Source: a virus
DNA: 50,428 nucleotides
Strand: one strand, 5' to 3'
Virus record (IMG/VR): IMGVR_UViG_3300042517_000864
Location: 1 to 50,428 of that record
Shown here: piece after piece, positions 1 through 50,428 of the stretch
Layout of the letters: every line of letters starts with the position of its first letter
Position numbering within the stretch: position 1 is the first letter of the stretch
Translations under genes and position numbers: made by a program
The notes under the pieces: generated by a model
What the model saw: the letters and a program-made list of their open reading frames with translations, nothing else
What the model was told of the DNA's origin: nothing
Databases searched by the model: none

Positions 1-2
1 TG

Positions 3-56
3 ATCGGAGGCCAGAAGTCCGTGGGCGAGTGGGTCAACGGTCAGTGCTGGCGCTGA
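3..56 (+). CDS. C-terminal end of a small unknown protein (cut by window start)
   Basis: The frame opening at base 3 runs into a TGA at 54-56 and would encode the tail IGGQKSVGEWVNGQCWR. I call it only because its layout copies the following genes: a short + strand frame ends in TGA a few bases before the repeated palindrome. The tryptophan-rich end resembles the end of the gene at 634-804 (GGQWGFWDISDRH). Function unknown. With so few codons visible it could also be non-coding. Confidence 0.35.
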   Translation: MGGQKSVGEWVNGQCWR

Positions 57-66
57 GGCCGCGGCG

Positions 67-84
67 GTAGTACACACATACTAC
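67..84. repeat. Early-array palindrome, copy 1
   Basis: An 18-bp dyad, GTAGTA-CACACA-TACTAC, followed by a CCCGGGCG block. The same 18-bp arrangement recurs at 519-536, 812-829 and 1148-1165. The dyad ends 67 bases before the first base of the -10 box at 152, the same offset as in copy 2. No T-tract follows, so it is not an ordinary terminator. It may be an operator or a transcript-boundary hairpin. Confidence 0.85.
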
Positions 85-114
85 TCGCCCGGGCGCCCGA
101 GGCCACATGAAGAA

Positions 115-157
115 CTGTCACAAGGTTGGCCGCGGCGGGCGACCCATGCTCTATGAT
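115..157 (+). promoter_or_regulatory. Early-type promoter, copy 1 (TATGAT)
   Basis: TATGATAAGGGG at 152-163 is a -10-like box whose last base is 25 nt before the ATG at 182. Upstream lies CACATGAAGAACTGTCAC, which is also present in copy 2, with CTGTCA exactly 31 bp before the -10 in both. That spacing is too long for a normal -35, so CTGTCA is more likely a conserved upstream element. The spacing match with the copies at 604 and 900 is the main support. Confidence 0.7.
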
Positions 158-181
158 AAGGGGACACAAGCAAAGAAAACC

Positions 182-286
182 ATGGAAACCCTCGACTTCG
201 CAACCCTCGAACTGCTCAACGCCCTTGAGGCCGACCTTGAGGTGCTTGATTTCGACGCAGACGAGCTGCTCGATGATGAGGCCTGA
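182..286 (+). CDS. Small acidic protein, early array
   Basis: A 34-residue frame, METLDFATLELLNALEADLEVLDFDADELLDDEA. It is leucine-rich and strongly acidic, and could form one or two amphipathic helices. The ATG lies exactly 25 nt after the TATGAT box, the same distance as in the cassettes at 634 and 930, which fixes the start. There is no recognisable domain or signal peptide. Small acidic early phage proteins often bind host enzymes or mimic DNA, but nothing here shows that. It is probably co-transcribed with the gene at 324. Confidence 0.6.
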   Translation: METLDFATLELLNALEADLEVLDFDADELLDDEA

Positions 287-323
287 GGCCACACAGTTCC
301 TAACACAAACTACCTACAAAAAC

Positions 324-518
324 ATGCAATCCGCTAACAACTTCCTCGCTGCATTCCGCCTGCTCGATGAGCACAATGCCATGGCATTTGACTACTGGGA
401 AACTATACTTTTCACCGAAGATGGGGAATGGATCGAGAGAGAAATGACTGAGGCCAACCTCTTCTCTATGCGCATGGACGCATGCTGCGCTGCGGGCGTC
501 GTGCTGTGTGAGGTCTGA
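324..518 (+). CDS. Small unknown protein, early array
   Basis: A 64-residue protein beginning MQSANNFLAAFRLLDEHNAM and ending in a cysteine-containing tail (DACCAAGVVLCEV). The frame stays open upstream to base 126. I take ATG 324 because the upstream part overlaps the gene at 182-286 and has the look of a shadow frame. The sequence suggests helices with several acidic patches; no family was recognised. The TGA at 516-518 directly abuts palindrome copy 2. No strong Shine-Dalgarno is visible, so it may be expressed from the promoter of the preceding gene. Confidence 0.6.
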   Translation: MQSANNFLAAFRLLDEHNAMAFDYWETILFTEDGEWIEREMTEANLFSMRMDACCAAGVVLCEV

Positions 519-536
519 GTAGTAAGGGCGTACTAC
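519..536. repeat. Early-array palindrome, copy 2
   Basis: GTAGTA-AGGGCG-TACTAC, touching the stop codon of the preceding gene. It is followed by CCGGGCGACCCGGGCC and by CACATGAAGAACTGTCAC, shared with copy 1. As in copy 1, 67 bases separate the dyad from the -10 box (604). Confidence 0.85.
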
Positions 537-566
537 CGCCCCGGGCGACCCGGGCCACATGAAGAA

Positions 567-609
567 CTGTCACAGCCCTGCTCTGCAGGGCGCCCTGAGG
601 CCCTACAAT
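567..609 (+). promoter_or_regulatory. Early-type promoter, copy 2 (TACAAT)
   Basis: TACAATAAGGG at 604-614. The -10 ends 25 nt before ATG 634, and CTGTCA (567-572) lies 31 bp upstream of it, exactly as in copy 1. A GC-rich dyad (GCCCTGCTCTGCAGGGC) fills the interval. Confidence 0.7.
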
Positions 610-633
610 AAGGGCATGAAGAACGAAACCACC

Positions 634-804
634 ATGACCCTGACCGAAGCGAACACCGTCTGGACTGCCTGCTACGGCGACGACCTGAACAGCGATGGGT
701 GGGACCGTTACACCAGCGCTCAGCGTCAGCAGGCGATCGATGTCCGCGACGCTCACGCCAACGGAGGTCAGTGGGGCTTCTGGGACATCAGCGACCGCCA
801 CTGA
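634..804 (+). CDS. Small unknown protein, early array
   Basis: A 56-residue protein starting MTLTEANTVWTACYGDDLNS and ending GGQWGFWDISDRH. An in-frame ATG at 616 falls where transcription should begin. I choose 634 because it reproduces the 25-nt distance from the -10 seen in the neighbouring cassettes. It is soluble and tryptophan-rich, with no recognisable domain. It belongs to the series of single-gene cassettes, each with its own promoter and downstream palindrome. Function unknown. Confidence 0.65.
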   Translation: MTLTEANTVWTACYGDDLNSDGWDRYTSAQRQQAIDVRDAHANGGQWGFWDISDRH

Positions 805-811
805 GCCCTCA

Positions 812-829
812 GTAGTACACCCGTACTAC
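812..829. repeat. Early-array palindrome, copy 3
   Basis: GTAGTAC-ACCC-GTACTAC, a 7-bp stem followed by CCGCCCGGCCC. It lies eight bases after the TGA of the preceding gene and 70 bases before the next -10 box. Confidence 0.85.
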
Positions 830-843
830 CCGCCCGGCCCACC

Positions 844-905
844 CTGTGCCAGTAGGCGAAGTGGCACAGCACCCACCCACACGCCCACCCCCATGCCCCT
901 ATAAT
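844..905 (+). promoter_or_regulatory. Early-type promoter, copy 3 (TATAAT) with dyad
   Basis: TATAATAAGGGG at 900-911, with the -10 ending 25 nt before ATG 930. The CTGTCA element of copies 1 and 2 is replaced by a perfect hairpin, CTGTGCCA-N10-TGGCACAG (844-869). Its right arm lies at nearly the same distance from the -10 as CTGTCAC in the other copies. The two forms may be variants of one upstream binding element. Confidence 0.7.
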
Positions 906-929
906 AAGGGGACATTCAACACAAGCCCC

Positions 930-1094
930 ATGACCACTCGCCAAGCCCTCATCCTCCTCGCCACCGTCCTCGCCACCTTCGGCGGCATCGGTGCCTACAA
1001 GGCCGCCTCCGAGCACGCCGCCTATCACGAGTGCATGGCTGAGGCCTTCCCCTCCGCCGCTACCTGTGCCGAGCGTGCTGGCCTCAACGACTGA
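930..1094 (+). CDS. Small membrane protein, early array
   Basis: A 54-residue protein starting MTTRQALILLATVLATFGGI. Residues 6-22 form one hydrophobic segment, so it is probably a single-pass inner-membrane protein or an exported peptide. The rest carries two cysteines (YHECMAEAF and ATCAERAG) that could pair outside the cytoplasm. The start is fixed by the 25-nt spacing from TATAAT. A terminator hairpin follows the stop. Function unknown; small early membrane proteins of phages can act in superinfection exclusion or lysis timing, but no evidence here decides. Confidence 0.65.
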   Translation: MTTRQALILLATVLATFGGIGAYKAASEHAAYHECMAEAFPSAATCAERAGLND

Positions 1095-1112
1095 GGGCCA
1101 CCCTCCCCACCT

Positions 1113-1135
1113 GCCCCCCTCCGTGGGGGCTTTTT
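1113..1135 (+). terminator. Rho-independent terminator ending the early array
   Basis: GCCCCC and GGGGGC form a 6-bp all-GC stem with a six-base loop, immediately followed by TTTTTC. It lies 18 bases after the stop of the membrane protein gene. Confidence 0.85.
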
Positions 1136-1147
1136 CATGGCCTCTCG

Positions 1148-1165
1148 GTAGTACACATGTACTAC
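1148..1165. repeat. Early-array palindrome, copy 4 (orphan)
   Basis: GTAGTAC-ACAT-GTACTAC, then CCCCGGGTGACCC as in the other copies. No TATAAT-like box lies 68-71 bp downstream and no convincing gene follows. This copy seems to be the unoccupied or decayed end of the array. Confidence 0.8.
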
Positions 1166-1808
1166 TGCCCCGGGTGACCCACGCCCACGCATACCCACAC
1201 CCATGGGCATACCCACCACCACACACCCCTGCCCCCCCCCTGTGGGCACACGCCCGCATCGCCGCCTATGGCGCCCTGCACGCCCCCTCCCTGCCCCCTG
1301 CGTGGGTACCACGCACCCCTCCCCCTGCCCTTGTGCAGGGCCACCTGCATGGCCCTAAGCCCAAGCCCAAGCCCACGGCCACACACACATAACGTTATCG
1401 GCATAAACGCATATCGCTATTGATATACACATTCACATTCACACATTCGCATACATCGGCACCGCTAAATGTAAACAATGCCCCTGGCCTTTGGTATCCC
1501 CCCACCGATGGGTCCCTTTTCACCATCGCCCCGGTTTTACCAACGTGGCCGGCCCCGGCGGAAATCTACGTGTCCGAATGCAGGAGTTTATGCCCCCGCC
1601 CATTCTACGAGAAAAAGTTTCAAACCTTTTTCGCGCACTTTCGGAAGGGTCCCTTACGACACCCACCCATTCGCTACACTATGAAAAACGGCAAGCGTAA
1701 TGTCAAACCATAGTCGTATCTCCCAGTCCATATTACGGATTACCTCACCACTGGGGCCCCCCACGTGCTTGCTAATTCACTAAACTAACACCATGGCAGC
1801 AATAACCC
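1166..1808. other. C-rich non-coding stretch
   Basis: Some 640 bases without a convincing gene. 1180-1390 is very C-rich on the + strand, with short iterations (GCATACCCAC twice, AAGCCC three times). 1430-1455 repeats ACATTC units. 1611-1635 holds a GAAAAAG-N8-CTTTTTC hairpin that shares AAAAAGTTTCAAAC with two other places in the window. A 40-codon frame near 1579-1701 (MQEFMPPPILREKVSNLFRA...) reads somewhat like protein but has no ribosome site. The stretch separates the early cassettes from the replication genes and could be an origin or a control region; nothing decides this. Confidence 0.5.
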
Positions 1809-2003
1809 ATGCAAGATCGTTACACCACCGAAGAACTCCTAATGTTTCGGGGGTATCTGGAGTGGCGCCACCTATACGCAAGCTGCGTTGCAGCATCCTC
1901 TCTCTCGAAAGTTTCCTGGCCTCCTCACCTTGACGAAACCCTTCGTAAATTACGAGAGGACACCGCCGGTCTCAGCGACTGGGATCTCCAACCAAAACAC
2001 TAA
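1809..2003 (+). CDS. Small unknown protein upstream of the topoisomerase gene
   Basis: A 64-residue protein (MQDRYTTEELLMFRGYLEWR...). It is predicted helical, with many charged residues and two arginine-rich patches, and no recognised family. It ends two bases before the topoisomerase ATG, so the two genes are almost certainly co-transcribed. The N-terminal half contains a YTTEELLMFRGYLEWRHLYAS helix that could mediate protein contacts. Function unknown. Confidence 0.6.
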   Translation: MQDRYTTEELLMFRGYLEWRHLYASCVAASSLSKVSWPPHLDETLRKLREDTAGLSDWDLQPKH

Positions 2004-2005
2004 TC

Positions 2006-3946
2006 ATGGATAACTCCACCAACCTGGTCTCCCAGATAAAGTCCGATTACCTTGCATACAGCATGTCGGTAATTGTCGGCAGGGCCATCCCCTCCTTGAC
2101 TGACGGGCTCAAACCAGCTCAACGTCGAATCCTGACCGCAATGAAATGGCTCGGTCTCCGCCCCGACGGTCGCTACATGAAGAGTGCCCGTGTCGAAGGT
2201 GAGACAATGGGTAAGCTTCACCCCCATTCTGGGGCATATGGAGTCATGGTAACCCTCGCAGCACCCTGGAACAACAACTTACCTTTAATCGATGGCCAGG
2301 GAAACTGGGGCTCATCGGTAGATGGCGCAGCGGCCAGTCGCTACACCGAGTGCAAGCTCTCACCCTTCGCTTGGGATTGCCTACTTACAGACAACGAAAC
2401 CTGGGTAACTACCGATAACTACGACGGGTCCCTGCAAGAACCCACTGAACTCAATGTAAAGATCCCCCTGGTTCTCCTCAACGGGCAAGAAGGTATTGGC
2501 GTGGGCTTCGCTACAAAAATCCCCCCACACTCTCTGAGAGACATTTGCGACGCTGTTTGTAAAGGGTCCCTGCTAACACCCTCATTCCCGACAGGATGTG
2601 ACATTGTCAATGATTCTGGCCTTACCGACTATCAGCGCACCGGTGTGGGCACCCTACGCCTACGCGCTCGTTGCGAAGTTACATCGGAAGGCACAGGCAA
2701 ACGCACCAAACAAACCCTAACTTTTACCAATCTACCTACAAGCACCGATCCCGAAAAAATCGGCCAACAAATCAAAGATGCACTCGACAAAGGATCCATC
2801 TCCGGGGTGTCCGCAGTCAGCGATCAGTCTGATCTCACGGGCGACCGTCTTACGGTTACTCTCAAAACTGGGACCGACATCAGCTTGGCCACTCGCCAAC
2901 TCTACCACTACACTGACCTGGACACTAAATATTCGGCACGGTTGCTGGTTGTGGACGGGTTGCGACCAGTCGAAATGTCTCCAAGTGAGCTTATTACGAG
3001 TTGGACGTCATGGAGACTGGCTCGGCTGGGTGCTAAATTCCGGCATGAGCTAAACGCTTGCGAACTTCGCCTCGAAATTGTTCGGGGTTACCTCAAGGCA
3101 ATCAGTAAAATTGACGCCGTCATCAAGATTATCCGGGCTTCCAAATCTCCCAAAGAAGCCCTAATCGAGCTCGTCTCCAACCGTTCGCTCAAATTTACTG
3201 GGGACCAAGCCCGTGCTATTCTGGAGATGAAACTCCGTGCTCTTACCAATTTAGACTCGGAAGAACTGGCACAGGAGGAGGGGTCCCTTATAGCCAAGCG
3301 TGAAGAACTCGAAGTCCTGATTCGGGATGAGAAAGCACGAAAAACCTACATGCTCAAGGAAATCAAGGCCATTGGTGTCCGCCATGGTGAAGTCCGACGC
3401 TCCTCCCTAATTGATCCGCCCGAAGGCCTTACCGTAGAGAAAGGGTCCCGTCAGCAAGGAGAAACGGTTGCTAAACCCCGGTTCATCAAAATCGATACCA
3501 AGAAAGGTATAGCCGAACAGGCTAAGGGTCCCCGAGGTGCCCTTATCCTCGAAAAGACTGACAAACTCATTACCCTCACCCAAGATGGCACTCTCAAAAA
3601 ATTACCCCCAAACTTCAAGGGTCCCCTTGGCGACGGCTACTCCCCTGTCGTGCTTGCCAAAAAAGAAACCGATGTCAGAGAACGCAAGTACCTGATGGTT
3701 TTCACCCTCGGTGATCAACTCAAAGCGATGATGATCTCCGGCGAAGACCTTACCAAAGTAACATCAAAAGGCAAACAAGCCCTTCCAGAGGGTGCAACCA
3801 TGCTATACTTTGGTGAAGGCTCTTACACAGTTCCTTGGGCATCCTCAAGAAAGAAAAAAGTTGAATTGTTTCCCGTGACCACAAAACAGGGTAAACCCGG
3901 CAGCAAGGGCATCAAGGTTGCCACCATCTCAGAAATCTCCCTCTAG
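2006..3946 (+). CDS. Type IIA DNA topoisomerase, subunit A (GyrA/ParC/T4 gp52-like)
   Basis: 646 residues. The N-terminus carries the breakage-reunion domain: YSMSVIVGRAIPSLTDGLKPAQRR (18-41) is the GyrA/ParC signature. HPHSGAYG, IDGQGNWGSSVDG and SRYTECKLS follow, with the catalytic tyrosine at Y113 preceded by R112. The coiled-coil/tower region follows at about 330-470. A short C-terminal region (about 495-640, with KGPRGALI and LTQDGTLKKLP) resembles part of the GyrA beta-pinwheel. The protein is shorter than GyrA but longer than T4 gp52. It cleaves and rejoins both DNA strands, relieving or resolving topology during replication. The ATPase subunit it needs is not in this window, so it must lie elsewhere or come from the host. 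The gene contains six GGGTCCC heptamers. Confidence 0.93.
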   Translation: MDNSTNLVSQIKSDYLAYSMSVIVGRAIPSLTDGLKPAQRRILTAMKWLGLRPDGRYMKSARVEGETMGKLHPHSGAYGVMVTLAAPWNNNLPLIDGQGNWGSSVDGAAASRYTECKLSPFAWDCLLTDNETWVTTDNYDGSLQEPTELNVKIPLVLLNGQEGIGVGFATKIPPHSLRDICDAVCKGSLLTPSFPTGCDIVNDSGLTDYQRTGVGTLRLRARCEVTSEGTGKRTKQTLTFTNLPTSTDPEKIGQQIKDALDKGSISGVSAVSDQSDLTGDRLTVTLKTGTDISLATRQLYHYTDLDTKYSARLLVVDGLRPVEMSPSELITSWTSWRLARLGAKFRHELNACELRLEIVRGYLKAISKIDAVIKIIRASKSPKEALIELVSNRSLKFTGDQARAILEMKLRALTNLDSEELAQEEGSLIAKREELEVLIRDEKARKTYMLKEIKAIGVRHGEVRRSSLIDPPEGLTVEKGSRQQGETVAKPRFIKIDTKKGIAEQAKGPRGALILEKTDKLITLTQDGTLKKLPPNFKGPLGDGYSPVVLAKKETDVRERKYLMVFTLGDQLKAMMISGEDLTKVTSKGKQALPEGATMLYFGEGSYTVPWASSRKKKVELFPVTTKQGKPGSKGIKVATISEISL

Positions 3947-3948
3947 AC

Positions 3949-4128
3949 ATGGCTCAACACCGCATTTACATCCCCCAGGAACTAATCTGGGACCCTCAAC
4001 CCGACATTACCACCTACGAGCTTGCCTTGTGCATCCCCTTGTTTACATCTCGAGGCCGTCTCCATCAGTTCTACACCCAACTACCCCCGGAGGCCCAACG
4101 CCATTGGCAACGGGTAAAATCGCAATAA
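3949..4128 (+). CDS. Small unknown protein downstream of the topoisomerase gene
   Basis: A 59-residue frame, MAQHRIYIPQELIWDPQPDI..., ending in QRHWQRVKSQ. It starts three bases after the topoisomerase stop, which argues for translational coupling. The composition looks protein-like: conserved-looking aromatic and proline residues and a basic C-terminus. No family was recognised. A GGGTAAAA octamer (4112-4119) lies across its last codons. Confidence 0.6.
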   Translation: MAQHRIYIPQELIWDPQPDITTYELALCIPLFTSRGRLHQFYTQLPPEAQRHWQRVKSQ

Positions 4129-4152
4129 GCCTTTACGGGGCCCCAAAGCCGC

Positions 4153-4158
4153 TACAAT
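4153..4158 (+). promoter_or_regulatory. Early-type -10 box (TACAATAAAA)
   Basis: TACAATAAAA lies 21 nt before the ATG at 4179 and matches the TAYAATAA core of the early array. The upstream GGGTAAAA at 4112-4119 is a second possible promoter for the same gene. Confidence 0.5.
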
Positions 4159-4178
4159 AAAACTGCCGTAAAAGCATC

Positions 4179-4724
4179 ATGGAAATCCTTTACCCGGTTG
4201 ACCGCCTTCTGGCTAACCCTCGCATTTTCTACGCGATAGCCAACGCTCTCGAAGGCCCTGATGGCGAGACATTAAAGAACGCCTTCTACGAACTCATTGA
4301 GTATGGTTTCAGCGAGTTTGAAGAACCGGAAGACATTGAGTTTACGGCGGAGGAGGTATGCTTCTCAATTGACGCTGAAGACGGCACCGTTCAACTCACA
4401 CTGGACACCGGCCTTGCTTCCATCCTGAAACCCGTAGAGGGTGAAATCAAGGCCCAAATCACCAATGACCATGAAATGGCTGCCACCAGCGCCATTTACG
4501 CCCGGATCGTAACGGCCATTGAGGAAGCCAACCCCGACTTTGCGGGCAACATCGCCCTTTGCTCACCCCCTACCCCCGGCAATAGTTACTTGCGATCTGA
4601 GGACGGGGAGAGATTTGAGGGGGCCTTCCACCTCCTCTCCGACCCAGAGCTCCAATACGCCTTCAATGTTGACATTATCGACGTCAACGAAGACATTCTG
4701 AAAGCGACCTACAAACCTATCTGA
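4179..4724 (+). CDS. Unknown acidic protein
   Basis: 181 residues, starting MEILYPVDRLLANPRIFYAI. It is strongly acidic throughout, with clusters such as EFEEPEDIEFTAEEV and DIIDVNEDILKATYKPI. There are no signal peptide, membrane segments or catalytic motifs that I recognise. It ends three bases before the next ATG, so it forms an operon with the coiled-coil protein. The start is supported by the TACAAT box 21 nt upstream. Its place between topoisomerase and polymerase suggests an early or middle role; function unknown. Confidence 0.75.
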   Translation: MEILYPVDRLLANPRIFYAIANALEGPDGETLKNAFYELIEYGFSEFEEPEDIEFTAEEVCFSIDAEDGTVQLTLDTGLASILKPVEGEIKAQITNDHEMAATSAIYARIVTAIEEANPDFAGNIALCSPPTPGNSYLRSEDGERFEGAFHLLSDPELQYAFNVDIIDVNEDILKATYKPI

Positions 4725-4727
4725 GAA

Positions 4728-5558
4728 ATGCTCGACAACCTACTCACATCTACAAACGCAGCCCGCACTTCTCTCTCAAACATCAAGAAAAAAGTCTCTA
4801 AGCTCCGCATCTCCGTGGAGGAAGTCAGCGCAGACTTGGAGAAGATGGAGACAAAATTCGAAAATATCCTCTCCCAGGCAGAGATCTATAAAGCCAAACT
4901 AGAACGCGAGATGGGTCGTGAAGTGCGCCGACTCGAACGTGAGTTGGCGCTTCTGCGTAATGCCACCGCAGGAGTCATAACTCCCGACGAAGCAACAAAA
5001 AGCGACCTGAAAGTTGCCTCCACAATTGGAATTTTCGATGCGATCCTTCGCAACATGTGTGAAGGAGCCGAAGACTTCCGCCTGGCCTCCGAAGCCTTCC
5101 TGTTTCCCACGGTTTATGAGCGAGTCATGGACGGTGGTGAAGAGGCCTACTTCCTTGAGGAGATGCCCACCGCCGCCGCCCTCGTTATTCAGCGGGGCAA
5201 AGAGCACATTGAGTGGATTCGCGATGAGTATGACACTCACATCACAGATCCGGACACCTGGCAACTTGCCATTGACTACATTACGGAGTGGTGGCGCAAT
5301 GACGCTCTCCCAATGATTTACGGGGCTCGTGACGAGCAATGGGACATTGACGTCCCCTTGACGCTACAGGAAATCCTGCTCTGGAGAGAGTCTCCCGGAG
5401 ACCGCCCCCTGAACTTCTCCAAAGTATTCGACGCTTACGAAATCTACCGCAAACACAAAGATGAAATTTATGGATCTTCCGGAATCCGAGACTTCGAACT
5501 CAAACTCTTCACCTTCTCCAGTGAGGAAACCACACAGTCACGCTTTGGACCCCGTTGA
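4728..5558 (+). CDS. Unknown protein with N-terminal coiled coil
   Basis: 276 residues. Residues about 10-80 form a long charged heptad region (NIKKKVSKLRISVEEVSADLEKME onward to REVRRLERELALLRN), typical of an oligomerising coiled coil. The rest is globular and acidic, rich in aromatic residues (YITEWWRNDALPMIYGARDEQW). No family was recognised. It is separated by three bases from the preceding gene. Its 3' end overlaps the start of the next frame. Confidence 0.75.
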   Translation: MLDNLLTSTNAARTSLSNIKKKVSKLRISVEEVSADLEKMETKFENILSQAEIYKAKLEREMGREVRRLERELALLRNATAGVITPDEATKSDLKVASTIGIFDAILRNMCEGAEDFRLASEAFLFPTVYERVMDGGEEAYFLEEMPTAAALVIQRGKEHIEWIRDEYDTHITDPDTWQLAIDYITEWWRNDALPMIYGARDEQWDIDVPLTLQEILLWRESPGDRPLNFSKVFDAYEIYRKHKDEIYGSSGIRDFELKLFTFSSEETTQSRFGPR

Positions 5559-5793
5559 TCACCTTATTGCAAAGGTGGGGATTGGCATGGTTGACACGGT
5601 GGAACGCTATTACCGAAAATACCAAGTAAAGCCCAATGAGGCAAACGCTAAGACTTACTGCCTCTGGCGTCTTCGCCTCCACCGTCGTCTAAAAAACGAT
5701 AGGTCCCTCCTAGAAGCAATCGACGAGGCTCGCAACTTAGGGCTTTACGACGAGGATCCTGGAAAAACTTGTTGGGAACTCTCTTTTTCCTAG
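5521..5793 (+). CDS. Small unknown basic protein
   Basis: The frame is open from ATG 5461 but overlaps the previous gene by about 100 bases from there. I prefer GTG 5521, giving 90 residues beginning (V)RKPHSHALDPVDHLIAKVGI; GTG 5575 or ATG 5587 are alternatives. The body is helical and basic (YYRKYQVKPNEANAKTYCLW, RLRLHRRLKNDRSLLEAIDE). Its stop codon TAG overlaps the GGGTAAAA motif. Function unknown. Confidence 0.55.
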   Translation: MRKPHSHALDPVDHLIAKVGIGMVDTVERYYRKYQVKPNEANAKTYCLWRLRLHRRLKNDRSLLEAIDEARNLGLYDEDPGKTCWELSFS

Positions 5794-5812
5794 GGTAAAA
5801 AAACCTTATAAT
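5793..5812 (+). promoter_or_regulatory. GGGTAAAA motif with TATAAT
   Basis: GGGTAAAA at 5793-5800 overlaps the upstream TAG stop and ends 25 nt before ATG 5825. A TATAAT (5807-5812) lies six bases further on, also upstream of the same gene. This is the one place where both promoter-like elements sit together, consistent with transcription both early and late. Confidence 0.6.
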
Positions 5813-5824
5813 CAGGGCAGAGTA

Positions 5825-6814
5825 ATGATCCCTAGAACCGTTCTAATGGCACAGGAGGTGGTCGCACAGCTCACCTCTCCACAACTCGACGAGTATGGCA
5901 ACATCATCCTCAACGGTTACCTTAAGGTAGTTCCTAACACTGTAAACAAAAAAGCATGGCAGTATAAGGAAACAACCACCGCGCCAGTAAATCTGCCCTC
6001 CCTCACTGTAGTACGTCCTGCCATTAAAGGTTGGACTACCAACTACTACGAGTACTACACCCAACTTGCCCCCAACGCCTACAGCCAGGTTCCCGGCAAC
6101 CCCACAATGTTCAAGTATGGGGTGCATTCTTTCACTGCCGCCTCAGGCCCCATTACCTCTCTTCAGGGGCTTCAAGGAGGTAGCGGATACACGGTAGGCC
6201 CTCACCTTGGCGTCCCTGCTGTTGGCGGATCCGGCACCGGCGCTACTCTCGACGTCACCGTTGGAGCAGGAGGAGTAGTCGTCACCGCAACCATCTCCAA
6301 CCCCGGAACAGGTTATCAAGAAGGAGACGGCCTCACCGTAACCACCCTGGGTAGTGGGACAGGTTTCTCCGTGTTTGTGGGACCTATTGCCGCACCAATT
6401 ACAGCAATCGGTGTGATTTCTCCCGGATCCGGGTTCACATCTGGCACCTACACGGGCGTGGTCACCACTTCGAGCGATGCGGGAACTGGTGCTACCCTGG
6501 ACATCGTAGTTGATGCCACCGGTCAAGTCATCAGCGCGGTCCTCAATGCGCCAGGCACCGGTTACACTGTAGGCGCTGTTCTGACTCCCACCGGCATTGG
6601 CCCCGGTGTAGGATCCAGTGTGAGTGTAACATCGGTCGGCGTGGCGAACCCAGCCGGTGAGTCCAAATGGGCTCAACCTCCCGCTCGTTACAACCAGCAG
6701 CAAGTCTCCAACATTACTCCTCCCCAGAACGTCAATAACCCTGCCGTCATCCAGTACTCCTTTGTATACCCTGTGGCAGACAACCCAGTTGCCCCTCCCA
6801 TAGACATTCTCTGA
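5825..6814 (+). CDS. Probable virion protein with glycine-rich repeats
   Basis: 329 residues. The N-terminal 110 residues look globular (MAQEVVAQLTSPQLDEYGNI...). Residues about 110-275 hold at least two repeats of the form GTGATLD-V-V-GxVV-A-ISNPGTGY-GD-LTV, a pattern common in phage structural proteins and probably beta-rich. The same pattern occurs inside the tail sheath of this phage (about residues 842-942). It ends in a proline-rich tail. The start may be ATG 5825 or ATG 5846 (MAQEVV...). A structural role is inferred from the repeats; its place beside the polymerase gene is odd for a virion protein. Confidence 0.7.
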   Translation: MIPRTVLMAQEVVAQLTSPQLDEYGNIILNGYLKVVPNTVNKKAWQYKETTTAPVNLPSLTVVRPAIKGWTTNYYEYYTQLAPNAYSQVPGNPTMFKYGVHSFTAASGPITSLQGLQGGSGYTVGPHLGVPAVGGSGTGATLDVTVGAGGVVVTATISNPGTGYQEGDGLTVTTLGSGTGFSVFVGPIAAPITAIGVISPGSGFTSGTYTGVVTTSSDAGTGATLDIVVDATGQVISAVLNAPGTGYTVGAVLTPTGIGPGVGSSVSVTSVGVANPAGESKWAQPPARYNQQQVSNITPPQNVNNPAVIQYSFVYPVADNPVAPPIDIL

Positions 6815-6836
6815 TTTACCGCCGGCAAACCACTCC

Positions 6837-6842
6837 TATAAT
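6837..6842 (+). promoter_or_regulatory. Early-type -10 box (TATAATAA) before the polymerase
   Basis: TATAATAACCC matches the TAYAATAA core. It lies 6 nt before the GTG at 6848 and 24 nt before an in-frame GTG at 6866. The early-array rule of about 25 nt favours the second start. Confidence 0.5.
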
Positions 6843-6847
6843 AACCC

Positions 6848-9628
6848 GTGAACAACCTAACGCCTGTGAGAAAAACACCCCTAGGCTACCCCGTCCTTTC
6901 GAGCACCTTGCGAGAGAGGATTTTTGGTAAGCAGGCTCCCCTGGAAATGAGCCACCTTGCCAAGCAAAAAGCAGAGAACCTGCTGAAAGAATTCGACATT
7001 CAAACTCCCGTCGACTACCCTGACCACCTCTACGACGGTCCCCTCCCCCTCCCTAACCTTAAGGGTGAAAATCTTGGGGCCCACTTCGAGACTATCGCCA
7101 ATGAACAAATCGGGGGATATAAAATCCTGGGAGACGAGTTTGCTGCCTGCAAACTGGCGGAAATCCCGCCCGCAACAGAACTCAAGTTCAACCCCGGCTG
7201 GACCCGTTACACGAAGGTCCGTGGCAAGTGGAAAACGGAGTCCGTGCCGTATCCTTTGGAGGAGGCATTCACGTACGATACTGAGACTTATGTGCATGGT
7301 GGCGCGTTTCCGATTATTGGCACTGCGCTATCTGCCAAAGCGGCTTACATTTGGTTGGCTTCTGAGCTTATTGATCCTAGTCTGCCTGAAGATAAGTGGG
7401 ACCAACACGCCTTAATCCCGATTGGAGAGAACCGTTTTGTAGTCGGTCATAACATCAGCTATGATCGCGTACGTGCCCGCGAAGGTTATTCACTCAATCG
7501 CACCAAACCTGAAAACTTTTACTTTGACACCCTATCTGCACACATTGGCGTATCTGGTCTTGCCAGTGGCCAGCGCTGGCTATATGTTTTGGCTGGTAAG
7601 AACCCTGAAGATCTTACTGATGAAGAAAAGCGAAAACTGAGGTATGCCCCCAAGTGGCTGGATGAGGGCTCCACAAACTCTCTGGTAGCTACTTACAACT
7701 TCCACGTTTATGAAGTGCGTAAGTTCTTCGGGGACGATGTTCAACCCTTGGGACAGGGCGACAAAGCCGTTCGGGACATTTTCGTAAAAGCCACCCACTT
7801 AAGTCAAATCCGACAGATGTTGACGGAGGCTGTTGACTACGCAGTCAAAGACGCCTTCTACACTGCTGAACTCTTCCAGGCACTGTGGCCCAAGTACCTA
7901 GACGCTACCCCATCCCCCGTTGCTCTCTGTGGTCATTATCACCTCAATGGGTCAATCATTCCTTTGGTCCCCGACTGGGAAGAGTGGATCCAGGGCGTAG
8001 AGCGCACCTTTGAAGAGCACAATAACGAGATGACCCAAATCTGTAAAGATTTGGTGTGGGAGAACTATGAGGAGTGGAAACGTCTCTATCTTAACGACCC
8101 TGTTAAAGCCGAGCGGTGGGTGGCCAAAGATCCTTGGCTTTCCCAGTTGAACTGGGAGGTTAAGACCTTTAAAGGCAAGTATGCTCACGTTCCTAAATGG
8201 GTGCGACCTTTCATCAAAGACCCAGATCAACACATCGGGGTGAAGTCCGATCTGTCTCACCTGATGCTCAAACTGACGTGGGAAGGGTCCCCGATGGTTC
8301 TAACTGGAGACATGGGCTGGTGCTATCACAGCGAGGAAGGTGTTCTCACCAAGATCCCTCACCCGAAAGGTGCAGGTGCAAACGTCGGCGGTGTTCTCTC
8401 AAAAGATTTCGTTGACGACATGAAAGTGGGTCGGCTCAATAGCGACCTGCCGGAGGCAAAGCGGGCACTTGAGATCGCGAACGCGGTCTCATACTGGACT
8501 TCGGTCCGTAAGCGTGTGATGGACCGGATCTTCATCCCTACCCATAACCCTCACGGTGCTGATGCACTGGTTACTCTCCCTGAGATCCTTTGCCATGGCA
8601 CCGTAACGCGACGAACCGTGGAGAGCCTCATGGTTACTATGTGTTCCACAAAAAACTGGCGCATTGGGACCGAACTAAAAAGCCGAGTGCAAGCTCCAGA
8701 GGGGTGGAAGATTGTAGGAGCCGACTTTGACGGTCAAGAAATGCAAATCGCTTCAATCTACTCAGATAAGTGGGAGGGTGGCCATGTGGGTTGTTCCCCC
8801 TTCGGGTATAACGTGCTTTCTGGATCAAAGGAAGCGGGGACAGACCCCCATAGCGCTCTTGCTAAACTGGCCGGAGTGGATCGAGACACCGCTAAAATCG
8901 CAGGCTTTGCGGTCCTTTACGGAGCCGGAGTTAGAGCCGTGCAAACATACATCCGAAGAAAGTATCCTGATAAATCCCCAACCGAGGTGAAAAACTTTGC
9001 CTACAGGATTCTGGAAGGCAAAAAAGGGAAACTCCGAAACGGAATGTATGAGGGAGGCTCCGATAGCGGATGCTTCAACTTCATGGAGGAGATTGCGATG
9101 AGGACCCGGGTCCCTCAGCTCCCGTGCTTGGGAACCAAAATCTCTACAGCAATGCGCCCCGCCGCGGTCGGCGATGACTTCAAGACCGGCCGAGTCAACT
9201 GGACGATTCAGTCCTCGGGTGCCGAAATCCTCAGCATCATGCTAACCGCCGTTCACTGGCTGACCCAGGAGTATAAAATTCCCGCCCGCTTCGTTCTCAG
9301 CATCCATGATGAAATCTGGTTTATGACCCCCGAGCGTTACGCAGAGCAGTTTGCTGCTCTATTCCAGATCGCCCACGTCTACACCTGGTCCCTGTTCCAC
9401 TCGGCGGTAGACATTCCAGAACTCCCACTGAGCCGGGCCTACTTTTCAAGTGTTGCGATTGATGAGCGCCTTCGCAAGTCACCAAAGGAAAAGACGGTAA
9501 CCCTGTCCAACCCTGGTGGCGAAACCGAATCATTTGGCACCGAGTACTCAATGTACGAGCTTGCCGAGATTGGTGCCATCCAGAAACTAACCACCCGCTA
9601 CGAAGCCATTCAAAAAGGAGTAATCTAA
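6848..9628 (+). CDS. Mitochondrial-type family A DNA polymerase (POLG-like)
   Basis: 926 residues, an apparently intact replicative polymerase with proofreading. Exonuclease motifs are DTET (144-147), VVGHNISYDR (198-207) and YAVKDAFYTAELF (331-343). The stretch around DTLSAHIGVSGLASGQRW (227-244) matches POLG rather than bacterial Pol I. Polymerase motifs are A, GADFDGQEMQIASI (624-637, D626); B, R679-K683-F687-Y691 in RDTAKIAGFAVLYGAG; and C, SIHDE (818-822, D821). GGSDSGCFN and RVNWTIQSSGAE also follow POLG order. F687 stands where human POLG has a tyrosine (Y951). The intervening spacer is shorter than in human POLG. It synthesises the phage genome. The start is GTG 6848 or 6866. From memory, S-TIM5 carries such a polymerase. 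Confidence 0.93.
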   Translation: MNNLTPVRKTPLGYPVLSSTLRERIFGKQAPLEMSHLAKQKAENLLKEFDIQTPVDYPDHLYDGPLPLPNLKGENLGAHFETIANEQIGGYKILGDEFAACKLAEIPPATELKFNPGWTRYTKVRGKWKTESVPYPLEEAFTYDTETYVHGGAFPIIGTALSAKAAYIWLASELIDPSLPEDKWDQHALIPIGENRFVVGHNISYDRVRAREGYSLNRTKPENFYFDTLSAHIGVSGLASGQRWLYVLAGKNPEDLTDEEKRKLRYAPKWLDEGSTNSLVATYNFHVYEVRKFFGDDVQPLGQGDKAVRDIFVKATHLSQIRQMLTEAVDYAVKDAFYTAELFQALWPKYLDATPSPVALCGHYHLNGSIIPLVPDWEEWIQGVERTFEEHNNEMTQICKDLVWENYEEWKRLYLNDPVKAERWVAKDPWLSQLNWEVKTFKGKYAHVPKWVRPFIKDPDQHIGVKSDLSHLMLKLTWEGSPMVLTGDMGWCYHSEEGVLTKIPHPKGAGANVGGVLSKDFVDDMKVGRLNSDLPEAKRALEIANAVSYWTSVRKRVMDRIFIPTHNPHGADALVTLPEILCHGTVTRRTVESLMVTMCSTKNWRIGTELKSRVQAPEGWKIVGADFDGQEMQIASIYSDKWEGGHVGCSPFGYNVLSGSKEAGTDPHSALAKLAGVDRDTAKIAGFAVLYGAGVRAVQTYIRRKYPDKSPTEVKNFAYRILEGKKGKLRNGMYEGGSDSGCFNFMEEIAMRTRVPQLPCLGTKISTAMRPAAVGDDFKTGRVNWTIQSSGAEILSIMLTAVHWLTQEYKIPARFVLSIHDEIWFMTPERYAEQFAALFQIAHVYTWSLFHSAVDIPELPLSRAYFSSVAIDERLRKSPKEKTVTLSNPGGETESFGTEYSMYELAEIGAIQKLTTRYEAIQKGVI

Positions 9629-9813
9629 TGAAGCGTAAAAAGTCCCGAGTTGAAAATGTTGGAGTTCAAGTCCTCCAGGGAGTCATCGACACTTATTACC
9701 TAACAGTCCCGTACGACAAGAAAAACCGAGTCATCCCTTCTTCGGTGGAATGCGCCTACAATTCTCGCTACTTCTCTCCCCAACAAACCATTAATATGCT
9801 CCGAGCACTCTGA
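9628..9813 (+). CDS. Small unknown basic protein
   Basis: 61 residues, MKRKKSRVENVGVQVLQGVI.... The N-terminus is lysine-rich, followed by a predicted strand-rich middle (DTYYLTVPYDKKNRVIPSSV). Its ATG overlaps the polymerase stop (TAATG) and a good AAGGAG lies just upstream, so it is translationally coupled to the polymerase. The positive charge would allow nucleic-acid contact, but no family is recognised. Confidence 0.65.
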   Translation: MKRKKSRVENVGVQVLQGVIDTYYLTVPYDKKNRVIPSSVECAYNSRYFSPQQTINMLRAL

Positions 9814-10055
9814 TGGCCTTTCCTCTCCCGGAAGACCCAAATTATAGAAAACTGGTTGTCACATTCTGGCTCGACGACATCGACGACAGGTTGGAAATCA
9901 ATCAGGTTCAAGATGCGGAAAAAAGTTGGAAAATCGCCAATGAAATCTACCTCTCTCTTCCACCCGGCTCTGGGGACCCAGACATAGAAAACTGGATCTT
10001 TCAGCAACGGGTAAAACTCGACAAACGCTTCGACACAACCAATGCGAACAATTAG
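9813..10055 (+). CDS. Small unknown acidic protein
   Basis: 80 residues, MAFPLPEDPNYRKLVVTFWL.... The start ATG overlaps the preceding TGA (TGATG). It is acidic and tryptophan-containing, with no recognisable motif. A GGGTAAAA (10009-10016) lies inside its 3' end and probably drives the next gene, which also overlaps it by 14 bases. It marks the switch from replication genes to tail genes. Confidence 0.6.
   Translation: MAFPLPEDPNYRKLVVTFWLDDIDDRLEINQVQDAEKSWKIANEIYLSLPPGSGDPDIENWIFQQRVKLDKRFDTTNANN
10009..10016 (+). promoter_or_regulatory. GGGTAAAA motif before the tail chaperone
   Basis: The octamer lies within the 3' end of the preceding gene and ends 26 nt before ATG 10042, the usual spacing. 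It is the first of the series that precedes a clear tail gene. Confidence 0.6.
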
Positions 10056-10371
10056 CAACGACGACTCGGTTAAAGCAACACCGGCAACCAAGAAAAACAC
10101 TATGACCAAACTCGAAACTTTCTCTACCACCCTGGCAGATGGTCGCGAAATCACCATCCGGGAAATGACCGGTCGTGACCTGATCTACATGGAAAAAGAC
10201 CTGACCAAGGCAGGTGATGTCGAGAAAGGCATGCGGATCATTGAGCGTCTGATTGTGGGTGATGACAAGATCACCTATGATGAGATCCTTGACCTCGGTG
10301 TGAAAGACTTCCGCAAACTCAGCGACCTTGTCGCCAAGGCCAACGGCACTGATGACGAAGACCCAAACTAA
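10042..10371 (+). CDS. Tail assembly chaperone, short form (gpG-like)
   Basis: 109 residues from ATG 10042, or 89 from ATG 10102 (MTKLETFSTTLADGREITIR). The body TIREMTGRDLIYMEKDLTKAGDV...IIERLIVGDD is the pattern of the small first-frame tail assembly chaperones encoded before tape measure genes. It ends DDEDPN followed by TAA, and the last two sense codons form the slippery site C-CCA-AAC. As in lambda G/GT, the short form would coat the tape measure together with a longer frameshifted form. The GGGTAAAA 26 nt upstream of 10042 supports the longer start. Confidence 0.75.
   Translation: MRTISNDDSVKATPATKKNTMTKLETFSTTLADGREITIREMTGRDLIYMEKDLTKAGDVEKGMRIIERLIVGDDKITYDEILDLGVKDFRKLSDLVAKANGTDDEDPN
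10362..10368 (+). promoter_or_regulatory. Programmed -1 ribosomal frameshift site (CCCAAAC)
   Basis: CCCAAAC is phased C-CCA-AAC in the upstream frame, immediately before its TAA, giving a textbook X-XXY-YYZ heptamer. After a -1 slip the ribosome reads CTA-ATA-GTT-GAG and enters the long downstream frame. Nine bases further on, AGGACCA (10378-10384) can pair with TGGTCCT (10418-10424), a possible stimulatory stem. Confidence 0.85.
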
Positions 10372-10793
10372 TAGTTGAGGACCAAGAGGATTTTACTTAT
10401 CTGGTAACTACCCCTAATGGTCCTACCTTCCACTTCAGGGAGGTTACACCCAAGGACTTCTACCTCGCTCAAGTTCTTCGCCAGGCCGAACGCAGCCAAC
10501 TAGAGCTCGTCGAACGGCTCCTGGTTGACAAAAGTGTTTTAGACGAGGCCAGCTCGTCCCAGACTCGCCAGGCCATAAAATGGGCCATTGAGACTTTGTT
10601 AGATAAGACAATCTTGACCCTGGAAAACTGGTTAGAGATTGCCTATCATCTCTGTAAGCAAAGGTGGGACGACTCCATTGAGTGGCTTGAAACTCAACCC
10701 ATGAGTAAAATCAACCTCATGATTGACATCGTTAAGAAACACGCCGAGGACCAGGAGAAGGAGATGAAGAAAAATGCCAGGAAGAAAAAATGA
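10362..10793 (+). CDS. Tail assembly chaperone, frameshift extension (gpT part of G-T fusion)
   Basis: This frame has no usable start codon near its beginning; upstream of CGA 10356 it meets TGA codons. It is therefore reached only by the -1 slip at 10362-10368. It adds about 141 residues to the short form, starting LIVEDQEDFTYLVTTPNGPTF and ending in a basic KKNARKKK tail. The fused protein would be about 250 residues (from 10042). A TTG at 10596 would start a 65-residue fragment, but the frame reads as coding sequence long before that. Family knowledge: the T domain recruits tube protein to the chaperoned tape measure. Its stop overlaps the next ATG (ATGA). Confidence 0.85.
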   Translation, partial: PKLIVEDQEDFTYLVTTPNGPTFHFREVTPKDFYLAQVLRQAERSQLELVERLLVDKSVLDEASSSQTRQAIKWAIETLLDKTILTLENWLEIAYHLCKQRWDDSIEWLETQPMSKINLMIDIVKKHAEDQEKEMKKNARKKK

Positions 10794-11203
10794 TTAGGAT
10801 CCGAGTCCAAGGCAATGGCCTCACGCCCATGAACCTCAATTGGTGGAAACCCACCAAGGAGGAATGGGTGCCGGTCCTTCTCGACGACCATCCCCAATTC
10901 TGGAAAAGCCAGGTTGACCCTACCTACCAGCGCCCCTGGCAACGGTTGACTCCTCGGTATGCCTCGTGGAAACAGAAAAACTTCCCCGGGCAGCCTATTC
11001 TGCGTCAAACGGGATTGATGCAAGATGTTGCCTACATCTTCACCCGGGGCAATAGATTCATGGTCAAATCCACCCACTACGGCGCCTACAACCAGTTCGG
11101 CACCAGTAAAATGGCAGCTCGACCGTGGATGGGGGTTCCCGACATCTCCCTTAAGCAAATCGTTCCCATCTCCTGGCGCAACATACTCTCCAGAAAAAGA
11201 TAA
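10790..11203 (+). CDS. Tail completion protein, gpS / virion-morphogenesis family
   Basis: 137 residues. LTPRYASWKQKNFPGQPILR, TGLMQDVAY, THYGAYNQFGTSKMAARPWM follow the order of the P2 gpS/Mu gpG-type family: a basic repeat with 'LT..YA.WK...G.PIL..TG', then 'H..Y.QFGT...ARP..G'. Such proteins cap or complete the tail so it can join the head. The ATG overlaps the stop of the frameshift frame (ATGA), so it is translated from the same message. Its position directly after the chaperone, where a tape measure is normally found, is unusual. Confidence 0.78.
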   Translation: MIRIRVQGNGLTPMNLNWWKPTKEEWVPVLLDDHPQFWKSQVDPTYQRPWQRLTPRYASWKQKNFPGQPILRQTGLMQDVAYIFTRGNRFMVKSTHYGAYNQFGTSKMAARPWMGVPDISLKQIVPISWRNILSRKR

Positions 11204-11244
11204 CTGCTAATTCGTAAACCCTACAGCAATTCACTCAAACGCCA

Positions 11245-11622
11245 ATGACACGCCGCACCTCCACTCGCACCACCAAAGCGGAACCAGCCGTTTCGGATCT
11301 CCAGGTTACGCCCGAATCCGCAAAGATTGAATCCCCTGTGCTTACTCCGGGCGAGAAAAACTCGGAACCGGCCCAGATGGAGACTCAGACAGAGTCCGTT
11401 GAACCCACTGCACCAGCTGAAGCTGCCCCCGCTGTGAAAATCCAAACGGATGTGCGAGAGAAGCTCGCCAAAAAATCCACATCGGAAGACGTCTTTGTTC
11501 CCACCAATCCCGCCGCCCTTGAGAAAGCCGCCGGTGAGGTTGCCAAGGAGAAAGGATTCGACCTGAACCGGGGCACATCCATTGGTGCCCGCCTCATGGC
11601 CCGTGCTAACAAGAGTGTCTAA
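11245..11622 (+). CDS. Unknown protein with disordered N-terminal half
   Basis: 125 residues. The first 75 residues are Thr/Ser/Pro/Glu-rich and likely disordered (TTKAEPAVSDLQ, EPTAPAEAAPAV). The C-terminal 45 residues look ordered and helical (FVPTNPAALEKAAGEVAKEK, SIGARLMARANKSV). No family was recognised. Its stop overlaps the next ATG (TAATG). It is probably a tail or neck accessory protein because of its location. Confidence 0.65.
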   Translation: MTRRTSTRTTKAEPAVSDLQVTPESAKIESPVLTPGEKNSEPAQMETQTESVEPTAPAEAAPAVKIQTDVREKLAKKSTSEDVFVPTNPAALEKAAGEVAKEKGFDLNRGTSIGARLMARANKSV

Positions 11623-12002
11623 TGACAATTTCCGTCCCTTTTCAACCACAGTTTACTTTTCGTAAACTTGGTTACCTCTACTTTACCAACTCTTTAGACT
11701 ACAGAGAGGTTCTAGAGCAAAATCCTCAGTGGAAAGTGACGGAATTACCCCCGTTGGGGGCTCAAATTCGTGTGCAAGCATCCGCCAACACCGCCGGAAC
11801 CCCTGGGGGACTCTCCCAGGGTTCCTTTGTGTTTGGCTTGCCAACAGGTCAGCAGCAGGCTAGCATTTTTCCTTACGACACCGAAGAATCTTATAGAATC
11901 GCCCTCGACCGCTACACATTACAGGGCGTAATTGATAGAGAGGAAATAAACGGGATCACATTCGACAGCACTCAGGCCATTACAGGGCAGCAAAACGGGT
12001 AA
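11622..12002 (+). CDS. Probable LysM-like tail protein (gpX-like)
   Basis: 126 residues. The segment FRKLGYLYFTNSLDYREVLE...NPQWKVTELPPLGAQIRVQA has the shape of a LysM domain: a strand, two short helices ending in 'L..NP', and 'G..I.V'. LysM-type proteins occur in contractile tails next to sheath and hub genes. The C-terminal half is unassigned and ends near a predicted strand pair (YTLQGVIDREEINGITF). Its stop codon lies inside the GGGTAAAA motif (GGG-TAA). The LysM call is tentative. Confidence 0.5.
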   Translation: MTISVPFQPQFTFRKLGYLYFTNSLDYREVLEQNPQWKVTELPPLGAQIRVQASANTAGTPGGLSQGSFVFGLPTGQQQASIFPYDTEESYRIALDRYTLQGVIDREEINGITFDSTQAITGQQNG

Positions 12003-12004
12003 AA
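11997..12004 (+). promoter_or_regulatory. GGGTAAAA motif and long leader of the sheath gene
   Basis: The octamer overlaps the stop of the LysM-like gene and ends 92 nt before the sheath ATG, a much longer leader than usual. The leader contains GTCTC-TGCG-GAGAC and ACCG-CCCTT-ACCGGT-type dyads. TGTAATAAA, just before the ATG, could be an extra -10. Confidence 0.55.
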
Positions 12005-12095
12005 CCACTGTAGTAGATCTCGTCTCTGCGGAGACTAAACGGTGACCGCCCTTACCGGTAGCGAGATTGAAAAGTAGGGCTCTTCCTGTAATAAA

Positions 12096-15000
12096 ATGGC
12101 AACTTTCTCCCTCGGGACTAGCGGGGTAACCCCTGGAGCTCCCGGTGTTTACATCAATGAGCAAGCAGGCCGTGCTGCTAACGCCGATCTGGCTGATTTT
12201 AGCACCGTTTACATGCTCGTGGAGACCGATGAAGGAGTCCCCGTAACTCGGTTCCCATTCAACTCCCCGACTGCCATCACTTCCTTGAATGATTACAAGG
12301 AACTGATCCGTATCGGAACCTCCACAGTTCCCGAAGGGCGCATTCCGCTCCTGAGCTACAACTGTGTAAACGAGTTCTTCCAGAACGCTCAAATTGGCGA
12401 CCTGCGTGTTGTTCGCGTAGGCACCCCCAACCAGATCGTTGAGATCGAATTCTTCCCCTCCGCCACCAAGATTAACAGCACCGACCTCCCATCCGCCCTG
12501 ATGGCTGGTAACAAGGTGTATGTCCAAATGATCCTGAATGGCCAGAAACTGGTGTCTGGCGACGGATCCACCGGTTACACCTCCAATGGAGAGTGGCTGG
12601 GCGTGCCCGTAGTCATCCCTGTGACCTATGTTGCTGGCGACGAAGCCAACAACCGCCGCATCTCTGCCGCTATCGCAGAAGCCGTAAAAGAGGCCATCGA
12701 GACCAACCCTGCCATCAGCAGCTCGGTTTATGTTCGTTCCGCCGGCTTGGTAAACGATCTGGACCCTTCCAGCAACTCTGAAAACAGCTATGTGACCATT
12801 GCTGCCACCACATTCGGCGGAAACGTGGAAGTGGTAACCGAAGTTCTGCCAGTTGGTAGCAACTTCGTGTTCATGCAGAACGCTTACAATGTGGATAACC
12901 TTGTAGGCGGAGCAGTGAACCTGGTGCGCGTTCCCCAGGACTACACTCAGTGCATCACAACTGCCTTTGACGGTCAGCAAGACCAGGGTTACCTGATCAC
13001 CCCGACCGCTTACGCCCAGTTTGGCGCCGCCGGTCGTGCTCTTGTGGGTGCTGCCGCTGCTGCACATTGTGCCAGCAACAGCTATAAGTGGATGGCCCTG
13101 GCTGATCCCGGACCGTTCCTGGTTACTGACGTCAACGAGTACAGCGAGTTTGTGCCCCACCAGGCCGCCGCTAACCTTGAAGAAGGTAAAGAGTATCTGG
13201 TAGACAACGCCATCTACAAGTGGATCGGTAACGACGTCACCTATCCCAAACTGACCAACCAGACAATCGTGTTCGGTGAGTCACCTGAGACCGCTGTAAA
13301 CGAGTCAGCCAACCTTGTGGCCGACGGCATTCAAGTCGGCCTCCTTGACTCTGGTGTTTACACCATCAATGCTGTGCCCACGGCAGTAGACGGTGTCTTC
13401 GAACTGAGCAGCACCAACTGGTGGCCTGTTACTCTGCCCATTCAGCAAGTAACCCTCAGCGGTGCAGGCGTAGGCAACGACTTCACTAACGCTCGCGTAT
13501 TCCCTGACGCCGTAACTCCGGTGGACCTGAATGGCGAAGTGTATGTGATCGCCGCTCCTTACGACACCACTAATGACTCGGAATACTCGCTGAACCGTAT
13601 TCTGCTTGCTACCAACCCTGTCGATGCCTCTAACATCTACAACCAGGTAGTTCTGGCTGGTGGTGCTGTCAACGTGACCGCCCCCCTCAACGGTGCGGTG
13701 TACATGCTGGCTCCCACCGGTGACACCGCTCAGATTGCTTATGCTGACGCTAAGTGGGATCTCCCCGTAGACATCAACGGTCAAACTTCTGACCTGATTG
13801 AGAACACTTCAGGATCCAACGCCGGTGTAAACACTCTGCACCTGCCTGGAACTCTGCAGAACCCTACTGCTGAATATATCCTGAACTGGGTGAGCCGGAC
13901 TCTGCTCAACCCTTCCGCTCAAATCGCTTCTTCTCTGAGCGTGCCTAATGTGGCCGACGGGAGCGCTCTGTTCACCGTTGTAGGCCACGGTCTGCGTAGC
14001 GGTCAGCGGATCTTCTTCACTCAGCCTGTCACTGTAACTGCCTCCGGCAGCACAACCAACCTTGTAAGCGCCACTACTAAACTGGTGAGCCGTCCTTACT
14101 GGGTGAAGGTTCTGAGCACAAGCACCTTTGTGATCTCGAACTCCCTGGCCAACTACACCACCAGCGCTTTCGTCTCGATCCCCACTGCCGGTGTAATCAG
14201 CACCCTGCCTTCCGTCTTCTACGGACAAGTCCTCGGTCGTGGCCTCACAACTGTGAACCCGATTGAACTGCTGACCCTGCCGATGATTCGTGCTCGGAAG
14301 TATGCTTTCGACACAAATGCCATCTGGAGTCAAGCCCTGGACGCATCGGTAGCTCCCACCGGTGTTACCGTGGTTGGTAACCCCAACACATCCATCTACC
14401 TGAATAGCAACCCTGTTATTCTGGGCGAAGACCAAATCAACCCCTATGGTGAAGACCTGAGCTCCGGCACCCTGTGTGGCTGGCTGCCCAAGTTCAACCT
14501 GGTTGCTCCGGATCCTTCCCCTGTTGCTGCCATCACTAACGCCTACTGCGTTCCTAAAGTTGAGCAGTTCTTCCAGTCCGAGTCCTACTTCGTTCCTGCC
14601 GTCGATTCAATCCTCGTCGGAACCTATAATGGAACCGCCGGCTCAGGCACTATCGGACCTGCTGCCACCCTGAGCGTGTCTGCTGGTGGTGCTCCCACTC
14701 TCGCCGCTGGCGTTTACAACAATGTCCCTGTGACAGGTGGTGCTGGATCTGGCCTTACCGCGACGGTCACCATCGCCGCTGGCGTGGTAAGTGCTGCGAC
14801 AGTCAACAACGCTGGCCAAGGTTACTCAACCGCCGACACTGGCTTGACCCTGCCCGCAGGCTACGGTGGTGCAACTCTGGACGTTGCTAGCATCGTCAGC
14901 ACTGGTGGATCTTTCCTCCTTCCTGCCGCTGGCTACGGTTCCGCTCTGGCTCCCGCTCGCCTTGTCGCTGGTTCCTCCGGCGCTCAGCTGGTTGCTCAGC

Positions 15001-16076
15001 AGGCTTTCTTGGCTGGTTGCCACTTCGATGTAACCACCGCCGGTTTTGCCCCCAATGGCACAACCCCTGTGGTGATCGGTGACCGCATCGCCGTGACCTA
15101 TGACGGTGCCAACTACACCTTCACCGTGGTTCCCGCCTCTACCGCTGGTGGTGACCTGAGTGCTTACGGTCAGCCTTGCTATGGTAGCCAAGTCAAGCTA
15201 ACCTTCAGCCCCGAAGAAGGCGTCCCCAAGTCCCTGTGGCGCTTCGATGCTATCACATCCACTGAAATCATTGACACTGCTCTGCGCGGTGTTGGTTTCA
15301 ACGGTGTGCCTCAAGCTGAGTTCGTGGAGTCCGGTGTTGATAATGTGAATCGTCTCCTTGAGGATTCTCAGCGTTACTTCAACCCCTTCGGTTTCATCGC
15401 CTACTACGGTTCTTACATCGAGAACGGTGCAGGACAGTTCATTCCCCCGTCACCCTATGTGACTGGTGTGGCCGTCCGTCGCTATCGCGCTGAAGGCTAC
15501 CAGTTCCCCCCTGCTGGCGTCAAGTACCAACTGGCAGATGCTGTGGGCACTCAAATTCCCATCAACTCCGTTCAGCAGAACCTGCTCAATCCCAAGGGTT
15601 GTAACGCTGTTCGCACTCTGCCCGGTTACCCACAAACAGCCGTCTTCATTTGGGGCGGTCGCACACGGGTCAACGAAGCTGATGCTCAGCAGCGCCTCTA
15701 CCAGTTTGTCAACACCCGCGTTATCCTTAACGTGGTGTACGGCTCACTGCGCACCGCATTCGACAGCCAGATCTTCAACGTGATCGATGGTTTCGGCGTT
15801 ATCTTCAACCAGATCATCTCGGTTGGAAACAGCGTCCTGAACCAGCTGTACGTTCGTGGCGCACTGTTCGGTGCTCGCCCGAGCAATGCCTTCCAGGTTA
15901 TCTGCGATGCTCGCATCAACCCGCCCGAGGACATCGAGAATGGAATAGTTAACGCAAAAGTTTTTGTAACACCTGTTCCAACTCTTGAGAGAATCCAGAT
16001 TGATCTTATTCGTGTTGCCATCGGAAAAATGCAGCAGGAGTTAGACATCCAAGGTCTCGGTCAATCCAACCAGTAA
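12096..16076 (+). CDS. Tail sheath protein, unusually large
   Basis: 1326 residues. The start (MATFSLGTSGVTPGAPGVYINE) and the C-terminal third (GVAVRRYRAEGYQFPPAGVK, GGRTRVNEADAQQRLYQFVN, TPVPTLERIQIDLIRVAIGK) are classic for contractile sheath proteins. Subunits stack around the tube and shorten during injection. T4 gp18 is about half this length. The extra mass lies in the middle, where residues about 842-942 contain GSGLTATVTIAAGVVSAATV-NNAGQGYS, the same glycine-rich repeat type as in the protein at 5825. Extra domains in sheaths usually project outward. The final codons before the stop are followed at once by a homing endonuclease gene. Confidence 0.92.
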   Translation: MATFSLGTSGVTPGAPGVYINEQAGRAANADLADFSTVYMLVETDEGVPVTRFPFNSPTAITSLNDYKELIRIGTSTVPEGRIPLLSYNCVNEFFQNAQIGDLRVVRVGTPNQIVEIEFFPSATKINSTDLPSALMAGNKVYVQMILNGQKLVSGDGSTGYTSNGEWLGVPVVIPVTYVAGDEANNRRISAAIAEAVKEAIETNPAISSSVYVRSAGLVNDLDPSSNSENSYVTIAATTFGGNVEVVTEVLPVGSNFVFMQNAYNVDNLVGGAVNLVRVPQDYTQCITTAFDGQQDQGYLITPTAYAQFGAAGRALVGAAAAAHCASNSYKWMALADPGPFLVTDVNEYSEFVPHQAAANLEEGKEYLVDNAIYKWIGNDVTYPKLTNQTIVFGESPETAVNESANLVADGIQVGLLDSGVYTINAVPTAVDGVFELSSTNWWPVTLPIQQVTLSGAGVGNDFTNARVFPDAVTPVDLNGEVYVIAAPYDTTNDSEYSLNRILLATNPVDASNIYNQVVLAGGAVNVTAPLNGAVYMLAPTGDTAQIAYADAKWDLPVDINGQTSDLIENTSGSNAGVNTLHLPGTLQNPTAEYILNWVSRTLLNPSAQIASSLSVPNVADGSALFTVVGHGLRSGQRIFFTQPVTVTASGSTTNLVSATTKLVSRPYWVKVLSTSTFVISNSLANYTTSAFVSIPTAGVISTLPSVFYGQVLGRGLTTVNPIELLTLPMIRARKYAFDTNAIWSQALDASVAPTGVTVVGNPNTSIYLNSNPVILGEDQINPYGEDLSSGTLCGWLPKFNLVAPDPSPVAAITNAYCVPKVEQFFQSESYFVPAVDSILVGTYNGTAGSGTIGPAATLSVSAGGAPTLAAGVYNNVPVTGGAGSGLTATVTIAAGVVSAATVNNAGQGYSTADTGLTLPAGYGGATLDVASIVSTGGSFLLPAAGYGSALAPARLVAGSSGAQLVAQQAFLAGCHFDVTTAGFAPNGTTPVVIGDRIAVTYDGANYTFTVVPASTAGGDLSAYGQPCYGSQVKLTFSPEEGVPKSLWRFDAITSTEIIDTALRGVGFNGVPQAEFVESGVDNVNRLLEDSQRYFNPFGFIAYYGSYIENGAGQFIPPSPYVTGVAVRRYRAEGYQFPPAGVKYQLADAVGTQIPINSVQQNLLNPKGCNAVRTLPGYPQTAVFIWGGRTRVNEADAQQRLYQFVNTRVILNVVYGSLRTAFDSQIFNVIDGFGVIFNQIISVGNSVLNQLYVRGALFGARPSNAFQVICDARINPPEDIENGIVNAKVFVTPVPTLERIQIDLIRVAIGKMQQELDIQGLGQSNQ

Positions 16077-16114
16077 GAGTAGAGTTTACCATAGGAAAAC
16101 AACCCTATACTCTT
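16075..16114 (+). promoter_or_regulatory. Hairpin over the start region of the GIY-YIG gene
   Basis: AAGAGTA (16075-16081) pairs with TACTCTT (16108-16114), and TAGG (16092-16095) with CCTA (16104-16107). The 3' arm ends five bases before ATG 16119 and contains TATACT. The hairpin would mask the initiation region on read-through transcripts from the sheath gene. A transcript starting inside it would be free. Confidence 0.5.
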
Positions 16115-16118
16115 ATTT

Positions 16119-16751
16119 ATGGGGATCTATTACACCTACGCTTATCTCCGGAAGGACGGCACTCCTTATTATATAGGTAAGGGGTGTGGAAAACGATTCC
16201 AAGTCTCAGGGGGGAGAATCATTTCTCCTCCTGCAGACCCTTCCCGGATTATTATCCTAAAACAGAATCTTTCTGAACAAGAGGCATTTCGGCATGAGAT
16301 CTATATGATCGCCGTATTAGGTAGAAAAGACCTTGGCACTGGAATCCTTCGAAACCAAACTAATGGGGGAGATGGTGCATCAGGGTATGTCCGAAACCCT
16401 GAACTCCGTGAAAAAGATCGTCAAAACAAGATTAAATACAACCCCTGTAAAGGAAATCGCCGTTGGCACAACACAACCCTGGGCAAAGAGTGCCTATCGC
16501 AAGAATGCCCTGGCGAAGGTTGGATGGCAGGAAGACTCCCAAGTGTTGCTAAAACGCTGAGGAGCAACAGGAAAAAACAGGAGCAAGAAGGCAGGAACCC
16601 CAGGGTCGGATCTGTATGTTCTGAAGAAACCAAGTCAAAAATAAAAACATCGAAACTGGGTAAAAAAGCATTCGTTAACCAAGAAGGAGTGGTTGTCTTC
16701 AGGGAAGACGCTCCTGGACCGGAATGGCAACGGGGGAGGAAGTGGAAGTAG
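16119..16751 (+). CDS. GIY-YIG homing endonuclease
   Basis: 210 residues. The N-terminus GIYYTYAYLRKDGTPYYIGKG is the GIY...YIG core; the family's arginine and glutamate follow in KRFQVSG and EAFRHEIYMI. The C-terminal part has a W-HN-T-LGKECLSQECPGEGWMAGR unit like the repeats in the gene at 17441, then a CSEETKSKIKTSKLGKKA stretch typical of the NUMOD3-type DNA-binding helices of such enzymes. It would cut a target in endonuclease-free relatives so that the gene is copied by repair. It sits just after the sheath gene, separating it from the gene at 16754. A GGGTAAAA at 16658-16665 lies within it. Confidence 0.88.
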   Translation: MGIYYTYAYLRKDGTPYYIGKGCGKRFQVSGGRIISPPADPSRIIILKQNLSEQEAFRHEIYMIAVLGRKDLGTGILRNQTNGGDGASGYVRNPELREKDRQNKIKYNPCKGNRRWHNTTLGKECLSQECPGEGWMAGRLPSVAKTLRSNRKKQEQEGRNPRVGSVCSEETKSKIKTSKLGKKAFVNQEGVVVFREDAPGPEWQRGRKWK

Positions 16752-16753
16752 CA

Positions 16754-17035
16754 ATGTATCGCGACCTGAACCTTCGCATCCCAGAAAATCTCTTTTTTCA
16801 CCTTGAACGGCAAGCTGAGGAGCAGGGTGTTTCATTTGAAGCATTCTGCTTCTCCCTTCTCTCGGGAGAAAAACAAGAGGCATCCCTCGTGGATCCAGCA
16901 TACTATCAGTCATTAACGCTCGATGTCCTGCGGAAGGAAATCCCCCGGGTAATCGAAAGCGATCTCAATAAAGAAGAAGTTCGTAAGAGAGTTAATGCTC
17001 TCGAGTTTCAAATCTCACGCAGGTACATCCGATGA
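16754..17035 (+). CDS. Small protein with possible ribbon-helix-helix fold
   Basis: 93 residues from ATG 16754. The frame extends to ATG 16724, but that start overlaps the endonuclease. MYRDLNLRIPENLFFHLERQ-AEEQGVSFEAFCFSLLSG fits the RHH pattern: a strand with alternating residues, helix A, a 'GVS' turn and helix B. The rest is helical and charged (EIPRVIESDLNKEEVRKRVN). It overlaps the gp25-like gene by ATGA. It may be a DNA-binding regulator embedded in the tail operon, or simply a baseplate accessory protein. The fold call rests on pattern alone. Confidence 0.55.
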   Translation: MYRDLNLRIPENLFFHLERQAEEQGVSFEAFCFSLLSGEKQEASLVDPAYYQSLTLDVLRKEIPRVIESDLNKEEVRKRVNALEFQISRRYIR

Positions 17036-17409
17036 GTGACCCCACGGTCCTATCCCCCGTAGTTCGGGGATTAACTTATCCATTGACGGTCGTTAACGGA
17101 AACCTTGGCACCAGCACGGACTACGCCACAATTACCCAACAGATTCGTAGTGTGCTGGAGACCCGGTACTATGAGCGGGTGATGAGAGCGGAGTATGGGA
17201 TTGGGGACTACGTTCTTGAGATTTTAGATCCCGGCCAGATTAACTCCGCGATCCAATATAGTATTTTACAAAATGTGCAGGGGTTGAGCGATCTGTCGGT
17301 CACTGGTGACTGGCAGACGGGGGGCGATGATGGCTTATATCGGGTCTTTATTCAATACTCGATCAACGGGCAACCCCAACCTCCACTCAACTTTACTCTG
17401 GCGAATTGA
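17032..17409 (+). CDS. Baseplate wedge protein, gp25-like
   Basis: 125 residues. GLTYPLTVVNGNLGTSTDYA-TITQQIRSVLETRYYERVMRAEYGIGDYV matches the gp25/gpW family core ('I.Q.I..IL.T..GER.M...YG'), with ERVM in place of the usual ERXM motif. The C-terminal half gives the strand-rich end (YRVFIQYSINGQPQPPLNFT). The length is close to T4 gp25 (about 130). It links the wedge to the first sheath ring. Its ATG overlaps the preceding stop, and its TGA directly precedes a GGGTAAAA. Confidence 0.87.
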   Translation: MSDPTVLSPVVRGLTYPLTVVNGNLGTSTDYATITQQIRSVLETRYYERVMRAEYGIGDYVLEILDPGQINSAIQYSILQNVQGLSDLSVTGDWQTGGDDGLYRVFIQYSINGQPQPPLNFTLAN

Positions 17410-17417
17410 GGGTAAAA
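17410..17417 (+). promoter_or_regulatory. GGGTAAAA motif before the GIY-YIG gene
   Basis: It directly follows the TGA of the gp25-like gene and ends 24 nt before the GTG at 17441. TTATAAA follows five bases downstream. Confidence 0.6.
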
Positions 17418-17440
17418 TAGGTTATAAACGCTGTTGCCGT

Positions 17441-18148
17441 GTGATTACCTACGCCGCGATAAATCTAACCAACAAGAAGTTTTATGTGGGGAGCACCGCT
17501 GACTTCGTAAAGAGGCAAAAAGGGCACCTCAACTCCAACGAGGACTACCCTTTTCAAAACTCGCTGCGTAAAGACCCTAAAAACTTCTACTGGATCGTAA
17601 GTGAAGATGACGAGTTAGACATCCGTGATGAAGAGCAGTATTACCTGGACTTCTACCACGGGACCGTATGGTGCTATAACCTGAACCCTAAAGCGGCGGT
17701 GCCACCGTCTGCCCTCGGTAAAGGTGGTCCTGATCATCATTTACACGGAAAAGTTTGGGACCCCGAAATTATTGCCCGTCGAACCGCTCATTGTGCGGGA
17801 GAAACTAATCCCGCCTACGGTAAGCGGTGGTGGAATGACGGGGAAGGCAATTACGTCTTGGCAACCGAGAGTCCTGGCGAAGGCTGGGTCCTTGGGGGTA
17901 GAGGGCACGAGTCTGGCAAGTTTGCCGGAGAGAACAACCCTATGTACGGTAGATCTGGGGATCTCGCTCCGTGTTACGGGATGAGGTGGTTCAACAACGG
18001 GGTTGACTTAGTAAAGGCATTTGAATCTCCAGGCGAAGGGTGGAGTGAGGGTAGAGGGCATTGGTATAACAACGGTTCAGAGCAAAAGTTTTCGGTTCCT
18101 TCCCCCGGCGAAGGTTGGGTCCGTGGTCGTCTCAAAAGGAGTAAGTAA
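17441..18148 (+). CDS. GIY-YIG homing endonuclease with tandem DNA-binding repeats
   Basis: 235 residues from GTG 17441. The open frame extends upstream to 17306, but that part overlaps gp25 in another phase, and the GGGTAAAA spacing supports 17441. VITYAAINLTNKKFYVGSTA-DFVKRQKGHL is the GIY-YIG core. The C-terminal half has three or four repeats of W(W/F/Y)N(D/N)G...(E/P)SPGEGW..GR, separated by NPAYGKR/NPMYGRS units. These are repeat types often found as minor-groove-binding modules in phage homing enzymes. It sits between gp25 and portal; its TAA immediately precedes the portal ATG. Confidence 0.88.
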   Translation: MITYAAINLTNKKFYVGSTADFVKRQKGHLNSNEDYPFQNSLRKDPKNFYWIVSEDDELDIRDEEQYYLDFYHGTVWCYNLNPKAAVPPSALGKGGPDHHLHGKVWDPEIIARRTAHCAGETNPAYGKRWWNDGEGNYVLATESPGEGWVLGGRGHESGKFAGENNPMYGRSGDLAPCYGMRWFNNGVDLVKAFESPGEGWSEGRGHWYNNGSEQKFSVPSPGEGWVRGRLKRSK

Positions 18149-19735
18149 ATGGCACAAAGATTCAAGACCGCCCCGGTACCGTCTGGAGAAGTAGCAAAAT
18201 ATACTTCCGATCCTTACAATCTTAGCGCATTGTATATGTTCGGAAGTTCGTCCCCTTTCACGGGAACGGGCAATTCTATCGTGCGTCCGAACGATGATTT
18301 GCTTTTGCAAAAAGGCGGAAACCGTGCGCTTGTTGTCTATCAGCGGCTCCTATACGACGAGCAAGTGCAATCCTGCTTCCGAAAACTACTGCAAGAAGTA
18401 ACCTCCAGACCCTGGTATATCCAACAATACTCCGACAAACCCGGTGACCTCGCCGTTCGGGACTTTGTGGCGGAAGTCTTGGAGGAGATGCCCCTTGACG
18501 ACATCTACATCGGCATGGCCGAGTCCCTCATTTCCGGATTCTCCGTTGGTGAGATAATGTGGAAGAAGACCAAGCGGGGGGTAATCCCGTTTGATGTCCG
18601 CATGCGTGATCAACGACGGTTTGTGTTTCAAGAGGAACAAGATGCCCAAACCGGCTTCACAATGCGTTGCTTGACCTTCAACCGTATGTTTGAAGGCGTG
18701 GAACTGCCACAGCGCAAGTTCATTGTGTCGAGGTACTATGTTTCGCATAACGGCGACCCATATGGCTCTGCTCTCGGCCGTATTCTTTATCCTCTTGTCA
18801 AGTTTCGGCGCCGTGCCATCGAGTCTTACGTGCTCTACGGCGACCGTTACGCGACGCCGACAGCTGTTGCAAAAGCCCCGCTCTCAGCGAGCACTCGAGA
18901 GTTGGATACGCTCTATGGCCATCTTTCCAACCTATCTCAAGAAACTGCAATGATCCTGCCGGAGGGCTACGAGCTGGAGTTCGTTGTTCCTTCAGGGTCT
19001 CCCGAAGTTTTTAAGAATCTTATCGACTACATCGACAAAGAAATTTCCCTCGTCATTTGCGGAGAGGACGAAGCGGGACAAGCAGAAGCAGGATCTCGTG
19101 CCTCCTCCCAAGTGGCTAACACTATCCGGGTTGTTCGTGCGAGCGAAATCTCAGAGATGCTATCACAAACTCTGACGCAAACTCTAGTTCGCTGGATTGT
19201 TGACCTGAACTTTGGTGTCGATGTTGCCGCCCCCGTCCTCACCCGTGAGTTTCGCATTGAGGAATCGCCCCTCACTATGCCGGATGTTTCCCTTCTTATT
19301 CAGTCTGGTTACACCCCACGCAAAGAGTGGATTGAGCGTCACTTCCGTGTTGAACTTGAAGAAAAGAAAGCGGGGGGAGAGGAAGAGGGGGAGGCCACGC
19401 AGTATGACCCGGAAGAAGATCAAAATTTATTTGGAAACATTTTTGGAGGGGGAGCCGAGGGTCAACCTTCCGCAGGTCAAGAACAAGCTGCTGCTCAAGA
19501 CCTGCAGGCCGCTTCCGACGTTATGGAAACTCCTTCTGGGGCTACTCCAGAAGAGTCTCAGTCTGACGCCATTGGGCAACCTAGCCCCGAGGAGGAACTT
19601 GGGAATAGCCAGTGGATGAGTGACGAGGAGATTGAACAATTATTGGAATCCCTGGGCACAGATGAAGAGCCTCAAAAACCATTCGGTAACCAAAAAATCT
19701 CCGAAGACGAGGCAGTAGAGATGGATAGCAAGTAG
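18149..19735 (+). CDS. Portal protein, Mu gp29-like (DUF935 type)
   Basis: 528 residues. The segment GDPYGSALGRILYPLVKFRR-RAIESYVLYGDRYATPTAVAKA and the following PEGYELEFVVPSGSPEVFKN and AGSRASSQVANTIRVVRASEI are the recognisable portion of Mu gp29-type portals. The N-terminus carries LLYDEQVQSCFRKLLQEVTS-RPWYIQQ, also typical. The last 120 residues are acidic and glutamine-rich (GGAEGQPSAGQEQAAAQDLQ) and probably disordered. It forms the dodecameric ring at the capsid vertex for packaging and tail attachment. Start ATG 18149 follows AAAGGAG. The TAG stop overlaps GGGTAAAA. Confidence 0.88.
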   Translation: MAQRFKTAPVPSGEVAKYTSDPYNLSALYMFGSSSPFTGTGNSIVRPNDDLLLQKGGNRALVVYQRLLYDEQVQSCFRKLLQEVTSRPWYIQQYSDKPGDLAVRDFVAEVLEEMPLDDIYIGMAESLISGFSVGEIMWKKTKRGVIPFDVRMRDQRRFVFQEEQDAQTGFTMRCLTFNRMFEGVELPQRKFIVSRYYVSHNGDPYGSALGRILYPLVKFRRRAIESYVLYGDRYATPTAVAKAPLSASTRELDTLYGHLSNLSQETAMILPEGYELEFVVPSGSPEVFKNLIDYIDKEISLVICGEDEAGQAEAGSRASSQVANTIRVVRASEISEMLSQTLTQTLVRWIVDLNFGVDVAAPVLTREFRIEESPLTMPDVSLLIQSGYTPRKEWIERHFRVELEEKKAGGEEEGEATQYDPEEDQNLFGNIFGGGAEGQPSAGQEQAAAQDLQAASDVMETPSGATPEESQSDAIGQPSPEEELGNSQWMSDEEIEQLLESLGTDEEPQKPFGNQKISEDEAVEMDSK

Positions 19736-19742
19736 GGTAAAA
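19735..19742 (+). promoter_or_regulatory. GGGTAAAA motif before the protease/scaffold gene
   Basis: It overlaps the portal TAG and ends 29 nt before GTG 19771. Confidence 0.6.
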
Positions 19743-19770
19743 ACTGAACAATGGGTCACTAATAAACACG

Positions 19771-22344
19771 GTGTTTACAAAAAGGATTCACGTTTTCAAG
19801 GCAGGTGATCAGACTTCTGCTCAAGGTGTTCAGAGAAACTTCTCTGACAAGGACTTGCAGCAGGTAGTGGAAACATATGATCCATCTACCCACGAAGCAC
19901 CCCTGGTAATCGGCCATGCCGGTGACAATGATAGCCTTCCCGCCTATGGTTGGATCAAAGGATTCGCCAAGCAGGGGGGCAATCTGTACGCCGATGTGGC
20001 CTTTACCGACACAGCAAAGGATCTGGTGAAGGATGGTCATTACCGCAAGGTATCAATCTCTTTCTACTCACCTGATTCTGCTATCAATCCCCATAAAGGA
20101 AAGTGGAGTGCTCGCCACCTTGCATTGCTGGGGGCATCCCCTCCGGCAGTGAAAGGATTAGAACCCTTCTCCTTTTCGGAGGCGGAGGGAGTCTATGACT
20201 TTGCCGTAGCTCTCGCTCCCTCGGACATTTTCGATGACGAACTCGGGCCGACGTTGATCGTCGAGAAGAGTCCTCTCGAAATGCTTCGGGAGAAACTCGA
20301 TGAAGTCCGTCAGGATGTGTCGAGTGCGGTGAAGGAACTGCAAAGTAACCAACAAACACAACCCACCGAGCAACTGGAAGAGGCTGCGTCTTCATCGGTT
20401 ACACAACAACCGGAGACGGCTCAGATGTCTAATCCAGATGCTCCACAATTCAAAGAAACCAGCAAAAACGTGGGTCGCGAAGGAACTGAAATCACTCAGC
20501 AGACGGCTGACCTCGAAGATCAATTTCCGGAAGAGGAATTTATGGACCAAGGAAAAATCAGCCGGAAGCACGTCAAAGGTGCCCACGGCCAAGTTATGCA
20601 AGTCGTAGAAAACGTCTATGACGAAGCTCACGGCGAACTTCCCGAGGCTTTCAAAAAGCAAATCGAGAAGAAAAAAGGCAAAGGCGCCGAAATGGATGCC
20701 AAGCACTCTGAAGATGAAGGCGATTCCGCCGATCATGCCGAAGATGAAAACGGCCGTTACGAAACCGCTCGTTCTGCTGACAACGGTTACGTTGATCGCA
20801 TGAAGACCGGTAAGGCTGGTGCTGACTCCAAAACTGGCCGCTTCAAGACCGCCAAGAGCAGCGAGCAGGACACTGATCGTATGCACACCGCCGAGAACGG
20901 TGAGCAAGATGAAGACCGCATGCGCACCGCCAAAGAGTCGGAAATGGCTTCCGATGGCGAAGAGCGCTGGGCTGGTCAAGCTGACAACTACGAACGTGTC
21001 AACAACATGGATCAGTACGACGTGGACGCAAAGAGCTACGGAGTAAACGCTCCTAAGACTTCCAAGGGAACCGATCCCTACGGTCGTGACGAGACCGAAA
21101 CGAAGATGCCCACCGAATCGGAAGAGATGCCTGACGACGAAGTCTTCGCCGTTCAGACAACCAACGTCATGAGCGATAAGAACATGCGTGTTCTGCGTCA
21201 GAAATCTTCCGACGCTCGTGCCAAGTCCGTCAAGTCTCACGACCTGCTGTATGCCGAGCCTCAAGCTGACGAAATGACCGGCGAAGACGGTGTAACAACC
21301 GCTCGCAAGGGTATGACCGCTAGCAAAACCGTTGAGCACGCTGAGTACGAGACGGACGACGACAACGATTACGAAGATCTGGAAGGTCTGCGTAAGGAAA
21401 TCGGCGATGGCACCAAGTCCAAGTCCAAGCAACTGACTCCCGGCGCTATGGACACCACCGATGAGCCTGGACAAATCGTTGGCCCCGACGGTGCCTACGC
21501 TGAATCTTATAAAGGTGAGCCCAAGGCCAAATCCAAGCAACTGACTCCTGGCGCTATGGACAGCGTCGACGAGGAGAACCAAGTAACAGGCCCCTCAGGC
21601 GTGTTCAAGGAAGCTTCTCTGGAATCCCTCCGCGAAAACATCGGCGATGGCAAGAAGTCCAAGGCTAAGCAACTGACCCCTGGGGCTATGGACACCATTA
21701 AGGATCCTGCTGAAGTCAGCAAGAAGTCCGGTGGTGTCTACGCCGAGGAGCACGGCGAGAAGAAAGACCCTTACACCAAGACCGGTTTCGGCTCCACCTA
21801 TGAAGAAGGTGAAGGCGACGATGGTGTTGATGAGGGTGAAGAGGAATACAACGAGCTGTCCGTTGACCATTGCGGCATGGAATATGGTGGCATGGGCTCT
21901 ATGAGCCAAGCTCGCCCCATGGGCACTCAGCAAATGTACGAGGAACTGATGTCCCTCAAGCAGAAATACGCTGAGCTGGAGAACCGCAATCGTATGGAGA
22001 AGATGAACTTCCGTAAGATGCAAATGGCCGAAGCTATCGGTCATATGTACACCGAAGGTCGTCTGACTGACGGCATCATGCCTGAGCAAGAGCTGATCAG
22101 CTACTGCGAGGGTCTTGAGTTCGGCACTCTGGAGTTCTCTGAGGGCGAAACTGCCGCCACCAAGCTCCTGAGCCTGCTGAGCAAGCTGCCCCCGATGGTT
22201 TCTTTCGGTGAAGTTGCTGGTGGTACTTTCCAGTACGCTGAGGAATCTGACCTTGACCCTCATGCCAAGGCGCTCCGCATGGTGGAAGAGTCCGAAGGCA
22301 AGATGGATTACGTCGAAGCCCTGAAGAAGACGATGTTTTCGTGA
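19771..22344 (+). CDS. Prohead protease and scaffold fusion, Mu gpI-like
   Basis: 857 residues. Residues 1-145 match the Mu gpI-type protease: EAPLVIGHAGDNDSLPAYGW (about 43-62), then DGHYRKVSISFYSPDS and SARHLALLGASPPAVKGLEP. The histidine in IGH and the serine in SISFY are candidate catalytic residues. The remaining 700 residues are charged, repetitive scaffold. They include several R..TA.S...DRM.TA units (about 325-395), three KSKQLTPGAMD-type repeats (about 551-641), and a coiled-coil C-terminus (YEELMSLKQKYAELENRNRM). In Mu the scaffold is also made alone from an internal start; several in-frame ATGs could allow that here. The start is GTG. Confidence 0.85.
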   Translation: MFTKRIHVFKAGDQTSAQGVQRNFSDKDLQQVVETYDPSTHEAPLVIGHAGDNDSLPAYGWIKGFAKQGGNLYADVAFTDTAKDLVKDGHYRKVSISFYSPDSAINPHKGKWSARHLALLGASPPAVKGLEPFSFSEAEGVYDFAVALAPSDIFDDELGPTLIVEKSPLEMLREKLDEVRQDVSSAVKELQSNQQTQPTEQLEEAASSSVTQQPETAQMSNPDAPQFKETSKNVGREGTEITQQTADLEDQFPEEEFMDQGKISRKHVKGAHGQVMQVVENVYDEAHGELPEAFKKQIEKKKGKGAEMDAKHSEDEGDSADHAEDENGRYETARSADNGYVDRMKTGKAGADSKTGRFKTAKSSEQDTDRMHTAENGEQDEDRMRTAKESEMASDGEERWAGQADNYERVNNMDQYDVDAKSYGVNAPKTSKGTDPYGRDETETKMPTESEEMPDDEVFAVQTTNVMSDKNMRVLRQKSSDARAKSVKSHDLLYAEPQADEMTGEDGVTTARKGMTASKTVEHAEYETDDDNDYEDLEGLRKEIGDGTKSKSKQLTPGAMDTTDEPGQIVGPDGAYAESYKGEPKAKSKQLTPGAMDSVDEENQVTGPSGVFKEASLESLRENIGDGKKSKAKQLTPGAMDTIKDPAEVSKKSGGVYAEEHGEKKDPYTKTGFGSTYEEGEGDDGVDEGEEEYNELSVDHCGMEYGGMGSMSQARPMGTQQMYEELMSLKQKYAELENRNRMEKMNFRKMQMAEAIGHMYTEGRLTDGIMPEQELISYCEGLEFGTLEFSEGETAATKLLSLLSKLPPMVSFGEVAGGTFQYAEESDLDPHAKALRMVEESEGKMDYVEALKKTMFS
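21421..21693 (+). repeat. Three coding repeats in the scaffold domain
   Basis: Near-identical 33-base units at 21421-21453, 21529-21561 and 21661-21693 encode K(S/A)KQLTPGAMD. The spacers encode matching GPDGAYAE / GPSGVFKE / KSGGVYAE segments, so the true period is about 36-44 codons. Confidence 0.8.
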
Positions 22345-22352
22345 GGTGAGTG

Positions 22353-23117
22353 ATGGACCTTCTTAGCCTGGTTTCTATGGCCACAAAGAGAAGGTCTGAT
22401 TACTTCTCTCAAGCCCAAACTCTCGCTCGAAAATACAAAGAGCAGCCGAATCTGGAAGAACGGATGAAGGCAGAGTCTCTGGGCTTGGTGAAAGGATTAA
22501 GGGACAAGTTAATGAGGTGGGAAGAGTATGAGCGAACAATGCTCGACAAAACTCTCACCTCCGCACTTGCCGCCTGCATCCTCGGCTTAAAAGACAAACA
22601 ATCGGATCAGAAGTTGGAAAAGTGTTGGCCGATCATTATTGGTGACATGCTTCCGCCTCTTACAAAGTTTTTAGCAGAGACTAAAGAATACATTGACTCT
22701 GGTGTGTTGCGCCTAGGGGATCAGACGGTAGACTTCGCTGACTACAATCTGCTCGGTGCGGTTCCCGGAGCAATCGATCTTGATGCTGATGCACTCGAAG
22801 GAATCAATCCCGAAGAGGAAGGAATCCAGGAAGCCACACAGCAGAGAGCACAAGGCCGAACCTGGCCTTCCCTTGCGGAACGAGTTTCTCGTTACTTAGC
22901 AACTCCAACTTTCTCGTTTTACAACCTCGGTGAGTACATGGTGGCCCAAGATATGGGCTATAAGGACATGCGGAGAGTGGCTAAACAAGATAAAAAAGTG
23001 TGCGTAGACTGTAAAAACTACGGTGAACAAGGTTGGGCACCTATTGGCGAGCTGCCTATGCCTGGCAAAGGTTGCCGTTGTTATGACCGCTGCCGTTGTT
23101 ACATCGAATACCGCTAA
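22353..23117 (+). CDS. Minor head protein with C-terminal cysteine cluster
   Basis: 254 residues from ATG 22353; a GTG just before it at 22350 is the other candidate. The N-terminal 130 residues are helical and charged. The C-terminus YMVAQDMGYKDMRRVAKQDK-KVCVDCKNYGEQGWAPIGEL-PMPGKGCRCYDRCRCYIEYR has the metal-site-like end of phage head morphogenesis (Mu gpF-like) proteins: C-x2-C, then C-x-C-x3-C-x-C. Its location between the protease and capsid genes fits. The N-terminal part lacks the usual full-length gpF sequence, so it may be a divergent or shortened member. Confidence 0.65.
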   Translation: MDLLSLVSMATKRRSDYFSQAQTLARKYKEQPNLEERMKAESLGLVKGLRDKLMRWEEYERTMLDKTLTSALAACILGLKDKQSDQKLEKCWPIIIGDMLPPLTKFLAETKEYIDSGVLRLGDQTVDFADYNLLGAVPGAIDLDADALEGINPEEEGIQEATQQRAQGRTWPSLAERVSRYLATPTFSFYNLGEYMVAQDMGYKDMRRVAKQDKKVCVDCKNYGEQGWAPIGELPMPGKGCRCYDRCRCYIEYR

Positions 23118-23203
23118 GGGTAAAACTGGTTACTGCAACTAGGTGATAAACAAGTCCTAGAGCAAACAAACACATTGAAGTCTTACTATCTGAGGACAAA
23201 GAC
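23118..23203 (+). promoter_or_regulatory. GGGTAAAA motif and 78-base leader of the capsid operon
   Basis: GGGTAAAA at 23118-23125 directly follows the TAA of the minor head gene. The leader to ATG 23204 is long compared with the usual 25 nt. It ends in CTGAGGACAAAGAC, which contains a reasonable ribosome site. Confidence 0.6.
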
Positions 23204-23665
23204 ATGGCTACAAACGCTGCTCCCGTTTACGGAAAACAGTACATCCGCTACGCAGAAACCTGGGAAGCCCCTACCAACGATCAAGCAGGCACCATCGGTG
23301 TCGTTGAAGTTGGCGAACTTCGTGCTGTGAGCTATGCCACTTGGGCTGGCCCTAACTATGCCGCTCCCGGCGTATACTTCACCGTTCAGCCTACGAACAT
23401 CTGCGGTATCAACCAGGCCTATATGCCTACCGCCCTGGCTCAACCCTACACCGCCCGCCAGCTGACCGTGGCTACTTCCGGTCTTCTGCTGGTTGAAGTG
23501 GATCCCGCTTCGGCCGCCATCGGCCTGAACAGCCAACTGCAGGTTAACGGACTGGGTCAAGCCACTGCGGCTGGCACCCCTGTGAGCCTGGATGGCACTC
23601 AGCCCCTGATCCGCGAGAACGTGACCATCGGTGGTCGTCGCCTCGTGCTCGTCAGCTTCGCCTGA
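23204..23665 (+). CDS. Probable capsid decoration protein (DUF2190-like)
   Basis: 153 residues, rich in alanine, glycine and threonine, and strand-rich. Segments such as SGLLLVEVDPASAAIGLNSQ-LQVNGLGQAT resemble small head-decoration proteins of the DUF2190 type that lie next to Mu-like capsid genes. It is placed immediately before the major capsid gene, behind a GGGTAAAA and a long leader, which suggests very high expression. No signal or membrane segment. The family call is by resemblance and position. Confidence 0.6.
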   Translation: MATNAAPVYGKQYIRYAETWEAPTNDQAGTIGVVEVGELRAVSYATWAGPNYAAPGVYFTVQPTNICGINQAYMPTALAQPYTARQLTVATSGLLLVEVDPASAAIGLNSQLQVNGLGQATAAGTPVSLDGTQPLIRENVTIGGRRLVLVSFA

Positions 23666-23677
23666 TAATTAACCTCT

Positions 23678-23707
23678 GGCTGGGCATCTTCGGTGTAAGT
23701 CCCAGCC
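23678..23707 (+). promoter_or_regulatory. Hairpin in the major capsid leader
   Basis: GGCTGGG (23678-23684) pairs with CCCAGCC (23701-23707), with an inner CATC-TTC-GGTG stem. It is followed by the dyad GGTTGCAACC. There is no T-tract, so it is more likely an mRNA stability or processing element upstream of the capsid gene than a terminator. Confidence 0.6.
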
Positions 23708-23756
23708 CTGGTTGCAACCATTTGAAGACAAAATTTAATTTCGGAGACTCCCTCCC

Positions 23757-24809
23757 ATGATGAACCTCCAGCAAACCTATGCTGGTGTAGATCCGATTCT
23801 GACTACACTGGCTCAAGGTTTCATGTTGCCGGCGACCAATATCGCCAACTTTATTGCCCCCGTTGTTGACACCCCGACTCGTGCTGGCCGCATTCTGCGC
23901 TTCGGCAAAGAGCAGTTCGCCATCAACGACTTCCGTCGTGCATACGGCACCAACATTCCCTACGTCCAGTCACGTTATGACTCGGAGCCTTATGCTCTTG
24001 AGCAAGAAGTGGTTGCCTGGGAACTGCCGGAAGAAGTCATTGAGAACGCCGGCGAAGGCCCCGCTCAGGTTGACCTGCGTGCGATTGAAACTCGCAACGC
24101 CATGTCCCGCCTGATGAACGCCTATGAGTACACCGTTTCTCAGGCTGTCACCGTAACCGGTACTTACAACCCCTACGAGCCCAACACTGGCGCTGGTAAC
24201 CAAGACGGTCTGGGCTTCACCAGCTGGACTACCTTTAACACTGCCTACGGCACCGCCTCCGGTCCTTCGGCTTGGTCTTCGCTGACCTCGAACCCGATCG
24301 AAGACGTTCTGACTCTGAAGCGCTCGGTCGCCAACCAGATCGGTATCCGCCCCAACTCAATGGTTGTTGGAACCGCCGTGTTCGACCAACTGCTGACCAA
24401 CCAGGCGATCCTTGAGCGTATCAAGTATACCACTGCCGACAGCATCGACACCGATATGCTGGCTCGCTACTTCGGTCTCGAGCGCGGTCTGCGCGTGGCT
24501 GAGGGTCGTTATCTGGCCACCGACGGTAGCCTGCAGCCCGTGTTCCCTGAGAACGGAATCCTGCTGTTCTACAGCCCCAACGGTCCTTCTGACTCCGTTA
24601 TGCCTGCTGGTGGCGCTAATGCTGCTACCCCCGCTTTCGCTTACACCTACCAGCTGACCGGCACCCCCGCCGTTCGCCCTGAGTACTACATCCGTGAGCG
24701 TCGTGTTGTTCGCGCTGAAATCACCGTTGAGCGTGTGGTTAACCTTGTGGGTCTGGGTGCTACTGGTGTTATCGGTTCTGGCGCAATGATCACCGACATT
24801 CTGTCCTGA
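23757..24809 (+). CDS. Major capsid protein, HK97 fold (Mu gpT-like group)
   Basis: 350 residues. NLQQTYAGVDPILTTLAQGF-MLPATNIANFIAPVV, RILRFGKEQFAINDFRRAYG, ALEQEVVAWELPEEVIENA and the C-terminal YYIRERRVVRAEITVERVVN fit major capsid proteins of phages with Mu-like portal and protease. IRPNSMVVGTAVFDQLLTNQ is the familiar central segment. It forms the icosahedral shell. An ATG follows directly at 23760; a CGGAG lies about ten bases upstream. No N-terminal delta domain is evident, consistent with a separate scaffold. Confidence 0.85.
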   Translation: MMNLQQTYAGVDPILTTLAQGFMLPATNIANFIAPVVDTPTRAGRILRFGKEQFAINDFRRAYGTNIPYVQSRYDSEPYALEQEVVAWELPEEVIENAGEGPAQVDLRAIETRNAMSRLMNAYEYTVSQAVTVTGTYNPYEPNTGAGNQDGLGFTSWTTFNTAYGTASGPSAWSSLTSNPIEDVLTLKRSVANQIGIRPNSMVVGTAVFDQLLTNQAILERIKYTTADSIDTDMLARYFGLERGLRVAEGRYLATDGSLQPVFPENGILLFYSPNGPSDSVMPAGGANAATPAFAYTYQLTGTPAVRPEYYIRERRVVRAEITVERVVNLVGLGATGVIGSGAMITDILS

Positions 24810-24834
24810 TTTAGGACACTAAGGAGGTGTTATC

Positions 24835-25278
24835 ATGGCTATTCTTCGCCCATTGACTAAGGCGCAGTATGAAGTAAGCTTCACTGCGATCGGTGGACCG
24901 ACTTTTACAGCGGTGTTCACTCAGTTTAGCGGAATCAATGATTCCTCAGATAGCAGCACCTACGCTAATGGCACAGGTAACCGCCTGTTCCACGTTGTTG
25001 GACCTCGGACAGCAGACAATGTAACTCTGACTGCCCCCTACGATCCAACAATCTTTAAAACCCTCGAACAGTTTTGGCTGGATTACAACTGTAATCCCAT
25101 CACCATCACAGTTACCCCCCGTGACTGTTCCGGTGAAGGCTCTGCCCCTGCCGGTGGTCAGTACATTTGCTACGAGTGTCAGTTTGTGAGCATCACGACT
25201 GCTGACGTAGATCGCGAAAGCGGCGATGTGCAGACGATCGAGTGTGAGTTTACAGTCAACTACTTTGAGAGAACCTGA
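24835..25278 (+). CDS. Tail tube protein (gp19-like)
   Basis: 147 residues. FTAVFTQFSGINDSSDSSTY-ANGTGNRLFHVVGPRTADNVTL-TAPYDPTIFKTLEQFWLDY follows the contractile-tail tube pattern ('F..FSG......Y..G.......G.....N.TL.......F...E.W'). It forms the inner tube through which DNA passes. A perfect AAGGAGGTG ribosome site lies upstream, in keeping with a high-copy protein. A strong terminator follows. Unlike in most myoviruses, it is beside the capsid gene and not the sheath gene. Confidence 0.82.
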   Translation: MAILRPLTKAQYEVSFTAIGGPTFTAVFTQFSGINDSSDSSTYANGTGNRLFHVVGPRTADNVTLTAPYDPTIFKTLEQFWLDYNCNPITITVTPRDCSGEGSAPAGGQYICYECQFVSITTADVDRESGDVQTIECEFTVNYFERT

Positions 25279-25300
25279 TAGGTCTCTGCCTAACTCCTAC

Positions 25301-25327
25301 AACCCTCGCTTCGGCGGGGGTCTTTTT
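25301..25327 (+). terminator. Rho-independent terminator after the head/tube genes
   Basis: ACCCTCGC and GCGGGGGT form an 8-bp stem (one G-T pair) around a TTCG loop, followed by CTTTTT. The flanks CCTACAA and TTGTAGG extend the dyad. Confidence 0.88.
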
Positions 25328-25334
25328 GTAGGTA

Positions 25335-25342
25335 GGGTAAAA
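25335..25342 (+). promoter_or_regulatory. GGGTAAAA motif starting the baseplate unit
   Basis: It lies eight bases after the terminator T-tract and ends 31 nt before ATG 25373. Because transcription should end at the terminator, something here must restart it. Confidence 0.65.
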
Positions 25343-25372
25343 CCATCATAACGTGGGATAGTTATCAGTCGT

Positions 25373-25933
25373 ATGGCAAAAACGACATTTTCAAGTGGAG
25401 TCATCGTCACAAGCCAGTGGCTCAACGGCGCCCAGCAAATCTATTTCGACGGTCAAGATTTAGACTGGCACTACGCCCCGCTCGGCCTCAACTCGCTCGT
25501 TCGCACCGGTCCGAACGGTCTGGATGCTGCGTATGTAACGCTAACCACCGATCAACCTGAACTCGATAACAACGGGCTATTGCTCAGTGGAGCTCCCATC
25601 AGTGGCGATAAAGTTGTTAGTGGAATGTGGAATTTCGGGTATGACCCCCTACAAGCGGGCAACCCGGCAAACATCCGGGAGAATGCCCCAAAGAGTTACA
25701 CAACGAACGACAAATATAACTATGCCGGCGGGGCCCCCACCCCGACAGTGCCCATTAAATTCGCCTCTCTTGATGGTGCTGACATCATCACCAAGGACAT
25801 CCTGGAGCAGTGGGTGACGGATCTGTTTGAGACTTTAGAGGTTGATAACGGCGTTTACTATTCTGCATCTAACCCCGCTTGCCAGAACTACAGCGTCGGA
25901 GCTGGTAATTCTGACACCATCTGCCCGCTGTAA
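25373..25933 (+). CDS. Unknown probable tail/baseplate protein
   Basis: 186 residues, starting MAKTTFSSGVIVTSQWLNGA. It is strand-rich and acidic, with a run of aromatic residues (QQIYFDGQDLDWHYAPLGLN) and a C-terminal TKDILEQWVTDLFETLEVDN helix. The opening phrase 'FSSGVIVTSQWLNGA' is common in phage tail proteins. No family is assigned with certainty. It is first in the baseplate transcription unit and lies 12 bases before the baseplate J-like gene. Confidence 0.65.
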   Translation: MAKTTFSSGVIVTSQWLNGAQQIYFDGQDLDWHYAPLGLNSLVRTGPNGLDAAYVTLTTDQPELDNNGLLLSGAPISGDKVVSGMWNFGYDPLQAGNPANIRENAPKSYTTNDKYNYAGGAPTPTVPIKFASLDGADIITKDILEQWVTDLFETLEVDNGVYYSASNPACQNYSVGAGNSDTICPL

Positions 25934-25945
25934 GGAGGTTTCTAC

Positions 25946-28852
25946 GTGGCGAGATACGCACCATTACCATCAGTAAGCATCGACCCCCGCAACGAGGCAG
26001 AGTTAGTCCAGGCAGCGTCGCAGCGTGTGTATCAAGCGTCTGGGCAAACGCTCAATGACTTCTCCGCTGGTAATCCCCTTGCCGCTTTGCTTGAGGGACA
26101 GGCATTTGCTCAAGGTGAGTTCCTGTTTTGGGCCAATCAGTTACCCCAGTCCATTCTAATCGAGTGGTTGGGTCCCTTCCTTGGCGCCATGCGGCGTCTG
26201 GGGACTCCCGCAGTTGCTCGCCTAACTCTTACTGTCCCCCCCTCAAACACGGTCACAACCATTCCTGCTGGCACGGCGTTTACCACCAACGCCAACTTGA
26301 CCGGTGGAGAGAGCTTTACGTTTATCACTGACGCCGAGGTCTCTATCCCTGCCGGTGAAAGCGTGGCTTACACTACTGTGGCCTCGCAGTATGTGGGCGC
26401 GGTTTATAACTCCCCCGCCAACTCGATTACTGGTACCTCGGCTATCAACGTCAATGGTCTGACGGCAACAAACGTTCAGCCCGCTTCGGGCGGTAGCGAT
26501 GTTGAGACTTACCAGGAAGTTCAAGAACGCTTCTTTACCTTGATTCGCCGCCGGAATCCAGTCAGCGCAGAGGACTGGCAGGATTTCTTCACGGATTTCT
26601 ACGGTGTTGGCACGCAAACTTCGGTGCAACCTAATCGTCCCAACCAAGGCACTTACAACTATGTGACTGATTACCTGAAACCTAATGGTCAGGTGTCATT
26701 CTTTGTGCTGGGGCCGGATGGCGTTGAACTCAACAAAAGTCAACTCGAACGTGGGCAAAACGTTGTTAACTACTCTGTTCCCGTAGAAAATCAGGGGCAC
26801 CTATACCCAATCACTCTTAGCCAAGTTCAGTATAACTTAACGGTTGAAGTGGATGCAAATGGAACTTTCGGCGGAAGTCTTAAAGACAGCTCCTTGAACT
26901 TCCGGGACCGCCTCTTTGAGATTCTACGCCCGGGCAACGTGTTCCCATCAACTGTGGACCCCACGGTAAGTGATGTAGACGCCGCTTTTTACTCAACTTT
27001 TGATGCCTCCACACGGTTCATCGATCCCCACATCGAAGTTAGTGCCGCCTACAACACTCCCCCACTCCTCGACCCTGCTGCTGCTACCTACACCAGTGTC
27101 TACACTTTTGAGCCAACTGGTTTTCTGCTCAACCCGTTTGATCTTGTAGAAACAACCCTGCCCGTACCAGTCTATTATCCGGTTATTTCCGGATTTACAC
27201 CATACTCGATTGCCAAACCTGATCAAACTATTTATGGTAATCTGGTTCTTCAGCAAATTCAGATCCTTGCCCCCGGCACTTACCTTAAGGGTCAAGTGTG
27301 TTATTGGGATCCCTCCTCACCCGGCGGGGATGGAGAGCTACACGTAATCCTTGAAAACTTGACTATCGGGAGTGCGACGGAGGTCGCAAACTTAATCTCC
27401 CAGGGAAAAATTTCAGGACTTAAAAATTACTCCCCCTACTCTTCGGCCACGGTGGGGACCAACTATATTGCCACGGTGGGAACAACGTATAATCCGGAGA
27501 TTATACAGTACGACTATTACCTCCCGATTACGAACAATGTGGATGCCAACGGTCAATTTGTGCCACCCGGTACAGTTGTGCTTTCTAAACGTCCAGGGTC
27601 TTTTGTCTGGGTGGTGAATAAAAATTTCACTCTCGAGGCTTCAACCAACGACATTACGGGAGCAACAGCACAGTCTTTGCTAGGGGCTCCAATTACGCCT
27701 AAGACTCTGGAGGCAGGCACCTCCTACTCAGTAGGGGACTGGGTTTATACTCCGCAAATTGGGTCTGGCCCCAACCCTGTAGCCGACCCTTACTACAATT
27801 ACGTGGATGTTCGTCTCGGCGTAGTAAATAAATATGCCTACGTTCAGCAAGCATTCACATATGACCCAGACGGTCAAACTACTAGCACCTATTTTGATGA
27901 GCTTGTTGAGCAAGACATTGTCAAGGAAATTGTCGTTCAAAACGCTGACGGCGGATTACCTATCTACAAGTACAAGCCTCGTTTCCCTGCAGGGACTTAC
28001 CTGGAATACCGATACGACCGGGAAGAAACAATCTGCGTGGCCGTTGACAATGAGTGCGTCCCCCTTAGAGTGCCATATGTAGATTACTTCGTAGCAGCCA
28101 AGTACTTTACACCAGGTAGCACCAACCCACAAGAACTTATAAACCAAGGTCTTATTTTCCCACTATACACGGATACTCCTCAGGCCATTGCTTTTTTCGA
28201 CGCACTTTCTGCCACTAATCGGACACTAAAACCAACCACCCGAATGTTCCGATTCTTCAAGGGTGACCGAACTTTCTTCCGTCAAGGTTCTCAGGTTATT
28301 TCGTACACCGCAACCACAAACGTTCACCCCCTGTTTGAGTTTTACATCTACCTTGAGAACGGGATCTTTGTAGAAACTGCTCGCTATTTACCTTCGCAGT
28401 TCGAAAGCATCGATTACGTGCCCTATTTCAACCCTGCCTATGTGGAATACTCAGAGGACACTGTTATCTCCGAGGACGGGCGCAATCTTTACCGCACAAT
28501 GCTTGCGTTCACACCCGATGCTACCGTAGTCAATTGGACAAACACCACAGTGGCAAACACCACCCGCAATGAAGAGTACGAAGGGAATTTACTGCGTTAT
28601 GTCGATAAGTACTCGTGTGAGGAGTCCATCTTGTCTCAGCTCGGAAGGGACATCTCGGCGATTAAACTCGGCATCGCCCAAATCACTCTTATTCCGAAAA
28701 ATAAAGGTCGCTTTGCTAACTCGCAGGAGCAAGTCGTGTTTGTCTGGGAAAACACATCAACTCTTGCTGAAGTTCCTCAGCTCTCTTGGTATTCCGGGAC
28801 ACCTTACCCTTACTCTCCTCCCAACTACGGTGAGGGCACGTTGAAGTTATGA
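25946..28852 (+). CDS. Baseplate J-like wedge protein (gp6/gpJ type)
   Basis: 968 residues from GTG 25946, with AAGGAGG upstream. Residues 15-250 carry the family signature: LLEGQAFAQGEFLFWANQLP-QSILIEWLG, RLTLTVPPSNTVTTIPAGTAF, GAVYNSPANSIT and ETYQEVQERFFTLIRRRNPV-SAEDWQDFF. The fold joins wedges into the baseplate ring. The C-terminal 600 residues are extra and Tyr/Pro/Asn-rich, probably outer domains. The protein is longer than T4 gp6. It ends with an ATGA overlap with the next gene. Confidence 0.85.
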   Translation: MARYAPLPSVSIDPRNEAELVQAASQRVYQASGQTLNDFSAGNPLAALLEGQAFAQGEFLFWANQLPQSILIEWLGPFLGAMRRLGTPAVARLTLTVPPSNTVTTIPAGTAFTTNANLTGGESFTFITDAEVSIPAGESVAYTTVASQYVGAVYNSPANSITGTSAINVNGLTATNVQPASGGSDVETYQEVQERFFTLIRRRNPVSAEDWQDFFTDFYGVGTQTSVQPNRPNQGTYNYVTDYLKPNGQVSFFVLGPDGVELNKSQLERGQNVVNYSVPVENQGHLYPITLSQVQYNLTVEVDANGTFGGSLKDSSLNFRDRLFEILRPGNVFPSTVDPTVSDVDAAFYSTFDASTRFIDPHIEVSAAYNTPPLLDPAAATYTSVYTFEPTGFLLNPFDLVETTLPVPVYYPVISGFTPYSIAKPDQTIYGNLVLQQIQILAPGTYLKGQVCYWDPSSPGGDGELHVILENLTIGSATEVANLISQGKISGLKNYSPYSSATVGTNYIATVGTTYNPEIIQYDYYLPITNNVDANGQFVPPGTVVLSKRPGSFVWVVNKNFTLEASTNDITGATAQSLLGAPITPKTLEAGTSYSVGDWVYTPQIGSGPNPVADPYYNYVDVRLGVVNKYAYVQQAFTYDPDGQTTSTYFDELVEQDIVKEIVVQNADGGLPIYKYKPRFPAGTYLEYRYDREETICVAVDNECVPLRVPYVDYFVAAKYFTPGSTNPQELINQGLIFPLYTDTPQAIAFFDALSATNRTLKPTTRMFRFFKGDRTFFRQGSQVISYTATTNVHPLFEFYIYLENGIFVETARYLPSQFESIDYVPYFNPAYVEYSEDTVISEDGRNLYRTMLAFTPDATVVNWTNTTVANTTRNEEYEGNLLRYVDKYSCEESILSQLGRDISAIKLGIAQITLIPKNKGRFANSQEQVVFVWENTSTLAEVPQLSWYSGTPYPYSPPNYGEGTLKL

Positions 28853-30144
28853 GTCAGCAACTAACCCCTATCAATGGTGGCGTAATCCCACAGGTTCAAA
28901 CTACGACTGCTTCCTCAAGGTTGAACGTCCTCTCCTCGCAGTACATTGAAGCGAAGGGTCTTCAGAGCAGGCCTACAGAATGGGTTCCGGCAGGGAGACC
29001 CATTTATCGTCGTTTGCCGGCAACTGCAGAGACATATCAAGTTGATTTCTTCAACATTGTAAGTGAATCCAACATTGTTGGAAACACCTTCGTTGGCAAA
29101 AGCATTGAAGAAGTCGGATACGTCTATGTGCCCTACGGGTTTAGCATTAATGGGCCTTTTTCTGCGGAGGTGGTTACATCTGATACTGGGAAGGATCTTC
29201 TTATTAAGTCGGGAGCCATAGTTTGGAAGTATGGCAAGGTTCAGGTTCTACCTACAATCGTTAACATGGAGGTCCTGGATGTTTTGAGCGGCAGATATGA
29301 TGTTGCCTATCAACTCATTTACGATGACTCCCCTATTGCCCATTTGTACGAGGTTTCGGATTTTGCCTTAACCGGGTTGCCCCTGGACATTACCGCAAGC
29401 ACAGACACGGTAACAGGTTGGCGCTACCCAGCTGTTAACGCTTTTCTGAACACTTCAAGCAACTTCTGGACTAATGAGGACACTTACTTTGCACCTTATG
29501 CCCAACCTGCCACTGCTTTTATCCAGTGGGAGAGTGAGTTGACCCAGTCCTATAAGACCCTTGTCTTACGGTGTCCAGCGGGAGCCGTTTATTCCGGGAC
29601 TGCTACGCTGTCCTATGTGAACGGCAACGTGTTAACTCCCGTTTCTACTATCTCGGTCTCTTCCGATTCGACTGGGCAATTCTTCAAGTTTGAGATCGAG
29701 GAACCCAATTTGCAAACAGGGTGGAATGTTACCTTCTCGTCCACCACAGTTTCAGTGCAATCAATTACAGTCTCCGGGGCAGTTACCTTACTGGAGTCTC
29801 AAGCAGCGTTGTCTCCTCGTGCGGCGCTAGTGATGTATCCCGCAGGAACACTACCTGCAACTGCCACAAACAGCGCAGGTGAAGAGATCCCTGCGGTTTA
29901 CTGCACACTAGCCGAAGTTGACATTGACAGTAATTACACGGTGACCCGTGTACAGGACACACGGAGCATAATCCACAGAGATTTCGTCCCAGTGGCTAAT
30001 TGGTTGACTACACCTTTTGATGAAGATTTGATCAACCTCTACGAGCAAGTATCTGATTACGACTCGTTGTGGATGGCTCCTTTTTCGTGCATGAAACAAG
30101 AATACTCAAAACTTTATACCGATCAAATCACAGTGGAGGTTTAA
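28849..30144 (+). CDS. Unknown baseplate protein
   Basis: 431 residues, starting MSQQLTPINGGVIPQVQTTT. The sequence is strand-rich, Val/Ser/Thr-rich and low in charge, as in extended structural proteins. A CPAGAVYSGTATLSYVNGN segment could be an immunoglobulin-like domain. The C-terminus (EDLINLYEQVSDYDSLWMAP) is more helical. It is translationally coupled to the baseplate J-like gene (ATGA) and followed after one base by the next ATG. A wedge or peripheral baseplate role is inferred from position only. Confidence 0.7.
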   Translation: MSQQLTPINGGVIPQVQTTTASSRLNVLSSQYIEAKGLQSRPTEWVPAGRPIYRRLPATAETYQVDFFNIVSESNIVGNTFVGKSIEEVGYVYVPYGFSINGPFSAEVVTSDTGKDLLIKSGAIVWKYGKVQVLPTIVNMEVLDVLSGRYDVAYQLIYDDSPIAHLYEVSDFALTGLPLDITASTDTVTGWRYPAVNAFLNTSSNFWTNEDTYFAPYAQPATAFIQWESELTQSYKTLVLRCPAGAVYSGTATLSYVNGNVLTPVSTISVSSDSTGQFFKFEIEEPNLQTGWNVTFSSTTVSVQSITVSGAVTLLESQAALSPRAALVMYPAGTLPATATNSAGEEIPAVYCTLAEVDIDSNYTVTRVQDTRSIIHRDFVPVANWLTTPFDEDLINLYEQVSDYDSLWMAPFSCMKQEYSKLYTDQITVEV

Positions 30145-30145
30145 T

Positions 30146-33100
30146 ATGACTCAACAGAATCCTGTCTTTAACGTCTCGGAGTTTGAACTTCGGAATTACA
30201 CTAACCCTTACCTCACCCCAAGTCAGGCCACAGAAGTGGCAGAAACCGAAGCCCGGGTAAACGAGCAGCTGGATTTCCTTGCCCAGATGCTAGGGTGGAA
30301 TGGTCCCAATTATTGGGGAAACTTGCCGTCCACTGTTGATCAAAAGAGACAACTTCTGAGTGGAACATTCGGAGTCTACAACAGCTATGTTATTCCTAAA
30401 ATTTACGAGATTAGAAATTGGGATAATAAAATCGTTGTTGACAGACTGCAGTTTTTAGCACCTGGTCGGCAGACGCAGGTTGCCAGAATTTTACTGGGGG
30501 ATAATGTCTATCAGTTGCAGTCCGTAGATGTTGAGGGTGATAAGTATGTGATCTCTATTGGAGAACTTACGCAGGAGTTTTTTGATCTCATCGCAGCAAA
30601 TGAGCCCCTAAGGGCCGACATTCCCACATACCGTCCCGCTCCTTTCGAGCGTGCGGAAATTGGTGTTTCGGGCGATGCGTCTTTTGTCTGCGGAAACGAT
30701 GGCAATACCCTGGTTCTCTACCCGTCTTACGACACTTCAAGAAAGTTTCCGGTAAAATTCCCCATTCTTTTTGCGGGTGCGGTTTATTATTTTAATCAAC
30801 CAATTTACCTGTCCCTTACCAATTCCCTAGTCCCCGAGGTTACTCCCGCCTACGACGCAGAGAGGCTGCTTTGGTATTTTCAGATCCCTGAGACTTTTGT
30901 AAACACCTCCGGCATCACTGCCTATCTTGCTTGGGGCAATAGCAACGCCTCTCAAGCAAGCAACTACTCGTTGGAGATTCTCATTCAACCTTGGGCTGAT
31001 CCGTCGGACTGGGGATCTATCCGTGTCCTCGACAATTTTCGTGGAGTATGGGGGAACAAAGGCGGCGATTTACCGTTCAACTTTGTGTTTGACGCCTTGA
31101 GCATTCACGGGTTCAGTGAAAGGGACTCTGTTTATCTGCCCGATGTTCAAACTTCTTTAAACTTTAACGACATTGTTAATTACATATATTACCAAAGGAC
31201 GACCATCTCAGAGTTAGCTCCTGGCAACGCTACGGTGGGCGACCTCTGGTGGAATGATGACACGGGGGCTCTCTCAGTCTGGTTTCCGAGTGAGGATGGT
31301 TGTGAGGGTTGGGTGGAGATTGACTATCGGCAGGAACCTCGTCAGACTCCCGCCCCCCAGGTGGTTTATCCCGATGTTGCGACATTCCGGGCGAACTCAG
31401 GGGCTTTGTCCGTAGGGACTATTGTTCGGATTGATGACATTACGGGTTTAGCTATTGCTGACAACGTGGTGGGAGTCCAGGGAACCCTGGCCGCACCGGC
31501 AAGTCTCATTCTTCATCGGGACTCTTCGAGTCCTTATTGGACTCCAGATCAGTTCGGGTATGCGGATGTCCCTGATTTTCAACAAGACGCCGAGCTGCTT
31601 CCCTTTAAAGTGCCGGTTATCGTGTATAATTCGGCCGGTCTTGGGCCTGTGGGACCTACCTACAAGGTCAACAACCTGCCCATTACAATCAGCGGAAACT
31701 ATGATGTACTTCTAATGAAGTACTACACGAACACAACGTGGGAGGTCTATCCCGACTCTCTCCTGAAGTACATTGCTCAGTCAGCATTATTTGGTTCCCC
31801 CCTGCAAGGAGAAATGTGGTGGGATTTTGTTAACCTCGACCCTAACACTCGAGCCGCAGCCATCTATTACCAAAGTGCGTGGGTCGGGGTAAACACGCAC
31901 CCTCAAAGTGGGCCGCCGGCACCGGTACTGGACCTGGGAACTATCCTCTTTTACTGCGACGGGGTCTTGGTTCCCGTGACCGGTGGTGTCGGTGTCCACA
32001 CTACAGAAGACTACATCTTTACGCTTACATTTAATGCGGTCTCAGGTAGATATGACATTACTTACCAACCCCGCACGTTTGTTGGCAGAGCACAGTTGCC
32101 AACTATTACTATCTCTGACTCTCTGACTACTACCTATCAGGCAAACATTACGGATTTGGTGTTTAGTGGTCTAACCTACTACATGAGCCCGAATGTCTAC
32201 AACGCCGAGACTCCGCTCCGTTTGTGGAAGGCTCAGGATCTCCAGGTAGCAGAAACGGTTGCCCACTTGGAGGAGAACAACTTTATTAATCCCTTGCTGG
32301 CTGACCTCAACAATGGTCCTGGCCCTGAGAACTGGGAGAAGTTTTTTGTGCGTTTACCTCTTGAATATGGTCGTGACGAGACTGTGTGGCAAAAGGTTGC
32401 ACTTATTTGCCAAGACTTCGCCTATTGGGGTTCGAGCATCGACCCTGAGCAAATGCGATGCCCCCCGGAGGATGACACTCCCGCCATCTACGAGGAGCTG
32501 TTTCTTTACGATCAACCGGTCCCCGATTACACCTACGTTTACTCAGAGCCCTATCTCTACTCCAACATTGCTTACTTCAACTCAGTGGAGAGCGGTCGTT
32601 ACCAAAACTCCGGAGTCTACCCAGCGTCGGATGTTCAGTTTGATGAGTTTTCCGAAGCAGAACTCGTTGAGTATGACCCGCTGCACAATCGTCAAGCTTT
32701 TGCGGAGGTGGGAACCCTTAACTCGGAGGTGTCCGAGCTTGAGAGAATTTTATCCATCGCTGTTCAAGAAGGGAATCCCCTGAGAATTACGGAGATTTCT
32801 CTTCGCCTACAGGCATTGCGAGATAGGGTGTATGGAGACTGGAGGGGAGGGTATGTGAACATAAACCCGTGCGTTCCTTTGACCGGATTCTTTACCACGG
32901 ACTTTCTCGAAGGTGGGGTAACCCCGGTGGCGCCACCTGTGTGGGATGCCTCAATCTACAAGTTTGCCCCCACTTGCGAGAATGCCAAAGAGACCTACCA
33001 TGTGGACGCCAACCACTTTAAGGTTGGCTATGCTTATTTTATTGCCGATGCTTCGGCGGCTGAAGACACATTCTTTGACATCTCCAGAGAGGCATCCTGG

Positions 33101-33151
33101 CGCTACCCGGTAACTCAACCCAGAACTCTCTACTTGGTTCCCCCTCGCTAA
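30146..33151 (+). CDS. Large unknown baseplate protein with WW-type domains
   Basis: 1001 residues. Around 352-392 is TISELAPGNATVGDLWWNDD-TGALSVWF...GWVEIDYRQ, and around 551-590 is GSPLQGEMWWDFVNLDPNTR-AAAIYYQSAWVGV. These are two copies of the 'G.LWW....G...V.....W..V' module found in phage tail fibres and in the protein at 36972 here. The N-terminus is helical (SEFELRNYTNPYLTPSQATE), and the C-terminus ends in a rigid-looking aromatic tail. The size and place suggest a gp7/gp10-like outer wedge or tail-fibre attachment protein, but I recognise no specific family. Confidence 0.7.
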   Translation: MTQQNPVFNVSEFELRNYTNPYLTPSQATEVAETEARVNEQLDFLAQMLGWNGPNYWGNLPSTVDQKRQLLSGTFGVYNSYVIPKIYEIRNWDNKIVVDRLQFLAPGRQTQVARILLGDNVYQLQSVDVEGDKYVISIGELTQEFFDLIAANEPLRADIPTYRPAPFERAEIGVSGDASFVCGNDGNTLVLYPSYDTSRKFPVKFPILFAGAVYYFNQPIYLSLTNSLVPEVTPAYDAERLLWYFQIPETFVNTSGITAYLAWGNSNASQASNYSLEILIQPWADPSDWGSIRVLDNFRGVWGNKGGDLPFNFVFDALSIHGFSERDSVYLPDVQTSLNFNDIVNYIYYQRTTISELAPGNATVGDLWWNDDTGALSVWFPSEDGCEGWVEIDYRQEPRQTPAPQVVYPDVATFRANSGALSVGTIVRIDDITGLAIADNVVGVQGTLAAPASLILHRDSSSPYWTPDQFGYADVPDFQQDAELLPFKVPVIVYNSAGLGPVGPTYKVNNLPITISGNYDVLLMKYYTNTTWEVYPDSLLKYIAQSALFGSPLQGEMWWDFVNLDPNTRAAAIYYQSAWVGVNTHPQSGPPAPVLDLGTILFYCDGVLVPVTGGVGVHTTEDYIFTLTFNAVSGRYDITYQPRTFVGRAQLPTITISDSLTTTYQANITDLVFSGLTYYMSPNVYNAETPLRLWKAQDLQVAETVAHLEENNFINPLLADLNNGPGPENWEKFFVRLPLEYGRDETVWQKVALICQDFAYWGSSIDPEQMRCPPEDDTPAIYEELFLYDQPVPDYTYVYSEPYLYSNIAYFNSVESGRYQNSGVYPASDVQFDEFSEAELVEYDPLHNRQAFAEVGTLNSEVSELERILSIAVQEGNPLRITEISLRLQALRDRVYGDWRGGYVNINPCVPLTGFFTTDFLEGGVTPVAPPVWDASIYKFAPTCENAKETYHVDANHFKVGYAYFIADASAAEDTFFDISREASWRYPVTQPRTLYLVPPR

Positions 33152-33152
33152 C

Positions 33153-33160
33153 GGGTAAAA
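33153..33160 (+). promoter_or_regulatory. GGGTAAAA motif
   Basis: It starts one base after the TAA of the preceding gene and ends 23 nt before ATG 33183. Confidence 0.62.
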
Positions 33161-33182
33161 CCATTGAAACGAAACCATTGCC

Positions 33183-33506
33183 ATGGCAACTAGCAGACGC
33201 AAGACGGCGGGATTCACTGCCCCCGAAGCGGAAGAGGAAACAGCAAGCGTCGAGAGACTGCTCGAAGAGAATGCGGCAGAAATGTTTGAAACTTTTTCGC
33301 GCATTGAGGAAGAGCCCGAAGAAAAAATCGAGAGAGTTGCCCCTCCCCTCCCCGAAATCTCTCCAACGGAGGACGCGGGACCACGATTTGTGGAGGAGTC
33401 GGCTACCCCAGCCCCCCAACCGTTGGCAACTCCGCAAACCCCTCAGCTTCAGCCCCGTCCGAAACGCCATCCGCGAAACATTCCGAAGTTTTCTCGCTAT
33501 AAGTAA
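33183..33506 (+). CDS. Small charged, proline-rich protein
   Basis: 107 residues. The acidic helical first half (VERLLEENAAEMFETFSRIE-EEPEEKIERV) is followed by a proline-rich linker and a basic end (RPKRHPRNIPKFSRYK). It is probably disordered in part, like linker or chaperone proteins made near hub genes. No family was recognised. It contains, on its minus strand, the 20-base sequence also present at 47571-47590. Two bases separate it from the hub gene. Confidence 0.6.
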   Translation: MATSRRKTAGFTAPEAEEETASVERLLEENAAEMFETFSRIEEEPEEKIERVAPPLPEISPTEDAGPRFVEESATPAPQPLATPQTPQLQPRPKRHPRNIPKFSRYK

Positions 33507-33508
33507 CT

Positions 33509-34312
33509 ATGCGTCCACCGAAGCTTCGCTCTACGCCCCTCGTTCAGAGCCTTGCGCTAATGCAGCAGCAAGCGGAGGCGAACATGAAGTTCGCAGGACT
33601 GCCACACGGGACCTTGCGTGGAACTGTTGTAGATGTGAACGACCCCGAGGAGAGAGGCAGAATAAGGGTCATCTTTGACGACATGAATCCGGAAATCCCC
33701 CAGGTTTCTGGGGCGGGTGACTGGTCGAAAGAGCGTGTTGGGGAAGAGCCCGATGCTTCTCACTGGCTGGATGTCACACCTGCCTTTAAAGGTAGACAAC
33801 CAAAAGGTTTGATCGGAAAGAGGGTAAACATCTCACCTTCCAATGGTCAGTACACGATGGCGTTGGCCTCCGATGTGGTGTATGACCCTCAGATGCTTGC
33901 CCAGGGCAAACAAGACAAACTCAAAATGCCAAACAACTCGTCAATGACGAGACTGCCCATATACGACTCTGGCGAATTGCCTCCAGCATCAGAAGAAAAT
34001 CACGGGTGCATGGTTATTGAAATGAGCGGCCCCATGGACTCGGATTGGCTGTGTGTCTGCCTCAAGCGCCAAGGGTCTTACTACTGGGTGCGTCACATTG
34101 ACATGTCTCACGGCCATTCCGGCCAAAACGACGGTAAGCAGGAGGGAGTGGACACCGGTGGAGATGCCGAACAACCCGTTAATCAGCAAACCGTTTGGGA
34201 CTATGTTTTTCCCACGACTGGCGGAGAGATGCAAAAATACTCCAAATATAGCACCAACCCTCGCCCCAACCCGTTCGGGAGTGAGGCGAAATGGTACGAA
34301 CCACCCCAATAA
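33509..34312 (+). CDS. Baseplate hub protein with gp5-type OB fold
   Basis: 267 residues. Residues about 30-60, LPHGTLRGTVVDVNDPEERG-RIRVIFDDMNPE, match the N-terminal OB domain of gp5/VgrG-type hub proteins ('G.V.....P..RGR..V.F.D'). ASHWLDVTPAFKGRQPKGLI-GKRVNISPSNGQYTMA continues it. No lysozyme domain or triple beta-helix is seen, so this is a short hub or spike connector. It would occupy the centre of the baseplate below the tube. Confidence 0.78.
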   Translation: MRPPKLRSTPLVQSLALMQQQAEANMKFAGLPHGTLRGTVVDVNDPEERGRIRVIFDDMNPEIPQVSGAGDWSKERVGEEPDASHWLDVTPAFKGRQPKGLIGKRVNISPSNGQYTMALASDVVYDPQMLAQGKQDKLKMPNNSSMTRLPIYDSGELPPASEENHGCMVIEMSGPMDSDWLCVCLKRQGSYYWVRHIDMSHGHSGQNDGKQEGVDTGGDAEQPVNQQTVWDYVFPTTGGEMQKYSKYSTNPRPNPFGSEAKWYEPPQ

Positions 34313-34314
34313 CT

Positions 34315-34560
34315 ATGAGCACACCTACCACCTACGAACTAACCTACCCAGATCCTTGCGATCAAGAGGTAGGTTGCGGCCAGGGCCCTTGTCTCGGCAA
34401 GACCCTTTTCAATCCTCGCCCTCAGAACTTTTGCGAGGATGTCACGATTCAAAAAGACTTATATGTGGTGCCTGCCTACTTGTACCTGGGCGGGAGCCGC
34501 TACAAACCAACCACCATTGTAGCAAATAATGGAACCTTTGTTGTACTAGCGCAAGGCTAA
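34315..34560 (+). CDS. Small cysteine-containing protein
   Basis: 81 residues from ATG 34315, two bases after the hub stop; an upstream in-frame ATG at 34291 overlaps the hub gene. YPDPCDQEVGCGQGPCLGKT and NFCEDVTIQ hold four cysteines that could bind metal or form disulfides. The C-terminal half is a strand-rich segment (YVVPAYLYLGGSRYKPTTIV) like a small beta sandwich. Cysteine-bearing small tail proteins can be spike tips (PAAR-like), but the PAAR pattern is not present. It overlaps the next ATG by one base. Confidence 0.6.
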   Translation: MSTPTTYELTYPDPCDQEVGCGQGPCLGKTLFNPRPQNFCEDVTIQKDLYVVPAYLYLGGSRYKPTTIVANNGTFVVLAQG

Positions 34561-35045
34561 TGGCAATCCGTCGTCCCAGCATCGCATCGCCCGAGTGGTT
34601 ATTCCAAGATTTTCTTTACCAATCTTCCGACTTGCTTGGCGCTCCTGAACTGCGTTACATTCAAGTCAAGTGGGACGGCCAAGTGTATGAGAGAGTTTCC
34701 CAATCTTTTGATTATAGCGACCCACCGTTTGTAGGGCCGGAGCAACGCGGTGGCAGCATTGTGGCACAACTTGATTATGAGGTTAACGCCTCAACAAAGT
34801 TGGTTACAGTCTATAACTGGAGTGTGAACTTTCGGGATGAGTGGCCCTTGCGTCTAGGGGTAAACTACTTAACACAATGTCTCTACCCCGCCGTTAAAGG
34901 TTACACGGTCAGGGTTGCCGGGGACGAAGTTTACAACCAAGCCGGGGAGGCTATTGAGGTGGCGAACAGCGACCCTTACGCTTTCTGGGCGAGCGAGCAG
35001 TTTAACCCCTTGACTAACCGCCCCGACGACTATTTACTCCGTTAG
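34560..35045 (+). CDS. Unknown baseplate protein
   Basis: 161 residues, starting MAIRRPSIASPEWLFQDFLY. It is rich in tryptophan and tyrosine and probably alpha/beta; WSVNFRDEWPLRLGVNYLTQ and YTVRVAGDEVYNQAGEAIEV are the most structured-looking segments. No family was recognised. The ATG overlaps the preceding TAA (TAATG). It is the last gene before a homing endonuclease insertion, so its original neighbour was probably the gene at 35859. Confidence 0.65.
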   Translation: MAIRRPSIASPEWLFQDFLYQSSDLLGAPELRYIQVKWDGQVYERVSQSFDYSDPPFVGPEQRGGSIVAQLDYEVNASTKLVTVYNWSVNFRDEWPLRLGVNYLTQCLYPAVKGYTVRVAGDEVYNQAGEAIEVANSDPYAFWASEQFNPLTNRPDDYLLR

Positions 35046-35096
35046 CGTTTCGTCTTGATTCCCTACGGGCATTTCTTTTCTGGCGTCGCTCCGCTC

Positions 35097-35170
35097 CGCC
35101 TCCGGATTTTTGGGGTAAAACTTAGGCACGGAGGGAGTTTCCTGGCGGTTTCTTCCTCCCATAACCGCCA
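35097..35170 (+). promoter_or_regulatory. Leader of the inserted endonuclease: GGGTAAAA plus hairpin
   Basis: GGGTAAAA at 35113-35120 is followed by a perfect 8-bp hairpin, TGGCGGTT (35143-35150) with AACCGCCA (35163-35170), ending seven bases before ATG 35178. CGCCTCCGG (35097-35105) recurs inverted at 35755-35763, beyond the gene. Confidence 0.55.
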
Positions 35171-35177
35171 AAAAGTT

Positions 35178-35750
35178 ATGATTTACCACTTCACTTACCG
35201 GGTGACTTTCACGGGCACACGGTTTTACTACTACGGTTTACACTCAACAAAAAACCTAAGTGATGGTTACTTGGGGTCCCCTCGCACTAATAAGTGGTGC
35301 TGGGATCTCTATGATGCTACTTTAACCCCTTTGGAGTTTTTTAAGACCAGAGAAGAAGCGGTGGCATTAGAGCACCGGTTAATAAAAACCTTTATCAATG
35401 ACCCCCTCTGCCTGAACGCTCACACTAACTCCTCGTTTAGTTCACAAGCGAGCAGTCTGGGAGCAAAAGCGCAACCCCGTGCGGTCAAGCAAGCAAATGG
35501 GCGCAAACTGTTTGAGTTCAACAAGGCAAATGGAACAGGGGCACAGAGTTTACCCCTAGAGCGTAAGCAAGAGCTGATGAGGCAAAATGGTGCTCGTCAA
35601 ACGCTAGAGCAAAAACGAGCGAACGCCGCTAAACAGCACTCGCAGCGATGGCGATGCTTGATTACAGGTTATGAGACTACCCCAGCGCCTCTGTCTTGCT
35701 ATCAGAAAGCAAGAGGCATAGACACCTCACTGCGAGAGCGTGTGGCGTAA
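35178..35750 (+). CDS. GIY-YIG-like homing endonuclease
   Basis: 190 residues from ATG 35178; upstream codons to 35055 are open but lie in the leader. MIYHFTYRVTFTGTRFYYYG-LHSTKNLSDGYLGSP is a variant GIY-YIG core ('YYYGLHST.NL.DGYLGS') seen in a subgroup of phage endonucleases. REEAVALEHRLIKTFINDP carries the family glutamate. The C-terminus WRCLITGYETTPAPLSCYQK-ARGIDTSLRERV is a DNA-binding 'C..TG....LS..Q...GI' module. It sits inside the baseplate genes and is flanked by short inverted repeats and hairpins. Confidence 0.8.
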   Translation: MIYHFTYRVTFTGTRFYYYGLHSTKNLSDGYLGSPRTNKWCWDLYDATLTPLEFFKTREEAVALEHRLIKTFINDPLCLNAHTNSSFSSQASSLGAKAQPRAVKQANGRKLFEFNKANGTGAQSLPLERKQELMRQNGARQTLEQKRANAAKQHSQRWRCLITGYETTPAPLSCYQKARGIDTSLRERVA

Positions 35751-35759
35751 ATCGCCGGA

Positions 35760-35801
35760 GGCGCCCGCAGGGCGCCCAGGATAAAACGCCCCATAAGGGG
35801 C
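35760..35801 (+). repeat. Two tandem hairpins after the endonuclease
   Basis: GGCGCCC-GCA-GGGCGCC (35760-35776) and GCCCC-ATAA-GGGGC (35788-35801). No T-tract follows either, so they are not typical terminators. They may mark the edge of the inserted cassette or block read-through RNA decay. Confidence 0.65.
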
Positions 35802-35825
35802 AACCAGGCAACCCGCATAGTAACC

Positions 35826-35833
35826 GGGTAAAA
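35826..35833 (+). promoter_or_regulatory. GGGTAAAA motif
   Basis: It ends 26 nt before the GTG at 35859 and supports that start codon. Confidence 0.62.
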
Positions 35834-35858
35834 CCGTGTAAAGAGCGAGTTTACTGCC

Positions 35859-36938
35859 GTGGGTTTGCCATCTATAAAAGAGATTACGGTACCTAGCACA
35901 TCCACAGTAATGCTGTGGTTTGATGGTCCCCTAGATAGCAAAGTGCCTGTGCCCGTGGGGTGCTTTACGGTGAACTACGGTAACTACGGTGTTACGACCG
36001 TAAACTACGCCTCTGACACAATGATTGTGCTGGAGCTTGATAGTTTTCTGTCACCTTGGGACGAGGTTTTTGTTAGCTATGAGCCACCCCTTGACCTGAA
36101 GCAGTGTCTGCGGGGGCCAGTTCCCCCCACTGCCAACGATGTCGTTGTGAAGCGGAACGCAGTTCGGGCGTTTTATCGAGTTCCGGCACGCAACCAGTTG
36201 GCCCCGGATGAGAAAACAGACGGGTCTCAAACCCAAGCGAACCTGGGCCAGACGATTGGTGGTTTTGGATTCCCATATCAGAACCGTAGTGGAGTACTCA
36301 CGGAGCAGAAGTCGGACCCCCGCTCTGCGAGCCCTGATGACTTCATCGTGGCCTATGGCCTTAAGGAGGCTATTCAGCTTACCAACATTGACGACGCTGC
36401 CGCCACTTCGGTAAATGTGGCAAAGCTTCGCATGGCGATCCAGGACGCCAACAGCCTGATTGATAGTTACATTGAGCAGTCGGGTAAGGCCGGAATGGTC
36501 CTCATTACCAGTAACCGCAGGCGCACAGCCCTCATTATCGCCCGTTACTATCTGGACACGGTCCGTCGTCGGGAAGACGTAAAGGCAGATTACGAGACTG
36601 CATTGAAACAGCTTGCTGCTGAAATGCAGATGACGGCAATTAGGGCCGGCAACGGTGATAGTGCTATTGACACACCTGCGGGTATAATGCGCTCCTGGCA
36701 CATCCCTCAGCGCTATAACATGGTGAGCGGTAAAGGTCTCTCGGGTTGGACAACCGACGCAGCTGGCGACCAGGCACCTGATTTCAGACAGGGGTGGGGG
36801 GCCATAAATCAGAATGCGCAGTTCCCCAACTGGATCAACTCAAGTAACATGCAAGACCTTACGGGAGGAACCCCACAAATCCTGCAACCTATGGACTCAG
36901 GGGGGTACACAGACGGTAATCAAGGATGGGGACCCTGA
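35859..36938 (+). CDS. Head-tail connector, Mu gp36-like, with extra N-terminal domain
   Basis: 359 residues from GTG 35859. Residues about 160-265 (DDFIVAYGLKEAIQLTNIDD ... VNVAKLRMAIQDANSLIDSY ... ALIIARYYLDTVRRREDVKA-DYETALKQLAAEM) match the Mu gp36/DUF1320 connector pattern. These proteins sit between portal and tail. The first 110 residues form a separate strand-rich domain (TVPSTSTVMLWFDGPLDSKV...), possibly Ig-like, and the last 90 residues are a glycine/glutamine-rich tail. Family members are usually only about 140 residues, so this is an enlarged form. It lies far from the portal gene, among baseplate genes. Confidence 0.68.
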   Translation: MGLPSIKEITVPSTSTVMLWFDGPLDSKVPVPVGCFTVNYGNYGVTTVNYASDTMIVLELDSFLSPWDEVFVSYEPPLDLKQCLRGPVPPTANDVVVKRNAVRAFYRVPARNQLAPDEKTDGSQTQANLGQTIGGFGFPYQNRSGVLTEQKSDPRSASPDDFIVAYGLKEAIQLTNIDDAAATSVNVAKLRMAIQDANSLIDSYIEQSGKAGMVLITSNRRRTALIIARYYLDTVRRREDVKADYETALKQLAAEMQMTAIRAGNGDSAIDTPAGIMRSWHIPQRYNMVSGKGLSGWTTDAAGDQAPDFRQGWGAINQNAQFPNWINSSNMQDLTGGTPQILQPMDSGGYTDGNQGWGP

Positions 36939-36939
36939 C

Positions 36940-36947
36940 GGGTAAAA
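36940..36947 (+). promoter_or_regulatory. GGGTAAAA motif
   Basis: It starts one base after the connector TGA and ends 25 nt before ATG 36972. Confidence 0.65.
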
Positions 36948-36971
36948 TCAATTGATCAACGCCTGAACGTA

Positions 36972-37442
36972 ATGGCTGCGTCTTTCCCGCCGAATCCATC
37001 TGTGGGACAACTATATACCAGCAATGGTAGGACTTGGAAGTGGACAGGAACCCAATGGACTGCTCAAGCAGTCACCACACCAACCTCTGCACCGGTGTAT
37101 GTAAGTGTCTCCCCTCCGCCCAACCCTATCCAAGGATCTCTTTGGTACGACAGCAATAACTCTTATTTAAACATTTGGTACACCGATTTAAACGGCGGAG
37201 CCTGGATCTCCGTGACCCCGTTCCCCGAAGACACCATTGACCAAAATGGCGGTGTCTTCCAAGGTGCCATCTACGCTCAATACGCAATCCCCAACAACCC
37301 CGCAGCGTTCATAACAGTTGGGTGGTTTAACGACCAACTCGTCGCCTACCTGAATCAAAACGGCTACATGAAGGCCGGTAACGGAGTGCAACTAAACTCC
37401 GACGGTCAAATTCTCGCTATCGACTCCGGACTTCTCGTATAA
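36972..37442 (+). CDS. Small tail-fibre-associated protein with WW-type modules
   Basis: 156 residues. NPSVGQLYTSNGRTWKWTGT-QWTAQ and NPIQGSLWYDSNNSYLNIWY-TDLNGGAWISV are two tandem copies of the 'G.LW.....G...W....W' module seen in tail fibre and baseplate proteins and in the 1001-residue protein here. The C-terminus is a strand-rich segment (AGNGVQLNSDGQILAIDSGL). It is four bases from the tail fibre gene and has its own GGGTAAAA. It probably caps or attaches the fibre. Confidence 0.65.
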   Translation: MAASFPPNPSVGQLYTSNGRTWKWTGTQWTAQAVTTPTSAPVYVSVSPPPNPIQGSLWYDSNNSYLNIWYTDLNGGAWISVTPFPEDTIDQNGGVFQGAIYAQYAIPNNPAAFITVGWFNDQLVAYLNQNGYMKAGNGVQLNSDGQILAIDSGLLV

Positions 37443-37446
37443 CGCC

Positions 37447-40400
37447 ATGGCACTTACCGTTCAAAACCTCCGCGCAGTTGGCACTGGTGTCGAGCCTGCG
37501 TCCCTCCTTCCCGGCCAAATCGCTTTCAATGTCACCGACAAAGTAATTTATGTCGGTAACGGGAGCAATTCCAAAACCAATTTTGATGGCACCCAAGTCG
37601 CTGGTGTGCCCGGCGGCGGTTGGTACGCCATGCCGATGGATTTCGATTCCCTTGGTGACTACTATGTTGCCAACCCTGGCTTCTACGGCGACGTTCCTAC
37701 CGACCAGCAAGTGCTGGCATGGAGTACTGCCCTCAACCACCCGATATGGATTACTGGGACCGGCGGTGGTGGCAGCCAGGTTTACGTAGTTACAAATGCT
37801 CAGGTTGCGAGTGCCCCTGGTGCCACAACTAGCGACAAAATCACTGCTGCTATTGGTGTGGCTTCGCCGGATGAGGGCAACGTTGCTATCGTTACCGGTT
37901 TACCGGATGACGTTTACGAGGGCCTATATTTCTTTGCCCCGATCTCTTGGGTAAGGGGAGCTTCTTACGCTTACCCGAGCGCTTCTGAAGTTATTTACAA
38001 TAACACAGGTCGCACCCTGGGCGCTACAGTCCAAGCAGCTATCGACGATCTTGACGATGGCCTGATTGCTACTACAGCAATTGCCAACACTGCCAACAGC
38101 ACAGCCAACTCGGCCCTGAGTATTGCCTCCGCTGCGCTTCCTCGGGCTGGTGGCACAATGACTGGGACCCTTGTGTCTCAGAACATCAACGTCCAGTCTG
38201 GCTTTGGGGTTCAGTTTAACAACGGCGTTAACGGCACAATTGACGGCATTAACGACTCCATCAACGCCACTTCTTCCACCGTTGCGGCTTCCGGCACCGC
38301 TGTAAAAACTGCTTACGACATTGGCGCTGCAGCGCTGCCCCGCACTGGCGGCACGATGACCGGTACGATCACCTTTGACGCTGGTCAAATCTTCCCTGTG
38401 TCCGGTATTCAGGATGCCACGGGCGCTCAGAAAGGTATCGTTCAGGTTGGCACCAACATTCAGGTTGCTTCCGGTGTGATTAGCATTCTGGACTCCACAG
38501 TCTCCAACAAAGGTGTAGTGCAGCTGGATGACTCTCTCAATAGCAGCTCAACAACCCTCGCCCTGACTGCTCGCGCTGGTTTCGATCTCCAAGGTCAAAT
38601 CGACGCCCTTACACTTGCTTCCAACGTTACACTTGCAGGTTCTCTCAACGCAACCACGGGGTTGGTTGACTCGGTTACCACACTCGGCGCTGCCGCAGGA
38701 TTCGCTGCCGGCGTGGGCCTCCCCGCTGCCTCCGGCGGTAACGCTGACTATTATGTTCTGGTAACGATCGGCGGTTCTTACAACCCCCCCGGTGGGGGTG
38801 GTCCCTACAACGCAGAAAATGGCGACTGGTTCCTGTCAAATGGCACGTCCTGGCAGTATCTCGGCGTTGGTGCCCGCCCACAATCCGCCTCCTACACGAC
38901 CGCTGGTATTGTTCAGCTTGCCGACACTGCTGTCACCTACACCGGCACCTCAGACACTGAGGCAGTTACTCCCAACTCCCTTCAGGACAAACTCTCAGAC
39001 AGCACCAACCTTGCTGACTCGAATCGCATTGCTTCCAGCGCTGCTCTGAAAACAACCTACGATCTGGCAAATGCTGCTCTGCCGAAGGCAGGCGGTACAA
39101 TGACTGGTGACATCACCATGTCTGGTGCCGGAGTTGGCATCGTATTTAACAATGCCTCAACTGTTGAAGAGATTAGCGATAGCGTTGCTACTACTTCAAG
39201 CGTAACGGCCGCTTCCGCAACTGCTGTTAAGAGCGCCTACGATCTGGCAAATGCTGCTCTGGATCGCTCCGGCGGAACTATGACCGGCGCAATCACTTTT
39301 GCCGCCGGCCAAACTTTCCCCATCTCAGGTATTCAAGACGCTACAACCGGTCAGAAGGGTGTGGTTCAAGTCGGCACCAACGTTCAAGTTTCCGGTGGCA
39401 CAATTAGTGTCAACACTGCCACAACTGCTCAACTTGGTTTAGTTCAAGTTGGTTCCAACATTGATGTCTTAGCCGGAACAATCAGCGTCAAGAGTTCTAC
39501 CACGACTCAATCTGGTATTGTTCAGCTGAACGACACTCTAGCCTCAACTTCAACGACTCAGGCTCTCACCGCCAATATGGGCCGTGACTTGCAGGTGCAA
39601 ATTAACGCTCTGGCTACCTCGAACAACCTGACTTTCGCTGGTACAATCGACGGTGCAACTGGCCTAATGCTCACGGTTACAGTCGAAGGTGCCGCCGCCG
39701 GTTTCAGCGTTGGCAACGTCATGCCATCACCGTCGGCAGCAATCAAGGAGTATTTCACTATTATCTCAGTTGCAGGCACTATGACCCCCCCGGGCGGTGT
39801 CTCCACTGTTACTTACGTGGGCGACTGGTGGCTCGCTAGTTCCAGCACTTGGACCTACATCGCTGCGGGATTCCAGCCTCCTTACGCCTCGACCACGACT
39901 CCGGGCTTGGTACGTCTATCTACTAATGCTGAGACTCAGGCAGGTACCGATGCCACCGAAGCCGTCACTCCTGCCTCCCTCCAAAGCAAAGTCTCGGATT
40001 CCGTTACAACAACCTCAAGCACAACAATTGCTTCTAGCACCGCTGTCAAGAGTGCCTATGACCTAGCCAACGCTGCCGTACCAAAGTCCACTTACTCTGC
40101 CCTTGGCGTTCTTGTGGCTGGTACTGGAGCCGGAACCGTCGGGGGTCTCTCTCTGGGGACAACTGGTCAGTTCCTGGCTGCTAACACGGGCTGCTCTACG
40201 GGGTTGGAGTGGTGCACGATTTCGCTCGCTTGTATTCCTTGTTCGGCCTTCGCAGCCGTTGGCCAGATTTTAGCGGGCACTGGTACGAGCACCTTTGCTG
40301 CGCTTGGCCTTGGGTCTAATAACCAGATCTTGAGTGTAGACACTGCTTGTGCAACGGGTCTTAAATGGATTACAGCAACGGCATTGAACTTGATCGCTTA

Positions 40401-42303
40401 TTCTTGCTCTGCGACTCCGTTTAACACCGCACTCGGGTTTGGCGCTGGGGACAGCATCACCACTGGAACTTGTAACACAGCCGTTGGATTTAACGCTGGA
40501 ACCGCTCTTACCTCCGGGGTAAATAACGTTGCCATTGGCCCTGGAGCTCTCGATTGCACTTCGGCAGGAGGTAACAACATTGCGATTGGGCCTAATGCTC
40601 TGGGATCCAGCTTAACTACAGTCAATAACTTGGCAATCGGTTTTGATGCCCTTGCCTACAATGCCGCAGGGTCTGGCAACCTGGCGCTCGGTATCTCGGC
40701 TGGCGCAAACGTTAGTTCCGGAACTAATAACGTATTCATCGCACAAAACTCTGGCGATGCCATCACAACGGGTGCTTGTAATGTCAGCATCGGCTTCAAC
40801 TCTTTAGGTGGATCCACAACCGCTTGTGAGACGATTGCCATTGGCGTCAACTCCGCTTTTTCTGGTGCAAGTCCGACACAATCGGTGCTGATTGGCGCTT
40901 CCACCGGATGCACCACCAGTTCTGTGGGCTCTGTATTCATTGGCCATGCTGCCGGGTGTACCAATACTACCGCTGGTTGTACAACCTATGTTGGCTTTGT
41001 GTCTGGGCGCAATGCTACGGGCCTGAGCAACACCTATGTCGGTGCCCTCACTGGTTGCGCCGCAAGTAATACTTCAGCTTGCGGCACCTTACTCGGTTTC
41101 TGTGCTGGTTCTGCTTTAACAACCGGTAACGGCAACACCCTTATTGGTTTCCAATCTGGGCGTAACGTCAACAGCGGTGCAAATAACGTTGCCATCGGTA
41201 CGGCTGCTTTCCAGACTGCAACTACGGCCTCGAGCAACGTTGCTGTTGGTTGTGGCGCTCTGTCAGGTCTCTCCACTTCTTCAGGTAACGTCGCCTTGGG
41301 TCACCGGGCGATGCTCAATGCTTCGACGGCGGCGAACAACGTTGCGGTCGGTTGCAATGCAGGTGAACAACTCTCAACCGGATCCAACAACGTTTTAGTC
41401 GGGGACAGCGCTGGGGACACCATTACAACTGGTACTCAAAACACCTTCATCGGTTCTGGCTCTGGCGGTCTGGTTGCTACTACCTCTGAGGGCAACACGG
41501 GTGTCGGCTTCAGTGCACTGGGTCAAGGTGTCACGTCGGGTGCTTACAACGTTGCTCTCGGTAACTCTGCCGGTCAAAACGTTACTTCCGGCGCCATCAA
41601 CACCCTCGTAGGTTACTCTGCTGGCTCCGCTATCACAACCGGTGGCAGCAACACACTGGTGGGTCGCTACGCCGGTACTGCCACGCTGGCAAACAACGTC
41701 GTCCTCTCTGACGGTGCCGGGACCATTCGCTTCCAGTCTAACGCCTCTGGCGCTATCAGCCTGGGTACTGGTGGCTCCTACGGTACCGCGGGTCAGATTC
41801 TCGTCTCCGGTGGTTCTGGTGCTGCACCCACTTGGACCAGCTCTGGCACAGCTGCTGCCAACTACGGATCTTTTGTTCGCACAACAACTCAGACAAACGC
41901 AGGTGGTGCCAGCGGTAACGCAGTTTCGTACGACACCACAAGTTCGGCAAATAACTTCTCGATCGTGAGTGGGTCTCGGATCACGGCAGCGGTGGCTGGA
42001 ACCTACCAGATCTTGGCCAGTTTGCAGGTTCAAAAGACGGATGCTGGCTCAGACGATGTCAACTTCTGGGTCAAAAAGAACGGCGTCAACGAACCAAACT
42101 CTGCTTACAACCTGACTCTTCAAGGAAGCAACGCTGCCCAACTCGGTTACATCAACTGGGTAGTTACTCTGGCCGCTGGGGAGTATGTGGAACTGTGGTG
42201 GTGGTCTGCGGACCTTAACGCCCGACTGTTTGCCGAACCGAGTGTTGCACCCTACCCTGCGATCCCCTCTTCAGGGTTCATTATTCACCCGATGGGCGCC
42301 TAA
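37447..42303 (+). CDS. Tail fibre / adhesin, 1618 residues
   Basis: The N-terminus (VEPASLLPGQIAFNVTDKVI-YVGNGSN) is a typical fibre-attachment start. Residues about 230-870 contain two long copies of a unit with AGGTMTG-ITFAAGQ-FPISGIQDAT, VQVGTN-QV and GGDWxLxxxTxWxYxxxG. Residues about 993-1414 are some fifteen GxNNVAIGxxAG-type repeats, as in the head domains of YadA-like adhesins. The end (AGTYQILASLQVQKTDAGSD, NAAQLGYINWVVTLAAGEYV) is a C1q/TNF-like jelly roll often found at cyanophage fibre tips. It is a trimeric receptor-binding fibre by inference. A strong terminator follows. Confidence 0.85.
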   Translation: MALTVQNLRAVGTGVEPASLLPGQIAFNVTDKVIYVGNGSNSKTNFDGTQVAGVPGGGWYAMPMDFDSLGDYYVANPGFYGDVPTDQQVLAWSTALNHPIWITGTGGGGSQVYVVTNAQVASAPGATTSDKITAAIGVASPDEGNVAIVTGLPDDVYEGLYFFAPISWVRGASYAYPSASEVIYNNTGRTLGATVQAAIDDLDDGLIATTAIANTANSTANSALSIASAALPRAGGTMTGTLVSQNINVQSGFGVQFNNGVNGTIDGINDSINATSSTVAASGTAVKTAYDIGAAALPRTGGTMTGTITFDAGQIFPVSGIQDATGAQKGIVQVGTNIQVASGVISILDSTVSNKGVVQLDDSLNSSSTTLALTARAGFDLQGQIDALTLASNVTLAGSLNATTGLVDSVTTLGAAAGFAAGVGLPAASGGNADYYVLVTIGGSYNPPGGGGPYNAENGDWFLSNGTSWQYLGVGARPQSASYTTAGIVQLADTAVTYTGTSDTEAVTPNSLQDKLSDSTNLADSNRIASSAALKTTYDLANAALPKAGGTMTGDITMSGAGVGIVFNNASTVEEISDSVATTSSVTAASATAVKSAYDLANAALDRSGGTMTGAITFAAGQTFPISGIQDATTGQKGVVQVGTNVQVSGGTISVNTATTAQLGLVQVGSNIDVLAGTISVKSSTTTQSGIVQLNDTLASTSTTQALTANMGRDLQVQINALATSNNLTFAGTIDGATGLMLTVTVEGAAAGFSVGNVMPSPSAAIKEYFTIISVAGTMTPPGGVSTVTYVGDWWLASSSTWTYIAAGFQPPYASTTTPGLVRLSTNAETQAGTDATEAVTPASLQSKVSDSVTTTSSTTIASSTAVKSAYDLANAAVPKSTYSALGVLVAGTGAGTVGGLSLGTTGQFLAANTGCSTGLEWCTISLACIPCSAFAAVGQILAGTGTSTFAALGLGSNNQILSVDTACATGLKWITATALNLIAYSCSATPFNTALGFGAGDSITTGTCNTAVGFNAGTALTSGVNNVAIGPGALDCTSAGGNNIAIGPNALGSSLTTVNNLAIGFDALAYNAAGSGNLALGISAGANVSSGTNNVFIAQNSGDAITTGACNVSIGFNSLGGSTTACETIAIGVNSAFSGASPTQSVLIGASTGCTTSSVGSVFIGHAAGCTNTTAGCTTYVGFVSGRNATGLSNTYVGALTGCAASNTSACGTLLGFCAGSALTTGNGNTLIGFQSGRNVNSGANNVAIGTAAFQTATTASSNVAVGCGALSGLSTSSGNVALGHRAMLNASTAANNVAVGCNAGEQLSTGSNNVLVGDSAGDTITTGTQNTFIGSGSGGLVATTSEGNTGVGFSALGQGVTSGAYNVALGNSAGQNVTSGAINTLVGYSAGSAITTGGSNTLVGRYAGTATLANNVVLSDGAGTIRFQSNASGAISLGTGGSYGTAGQILVSGGSGAAPTWTSSGTAAANYGSFVRTTTQTNAGGASGNAVSYDTTSSANNFSIVSGSRITAAVAGTYQILASLQVQKTDAGSDDVNFWVKKNGVNEPNSAYNLTLQGSNAAQLGYINWVVTLAAGEYVELWWWSADLNARLFAEPSVAPYPAIPSSGFIIHPMGA

Positions 42304-42314
42304 CTTATCTCACT

Positions 42315-42342
42315 GGGCACCTTCGGGTGCCCTTTGTTTTTT
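42315..42342 (+). terminator. Rho-independent terminator after the tail fibre
   Basis: GGGCACC-TTCG-GGTGCCC, a perfect 7-bp stem with TTCG loop, followed by TTTGTTTTTT. Confidence 0.93.
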
Positions 42343-42365
42343 GCAAAGCAAAATCGGGTGTGCCA

Positions 42366-42373
42366 GGGTAAAA
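42366..42373 (+). promoter_or_regulatory. GGGTAAAA motif after the terminator
   Basis: It lies about 24 bases beyond the T-tract and ends 33 nt before GTG 42406. As at 25335, a promoter is expected here because transcription has just ended. Confidence 0.65.
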
Positions 42374-42405
42374 GTTTACCAATGGGTTCGAGGGAGGATT
42401 AAAAC

Positions 42406-43626
42406 GTGGAACTGAGTAGCCTGACTCGTATCGAGCAGTTTATGGTTGATGCCTTAATATCTTCTCCCCTTATTCCAATTGGGGTCAATGTATTGCGGCT
42501 AGCGGATGTCCTAGATAAGGAGGGGGTTGTCTCCCAAACGAATAACATCGTTGTTCGATATACTGGTGCTAGCAATACCGTAAAGAATAGAGTCCCCCTT
42601 GTCTTTGAGAGGACTCTCAGGTTCGAATTGAACTATTCGTGTCAGAACTATTTAACTTCTTCCGGCCACGACTTCGCTACTCAACTTATTACGGGAGCCT
42701 TCATTACCCTTAACGGTAGTGTCCCGGGTGGCGCTTATGTGCAGGCCATCGAGCCTTTTGTCTGCGTGAGCGAGGATTTCACTGGGCTAACCGACCAGAG
42801 TCAGTACACTTACACCCAAGTTTGGCAACTAATAATTGAGGAAGCATTGCCTTACGTGGCTCTTGATCCGTGCACGCAGAGAGGTGACTGCCGTCAAATC
42901 TTCCCGGCCCTTGGTGTCGAGACTAAGTTACCCCTCGGCGGCATCCTTGATGAAACCACCGGCGACATCTACGTTCCGGCATATGACTGCGATGGCCAAC
43001 CCCCGGAAGACTATGACGCATGTTACGGAATCCGGTGGTCAAACGAACTGACTCAAAGTGGCGACTGGGTGTTTATTTGCGATCCCGATTGCGTCTTTAT
43101 CGCAGATCCCCTGGGCCAACCCATTTACCTCTTGTCCAACAACAGCTACACAGAGGACGGCCGCCTCGTTGTAACAATCTTTGATGCTGAAACCCGGGAA
43201 CCCCTCCGAGAGGTGTTCTATTGTAACACCGGTAAGAAACTTGCTCGTTACGCTGTGGAACTATGGAACGACACCGTCAATAAATCCGGCGCAATCTCCG
43301 CCAAGGCAACCAAAGATGCCAGCTGGTATCAAAGCATGAACACCGGCGAGTTTGCGGTTGTGACTGGAGGTTACCAGTTCCTTTATGTAGACCCCTTAAG
43401 CCCCGATGCCCCCCAGTTGTATCTCGACGGTGGAATCCTTATTGGGATCCAAATGCAGACGTTCATTCAAACTCCAAAAGGCCGGTTCTACTATGTGGGG
43501 CAATCCCCGCAAGGGAAAGGGTGGATGTTGGAAGGAACATTTGAGCTAGCTGCCGTTAGCTCTCTCTGGAAACTCGGATGCTTACCTTGCACGGATGGGA
43601 TTAACTCTCCTCCACAACCTTGCTAA
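42406..43626 (+). CDS. Probable tail terminator, Mu gp37-like N-terminus with long extension
   Basis: 406 residues. The first 145 residues (RIEQFMVDALISSPLIPIGV ... PLVFERTLRFELNYSCQNYL ... EPFVCVSEDFTGLTDQSQYT-YTQVWQLIIEE) resemble Mu gp37/DUF1834 in order: initial helix, a 'F.L......N' strand, and a final 'Y...W....'. That family is found after gp36 in Mu and helps end the tail. The remaining 260 residues are unassigned, acidic and strand-rich, with cysteines (CDPDCVFIA, LGCLPCTDG). The start is GTG with GAGGG upstream. Confidence 0.5.
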   Translation: MELSSLTRIEQFMVDALISSPLIPIGVNVLRLADVLDKEGVVSQTNNIVVRYTGASNTVKNRVPLVFERTLRFELNYSCQNYLTSSGHDFATQLITGAFITLNGSVPGGAYVQAIEPFVCVSEDFTGLTDQSQYTYTQVWQLIIEEALPYVALDPCTQRGDCRQIFPALGVETKLPLGGILDETTGDIYVPAYDCDGQPPEDYDACYGIRWSNELTQSGDWVFICDPDCVFIADPLGQPIYLLSNNSYTEDGRLVVTIFDAETREPLREVFYCNTGKKLARYAVELWNDTVNKSGAISAKATKDASWYQSMNTGEFAVVTGGYQFLYVDPLSPDAPQLYLDGGILIGIQMQTFIQTPKGRFYYVGQSPQGKGWMLEGTFELAAVSSLWKLGCLPCTDGINSPPQPC

Positions 43627-43634
43627 AGAGATCT

Positions 43635-43793
43635 ATGCAATCTGCCCAGCAACTCTGGAATAGCTACCACGCTGCTGTCGCTGCGGGTAACACTGAATTA
43701 GCAAAACGGATCTTAAGGTCCTTGCAAAGCTACAAGGGAAATCCGCCTCCCGCAAAAGGCGGATGTGTTAAATGCCGTAGGAGGCTTTATTGA
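43635..43793 (+). CDS. Small unknown basic protein
   Basis: 52 residues, MQSAQQLWNSYHAAVAAGNT-ELAKRILRSLQSYKGN..., ending GGCVKCRRRLY. A helical hairpin (HAAVAAGNTELAKRILRSLQ) precedes a C-x2-C and a very basic tail. It starts eight bases after the preceding stop and overlaps the next ATG (TGATG). The basic tail fits a role in packaging or DNA contact, but no family is recognised. Confidence 0.6.
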   Translation: MQSAQQLWNSYHAAVAAGNTELAKRILRSLQSYKGNPPPAKGGCVKCRRRLY

Positions 43794-44077
43794 TGTCTGA
43801 CTCCAAGGAAAAGGATGCAATCATCCAACAAAAAGAGTTCCTCGCTAATGAGGCGCTCCGGGTGGCTAACGAAGCCATCGGTCTTCTTCAGGATCAAATG
43901 TCCGAGTGTTCCACCCGGGACCTGGTCCAGATTTTCACAGCTTCCGTCAAAGCCCACCGTGAAATTACTGAGGACATCGTAATTCTCACGAAGCCCGAGC
44001 CTGCTTCTGAGCAAACTTTAGCTCGTGAGTATGACGGGAAAGTTGAGGAACTACTCAAAAGAATCAGTAATTTCTAA
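43793..44077 (+). CDS. Probable small terminase subunit
   Basis: 94 residues from ATG 43793; a TTG just upstream is a less likely start because TAGGAGG is well placed for the ATG. It is all-helical and charged (KEFLANEALRVANEAIGLLQ, FTASVKAHREITEDIVILTK). Small terminases are short helical proteins encoded directly before the large subunit; here only an inserted HNH gene separates them. No helix-turn-helix is obvious. The call rests on position and composition. It overlaps the next ATG (TAATG). Confidence 0.45.
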   Translation: MSDSKEKDAIIQQKEFLANEALRVANEAIGLLQDQMSECSTRDLVQIFTASVKAHREITEDIVILTKPEPASEQTLAREYDGKVEELLKRISNF

Positions 44078-44634
44078 TGGACTGCCACAACGGTAAAATA
44101 ACCCACAATCATCGCATAGTTCCGGGCCACATGGGCGGTCAATACGAGGAGGGGAATGTTATAAACATTCACTCTGTTCGTCACGCCATGTGGCACTATG
44201 CAAACTGGCGTATGTGGGGCAAGCGAGAGGATTTCATTGCCTGGAGGGGACTGGCTGGCATTGTGACTCACGAGCAGGCTGTGTTTGAGGCTTGTTCCCT
44301 AGGGGGGAAGAAAGGAGGTGCCAAGGGGGGCAGAAATCAACCCCTCGAAGTAAAAAGGCAAATCTGTGAAAAAATGCGAAAACACTTGACCAGAGAAGAT
44401 TTACAGCGAGGGGGGAGAAATGGCCCCCAGGATAAACACAAAACCGCGGGGAGAAGAAGTGCCCTGAAGCAGATGAAGATGGTAGAGTTGATAAGGATTA
44501 AGGATGGGGAGGTTTTCGTGTTTGAGTCAGCTACTTTTGCAGGAGAATGCTTAGGAATTTCCCACGGTAACATTTCCCGGGTTTGCAATGGGCATAGGCA
44601 GAAAGTTCAAGGCTACACAGCGAGGTGGCTATGA
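44077..44634 (+). CDS. HNH homing endonuclease
   Basis: 185 residues. HNHRIVPGHMGGQYEEGNVI-NIHSVRHAMWHYANW is an HNH-type core ('H.H..PGH.GG.Y..GN......HA..H'). The middle is lysine/glycine-rich. The C-terminus VFVFESATFAGECLGISHGN-ISRVCNGHRQKVQGYTARW is a NUMOD1-like DNA-binding helix-turn-helix. It is inserted between the probable small terminase and the large terminase, overlapping both by 1-4 bases, so it uses the genes' own translation coupling. A variant CGGTAAAA lies near its start (44091-44098). Confidence 0.85.
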   Translation: MDCHNGKITHNHRIVPGHMGGQYEEGNVINIHSVRHAMWHYANWRMWGKREDFIAWRGLAGIVTHEQAVFEACSLGGKKGGAKGGRNQPLEVKRQICEKMRKHLTREDLQRGGRNGPQDKHKTAGRRSALKQMKMVELIRIKDGEVFVFESATFAGECLGISHGNISRVCNGHRQKVQGYTARWL

Positions 44635-46382
44635 GGCCCATAATAACCAAAGCCCGTCAGCTTGACGAGCATAGTACCTGGCGTCAGTACATTCGTGGCA
44701 TTAAAGACCTCATGCTCTTAGAGGCACCCGCATCCGTGGTAGAGGAGTATAAATACAAAGCGGCACAAAACTGCTTCTTAGCATTTGCCGACATTATGAA
44801 GAAAGGCGATTTGCGTGTCGTTGCTTTCCACGAGATCATTGCTTCCGCTTTTGAGGATTTGGCCAATAAGCGCTATCGACGCTTGATTGTGTCGTGTCCC
44901 CCACGCTCGGGCAAGTCAATGCTTGCGTCGATGTTTGTTGCTTGGTTGCTTGGTCGAGACCAACTAACCCAACACATCATTGCGTCTTATGGACAACAAC
45001 TTTCAAACAAATTCTTTCGTGATGCCATCGGCTTTCTGAAACACCCAGAGTTTCGGAAAATCTTCCCAGACTGGAAAGGGTTCTCTCCCGACTCAAAATA
45101 TGACATGCTGGGGGGTGGCTACATTTTGCCCACATCTGTGGGCGGTGTACTGACTGGGTTCACCGCAGGAACTACGAACATTACAAGCCCTGGCGTTGGC
45201 GCCATGATCGTGGACGACCCACTGAAAGACTCCACATCTACTGCAGCGCTGGAGCAACTTGAATCCTGGTGGGGCGAGCAGGCGTCTACCCGACGCACCA
45301 ACAACTGGTGTCAAATGGTGATTGCTACCCGATTCCACCAACATGACCTCCATGGCGTGTTGATGGAGGCCGACGGGATTTACGATGAGGAGGAAAACCC
45401 GAACGGGTGGCGTTGGGTTAACATTGCGGGTCTGATTGAGACGCCTGAACAAGCTGATGGAGATCCCCTGGAAAGAGAGCTGGGGGAATCCCATTGGCCT
45501 AGCAATACGGCATTTACCGTGGACATGCTCATGGCTCAGAAAAAAACCATGGGCTCATTTGCCTTTGCAGCCTTGTACCAAGGCAACCCTGTCGCTGCAG
45601 AAGGTCAGATTATCAAAGACAGCTGGATCACAAGTATTGAGAAGGACAAGTGTCCCGGATTTGACCTCACTTGGCTAGCGGTTGACTGCGCTTTTTCTGA
45701 AAAGGAAATGGCGGATGAGACGGCCATCTGTGTAGCCTCTATCTCCCACCGGTTCCCGGGCGTTGTGTACATTCGGGAGATGATAACGGGGCGCCTCGGT
45801 TTCCCGGACTTAATCGCAAAGGTCAAGCATCTTTATTCATACTATGACGCTCGCATTTTATGCATTGAGAAAGCTGCATCGGGGCAGTCCCTTATCCAGA
45901 TGCTCAAGAAAGAAGCAAAGATTCCAATCGAGGAGATGAAGCCGTTAAAATCAAAAACGGTGCGCCTACAGGCGGTTGCTCCCCTAATGGAGTTTGCTCG
46001 TGTCAAGTTTGTGGAAGGAGACTGGATTGACCCCTTCGTCAAGGAACTGACGGCGTTCCCATTTGTGAAGCACGATGACAGGACGGATGCCTTTACTTGG
46101 GCGTTAACTTACTACTCGATGAAGCTAGACACCGTTGACCGAGGGCTTCAAGATGCTATTATACAGAATAAGCGTTTCTATGGAGACTTGACACGCCCAG
46201 GTTTCGGCAACAAGACCGTGTTTGAGAATTTATCTCGAGGAAGGTTGCGAATGTTCCCCTCTGACCATGCCTTTAACGACCCGGATTATGATTCCGTAAG
46301 CGGTGAAGCTGATAATCGCTCTCATTTTTTAAGAGGGATTCGAGGGGGGTCAAGAAACATTGGGTGGGACACTGAATTGTAA
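44631..46382 (+). CDS. Large terminase subunit
   Basis: 583 residues from ATG 44631, which overlaps the HNH stop (ATGA); a GTG at 44625 is an alternative. Walker A is CPPRSGKS (89-96) and Walker B is AMIVDDP (191-197). The nuclease domain starts at LAVDCAFSEKE (D352), with a later acidic group in DDRTDAFTWAL (about 482-492). It is the ATP-driven motor and nuclease that packages and cuts the genome. The length and motif order are typical. The C-terminus is glycine/arginine-rich. Confidence 0.93.
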   Translation: MRPIITKARQLDEHSTWRQYIRGIKDLMLLEAPASVVEEYKYKAAQNCFLAFADIMKKGDLRVVAFHEIIASAFEDLANKRYRRLIVSCPPRSGKSMLASMFVAWLLGRDQLTQHIIASYGQQLSNKFFRDAIGFLKHPEFRKIFPDWKGFSPDSKYDMLGGGYILPTSVGGVLTGFTAGTTNITSPGVGAMIVDDPLKDSTSTAALEQLESWWGEQASTRRTNNWCQMVIATRFHQHDLHGVLMEADGIYDEEENPNGWRWVNIAGLIETPEQADGDPLERELGESHWPSNTAFTVDMLMAQKKTMGSFAFAALYQGNPVAAEGQIIKDSWITSIEKDKCPGFDLTWLAVDCAFSEKEMADETAICVASISHRFPGVVYIREMITGRLGFPDLIAKVKHLYSYYDARILCIEKAASGQSLIQMLKKEAKIPIEEMKPLKSKTVRLQAVAPLMEFARVKFVEGDWIDPFVKELTAFPFVKHDDRTDAFTWALTYYSMKLDTVDRGLQDAIIQNKRFYGDLTRPGFGNKTVFENLSRGRLRMFPSDHAFNDPDYDSVSGEADNRSHFLRGIRGGSRNIGWDTEL

Positions 46383-46406
46383 GTGGTGATTGGTAACCAC
46401 CACGTT

Positions 46407-46415
46407 TATAAAATA
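46407..46415 (+). promoter_or_regulatory. AT-rich promoter-like box TATAAAATA
   Basis: TATAAAATA ends 30 nt before the GTG at 46445 and resembles the T4-type late box. The perfect dyad CTGTTGT-TT-ACAACAG (about 46423-46438) follows. It is the only such box I noticed here, so support is modest. Confidence 0.35.
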
Positions 46416-46444
46416 AAAGTTGCTGTTGTTTACAACAGATTACC

Positions 46445-46636
46445 GTGGCAAATTCTCCTATTGACCGTAACGCTGAACTCATGCAACAAGAGTTCGGGAC
46501 AAGAGTTTTGATTACCGACCTGGCGGCAGACCGCTACCTTGAAAAGGCCGCAAGAGAGAACCCCAACCAAAAGAAATTTACCGAGTTCTGTGGCAAACAG
46601 AACGGGTGGGACGACTACACTGAGCGCTGGCATTGA
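46445..46636 (+). CDS. Small unknown protein
   Basis: 63 residues from GTG 46445, (M)ANSPIDRNAELMQQEFGTRV.... It is helical and charged, ending GWDDYTERWH. It contains a KKFTEFCGKQNGWDDYTERW stretch that looks well formed. No family was recognised. No good ribosome site is visible, so the start is uncertain. It lies between the terminase and PhoH genes. Confidence 0.5.
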   Translation: MANSPIDRNAELMQQEFGTRVLITDLAADRYLEKAARENPNQKKFTEFCGKQNGWDDYTERWH

Positions 46637-46696
46637 TTACATTGCCTGGTTAAACGAGAAAGACTCGTGGTGGATGCTCTAGGGGGAAGGGTGGCC

Positions 46697-46704
46697 GGGT
46701 AAAA
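46697..46704 (+). promoter_or_regulatory. GGGTAAAA motif before phoH
   Basis: It ends 25 nt before ATG 46729 and is preceded by CC. Confidence 0.65.
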
Positions 46705-46728
46705 ATAAGGGTCGGTCGCAGTCCTCCA

Positions 46729-47544
46729 ATGCCCGATTCTATTTCTCAAGGGGGTGATTTGCATGTAGAGCTTATTGGACACGAAGCGTATGATCTACCC
46801 ACAGTTGTCAATTTATTTAACATGCTCACCTCCAAGGATAAGCGCAAGAACCGTCGCGCTGAAGCTGCCCAGATGTTAGAGAACTCCTACCACAAGGGTA
46901 TGGACGTTCAGCCACCCAAGTTTCTTACCTGGCGACAGGAAGAGCTCTGGAACTGCTTTAAACGAAACACGGTCACCCTGGCACATGGCTGTGCCGGAAC
47001 TGGCAAAACTCTCATTGCACTTCATTATGGACTGTTCGGAATTGCCGAGGGGCAATTCGATAAAGTCTACTATGTCCGTAGTGATGTAGGCGTTGAGTTC
47101 CAACGTGGTCGTGGCGCTTTACCTGGCGATCTCTCTGAAAAGATCGCGCCCCTGATCGCCCCCGTTTTAGACAACCTACCTTGCATTATGCGCTCCCAGG
47201 GCGCAGCAGAATACCTCCTCAACAAGAAAATCATTGAGCCTGTGCTTCTGGAAGACATCCGTGGCCGCTCACTGAACGAGGCCTTTATCATCGTCGATGA
47301 GTCGCAGAACTTCCTGCCCTCACACATCAAAACTTGCTTGTCTCGTGTAGGTAAAGATTCCAAAATCTGCCTCATCGGCGACACCAAACAGACGGACCTT
47401 GAAGTGTTCCGTCGCGAGAATGGGCTTGTCGATGCCATTCACCGCCTGCGCCAACTTTCCGAAGTAGGTGTGGTGGAATTCCAGAAAGAAGACATTGTGC
47501 GCAACTCCGTTATTGCGCATATCCTTGACCGTTACGACGACTAA
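46729..47544 (+). CDS. phoH: PhoH-like ATPase
   Basis: 271 residues. Walker A is HGCAGTGKT (86-94), Walker B is AFIIVDESQN (about 185-194), and GDTKQTDL (about 217-224) completes the PhoH pattern. The N-terminal 70 residues are an extra, more variable region (KDKRKNRRAEAAQMLENSYH). PhoH-like proteins are P-loop ATPases common in marine phages; phosphate-starvation and RNA-related roles are proposed in the literature, and the role in phages is not settled. Its own GGGTAAAA suggests late expression here. Confidence 0.92.
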   Translation: MPDSISQGGDLHVELIGHEAYDLPTVVNLFNMLTSKDKRKNRRAEAAQMLENSYHKGMDVQPPKFLTWRQEELWNCFKRNTVTLAHGCAGTGKTLIALHYGLFGIAEGQFDKVYYVRSDVGVEFQRGRGALPGDLSEKIAPLIAPVLDNLPCIMRSQGAAEYLLNKKIIEPVLLEDIRGRSLNEAFIIVDESQNFLPSHIKTCLSRVGKDSKICLIGDTKQTDLEVFRRENGLVDAIHRLRQLSEVGVVEFQKEDIVRNSVIAHILDRYDD

Positions 47545-47545
47545 C

Positions 47546-49330
47546 ATGAACCTGGGTCAGCACTCTCCGCAAAAAGTTTCAAACATTTCTCTCGCACCGA
47601 GTGCTGTCCCTTTCTATGACTTCTCGTGGGGAACCGGTCAAGTTACCGAGGGTGAAAAAGCATCCGCTGAGCGCAGCGCTGCTGCCCGAGGAACAATTGG
47701 CGCCAAGAGAGATAAGTGCAAAAAAGGGAAATCCTGCGGAGCAGCGTGCATCTTCTACAATAAAGATTGCGTGCTGGAACTCCCCGTAAACGTGCAAAAG
47801 GAAGTGAGAGCGGCAAGGGCGTATATTCTACGCCAAGCATCTTCCGGGCAAATCGGTGTGGAGGATGCGGAGAAAACGTTCCTGAGAACTACCGGACTTG
47901 ACAAGCTGCGCCCCGATGTTGATTTGACGGGAGTTAAGAATCGCCCAACATCCCCGGAAGCAGGGATGTTGACAGCCTCCCTCAAAACTCAACGTCTGTC
48001 TCAACGTCATGAGGCTATGCGCCAAGAGATTGATAACATAAAGAGAGAATCCGCTTCACCGAAAGAAGCAAGAGAAAAAATCAAACATGCCTTGAGTTTG
48101 GCTCTTTTGCAGGGACACCAGTCCCGCGAAGCCTCCGAAAAGGCGATTACTCCTGAAATGCAGGAGGCACTCAAATCACCCAAACAACAAGCCCGTTTCA
48201 AAGAGCTGGAAGAGATTTACCAGAATCAGAAAAACGGTGTTTACAAAACCAATAAAGAGTTCAACGATGCCATGGAGAAAGCTCTCTCTTGGTACTGGAA
48301 AAGAGATGTCAGTGACGCGGAAGTTCGTCTCTTCATTGCTGCGGTGCCAGACGATGTGGCTAAGCGACTGCTGGAGAAAGGAGACATCAAAAAAGGAGCC
48401 GAGATTCCCTACTGGGGGACGGCAACTCCTGGACGCTCTACGCCCACAATGAATCGCCCAGCCAACCTCACTCCAGAGCAAAAGAAAGAACTTGACTCAA
48501 TGGGGTTGCAGGCCAACCGTCACTCCATTGTGAAGGCATTCCTCGATAGTAACGGCTTGGATGTCTATACACGTCAGCGCATTCAACTAATGTCCGCTGA
48601 CTTGGAGCACACTGTCCCTCAAAACATAGCCGGAGAGCAAAGGTCAAACAGTATCGCTAACCGGACTCTAACCTTTGGTCGCATCAATCAAGCCAAGAGC
48701 AATCTGTCCTTTGAGCAGTCTCTCTATGCAAGCTCCGGTAATGCGATGTATAAGGCCTCTGCCGGAGATAGCCCTAAGCGAACTTTGCTAAAAGAGTTGG
48801 ATGCAAAAACAAAAACGGCGGCACAAGTTTTAGCCACTGCCTCGGGTTTATCCAAGTCTGACCTTGACGCAAAGGGATGGAGAGAACTCAACTCGGGCAT
48901 CATTACCCGACTGGCGCAGTCTCAGGAGGGCGGCGTGGCGCGTAACGTGTCCCAGGCCGTAAACATTGGGCGAACGGGTGGAGGAAAAGACAATACCCAA
49001 GGGTGGTACCTTTTCGGGGGCAAAGAGGGGTCCGGGTGGGATGCCAAAGCCTCCACGGAACTGGGGGCGCGTATGGCACGCAAACTCTCCGAGTGGGAAG
49101 GTCAAGGGCCCGAAGGAACTGCAAAGATTGCTCGTTTGACGACAGCCCTTCTCAACACCCAAAGACAAGCCAATGCCATCAACGACGAGGCTTGGTCCGG
49201 ATCACCAACCGGCACTATTCGCGGGGCAGGATTTGCCGGGGATAAGCAAGCTAAACGACACGTGGAAAACAGAATCAAAGAGGTAATGGAGTCCAACCTT
49301 CCAACTATCAACGAGCTTCTATCGCAATGA
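47546..49330 (+). CDS. Large HNH-like protein with cysteine motif
   Basis: 594 residues from ATG 47546; codons upstream to 47468 are open but lie in the PhoH gene. Near residues 57-77, CKKGKSCGAACIFYNKDC is a possible zinc or disulfide site. The middle is helical and lysine/glutamate-rich. Around 354-385, LEHTVPQNIAGEQRSNSIAN-RTLTFGRINQAKSNLSFEQ matches an HNH layout: 'EH.VP...G......N......N..KSN..FE'. The C-terminal 200 residues have no family I recognise. It is far larger than homing HNH enzymes, so a virion-borne or effector nuclease, or packaging endonuclease, is conceivable; none is shown. It is two bases from PhoH and overlaps the next gene. Confidence 0.6.
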   Translation: MNLGQHSPQKVSNISLAPSAVPFYDFSWGTGQVTEGEKASAERSAAARGTIGAKRDKCKKGKSCGAACIFYNKDCVLELPVNVQKEVRAARAYILRQASSGQIGVEDAEKTFLRTTGLDKLRPDVDLTGVKNRPTSPEAGMLTASLKTQRLSQRHEAMRQEIDNIKRESASPKEAREKIKHALSLALLQGHQSREASEKAITPEMQEALKSPKQQARFKELEEIYQNQKNGVYKTNKEFNDAMEKALSWYWKRDVSDAEVRLFIAAVPDDVAKRLLEKGDIKKGAEIPYWGTATPGRSTPTMNRPANLTPEQKKELDSMGLQANRHSIVKAFLDSNGLDVYTRQRIQLMSADLEHTVPQNIAGEQRSNSIANRTLTFGRINQAKSNLSFEQSLYASSGNAMYKASAGDSPKRTLLKELDAKTKTAAQVLATASGLSKSDLDAKGWRELNSGIITRLAQSQEGGVARNVSQAVNIGRTGGGKDNTQGWYLFGGKEGSGWDAKASTELGARMARKLSEWEGQGPEGTAKIARLTTALLNTQRQANAINDEAWSGSPTGTIRGAGFAGDKQAKRHVENRIKEVMESNLPTINELLSQ

Positions 49331-49659
49331 GAAAAGACACCCGCTTCCGACGCCCCGAGCGCTCTGAAATAGAGTCAAAGCTGCCCCAAGGAATTCTCTC
49401 TGACCCCCAGGCACTCGGTGTCTGGAACATGATGCTGCAAAACGATGACCCCTCGGATGTTTCTCACACTTATCGGTCTTTCCGTGACAGTAAACATTGC
49501 ACTGTTCCTCGTGAGCATCTACGCTCAATGCGGGACACGATGATTACAGCAATGCGTGAGGCAAACCGGGAAGATCCTCATCCCCGGCTGGAGAAGAAAA
49601 AGGGTAAGCATTACCATGCCTACCCAGACGGCTGGATGCCACGGAGGACCTCAGCCTGA
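49327..49659 (+). CDS. Unknown basic protein
   Basis: 110 residues, MRKDTRFRRPERSEIESKLP.... It is basic and arginine-rich, ending GKHYHAYPDGWMPRRTSA. The ATG overlaps the preceding TGA (ATGA), so it is coupled to the HNH-like gene and may act with it, as an inhibitor or partner; this is only an inference from coupling. No family was recognised. Confidence 0.65.
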   Translation: MRKDTRFRRPERSEIESKLPQGILSDPQALGVWNMMLQNDDPSDVSHTYRSFRDSKHCTVPREHLRSMRDTMITAMREANREDPHPRLEKKKGKHYHAYPDGWMPRRTSA

Positions 49660-49666
49660 CTTACCC

Positions 49667-49686
49667 GTGTAAAAAATAAGTATAAT
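49667..49686 (+). promoter_or_regulatory. Degenerate GTGTAAAA with TATAAT
   Basis: GTGTAAAA (49667-49674) differs by one base from GGGTAAAA and ends 19 nt before ATG 49693. TATAATATA starts at 49681, seven bases before the ATG's upstream edge. Confidence 0.45.
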
Positions 49687-49692
49687 ATACCC

Positions 49693-50304
49693 ATGCAAAC
49701 CTACAAAGCTACTAATACCAAGACCGGGAAGTTTTACATTGGGAGCACCCGTAACTTTGAAAAACGTAAAGCAGAGCATCTTCGGTCCAAAGCAAACCTA
49801 CCTTTTCAAAATGCTTTGCGTAAATGCCCTGAGGACTTCGCATGGGAAGTTTGGAGTGACGACTGCAATGAGCCCATCTTAGAGCAAGCACTTTTAGATA
49901 TGTGGGTAGGGAAAAAGTGCTGCTATAATATAAACCCCTCAGCTAAACATCCTCCTTCCCCGGAAGGACGGGTTGATACTGAGGAAACTAAGAAACGACG
50001 GTCGAGGGCTCAGATAGGGAAGAAGCGCTCTCCGGAGACCATAGAAAAACTAAAAGTAATAATGAGAAATAGGCCCCTCCCCCAGGGCCTTGTAGATATG
50101 CATATAAACCCAAAAACGGGAAAAAGTCACCCTCGGTCCAGACCCATTGTCCTCATAAACGTAGAAACAAAGGAAGAAGAAGAGTTTGAATGCGTAGCCG
50201 ACGCAGCCCGTAAATACGGACTAAACGACGGCCATCTATGCGCCACGGCGGCAGGAAAAAGGAAGAAACACAAAGGGTTTAGGGCACGATACCTTGACGG
50301 GTAA
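49693..50304 (+). CDS. GIY-YIG homing endonuclease
   Basis: 203 residues. MQTYKATNTKTGKFYIGSTR-NFEKRKAEHL is the GIY-YIG core (YIGST form), with PILEQALLDMWVGKKCCYNI carrying the glutamate segment. EETKKRRSRAQIGKKRSPET is a NUMOD3-like basic helix. The end, RPIVLINVETKEEEEFECVA-DAARKYGLNDGHLCATAAGK, is a NUMOD1-like DNA-binding module. It lies between two unknown small genes. Its TAA is embedded in the next GGGTAAAA (GAC-GGG-TAA). Confidence 0.88.
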   Translation: MQTYKATNTKTGKFYIGSTRNFEKRKAEHLRSKANLPFQNALRKCPEDFAWEVWSDDCNEPILEQALLDMWVGKKCCYNINPSAKHPPSPEGRVDTEETKKRRSRAQIGKKRSPETIEKLKVIMRNRPLPQGLVDMHINPKTGKSHPRSRPIVLINVETKEEEEFECVADAARKYGLNDGHLCATAAGKRKKHKGFRARYLDG

Positions 50305-50306
50305 AA
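50299..50306 (+). promoter_or_regulatory. GGGTAAAA motif before the last gene
   Basis: It overlaps the preceding stop codon and ends 20 nt before ATG 50326. A GGGAG ribosome site lies between them. Confidence 0.65.
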
Positions 50307-50325
50307 ACACGCAAAGGGAGACATA

Positions 50326-50428
50326 ATGAGAGCTAAAGACCTAATCGAGAAGCATAAGATCCCTTGTGGTCCAATGTCCGTCAGCGTGGAGGGCGTGTGT
50401 CGCCGCCGCTTGCGGGACCACTTTGATG
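50326..50428 (+). CDS. Start of an unknown protein (cut by window end)
   Basis: 34 codons are visible, MRAKDLIEKHKIPCGPMSVS-VEGVCRRRLRDHFD..., continuing past the edge. The start is well supported by AAAGGGAGA nine bases upstream and by GGGTAAAA. The visible part is basic. Too little is present to name it. Confidence 0.65.
   Translation, partial: MRAKDLIEKHKIPCGPMSVSVEGVCRRRLRDHFD

Follow-up and report, generated by a model that had tools for sequence, protein, structure and literature searches.

Small genes that are exchanged between related viruses around a repeated regulatory element have been described in T4-type phages, in which the promoter-early stem-loops (PeSLs) place an inverted repeat and a promoter between small open reading frames (ORFs) and the genes lying between copies are shuffled; these elements are termed 'mobile regulatory cassettes', and the haloarchaeal virus HGTV-1 carries an inverted repeat with a TATA motif (PMC4503421, PMC3950731). 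The use of host master regulators by phages is also established, in that the temperate phage GIL01 uses the LexA of its host (PMC4551915, PMC6182141) and other phages use host CtrA, in what has been called 'lytic deferment' (PMC9437464). The cyanobacterial LexA box is RGTACNNNDGTWCB or AGTACWNWTGTACT, and AGTACACATGTACT is tabulated upstream of recA in Prochlorococcus MED4 (PMC3091678), while an inducible LexA SOS response is present in picocyanobacteria (PMC3744912).

The stretch of DNA analyzed here (the window) is the entire IMG/VR record IMGVR_UViG_3300042517_000864, 50,428 bp long, classed as linear and probably a fragment of a phage genome. It encodes a topoisomerase II subunit, a DNA polymerase, a tail sheath, a portal, a head protease, a major head protein and a terminase, together with two homing-endonuclease-like genes (16119-16751 and 49693-50304; PHROG 314 matches). 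No nucleotide match of the window to deposited phages, near or distant, was found. The DNA polymerase has 57.6% identity to that of Synechococcus phage S-CBWM1 and 37% to that of S-TIM5, and the phage is therefore a cyanomyovirus of the S-CBWM1/S-TIM5 kind; judged from its sequence it is Aokuangvirus-like and related to S-CBWM1 (Aokuangvirus), the nearest cultured relative that we found.

The first 1.2 kb of the window resemble the PeSL and HGTV-1 arrays in that a repeated inverted repeat with a promoter lies among small ORFs and the genes are shuffled. Many copies of the repeat and promoter separate small ORFs in a hyperplastic region, and in related phages the shuffling junctions fall at the elements. 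The array differs from the PeSLs in belonging to another phage lineage, in having two operators per unit and several operator types in one genome, in an outer repeat that fits the host LexA box, and in that the PeSL stem-loop is capable of termination whereas the palindrome of the window has a weak stem and no T run. We suggest that the array works like a PeSL by analogy, and we do not file it as one. With GIL01 and the phages that use CtrA it shares sites for a host master regulator in phage promoter regions, which here are candidates read from sequence. Unlike GIL01, the window and its relatives have no detected integrase or CI-like repressor (neither an integrase nor an S24-type repressor, as expected of a temperate LexA/CI-type switch, was found in nine records, mostly fragments), and the boxes accompany each accessory cassette rather than one lysogeny switch. 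We came upon no account, in the literature searched, of a lytic-type cyanophage with LexA boxes at its cassettes, which is weak evidence, and to our knowledge phage use of LexA is confined to temperate elements.

The features of the array and of its right-hand neighbor are listed below in window coordinates, where G006 (IMGVR_UViG_3300042860_002944) and G075 (IMGVR_UViG_3300034021_001440) are two related records and ranks refer to the scan of the 50 kb with a host LexA matrix built blind to the phages.

67..84, no strand: distal palindrome 1, GTAGTACACACATACTAC, LexA-box-like, rank 5
88..93, no strand: CCCGGG, +3 from palindrome 1
109..122, plus strand: proximal element GAAGAACTGTCACA, half of the proximal dyad
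152..157, plus strand: -10-like TATGAT of cassette 1
182..286, plus strand: cassette 1 gene 1, 34 aa, homologue of the ELEADLGCDLDVLDFNPDEDLDE genes in G006 and G075
324..518, plus strand: cassette 1 gene 2, 64 aa, dissimilar to the gene at the same position in G006 and G075
519..536, no strand: distal palindrome 2, GTAGTAAGGGCGTACTAC, rank 8, the weakest LexA match
540..545, no strand: CCCGGG, +3 from palindrome 2
561..574, plus strand: proximal element GAAGAACTGTCACA
604..609, plus strand: -10-like TACAAT of cassette 2
634..804, plus strand: cassette 2 gene, start at 634 by geometry, or at 616
812..829, no strand: distal palindrome 3, GTAGTACACCCGTACTAC, rank 2
833..838, no strand: CCCGGC, +3 from palindrome 3
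845..868, no strand: proximal dyad TGTGCCA-N10-TGGCACA, of a type also present in G006 and G075
900..905, plus strand: -10-like TATAAT of cassette 3
930..1094, plus strand: cassette 3 gene, 54 aa, with a hydrophobic stretch at the N-terminus
1113..1135, plus strand: hairpin resembling a canonical intrinsic terminator, with T run, between the last cassette gene and palindrome 4
1148..1165, no strand: distal palindrome 4 at the array end, GTAGTACACATGTACTAC, core AGTACACATGTACT, rank 1
1169..1174, no strand: CCCGGG, +3 from palindrome 4 by direct reading
2006..3946, plus strand: DNA topoisomerase II subunit gene, the conserved right-hand neighbor of the array

Four 18-bp palindromes do lie between tiny genes, as the original prediction had stated, with 1, 1, 0 and 0 mismatches to GTAGTACN4GTACTAC in the order listed, and no further copy is found elsewhere in the 50,428-bp window. 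The count of the bare palindrome is only mildly unusual (at ≤3 mismatches, shuffled sequences give a mean of 0.97 matches and 4 of 100 reach four); all four copies fall inside 1.1 kb, are intergenic and are embedded in repeats of 43-56 nt. The units have a common order, in which the palindrome (the outer dyad) starts straight after the stop codon of the preceding gene and is followed by three bases, CCCGG, a proximal dyad, a promoter-like -10 and the ATG of a tiny gene. The CCCGG is at +3 in 12 of 13 promoter units (11 as scored, since the start of G075_278, at +4, was set one base early) and also stands behind the last copies of the arrays. Proximal dyads in the window, G006 and G075 are either TGTGCCA-N10-TGGCACA or a TGTTAC-type variant. 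The spacings claimed for the window are borne out, with 67, 67 and 70 nt from palindrome to -10 in copies 1, 2 and 3, 31 nt from CTGTCA to the -10 in copies 1 and 2, and 24 intervening nt from the -10 to the ATG in copies 1-3 when the start of copy 2 is taken as 634. A geometry common to all units is another matter: over the 13 promoter units (window, G006 and G075) the distance that separates palindrome and -10 is constrained and not fixed, spanning 53-71 nt with values of 53 (a single outlier), 59-62 or 67-71 nt, and the two main classes largely track the two kinds of proximal dyad. Helical phasing of these gaps is suggestive only (Rayleigh p 0.035-0.086 for periods of 10-11, with non-independent units). 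A generic sigma-70 scan did not pick up the three window promoters, whose -35 boxes are weak or absent, and the promoters of the relatives' units look better than those of the window. Location and promoter type suggest that the cassette genes are expressed early. Their proteins have no Pfam matches and at most weak or unknown-function matches to PHROGs, and the 34-aa product of cassette 1 gene 1 matches neither.

Because the array is truncated by the left end of the record, it cannot be followed leftward in the window. The further copies that had been expected are present in the relatives: G006 has nine within 3.6 kb ahead of the same topoisomerase gene, and G075 has four, with a core of AGTAC, GGTAC or AGAAC. 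A scan of viral contigs for the bare palindrome gave 119 matches, mostly single and probably due to chance, and the more specific pattern of palindrome plus CCCGGG found G075. In the window, G006 and G075 alike an extra palindrome follows the final gene with no cassette promoter behind it. The relative G008 (IMGVR_UViG_3300032319_000930) shares this layout, its dyads being CTGATAC-N4-GTATCAG and GTCAGT-N6-ACTGAC, and in the units of further relatives AGGGCGG / GGTACGG dyads abut the -35. S-CBWM1 resembles the window in having repeated dyad-promoter units, GGGCGGTAAACCGCCC-TTTACA, and has no LexA-like boxes in the 97 kb scanned. From the spread of these units over varied relatives and S-CBWM1 we conclude that dyad-promoter repeats are general in this phage group and that the outer LexA-like dyad comes in addition in some of its members.

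The prediction of exchangeable cassettes with a common control unit is upheld by the comparison of relatives, whose sequences show cassette turnover at the units, with genes gained, lost and swapped exactly between them. The comparison of G006 with G075 shows homology of 80-83% over one conserved cassette as far as the palindrome and CCCGG, a break over an unrelated gene and renewed homology just ahead of the next palindrome, so that the swapped gene is bounded by two palindromes and lies between two conserved cassettes. The second gene of the ELEADLGCDLDV cassette is different in each of three phages (the window, G006 and G075). Three close relatives, L355, L358 and L363, have topoisomerase genes that are 97-98% identical, and at one spot L355 has no cassette, L358 has one of 623 bp and L363 one of 541 bp, the content of the last differing from that of L358 beyond a shared gene start. 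The alignments of the L355 and L358 flanks overlap by ~48 bp, corresponding to the operator unit, and such an overlap would be the expected trace of recombination between repeats, with the caution that the units resemble each other and alignments enter them even if the crossover lies elsewhere in the unit. A gene ending in QSYDLLWELQDAGWNGGC is the second gene of its cassette in G006, the first gene under another operator in L355, and missing in L358. The same genes with unrelated spacers, named in advance as a finding that would speak against shared control units, do occur in some cases (for the QSYDLLWELQDAGW gene of L355 and for a gene of G008 whose product resembles a secreted protein), and genes and control units therefore reassort rather than forming fixed pairs. 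A recombination seam had also been suggested, and this is supported for the unit as a repeated block rather than for the palindrome alone.

The outer dyad and the cyanobacterial LexA box are alike in half-site, 4-nt spacer and symmetry, and the phage dyad differs in its serial repetition, its greater symmetry and a less strict spacer end. The core AGTACACATGTACT of palindrome 4 is identical over 14 bp to the LexA box of Prochlorococcus MED4 recA. The lexA and recA promoters of 61 genomes (Cyanobiaceae, the family of a Cyanobium genome) yielded 58 boxes, and the matrix was made from distinct host boxes only; it represents Cyanobiaceae as a family. The palindromes take ranks 1-9 in G006 (12 kb), 1-4 in G075 (6 kb), 1-3 in G008 (18.7 kb) and 1, 2, 5 and 8 in the window (50 kb), against a background, measured over 1.12 Mb from other relatives, of 0.35 sites per 10 kb at a score of ≥10. 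The probability that random dyads with 7-bp arms attain means as high as those observed is ~0.0005-0.001, which taken alone is moderate evidence because several host regulators could have been tried. Of 20 spacers, 14 follow the host pattern where 19% would be expected to, by a rule picked after looking. In the control relatives, clustered matches occur at just two loci, L344, whose boxes are at unrelated positions and look like chance, and L376 (IMGVR_UViG_3300044608_001820). In L376, with a topoisomerase only 46% identical, LexA-like boxes are found at ~7 of 11 units, most of them followed at once by a proximal dyad of a third type, GGACACT-N6-AGTGTCC, and then by a promoter; this array layout was a prediction of the host LexA matrix, borne out in a distant phage. 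What is new here is that a blind host-SOS matrix picks out the array palindromes in four phages and predicted those of a fifth, L376. Even between distant phages the outer motif does not leave LexA space, and it is the proximal dyads that vary by phage, as expected if a conserved host protein reads the former and a phage protein the latter. Of the dedicated regulator originally proposed, the part that survives is the proximal operator, which varies between phages as a site for a phage-specific regulator should, while the outer palindrome fits the host LexA/SOS box instead.

Several observations count against LexA. The palindromes fit the lexA and recA boxes of the host family, but copy 2 of the window does so most weakly and scores poorly. 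With 51-71 nt between it and the -10, the box stands upstream of the promoter, unlike that of a classical LexA repressor, which overlies it (the host recA boxes lie ~130-250 nt upstream of the matched gene start), and many spacers end in C where those of the host boxes mostly end in T, the recA boxes reading A..C on the opposite strand. We also count against it the greater symmetry of the phage palindromes, the symmetric outer-pair changes in single copies, which a hairpin would explain too, and the lack of LexA-like boxes in the scanned part of S-CBWM1.

We propose, at roughly even odds, that the locus is made up of exchangeable, PeSL-like regulatory cassettes with a candidate host-LexA-type box as outer operator, the window region being the right end of an array of mini-cassettes with one or two tiny genes each. 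Each cassette would stand behind one unit made up of outer dyad, CCCGG at +3, proximal dyad, promoter and ATG, and homologous recombination between these short repeated units would add, remove and swap the intervening genes. We take the outer dyad to be most likely the target of a LexA-type dimer, above all of the host SOS repressor LexA, and the phage-variable proximal dyad is most likely read by a phage-specific regulator. LexA at the outer site would couple the expression of the cassettes, or the insulation between them, to the DNA-damage state of the host. The center of the box is ~70 to 90 bp upstream of the likely transcription start, too far for simple steric repression, and hence we consider that LexA might act from upstream, via looping, or as a roadblock to read-through from the preceding cassette. 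A roadblock would suit a box that comes straight after stop codons and an array that ends in an extra copy, and this idea is speculative. Tentatively, and with the odds somewhat against so broad a statement, a group of lytic-type picocyanobacterial myoviruses may have host LexA boxes at each accessory cassette, new cassettes entering this circuit through recombination at the unit they share, plus a second, phage-specific operator.

The outer dyad could instead be the operator of a phage-encoded dimeric regulator that prefers GTAC half-sites and is perhaps descended from LexA, with host LexA playing no part. Several copies per genome, outer triplets that drift between phages and the phage-specific look of the other operators would all suit such a protein. 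We nevertheless hold it to be rather unlikely: the LexA DNA-binding domain (PF01726) is absent in five phage records and the S24 peptidase (PF00717) in nine including the complete S-CBWM1, most of these records being fragments, and the motif remains within host LexA space even in the distant L376 though the proximal operators change. NtcA does not fit either, as the consensus of the NtcA box is GTA-N8-TAC and direct reading of the palindrome gives GTA-N6-TAC, N9 or N12, never N8. That the resemblance to LexA boxes is coincidental, the palindromes being neutral leftovers of unit duplication, is most improbable; the copies are indeed related by descent and hence not independent, but the core is conserved while the spacers are randomized across phages with 46-78% topoisomerase identity, and the blind-scan ranks and background controls oppose it.

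The position of the palindromes directly after stop codons, their number (cassettes plus one) and the co-variation of paired positions (13 two-sided changes against 3.7 in shuffles, none of 500 shuffles being as high) would suit an RNA hairpin that terminates or processes cassette transcripts at the 3' end, as proposed for the PeSL stem-loops. Co-variation of pairs is, however, expected of a dimer site as well as of a hairpin, no T run follows the palindrome, most folding energies do not stand out (z mostly > -2), the near-invariance of the innermost TAC/GTA pairs is not something that a hairpin needs, and a canonical terminator at 1113-1135 stands just ahead of copy 4; such a hairpin thus appears improbable, and a strong intrinsic terminator is rejected given the weak stems, the lack of a T run and the canonical terminator elsewhere. 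Rfam gave nothing convincing on the array or on the region before the topoisomerase gene. The exact switching of gene content between units raises the further idea that palindrome and CCCGG are the site of a dedicated recombinase, like integron attC, with regulation secondary. Here the tyrosine recombinase/integrase that characterizes integrons (PF00589) is absent in nine phage records, one a complete genome and most of them fragments, and L355, L358 and L363 show equal turnover with a quite different operator, so that repeated homology suffices; we regard a recombinase site as very unlikely.

A standing question is where phage 'ORFan' genes originate and how they can be acquired without disrupting regulation. 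This lineage shows recent gains and losses of cassettes with control-unit edges, and host LexA is a testable candidate for the regulator that lets any new gene fit in. If the proposed LexA reading is true, a lytic phage senses the SOS state of its host in its accessory genes, and a whole fast-changing gene set is wired to the host DNA-damage regulator, with the proximal operator as the lineage's own control.

A non-coding element before the topoisomerase gene is kept in five records as GGGTCCCTT ... GTGCAGGT ... CCCCC.CCC (window ~1505-1610; L155 9636-9720; L321 1597-1690; L012 5530-5630); it has no convincing Rfam match and is perhaps an unclassified structured RNA. In L328 (G002) the topoisomerase gene is preceded by ~900 bp of mostly non-coding DNA (3180-4100) dense in (G)GTCGGG / TCGGGGA, unlike the other relatives. 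A row of TAGTACATTTGTA-type palindromes, also LexA-box-like, lies at a pitch of ~30 bp in non-coding DNA of an unrelated phage (L095 5140-5620 and L104; G083, G084) and could be iterons or an operator array. S-CBWM1 (L164) has a repeated AGATGTGAAAGATT...CTGTCCCATGG at 6364, 6453, 36613, 42316 and 45658, in the structural-gene half, which is perhaps a late promoter. In the window, GGGTCCC occurs 12 times against 6.8 expected, and GGGTAAA(A) is the most over-represented 7-mer among those tested (22 against 11.9 expected). Ten of its copies are on the plus strand at 5793, 10009, 19735, 25335, 33153, 35826, 36940, 42366, 46697 and 50299; nine of these precede ORF starts of the replication and structural part by 30-40 nt, the tenth lies ahead of an ATG where the record ends, and a stop codon immediately precedes several of the copies. 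This motif is possibly a phage-specific middle or late promoter element.

Follow-up and report, generated by a model that had tools for sequence, protein, structure and literature searches.

The window, by which we mean the whole 50,428-base linear virus fragment analysed here, carries a gene (polG) of 926 codons in one uninterrupted frame with zero internal stops, which lies downstream of a topoisomerase gene and two conserved genes and overlaps a small ORF at its stop codon (Table 1). The GTG start is credible because an in-frame stop lies two codons upstream and because the homologous start in the relative L065 is ATG. POLG is the enzyme by which animals and fungi replicate their mitochondrial DNA, and the best Pfam match to the product is to the "DNA mitochondrial polymerase exonuclease domain", accompanied by a match to family A polymerases (PF00476, 2.7e-11) and to PHROG 22619 (2.5e-221). 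The top chains in a sequence search of the PDB are all POLG (1e-107 to 1e-113), and Pol I, Klenow and Taq entries reach only 0.06-1 in the same search. Comparison of the window gene with that of L003 gives a dN/dS of 0.04 at a dS of about 2, i.e. near saturation; purifying selection acts on the gene. We identify it, from its predicted product, as an intact POLG-type family A DNA polymerase gene.

Table 1. Features of polG and of the genes around it in the window; amino acid (aa) positions refer to the polG product.
Feature	Position	Strand	Support
DNA topoisomerase II / gyrase A-like subunit	2006..3946	+	PF00521, 1.5e-98; 44% to the topoisomerase II that precedes POLG in S-CBWM1
Conserved small protein, S-CBWM1 gp75-like	4179..4724	+	29% identity, 2e-17
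Conserved protein, S-CBWM1 gp76-like	4728..5558	+	24% identity, 4e-15
polG, POLG-type family A DNA polymerase	6848..9628	+	926 aa, GTG start
3'-5' exonuclease domain, aa 67-350	7046..7897	+	PF18136 DNApol_Exo, 4.6e-59; score 200 bits (cut-off 26.7 bits)
Exo I YDTET (aa 143), D144 and E146	7274..7288	+	Invariant in 143/143 POLG rows
Exo II GHNISYD (aa 200), D206	7445..7465	+	Invariant in 143/143 POLG rows
Exo III YAVKD (aa 331), D335	7838..7852	+	Invariant in 143/143 POLG rows
Short spacer, aa 449-500	8192..8347	+	About 52 residues, against about 247 in human POLG
Pol motif A GADFDGQE (aa 624), catalytic D626, E631	8717..8740	+	D in 143/143, E in 142/143
Pol motif B (O helix) RDTAKIAGFAVLYGAG (aa 679), R679, K683, F687, Y691	8882..8929	+	Alignment
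Pol motif C SIHDE (aa 818), D821, E822	9299..9313	+	HD invariant; E in 86/143, S in 57/143
61-aa ORF, S-CBWM1 gp78-like	9628..9813	+	37% identity, 1e-9; overlaps the POLG stop (TAATG)

A sequence-only reading had described the gene as a full-length POLG-type polymerase in a phage, and the Pfam, PHROG, PDB, fold and tree results all bear this out; the phage is a tailed one, and its enzyme is apparently functional. Every motif that it quoted as a sign of POLG is found in the 926-aa protein, in which DTLSAHIGVSGLASGQRW begins at aa 227 and NWTIQSSG at aa 784; SIHDE alone is undiagnostic, as [VI]HDE also occurs in T7-like and Pol I-type enzymes. Polymerase motifs A, B, and C are present with both catalytic aspartates, and the sole row without E631 among 143 aligned POLG rows has a gap there, at the Mic1 split. 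The position of F687 in motif B is occupied by Phe in 80 rows and by Tyr in 63. Human and yeast POLG have Tyr in the O helix (Y951 in the human enzyme), whereas the window protein has Phe. In family A polymerases a Phe at this position predicts dideoxynucleotide resistance, and with F687 in place of the mitochondrial Tyr the nucleotide selectivity of the window enzyme should differ. The same Phe/Tyr split was remarked for S-CBWM1 and A-HIS in the Mic1 paper (PMC7156551). A further difference lies in motif C, where HDS replaces HDE throughout the S-TIM5-type clade (57 of the 143 rows), so that the second acid of the motif is gone clade-wide.

An AlphaFold model of the window POLG, computed with an input of 26 sequences (window and IMG/VR), has a pLDDT of 88.3 and a pTM of 0.88. 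Among PDB folds it is most similar to POLG of human, mouse, and yeast, mostly at a TM (query) of 0.79-0.86 and 27-29% identity, with the same exonuclease and polymerase residues. The comparison with human POLG that the sequence-only reading had proposed gives a TM of 0.85 (8v5r), and among the entries listed Klenow, T7, and other Pol I structures reach only 0.30-0.39. The overall fold of the predicted model is that of POLG. One difference is in length, mitochondrial POLG being about 1240 aa and the spacer of the human enzyme being mostly absent from the window protein (query residue 448 aligns with human 502 and query 501 with human 750 in phmmer). In the animal two-subunit POLG the long spacer holds accessory-subunit-binding and processivity elements; the short one of the window protein makes a POLG2-like accessory subunit unlikely, and the spacer of yeast MIP1 is also short. 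By analogy with yeast Mip1, the window POLG would most likely act as a single subunit with no need of a POLG2-like partner, and processivity may come from POLG itself or from unrelated phage partners.

Phylogenetic placement was assessed with an unrooted tree (40 rows, 903 columns) and with a tree of 347 polymerase-domain columns rooted on T7, CHOED, P60, SIO-2, LuckySocke, and E. coli Pol I, the latter repeated with a reduced outgroup set. Eukaryotes are represented by two rows only, human and yeast, each consisting of the segment aligned in a PDB match; the fingers are incomplete in the human row, and the pieces of interrupted phage genes were joined beforehand. All POLG sequences form one clade apart from the T7 and Pol I types, with 100/100 support in both outgroup sets, and the window POLG falls inside the S-CBWM1 clade of the 40-row tree with L092 as its nearest relative (85% identity). 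The placement among bacterial Pol I or T7-type polymerases that would have contradicted the sequence-only reading was not obtained. That the gene belongs to the Pol I or T7 type and came by its motifs through convergence is exceedingly improbable: it is a family A member and its HDE-type motif C is common to those groups, but its exonuclease domain is specific to POLG, its top PDB and fold matches are all POLG, Klenow and T7 reach a TM of only 0.30-0.38, and the clade support is complete. Between them, the tree and the comparison of folds refute a Pol I or T7-type identity. An AU test of the S-CBWM1 clade joined to the outgroups returned p 0.207, which we do not accept as evidence of a Pol I origin since the constraint only shifts the root within POLG.

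The window is a fragment of an S-CBWM1-like (Aokuangvirus-type) phage. It shares with the Synechococcus phage S-CBWM1 (Aokuangvirus, NC_048106) the order topoisomerase II, gp75-like, gp76-like, polG, gp78-like, and neck genes, and 29 of its plus-strand ORFs of at least 100 aa match that phage (portal 64%, head 66%, terminase 56%). The "different genomic context" claimed in the sequence-only reading is therefore not seen, the neighbours being those of S-CBWM1 in the same order; the context is unlike that of S-TIM5 only because S-TIM5 belongs to another phage group. One departure is the sheath-portal-head-baseplate block (12096-28852), which matches 122-139 kb of S-CBWM1 and in the window sits directly downstream of the neck genes, between genes matching S-CBWM1 at 49.4 kb; either the block has moved or the genome is laid out differently. 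Just 5' of polG lies a Gly-rich ORF of 329 aa containing tail-type repeats (5825-6814); S-CBWM1 has no ORF at this site, and that of L058 and L065 begins similarly but is only 122 aa long. Farther downstream, a 185-aa ORF (44077-44634) resembles the S-CBWM1 psbA-intron homing endonuclease region over 52 aa, and a 620-aa ORF (47468-49330) has a weak HNH_4 match. No photosynthesis gene was found in the 50-kb window. Several close relatives carry psbA-type reaction-centre genes and the isolated POLG phages with a named host all infect cyanobacteria; the window phage probably has a cyanobacterial host as well. A megablast of the first 20 kb of the window against phage records returned zero matches, so there is no near-identical isolate among them.

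We consider it very probable that polG encodes the replicative DNA polymerase of this S-CBWM1-like (Aokuangvirus-type) phage, itself probably a cyanophage. In 15 POLG phage records the family A search gave exactly one match per record, and searches that detected their positive controls matched neither a family B nor a Pol III alpha polymerase in these records or in the window; together with purifying selection, this makes polG most likely the phage replicase, and probably the only replicative polymerase. The window POLG would replicate the phage genome, its C-terminal palm and fingers extending primers and its N-terminal exonuclease removing mismatched 3' ends (proofreading). Among possible partners, a DUF5906-type "primase" is encoded by S-CBWM1 (just below the Pfam cut-off) and A-HIS1, and S-CBWM1 also encodes a 5'-3' exonuclease-like protein. 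The rest of the window phage's replisome, with its primase, its helicase, and any second polymerase, lies outside the 50-kb window, which leaves some room for polG to be a decaying or auxiliary copy, but the intact frame, the invariant catalytic residues, the low dN/dS, and the failure to detect any replicative polymerase besides POLG in all related records searched make such a copy very unlikely. No biochemical test of any phage POLG was found in the literature searched.

The first POLG genes of cyanobacterial phages became known in 2011, and the window gene is an ordinary relative of that of S-CBWM1. PMC4928673 confirms the statement in the sequence-only reading that S-TIM5 carries POLG and has served as an argument for phages as the source of the mitochondrial enzyme, and cites Chan et al. 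2011 (A-HIS) and Sabehi et al. 2012 (S-TIM5) for the idea. The Mic1 paper reviews the phage carriers, including S-CBWM1 (Xu et al. 2018), and notes that POLG homologues had so far been found in cyanophages only (PMC7156551). The window is accordingly far from a "second example", as 11 phage records already hold POLG at a coverage of at least 80% (A-HIS1, A-HIS2, S-TIM5/54/61/66, S-CBWM1, and Mic1), as do at least 178 confirmed IMG/VR contigs from one scan, with additional S-TIM5-like and Mic1-like loci in further IMG/VR scans. A scan of prokaryotic genomes with two peptide patterns only gave one confirmed POLG match, that of L143 (see below).

The closest of the named enzymes is the S-CBWM1 "DNA polymerase gamma" (57.6% identity over its full length), which has the same flanks, with topoisomerase II upstream and neck genes downstream, and the same Phe in motif B. 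It differs in a longer loop before motif B, where the window POLG has the spacing of the human and yeast enzymes, and in that the head-sheath-baseplate block is placed elsewhere in its genome. The DNA polymerase of the cyanophage S-TIM5 (Aurunvirus) has the same POLG architecture (37% identity) but belongs to a separate clade, with Tyr in motif B, HDS rather than HDE in motif C, and another gene neighbourhood. Microcystis phage Mic1 also has a POLG-type enzyme (32% identity), which differs from that of the window in being split into two ORFs, in having Tyr in motif B, and in grouping with eukaryotic POLG. The Acaryochloris phages A-HIS1 (28%) and A-HIS2 (31%) share the Phe in motif B and form a deep separate lineage with long loop inserts in their POLG.

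The trees indicate that the window POLG and mitochondrial POLG share ancestry within one clade. In the unrooted 40-row tree the human and yeast sequences fall together with those of Mic1, L188, and L256 (100/99), and the group of eukaryotes and Mic1-like phages is recovered with 97/98 support under the full outgroups and 93/83 under the reduced set; a grouping of eukaryotes with the S-CBWM1 clade of the window is rejected (AU p 0.001). Phage POLG comprises at least four deep lineages. The expectation in the sequence-only reading that the window gene "would help root that tree" is not upheld, the window being inside the well-populated S-CBWM1 clade and the branch adjoining the eukaryotes being the Mic1-like one. 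The AU test does not reject a phage-only POLG clade that leaves out the eukaryotes (p 0.284; 0.149 with fewer outgroups), and the root within POLG is weak, so that the trees do not secure either direction of transfer.

One possible reading, which we put forward tentatively, is that the mitochondrial enzyme descends from a member of the phage POLG family, near the Mic1-like cyanophages, with the clade of the window as one of several other old phage lineages and the polymerase taken over alone. The last part is proposed because the POLG phages examined are without a detectable T7-type RNA polymerase (PF00940) or DnaB/Twinkle-type helicase (PF03796), both of which were detected in the T7 control; transfer of a whole mitochondrial replisome thus finds no support. 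The reverse course, in which phage POLG, including that of the window, was acquired from eukaryotic (opisthokont) POLG and phages were not the donor lineage, draws on the weakness of the root within POLG and on the AU results for phage-only monophyly, and for the same reasons a simple statement of phage-to-eukaryote transfer is not secured. We nevertheless find a eukaryotic source unlikely, as phage POLG has four deep lineages and the eukaryotes occupy a single branch beside the Mic1-like phages, and such a source must explain the deep phage lineages outside the eukaryote/Mic1 pair; with human and yeast as the only eukaryotes, the argument is not decisive.

Taken alone, the window POLG is one more sequence in a known family. 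The gain is a wider sample, in which phage POLG is common in viral metagenomes and divides into the deep lineages described above. The lineage beside mitochondrial POLG is Mic1-like and not that of the window, which indicates where to sample for the phage-to-mitochondrion question.

Several relatives of the gene have unusual structures or settings. In three contigs polG is interrupted, at differing sites (L058:10001-13699, L065:5733-9243, and L077:8444-about 13760), and the insert in L065 encodes an HNH protein (1.3e-4); group I introns were considered for the three genes and set aside, as no credible Rfam match was obtained. L143 carries a POLG 58% identical to that of the window; its 9.6-kb contig was assigned to an uncultured Microbacteriaceae MAG but most likely comes from a phage that was binned with it. 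A 33-kb contig (L256:6001-8607) carries an uninterrupted POLG of the Mic1 type, the phage lineage with which mitochondrial POLG groups.
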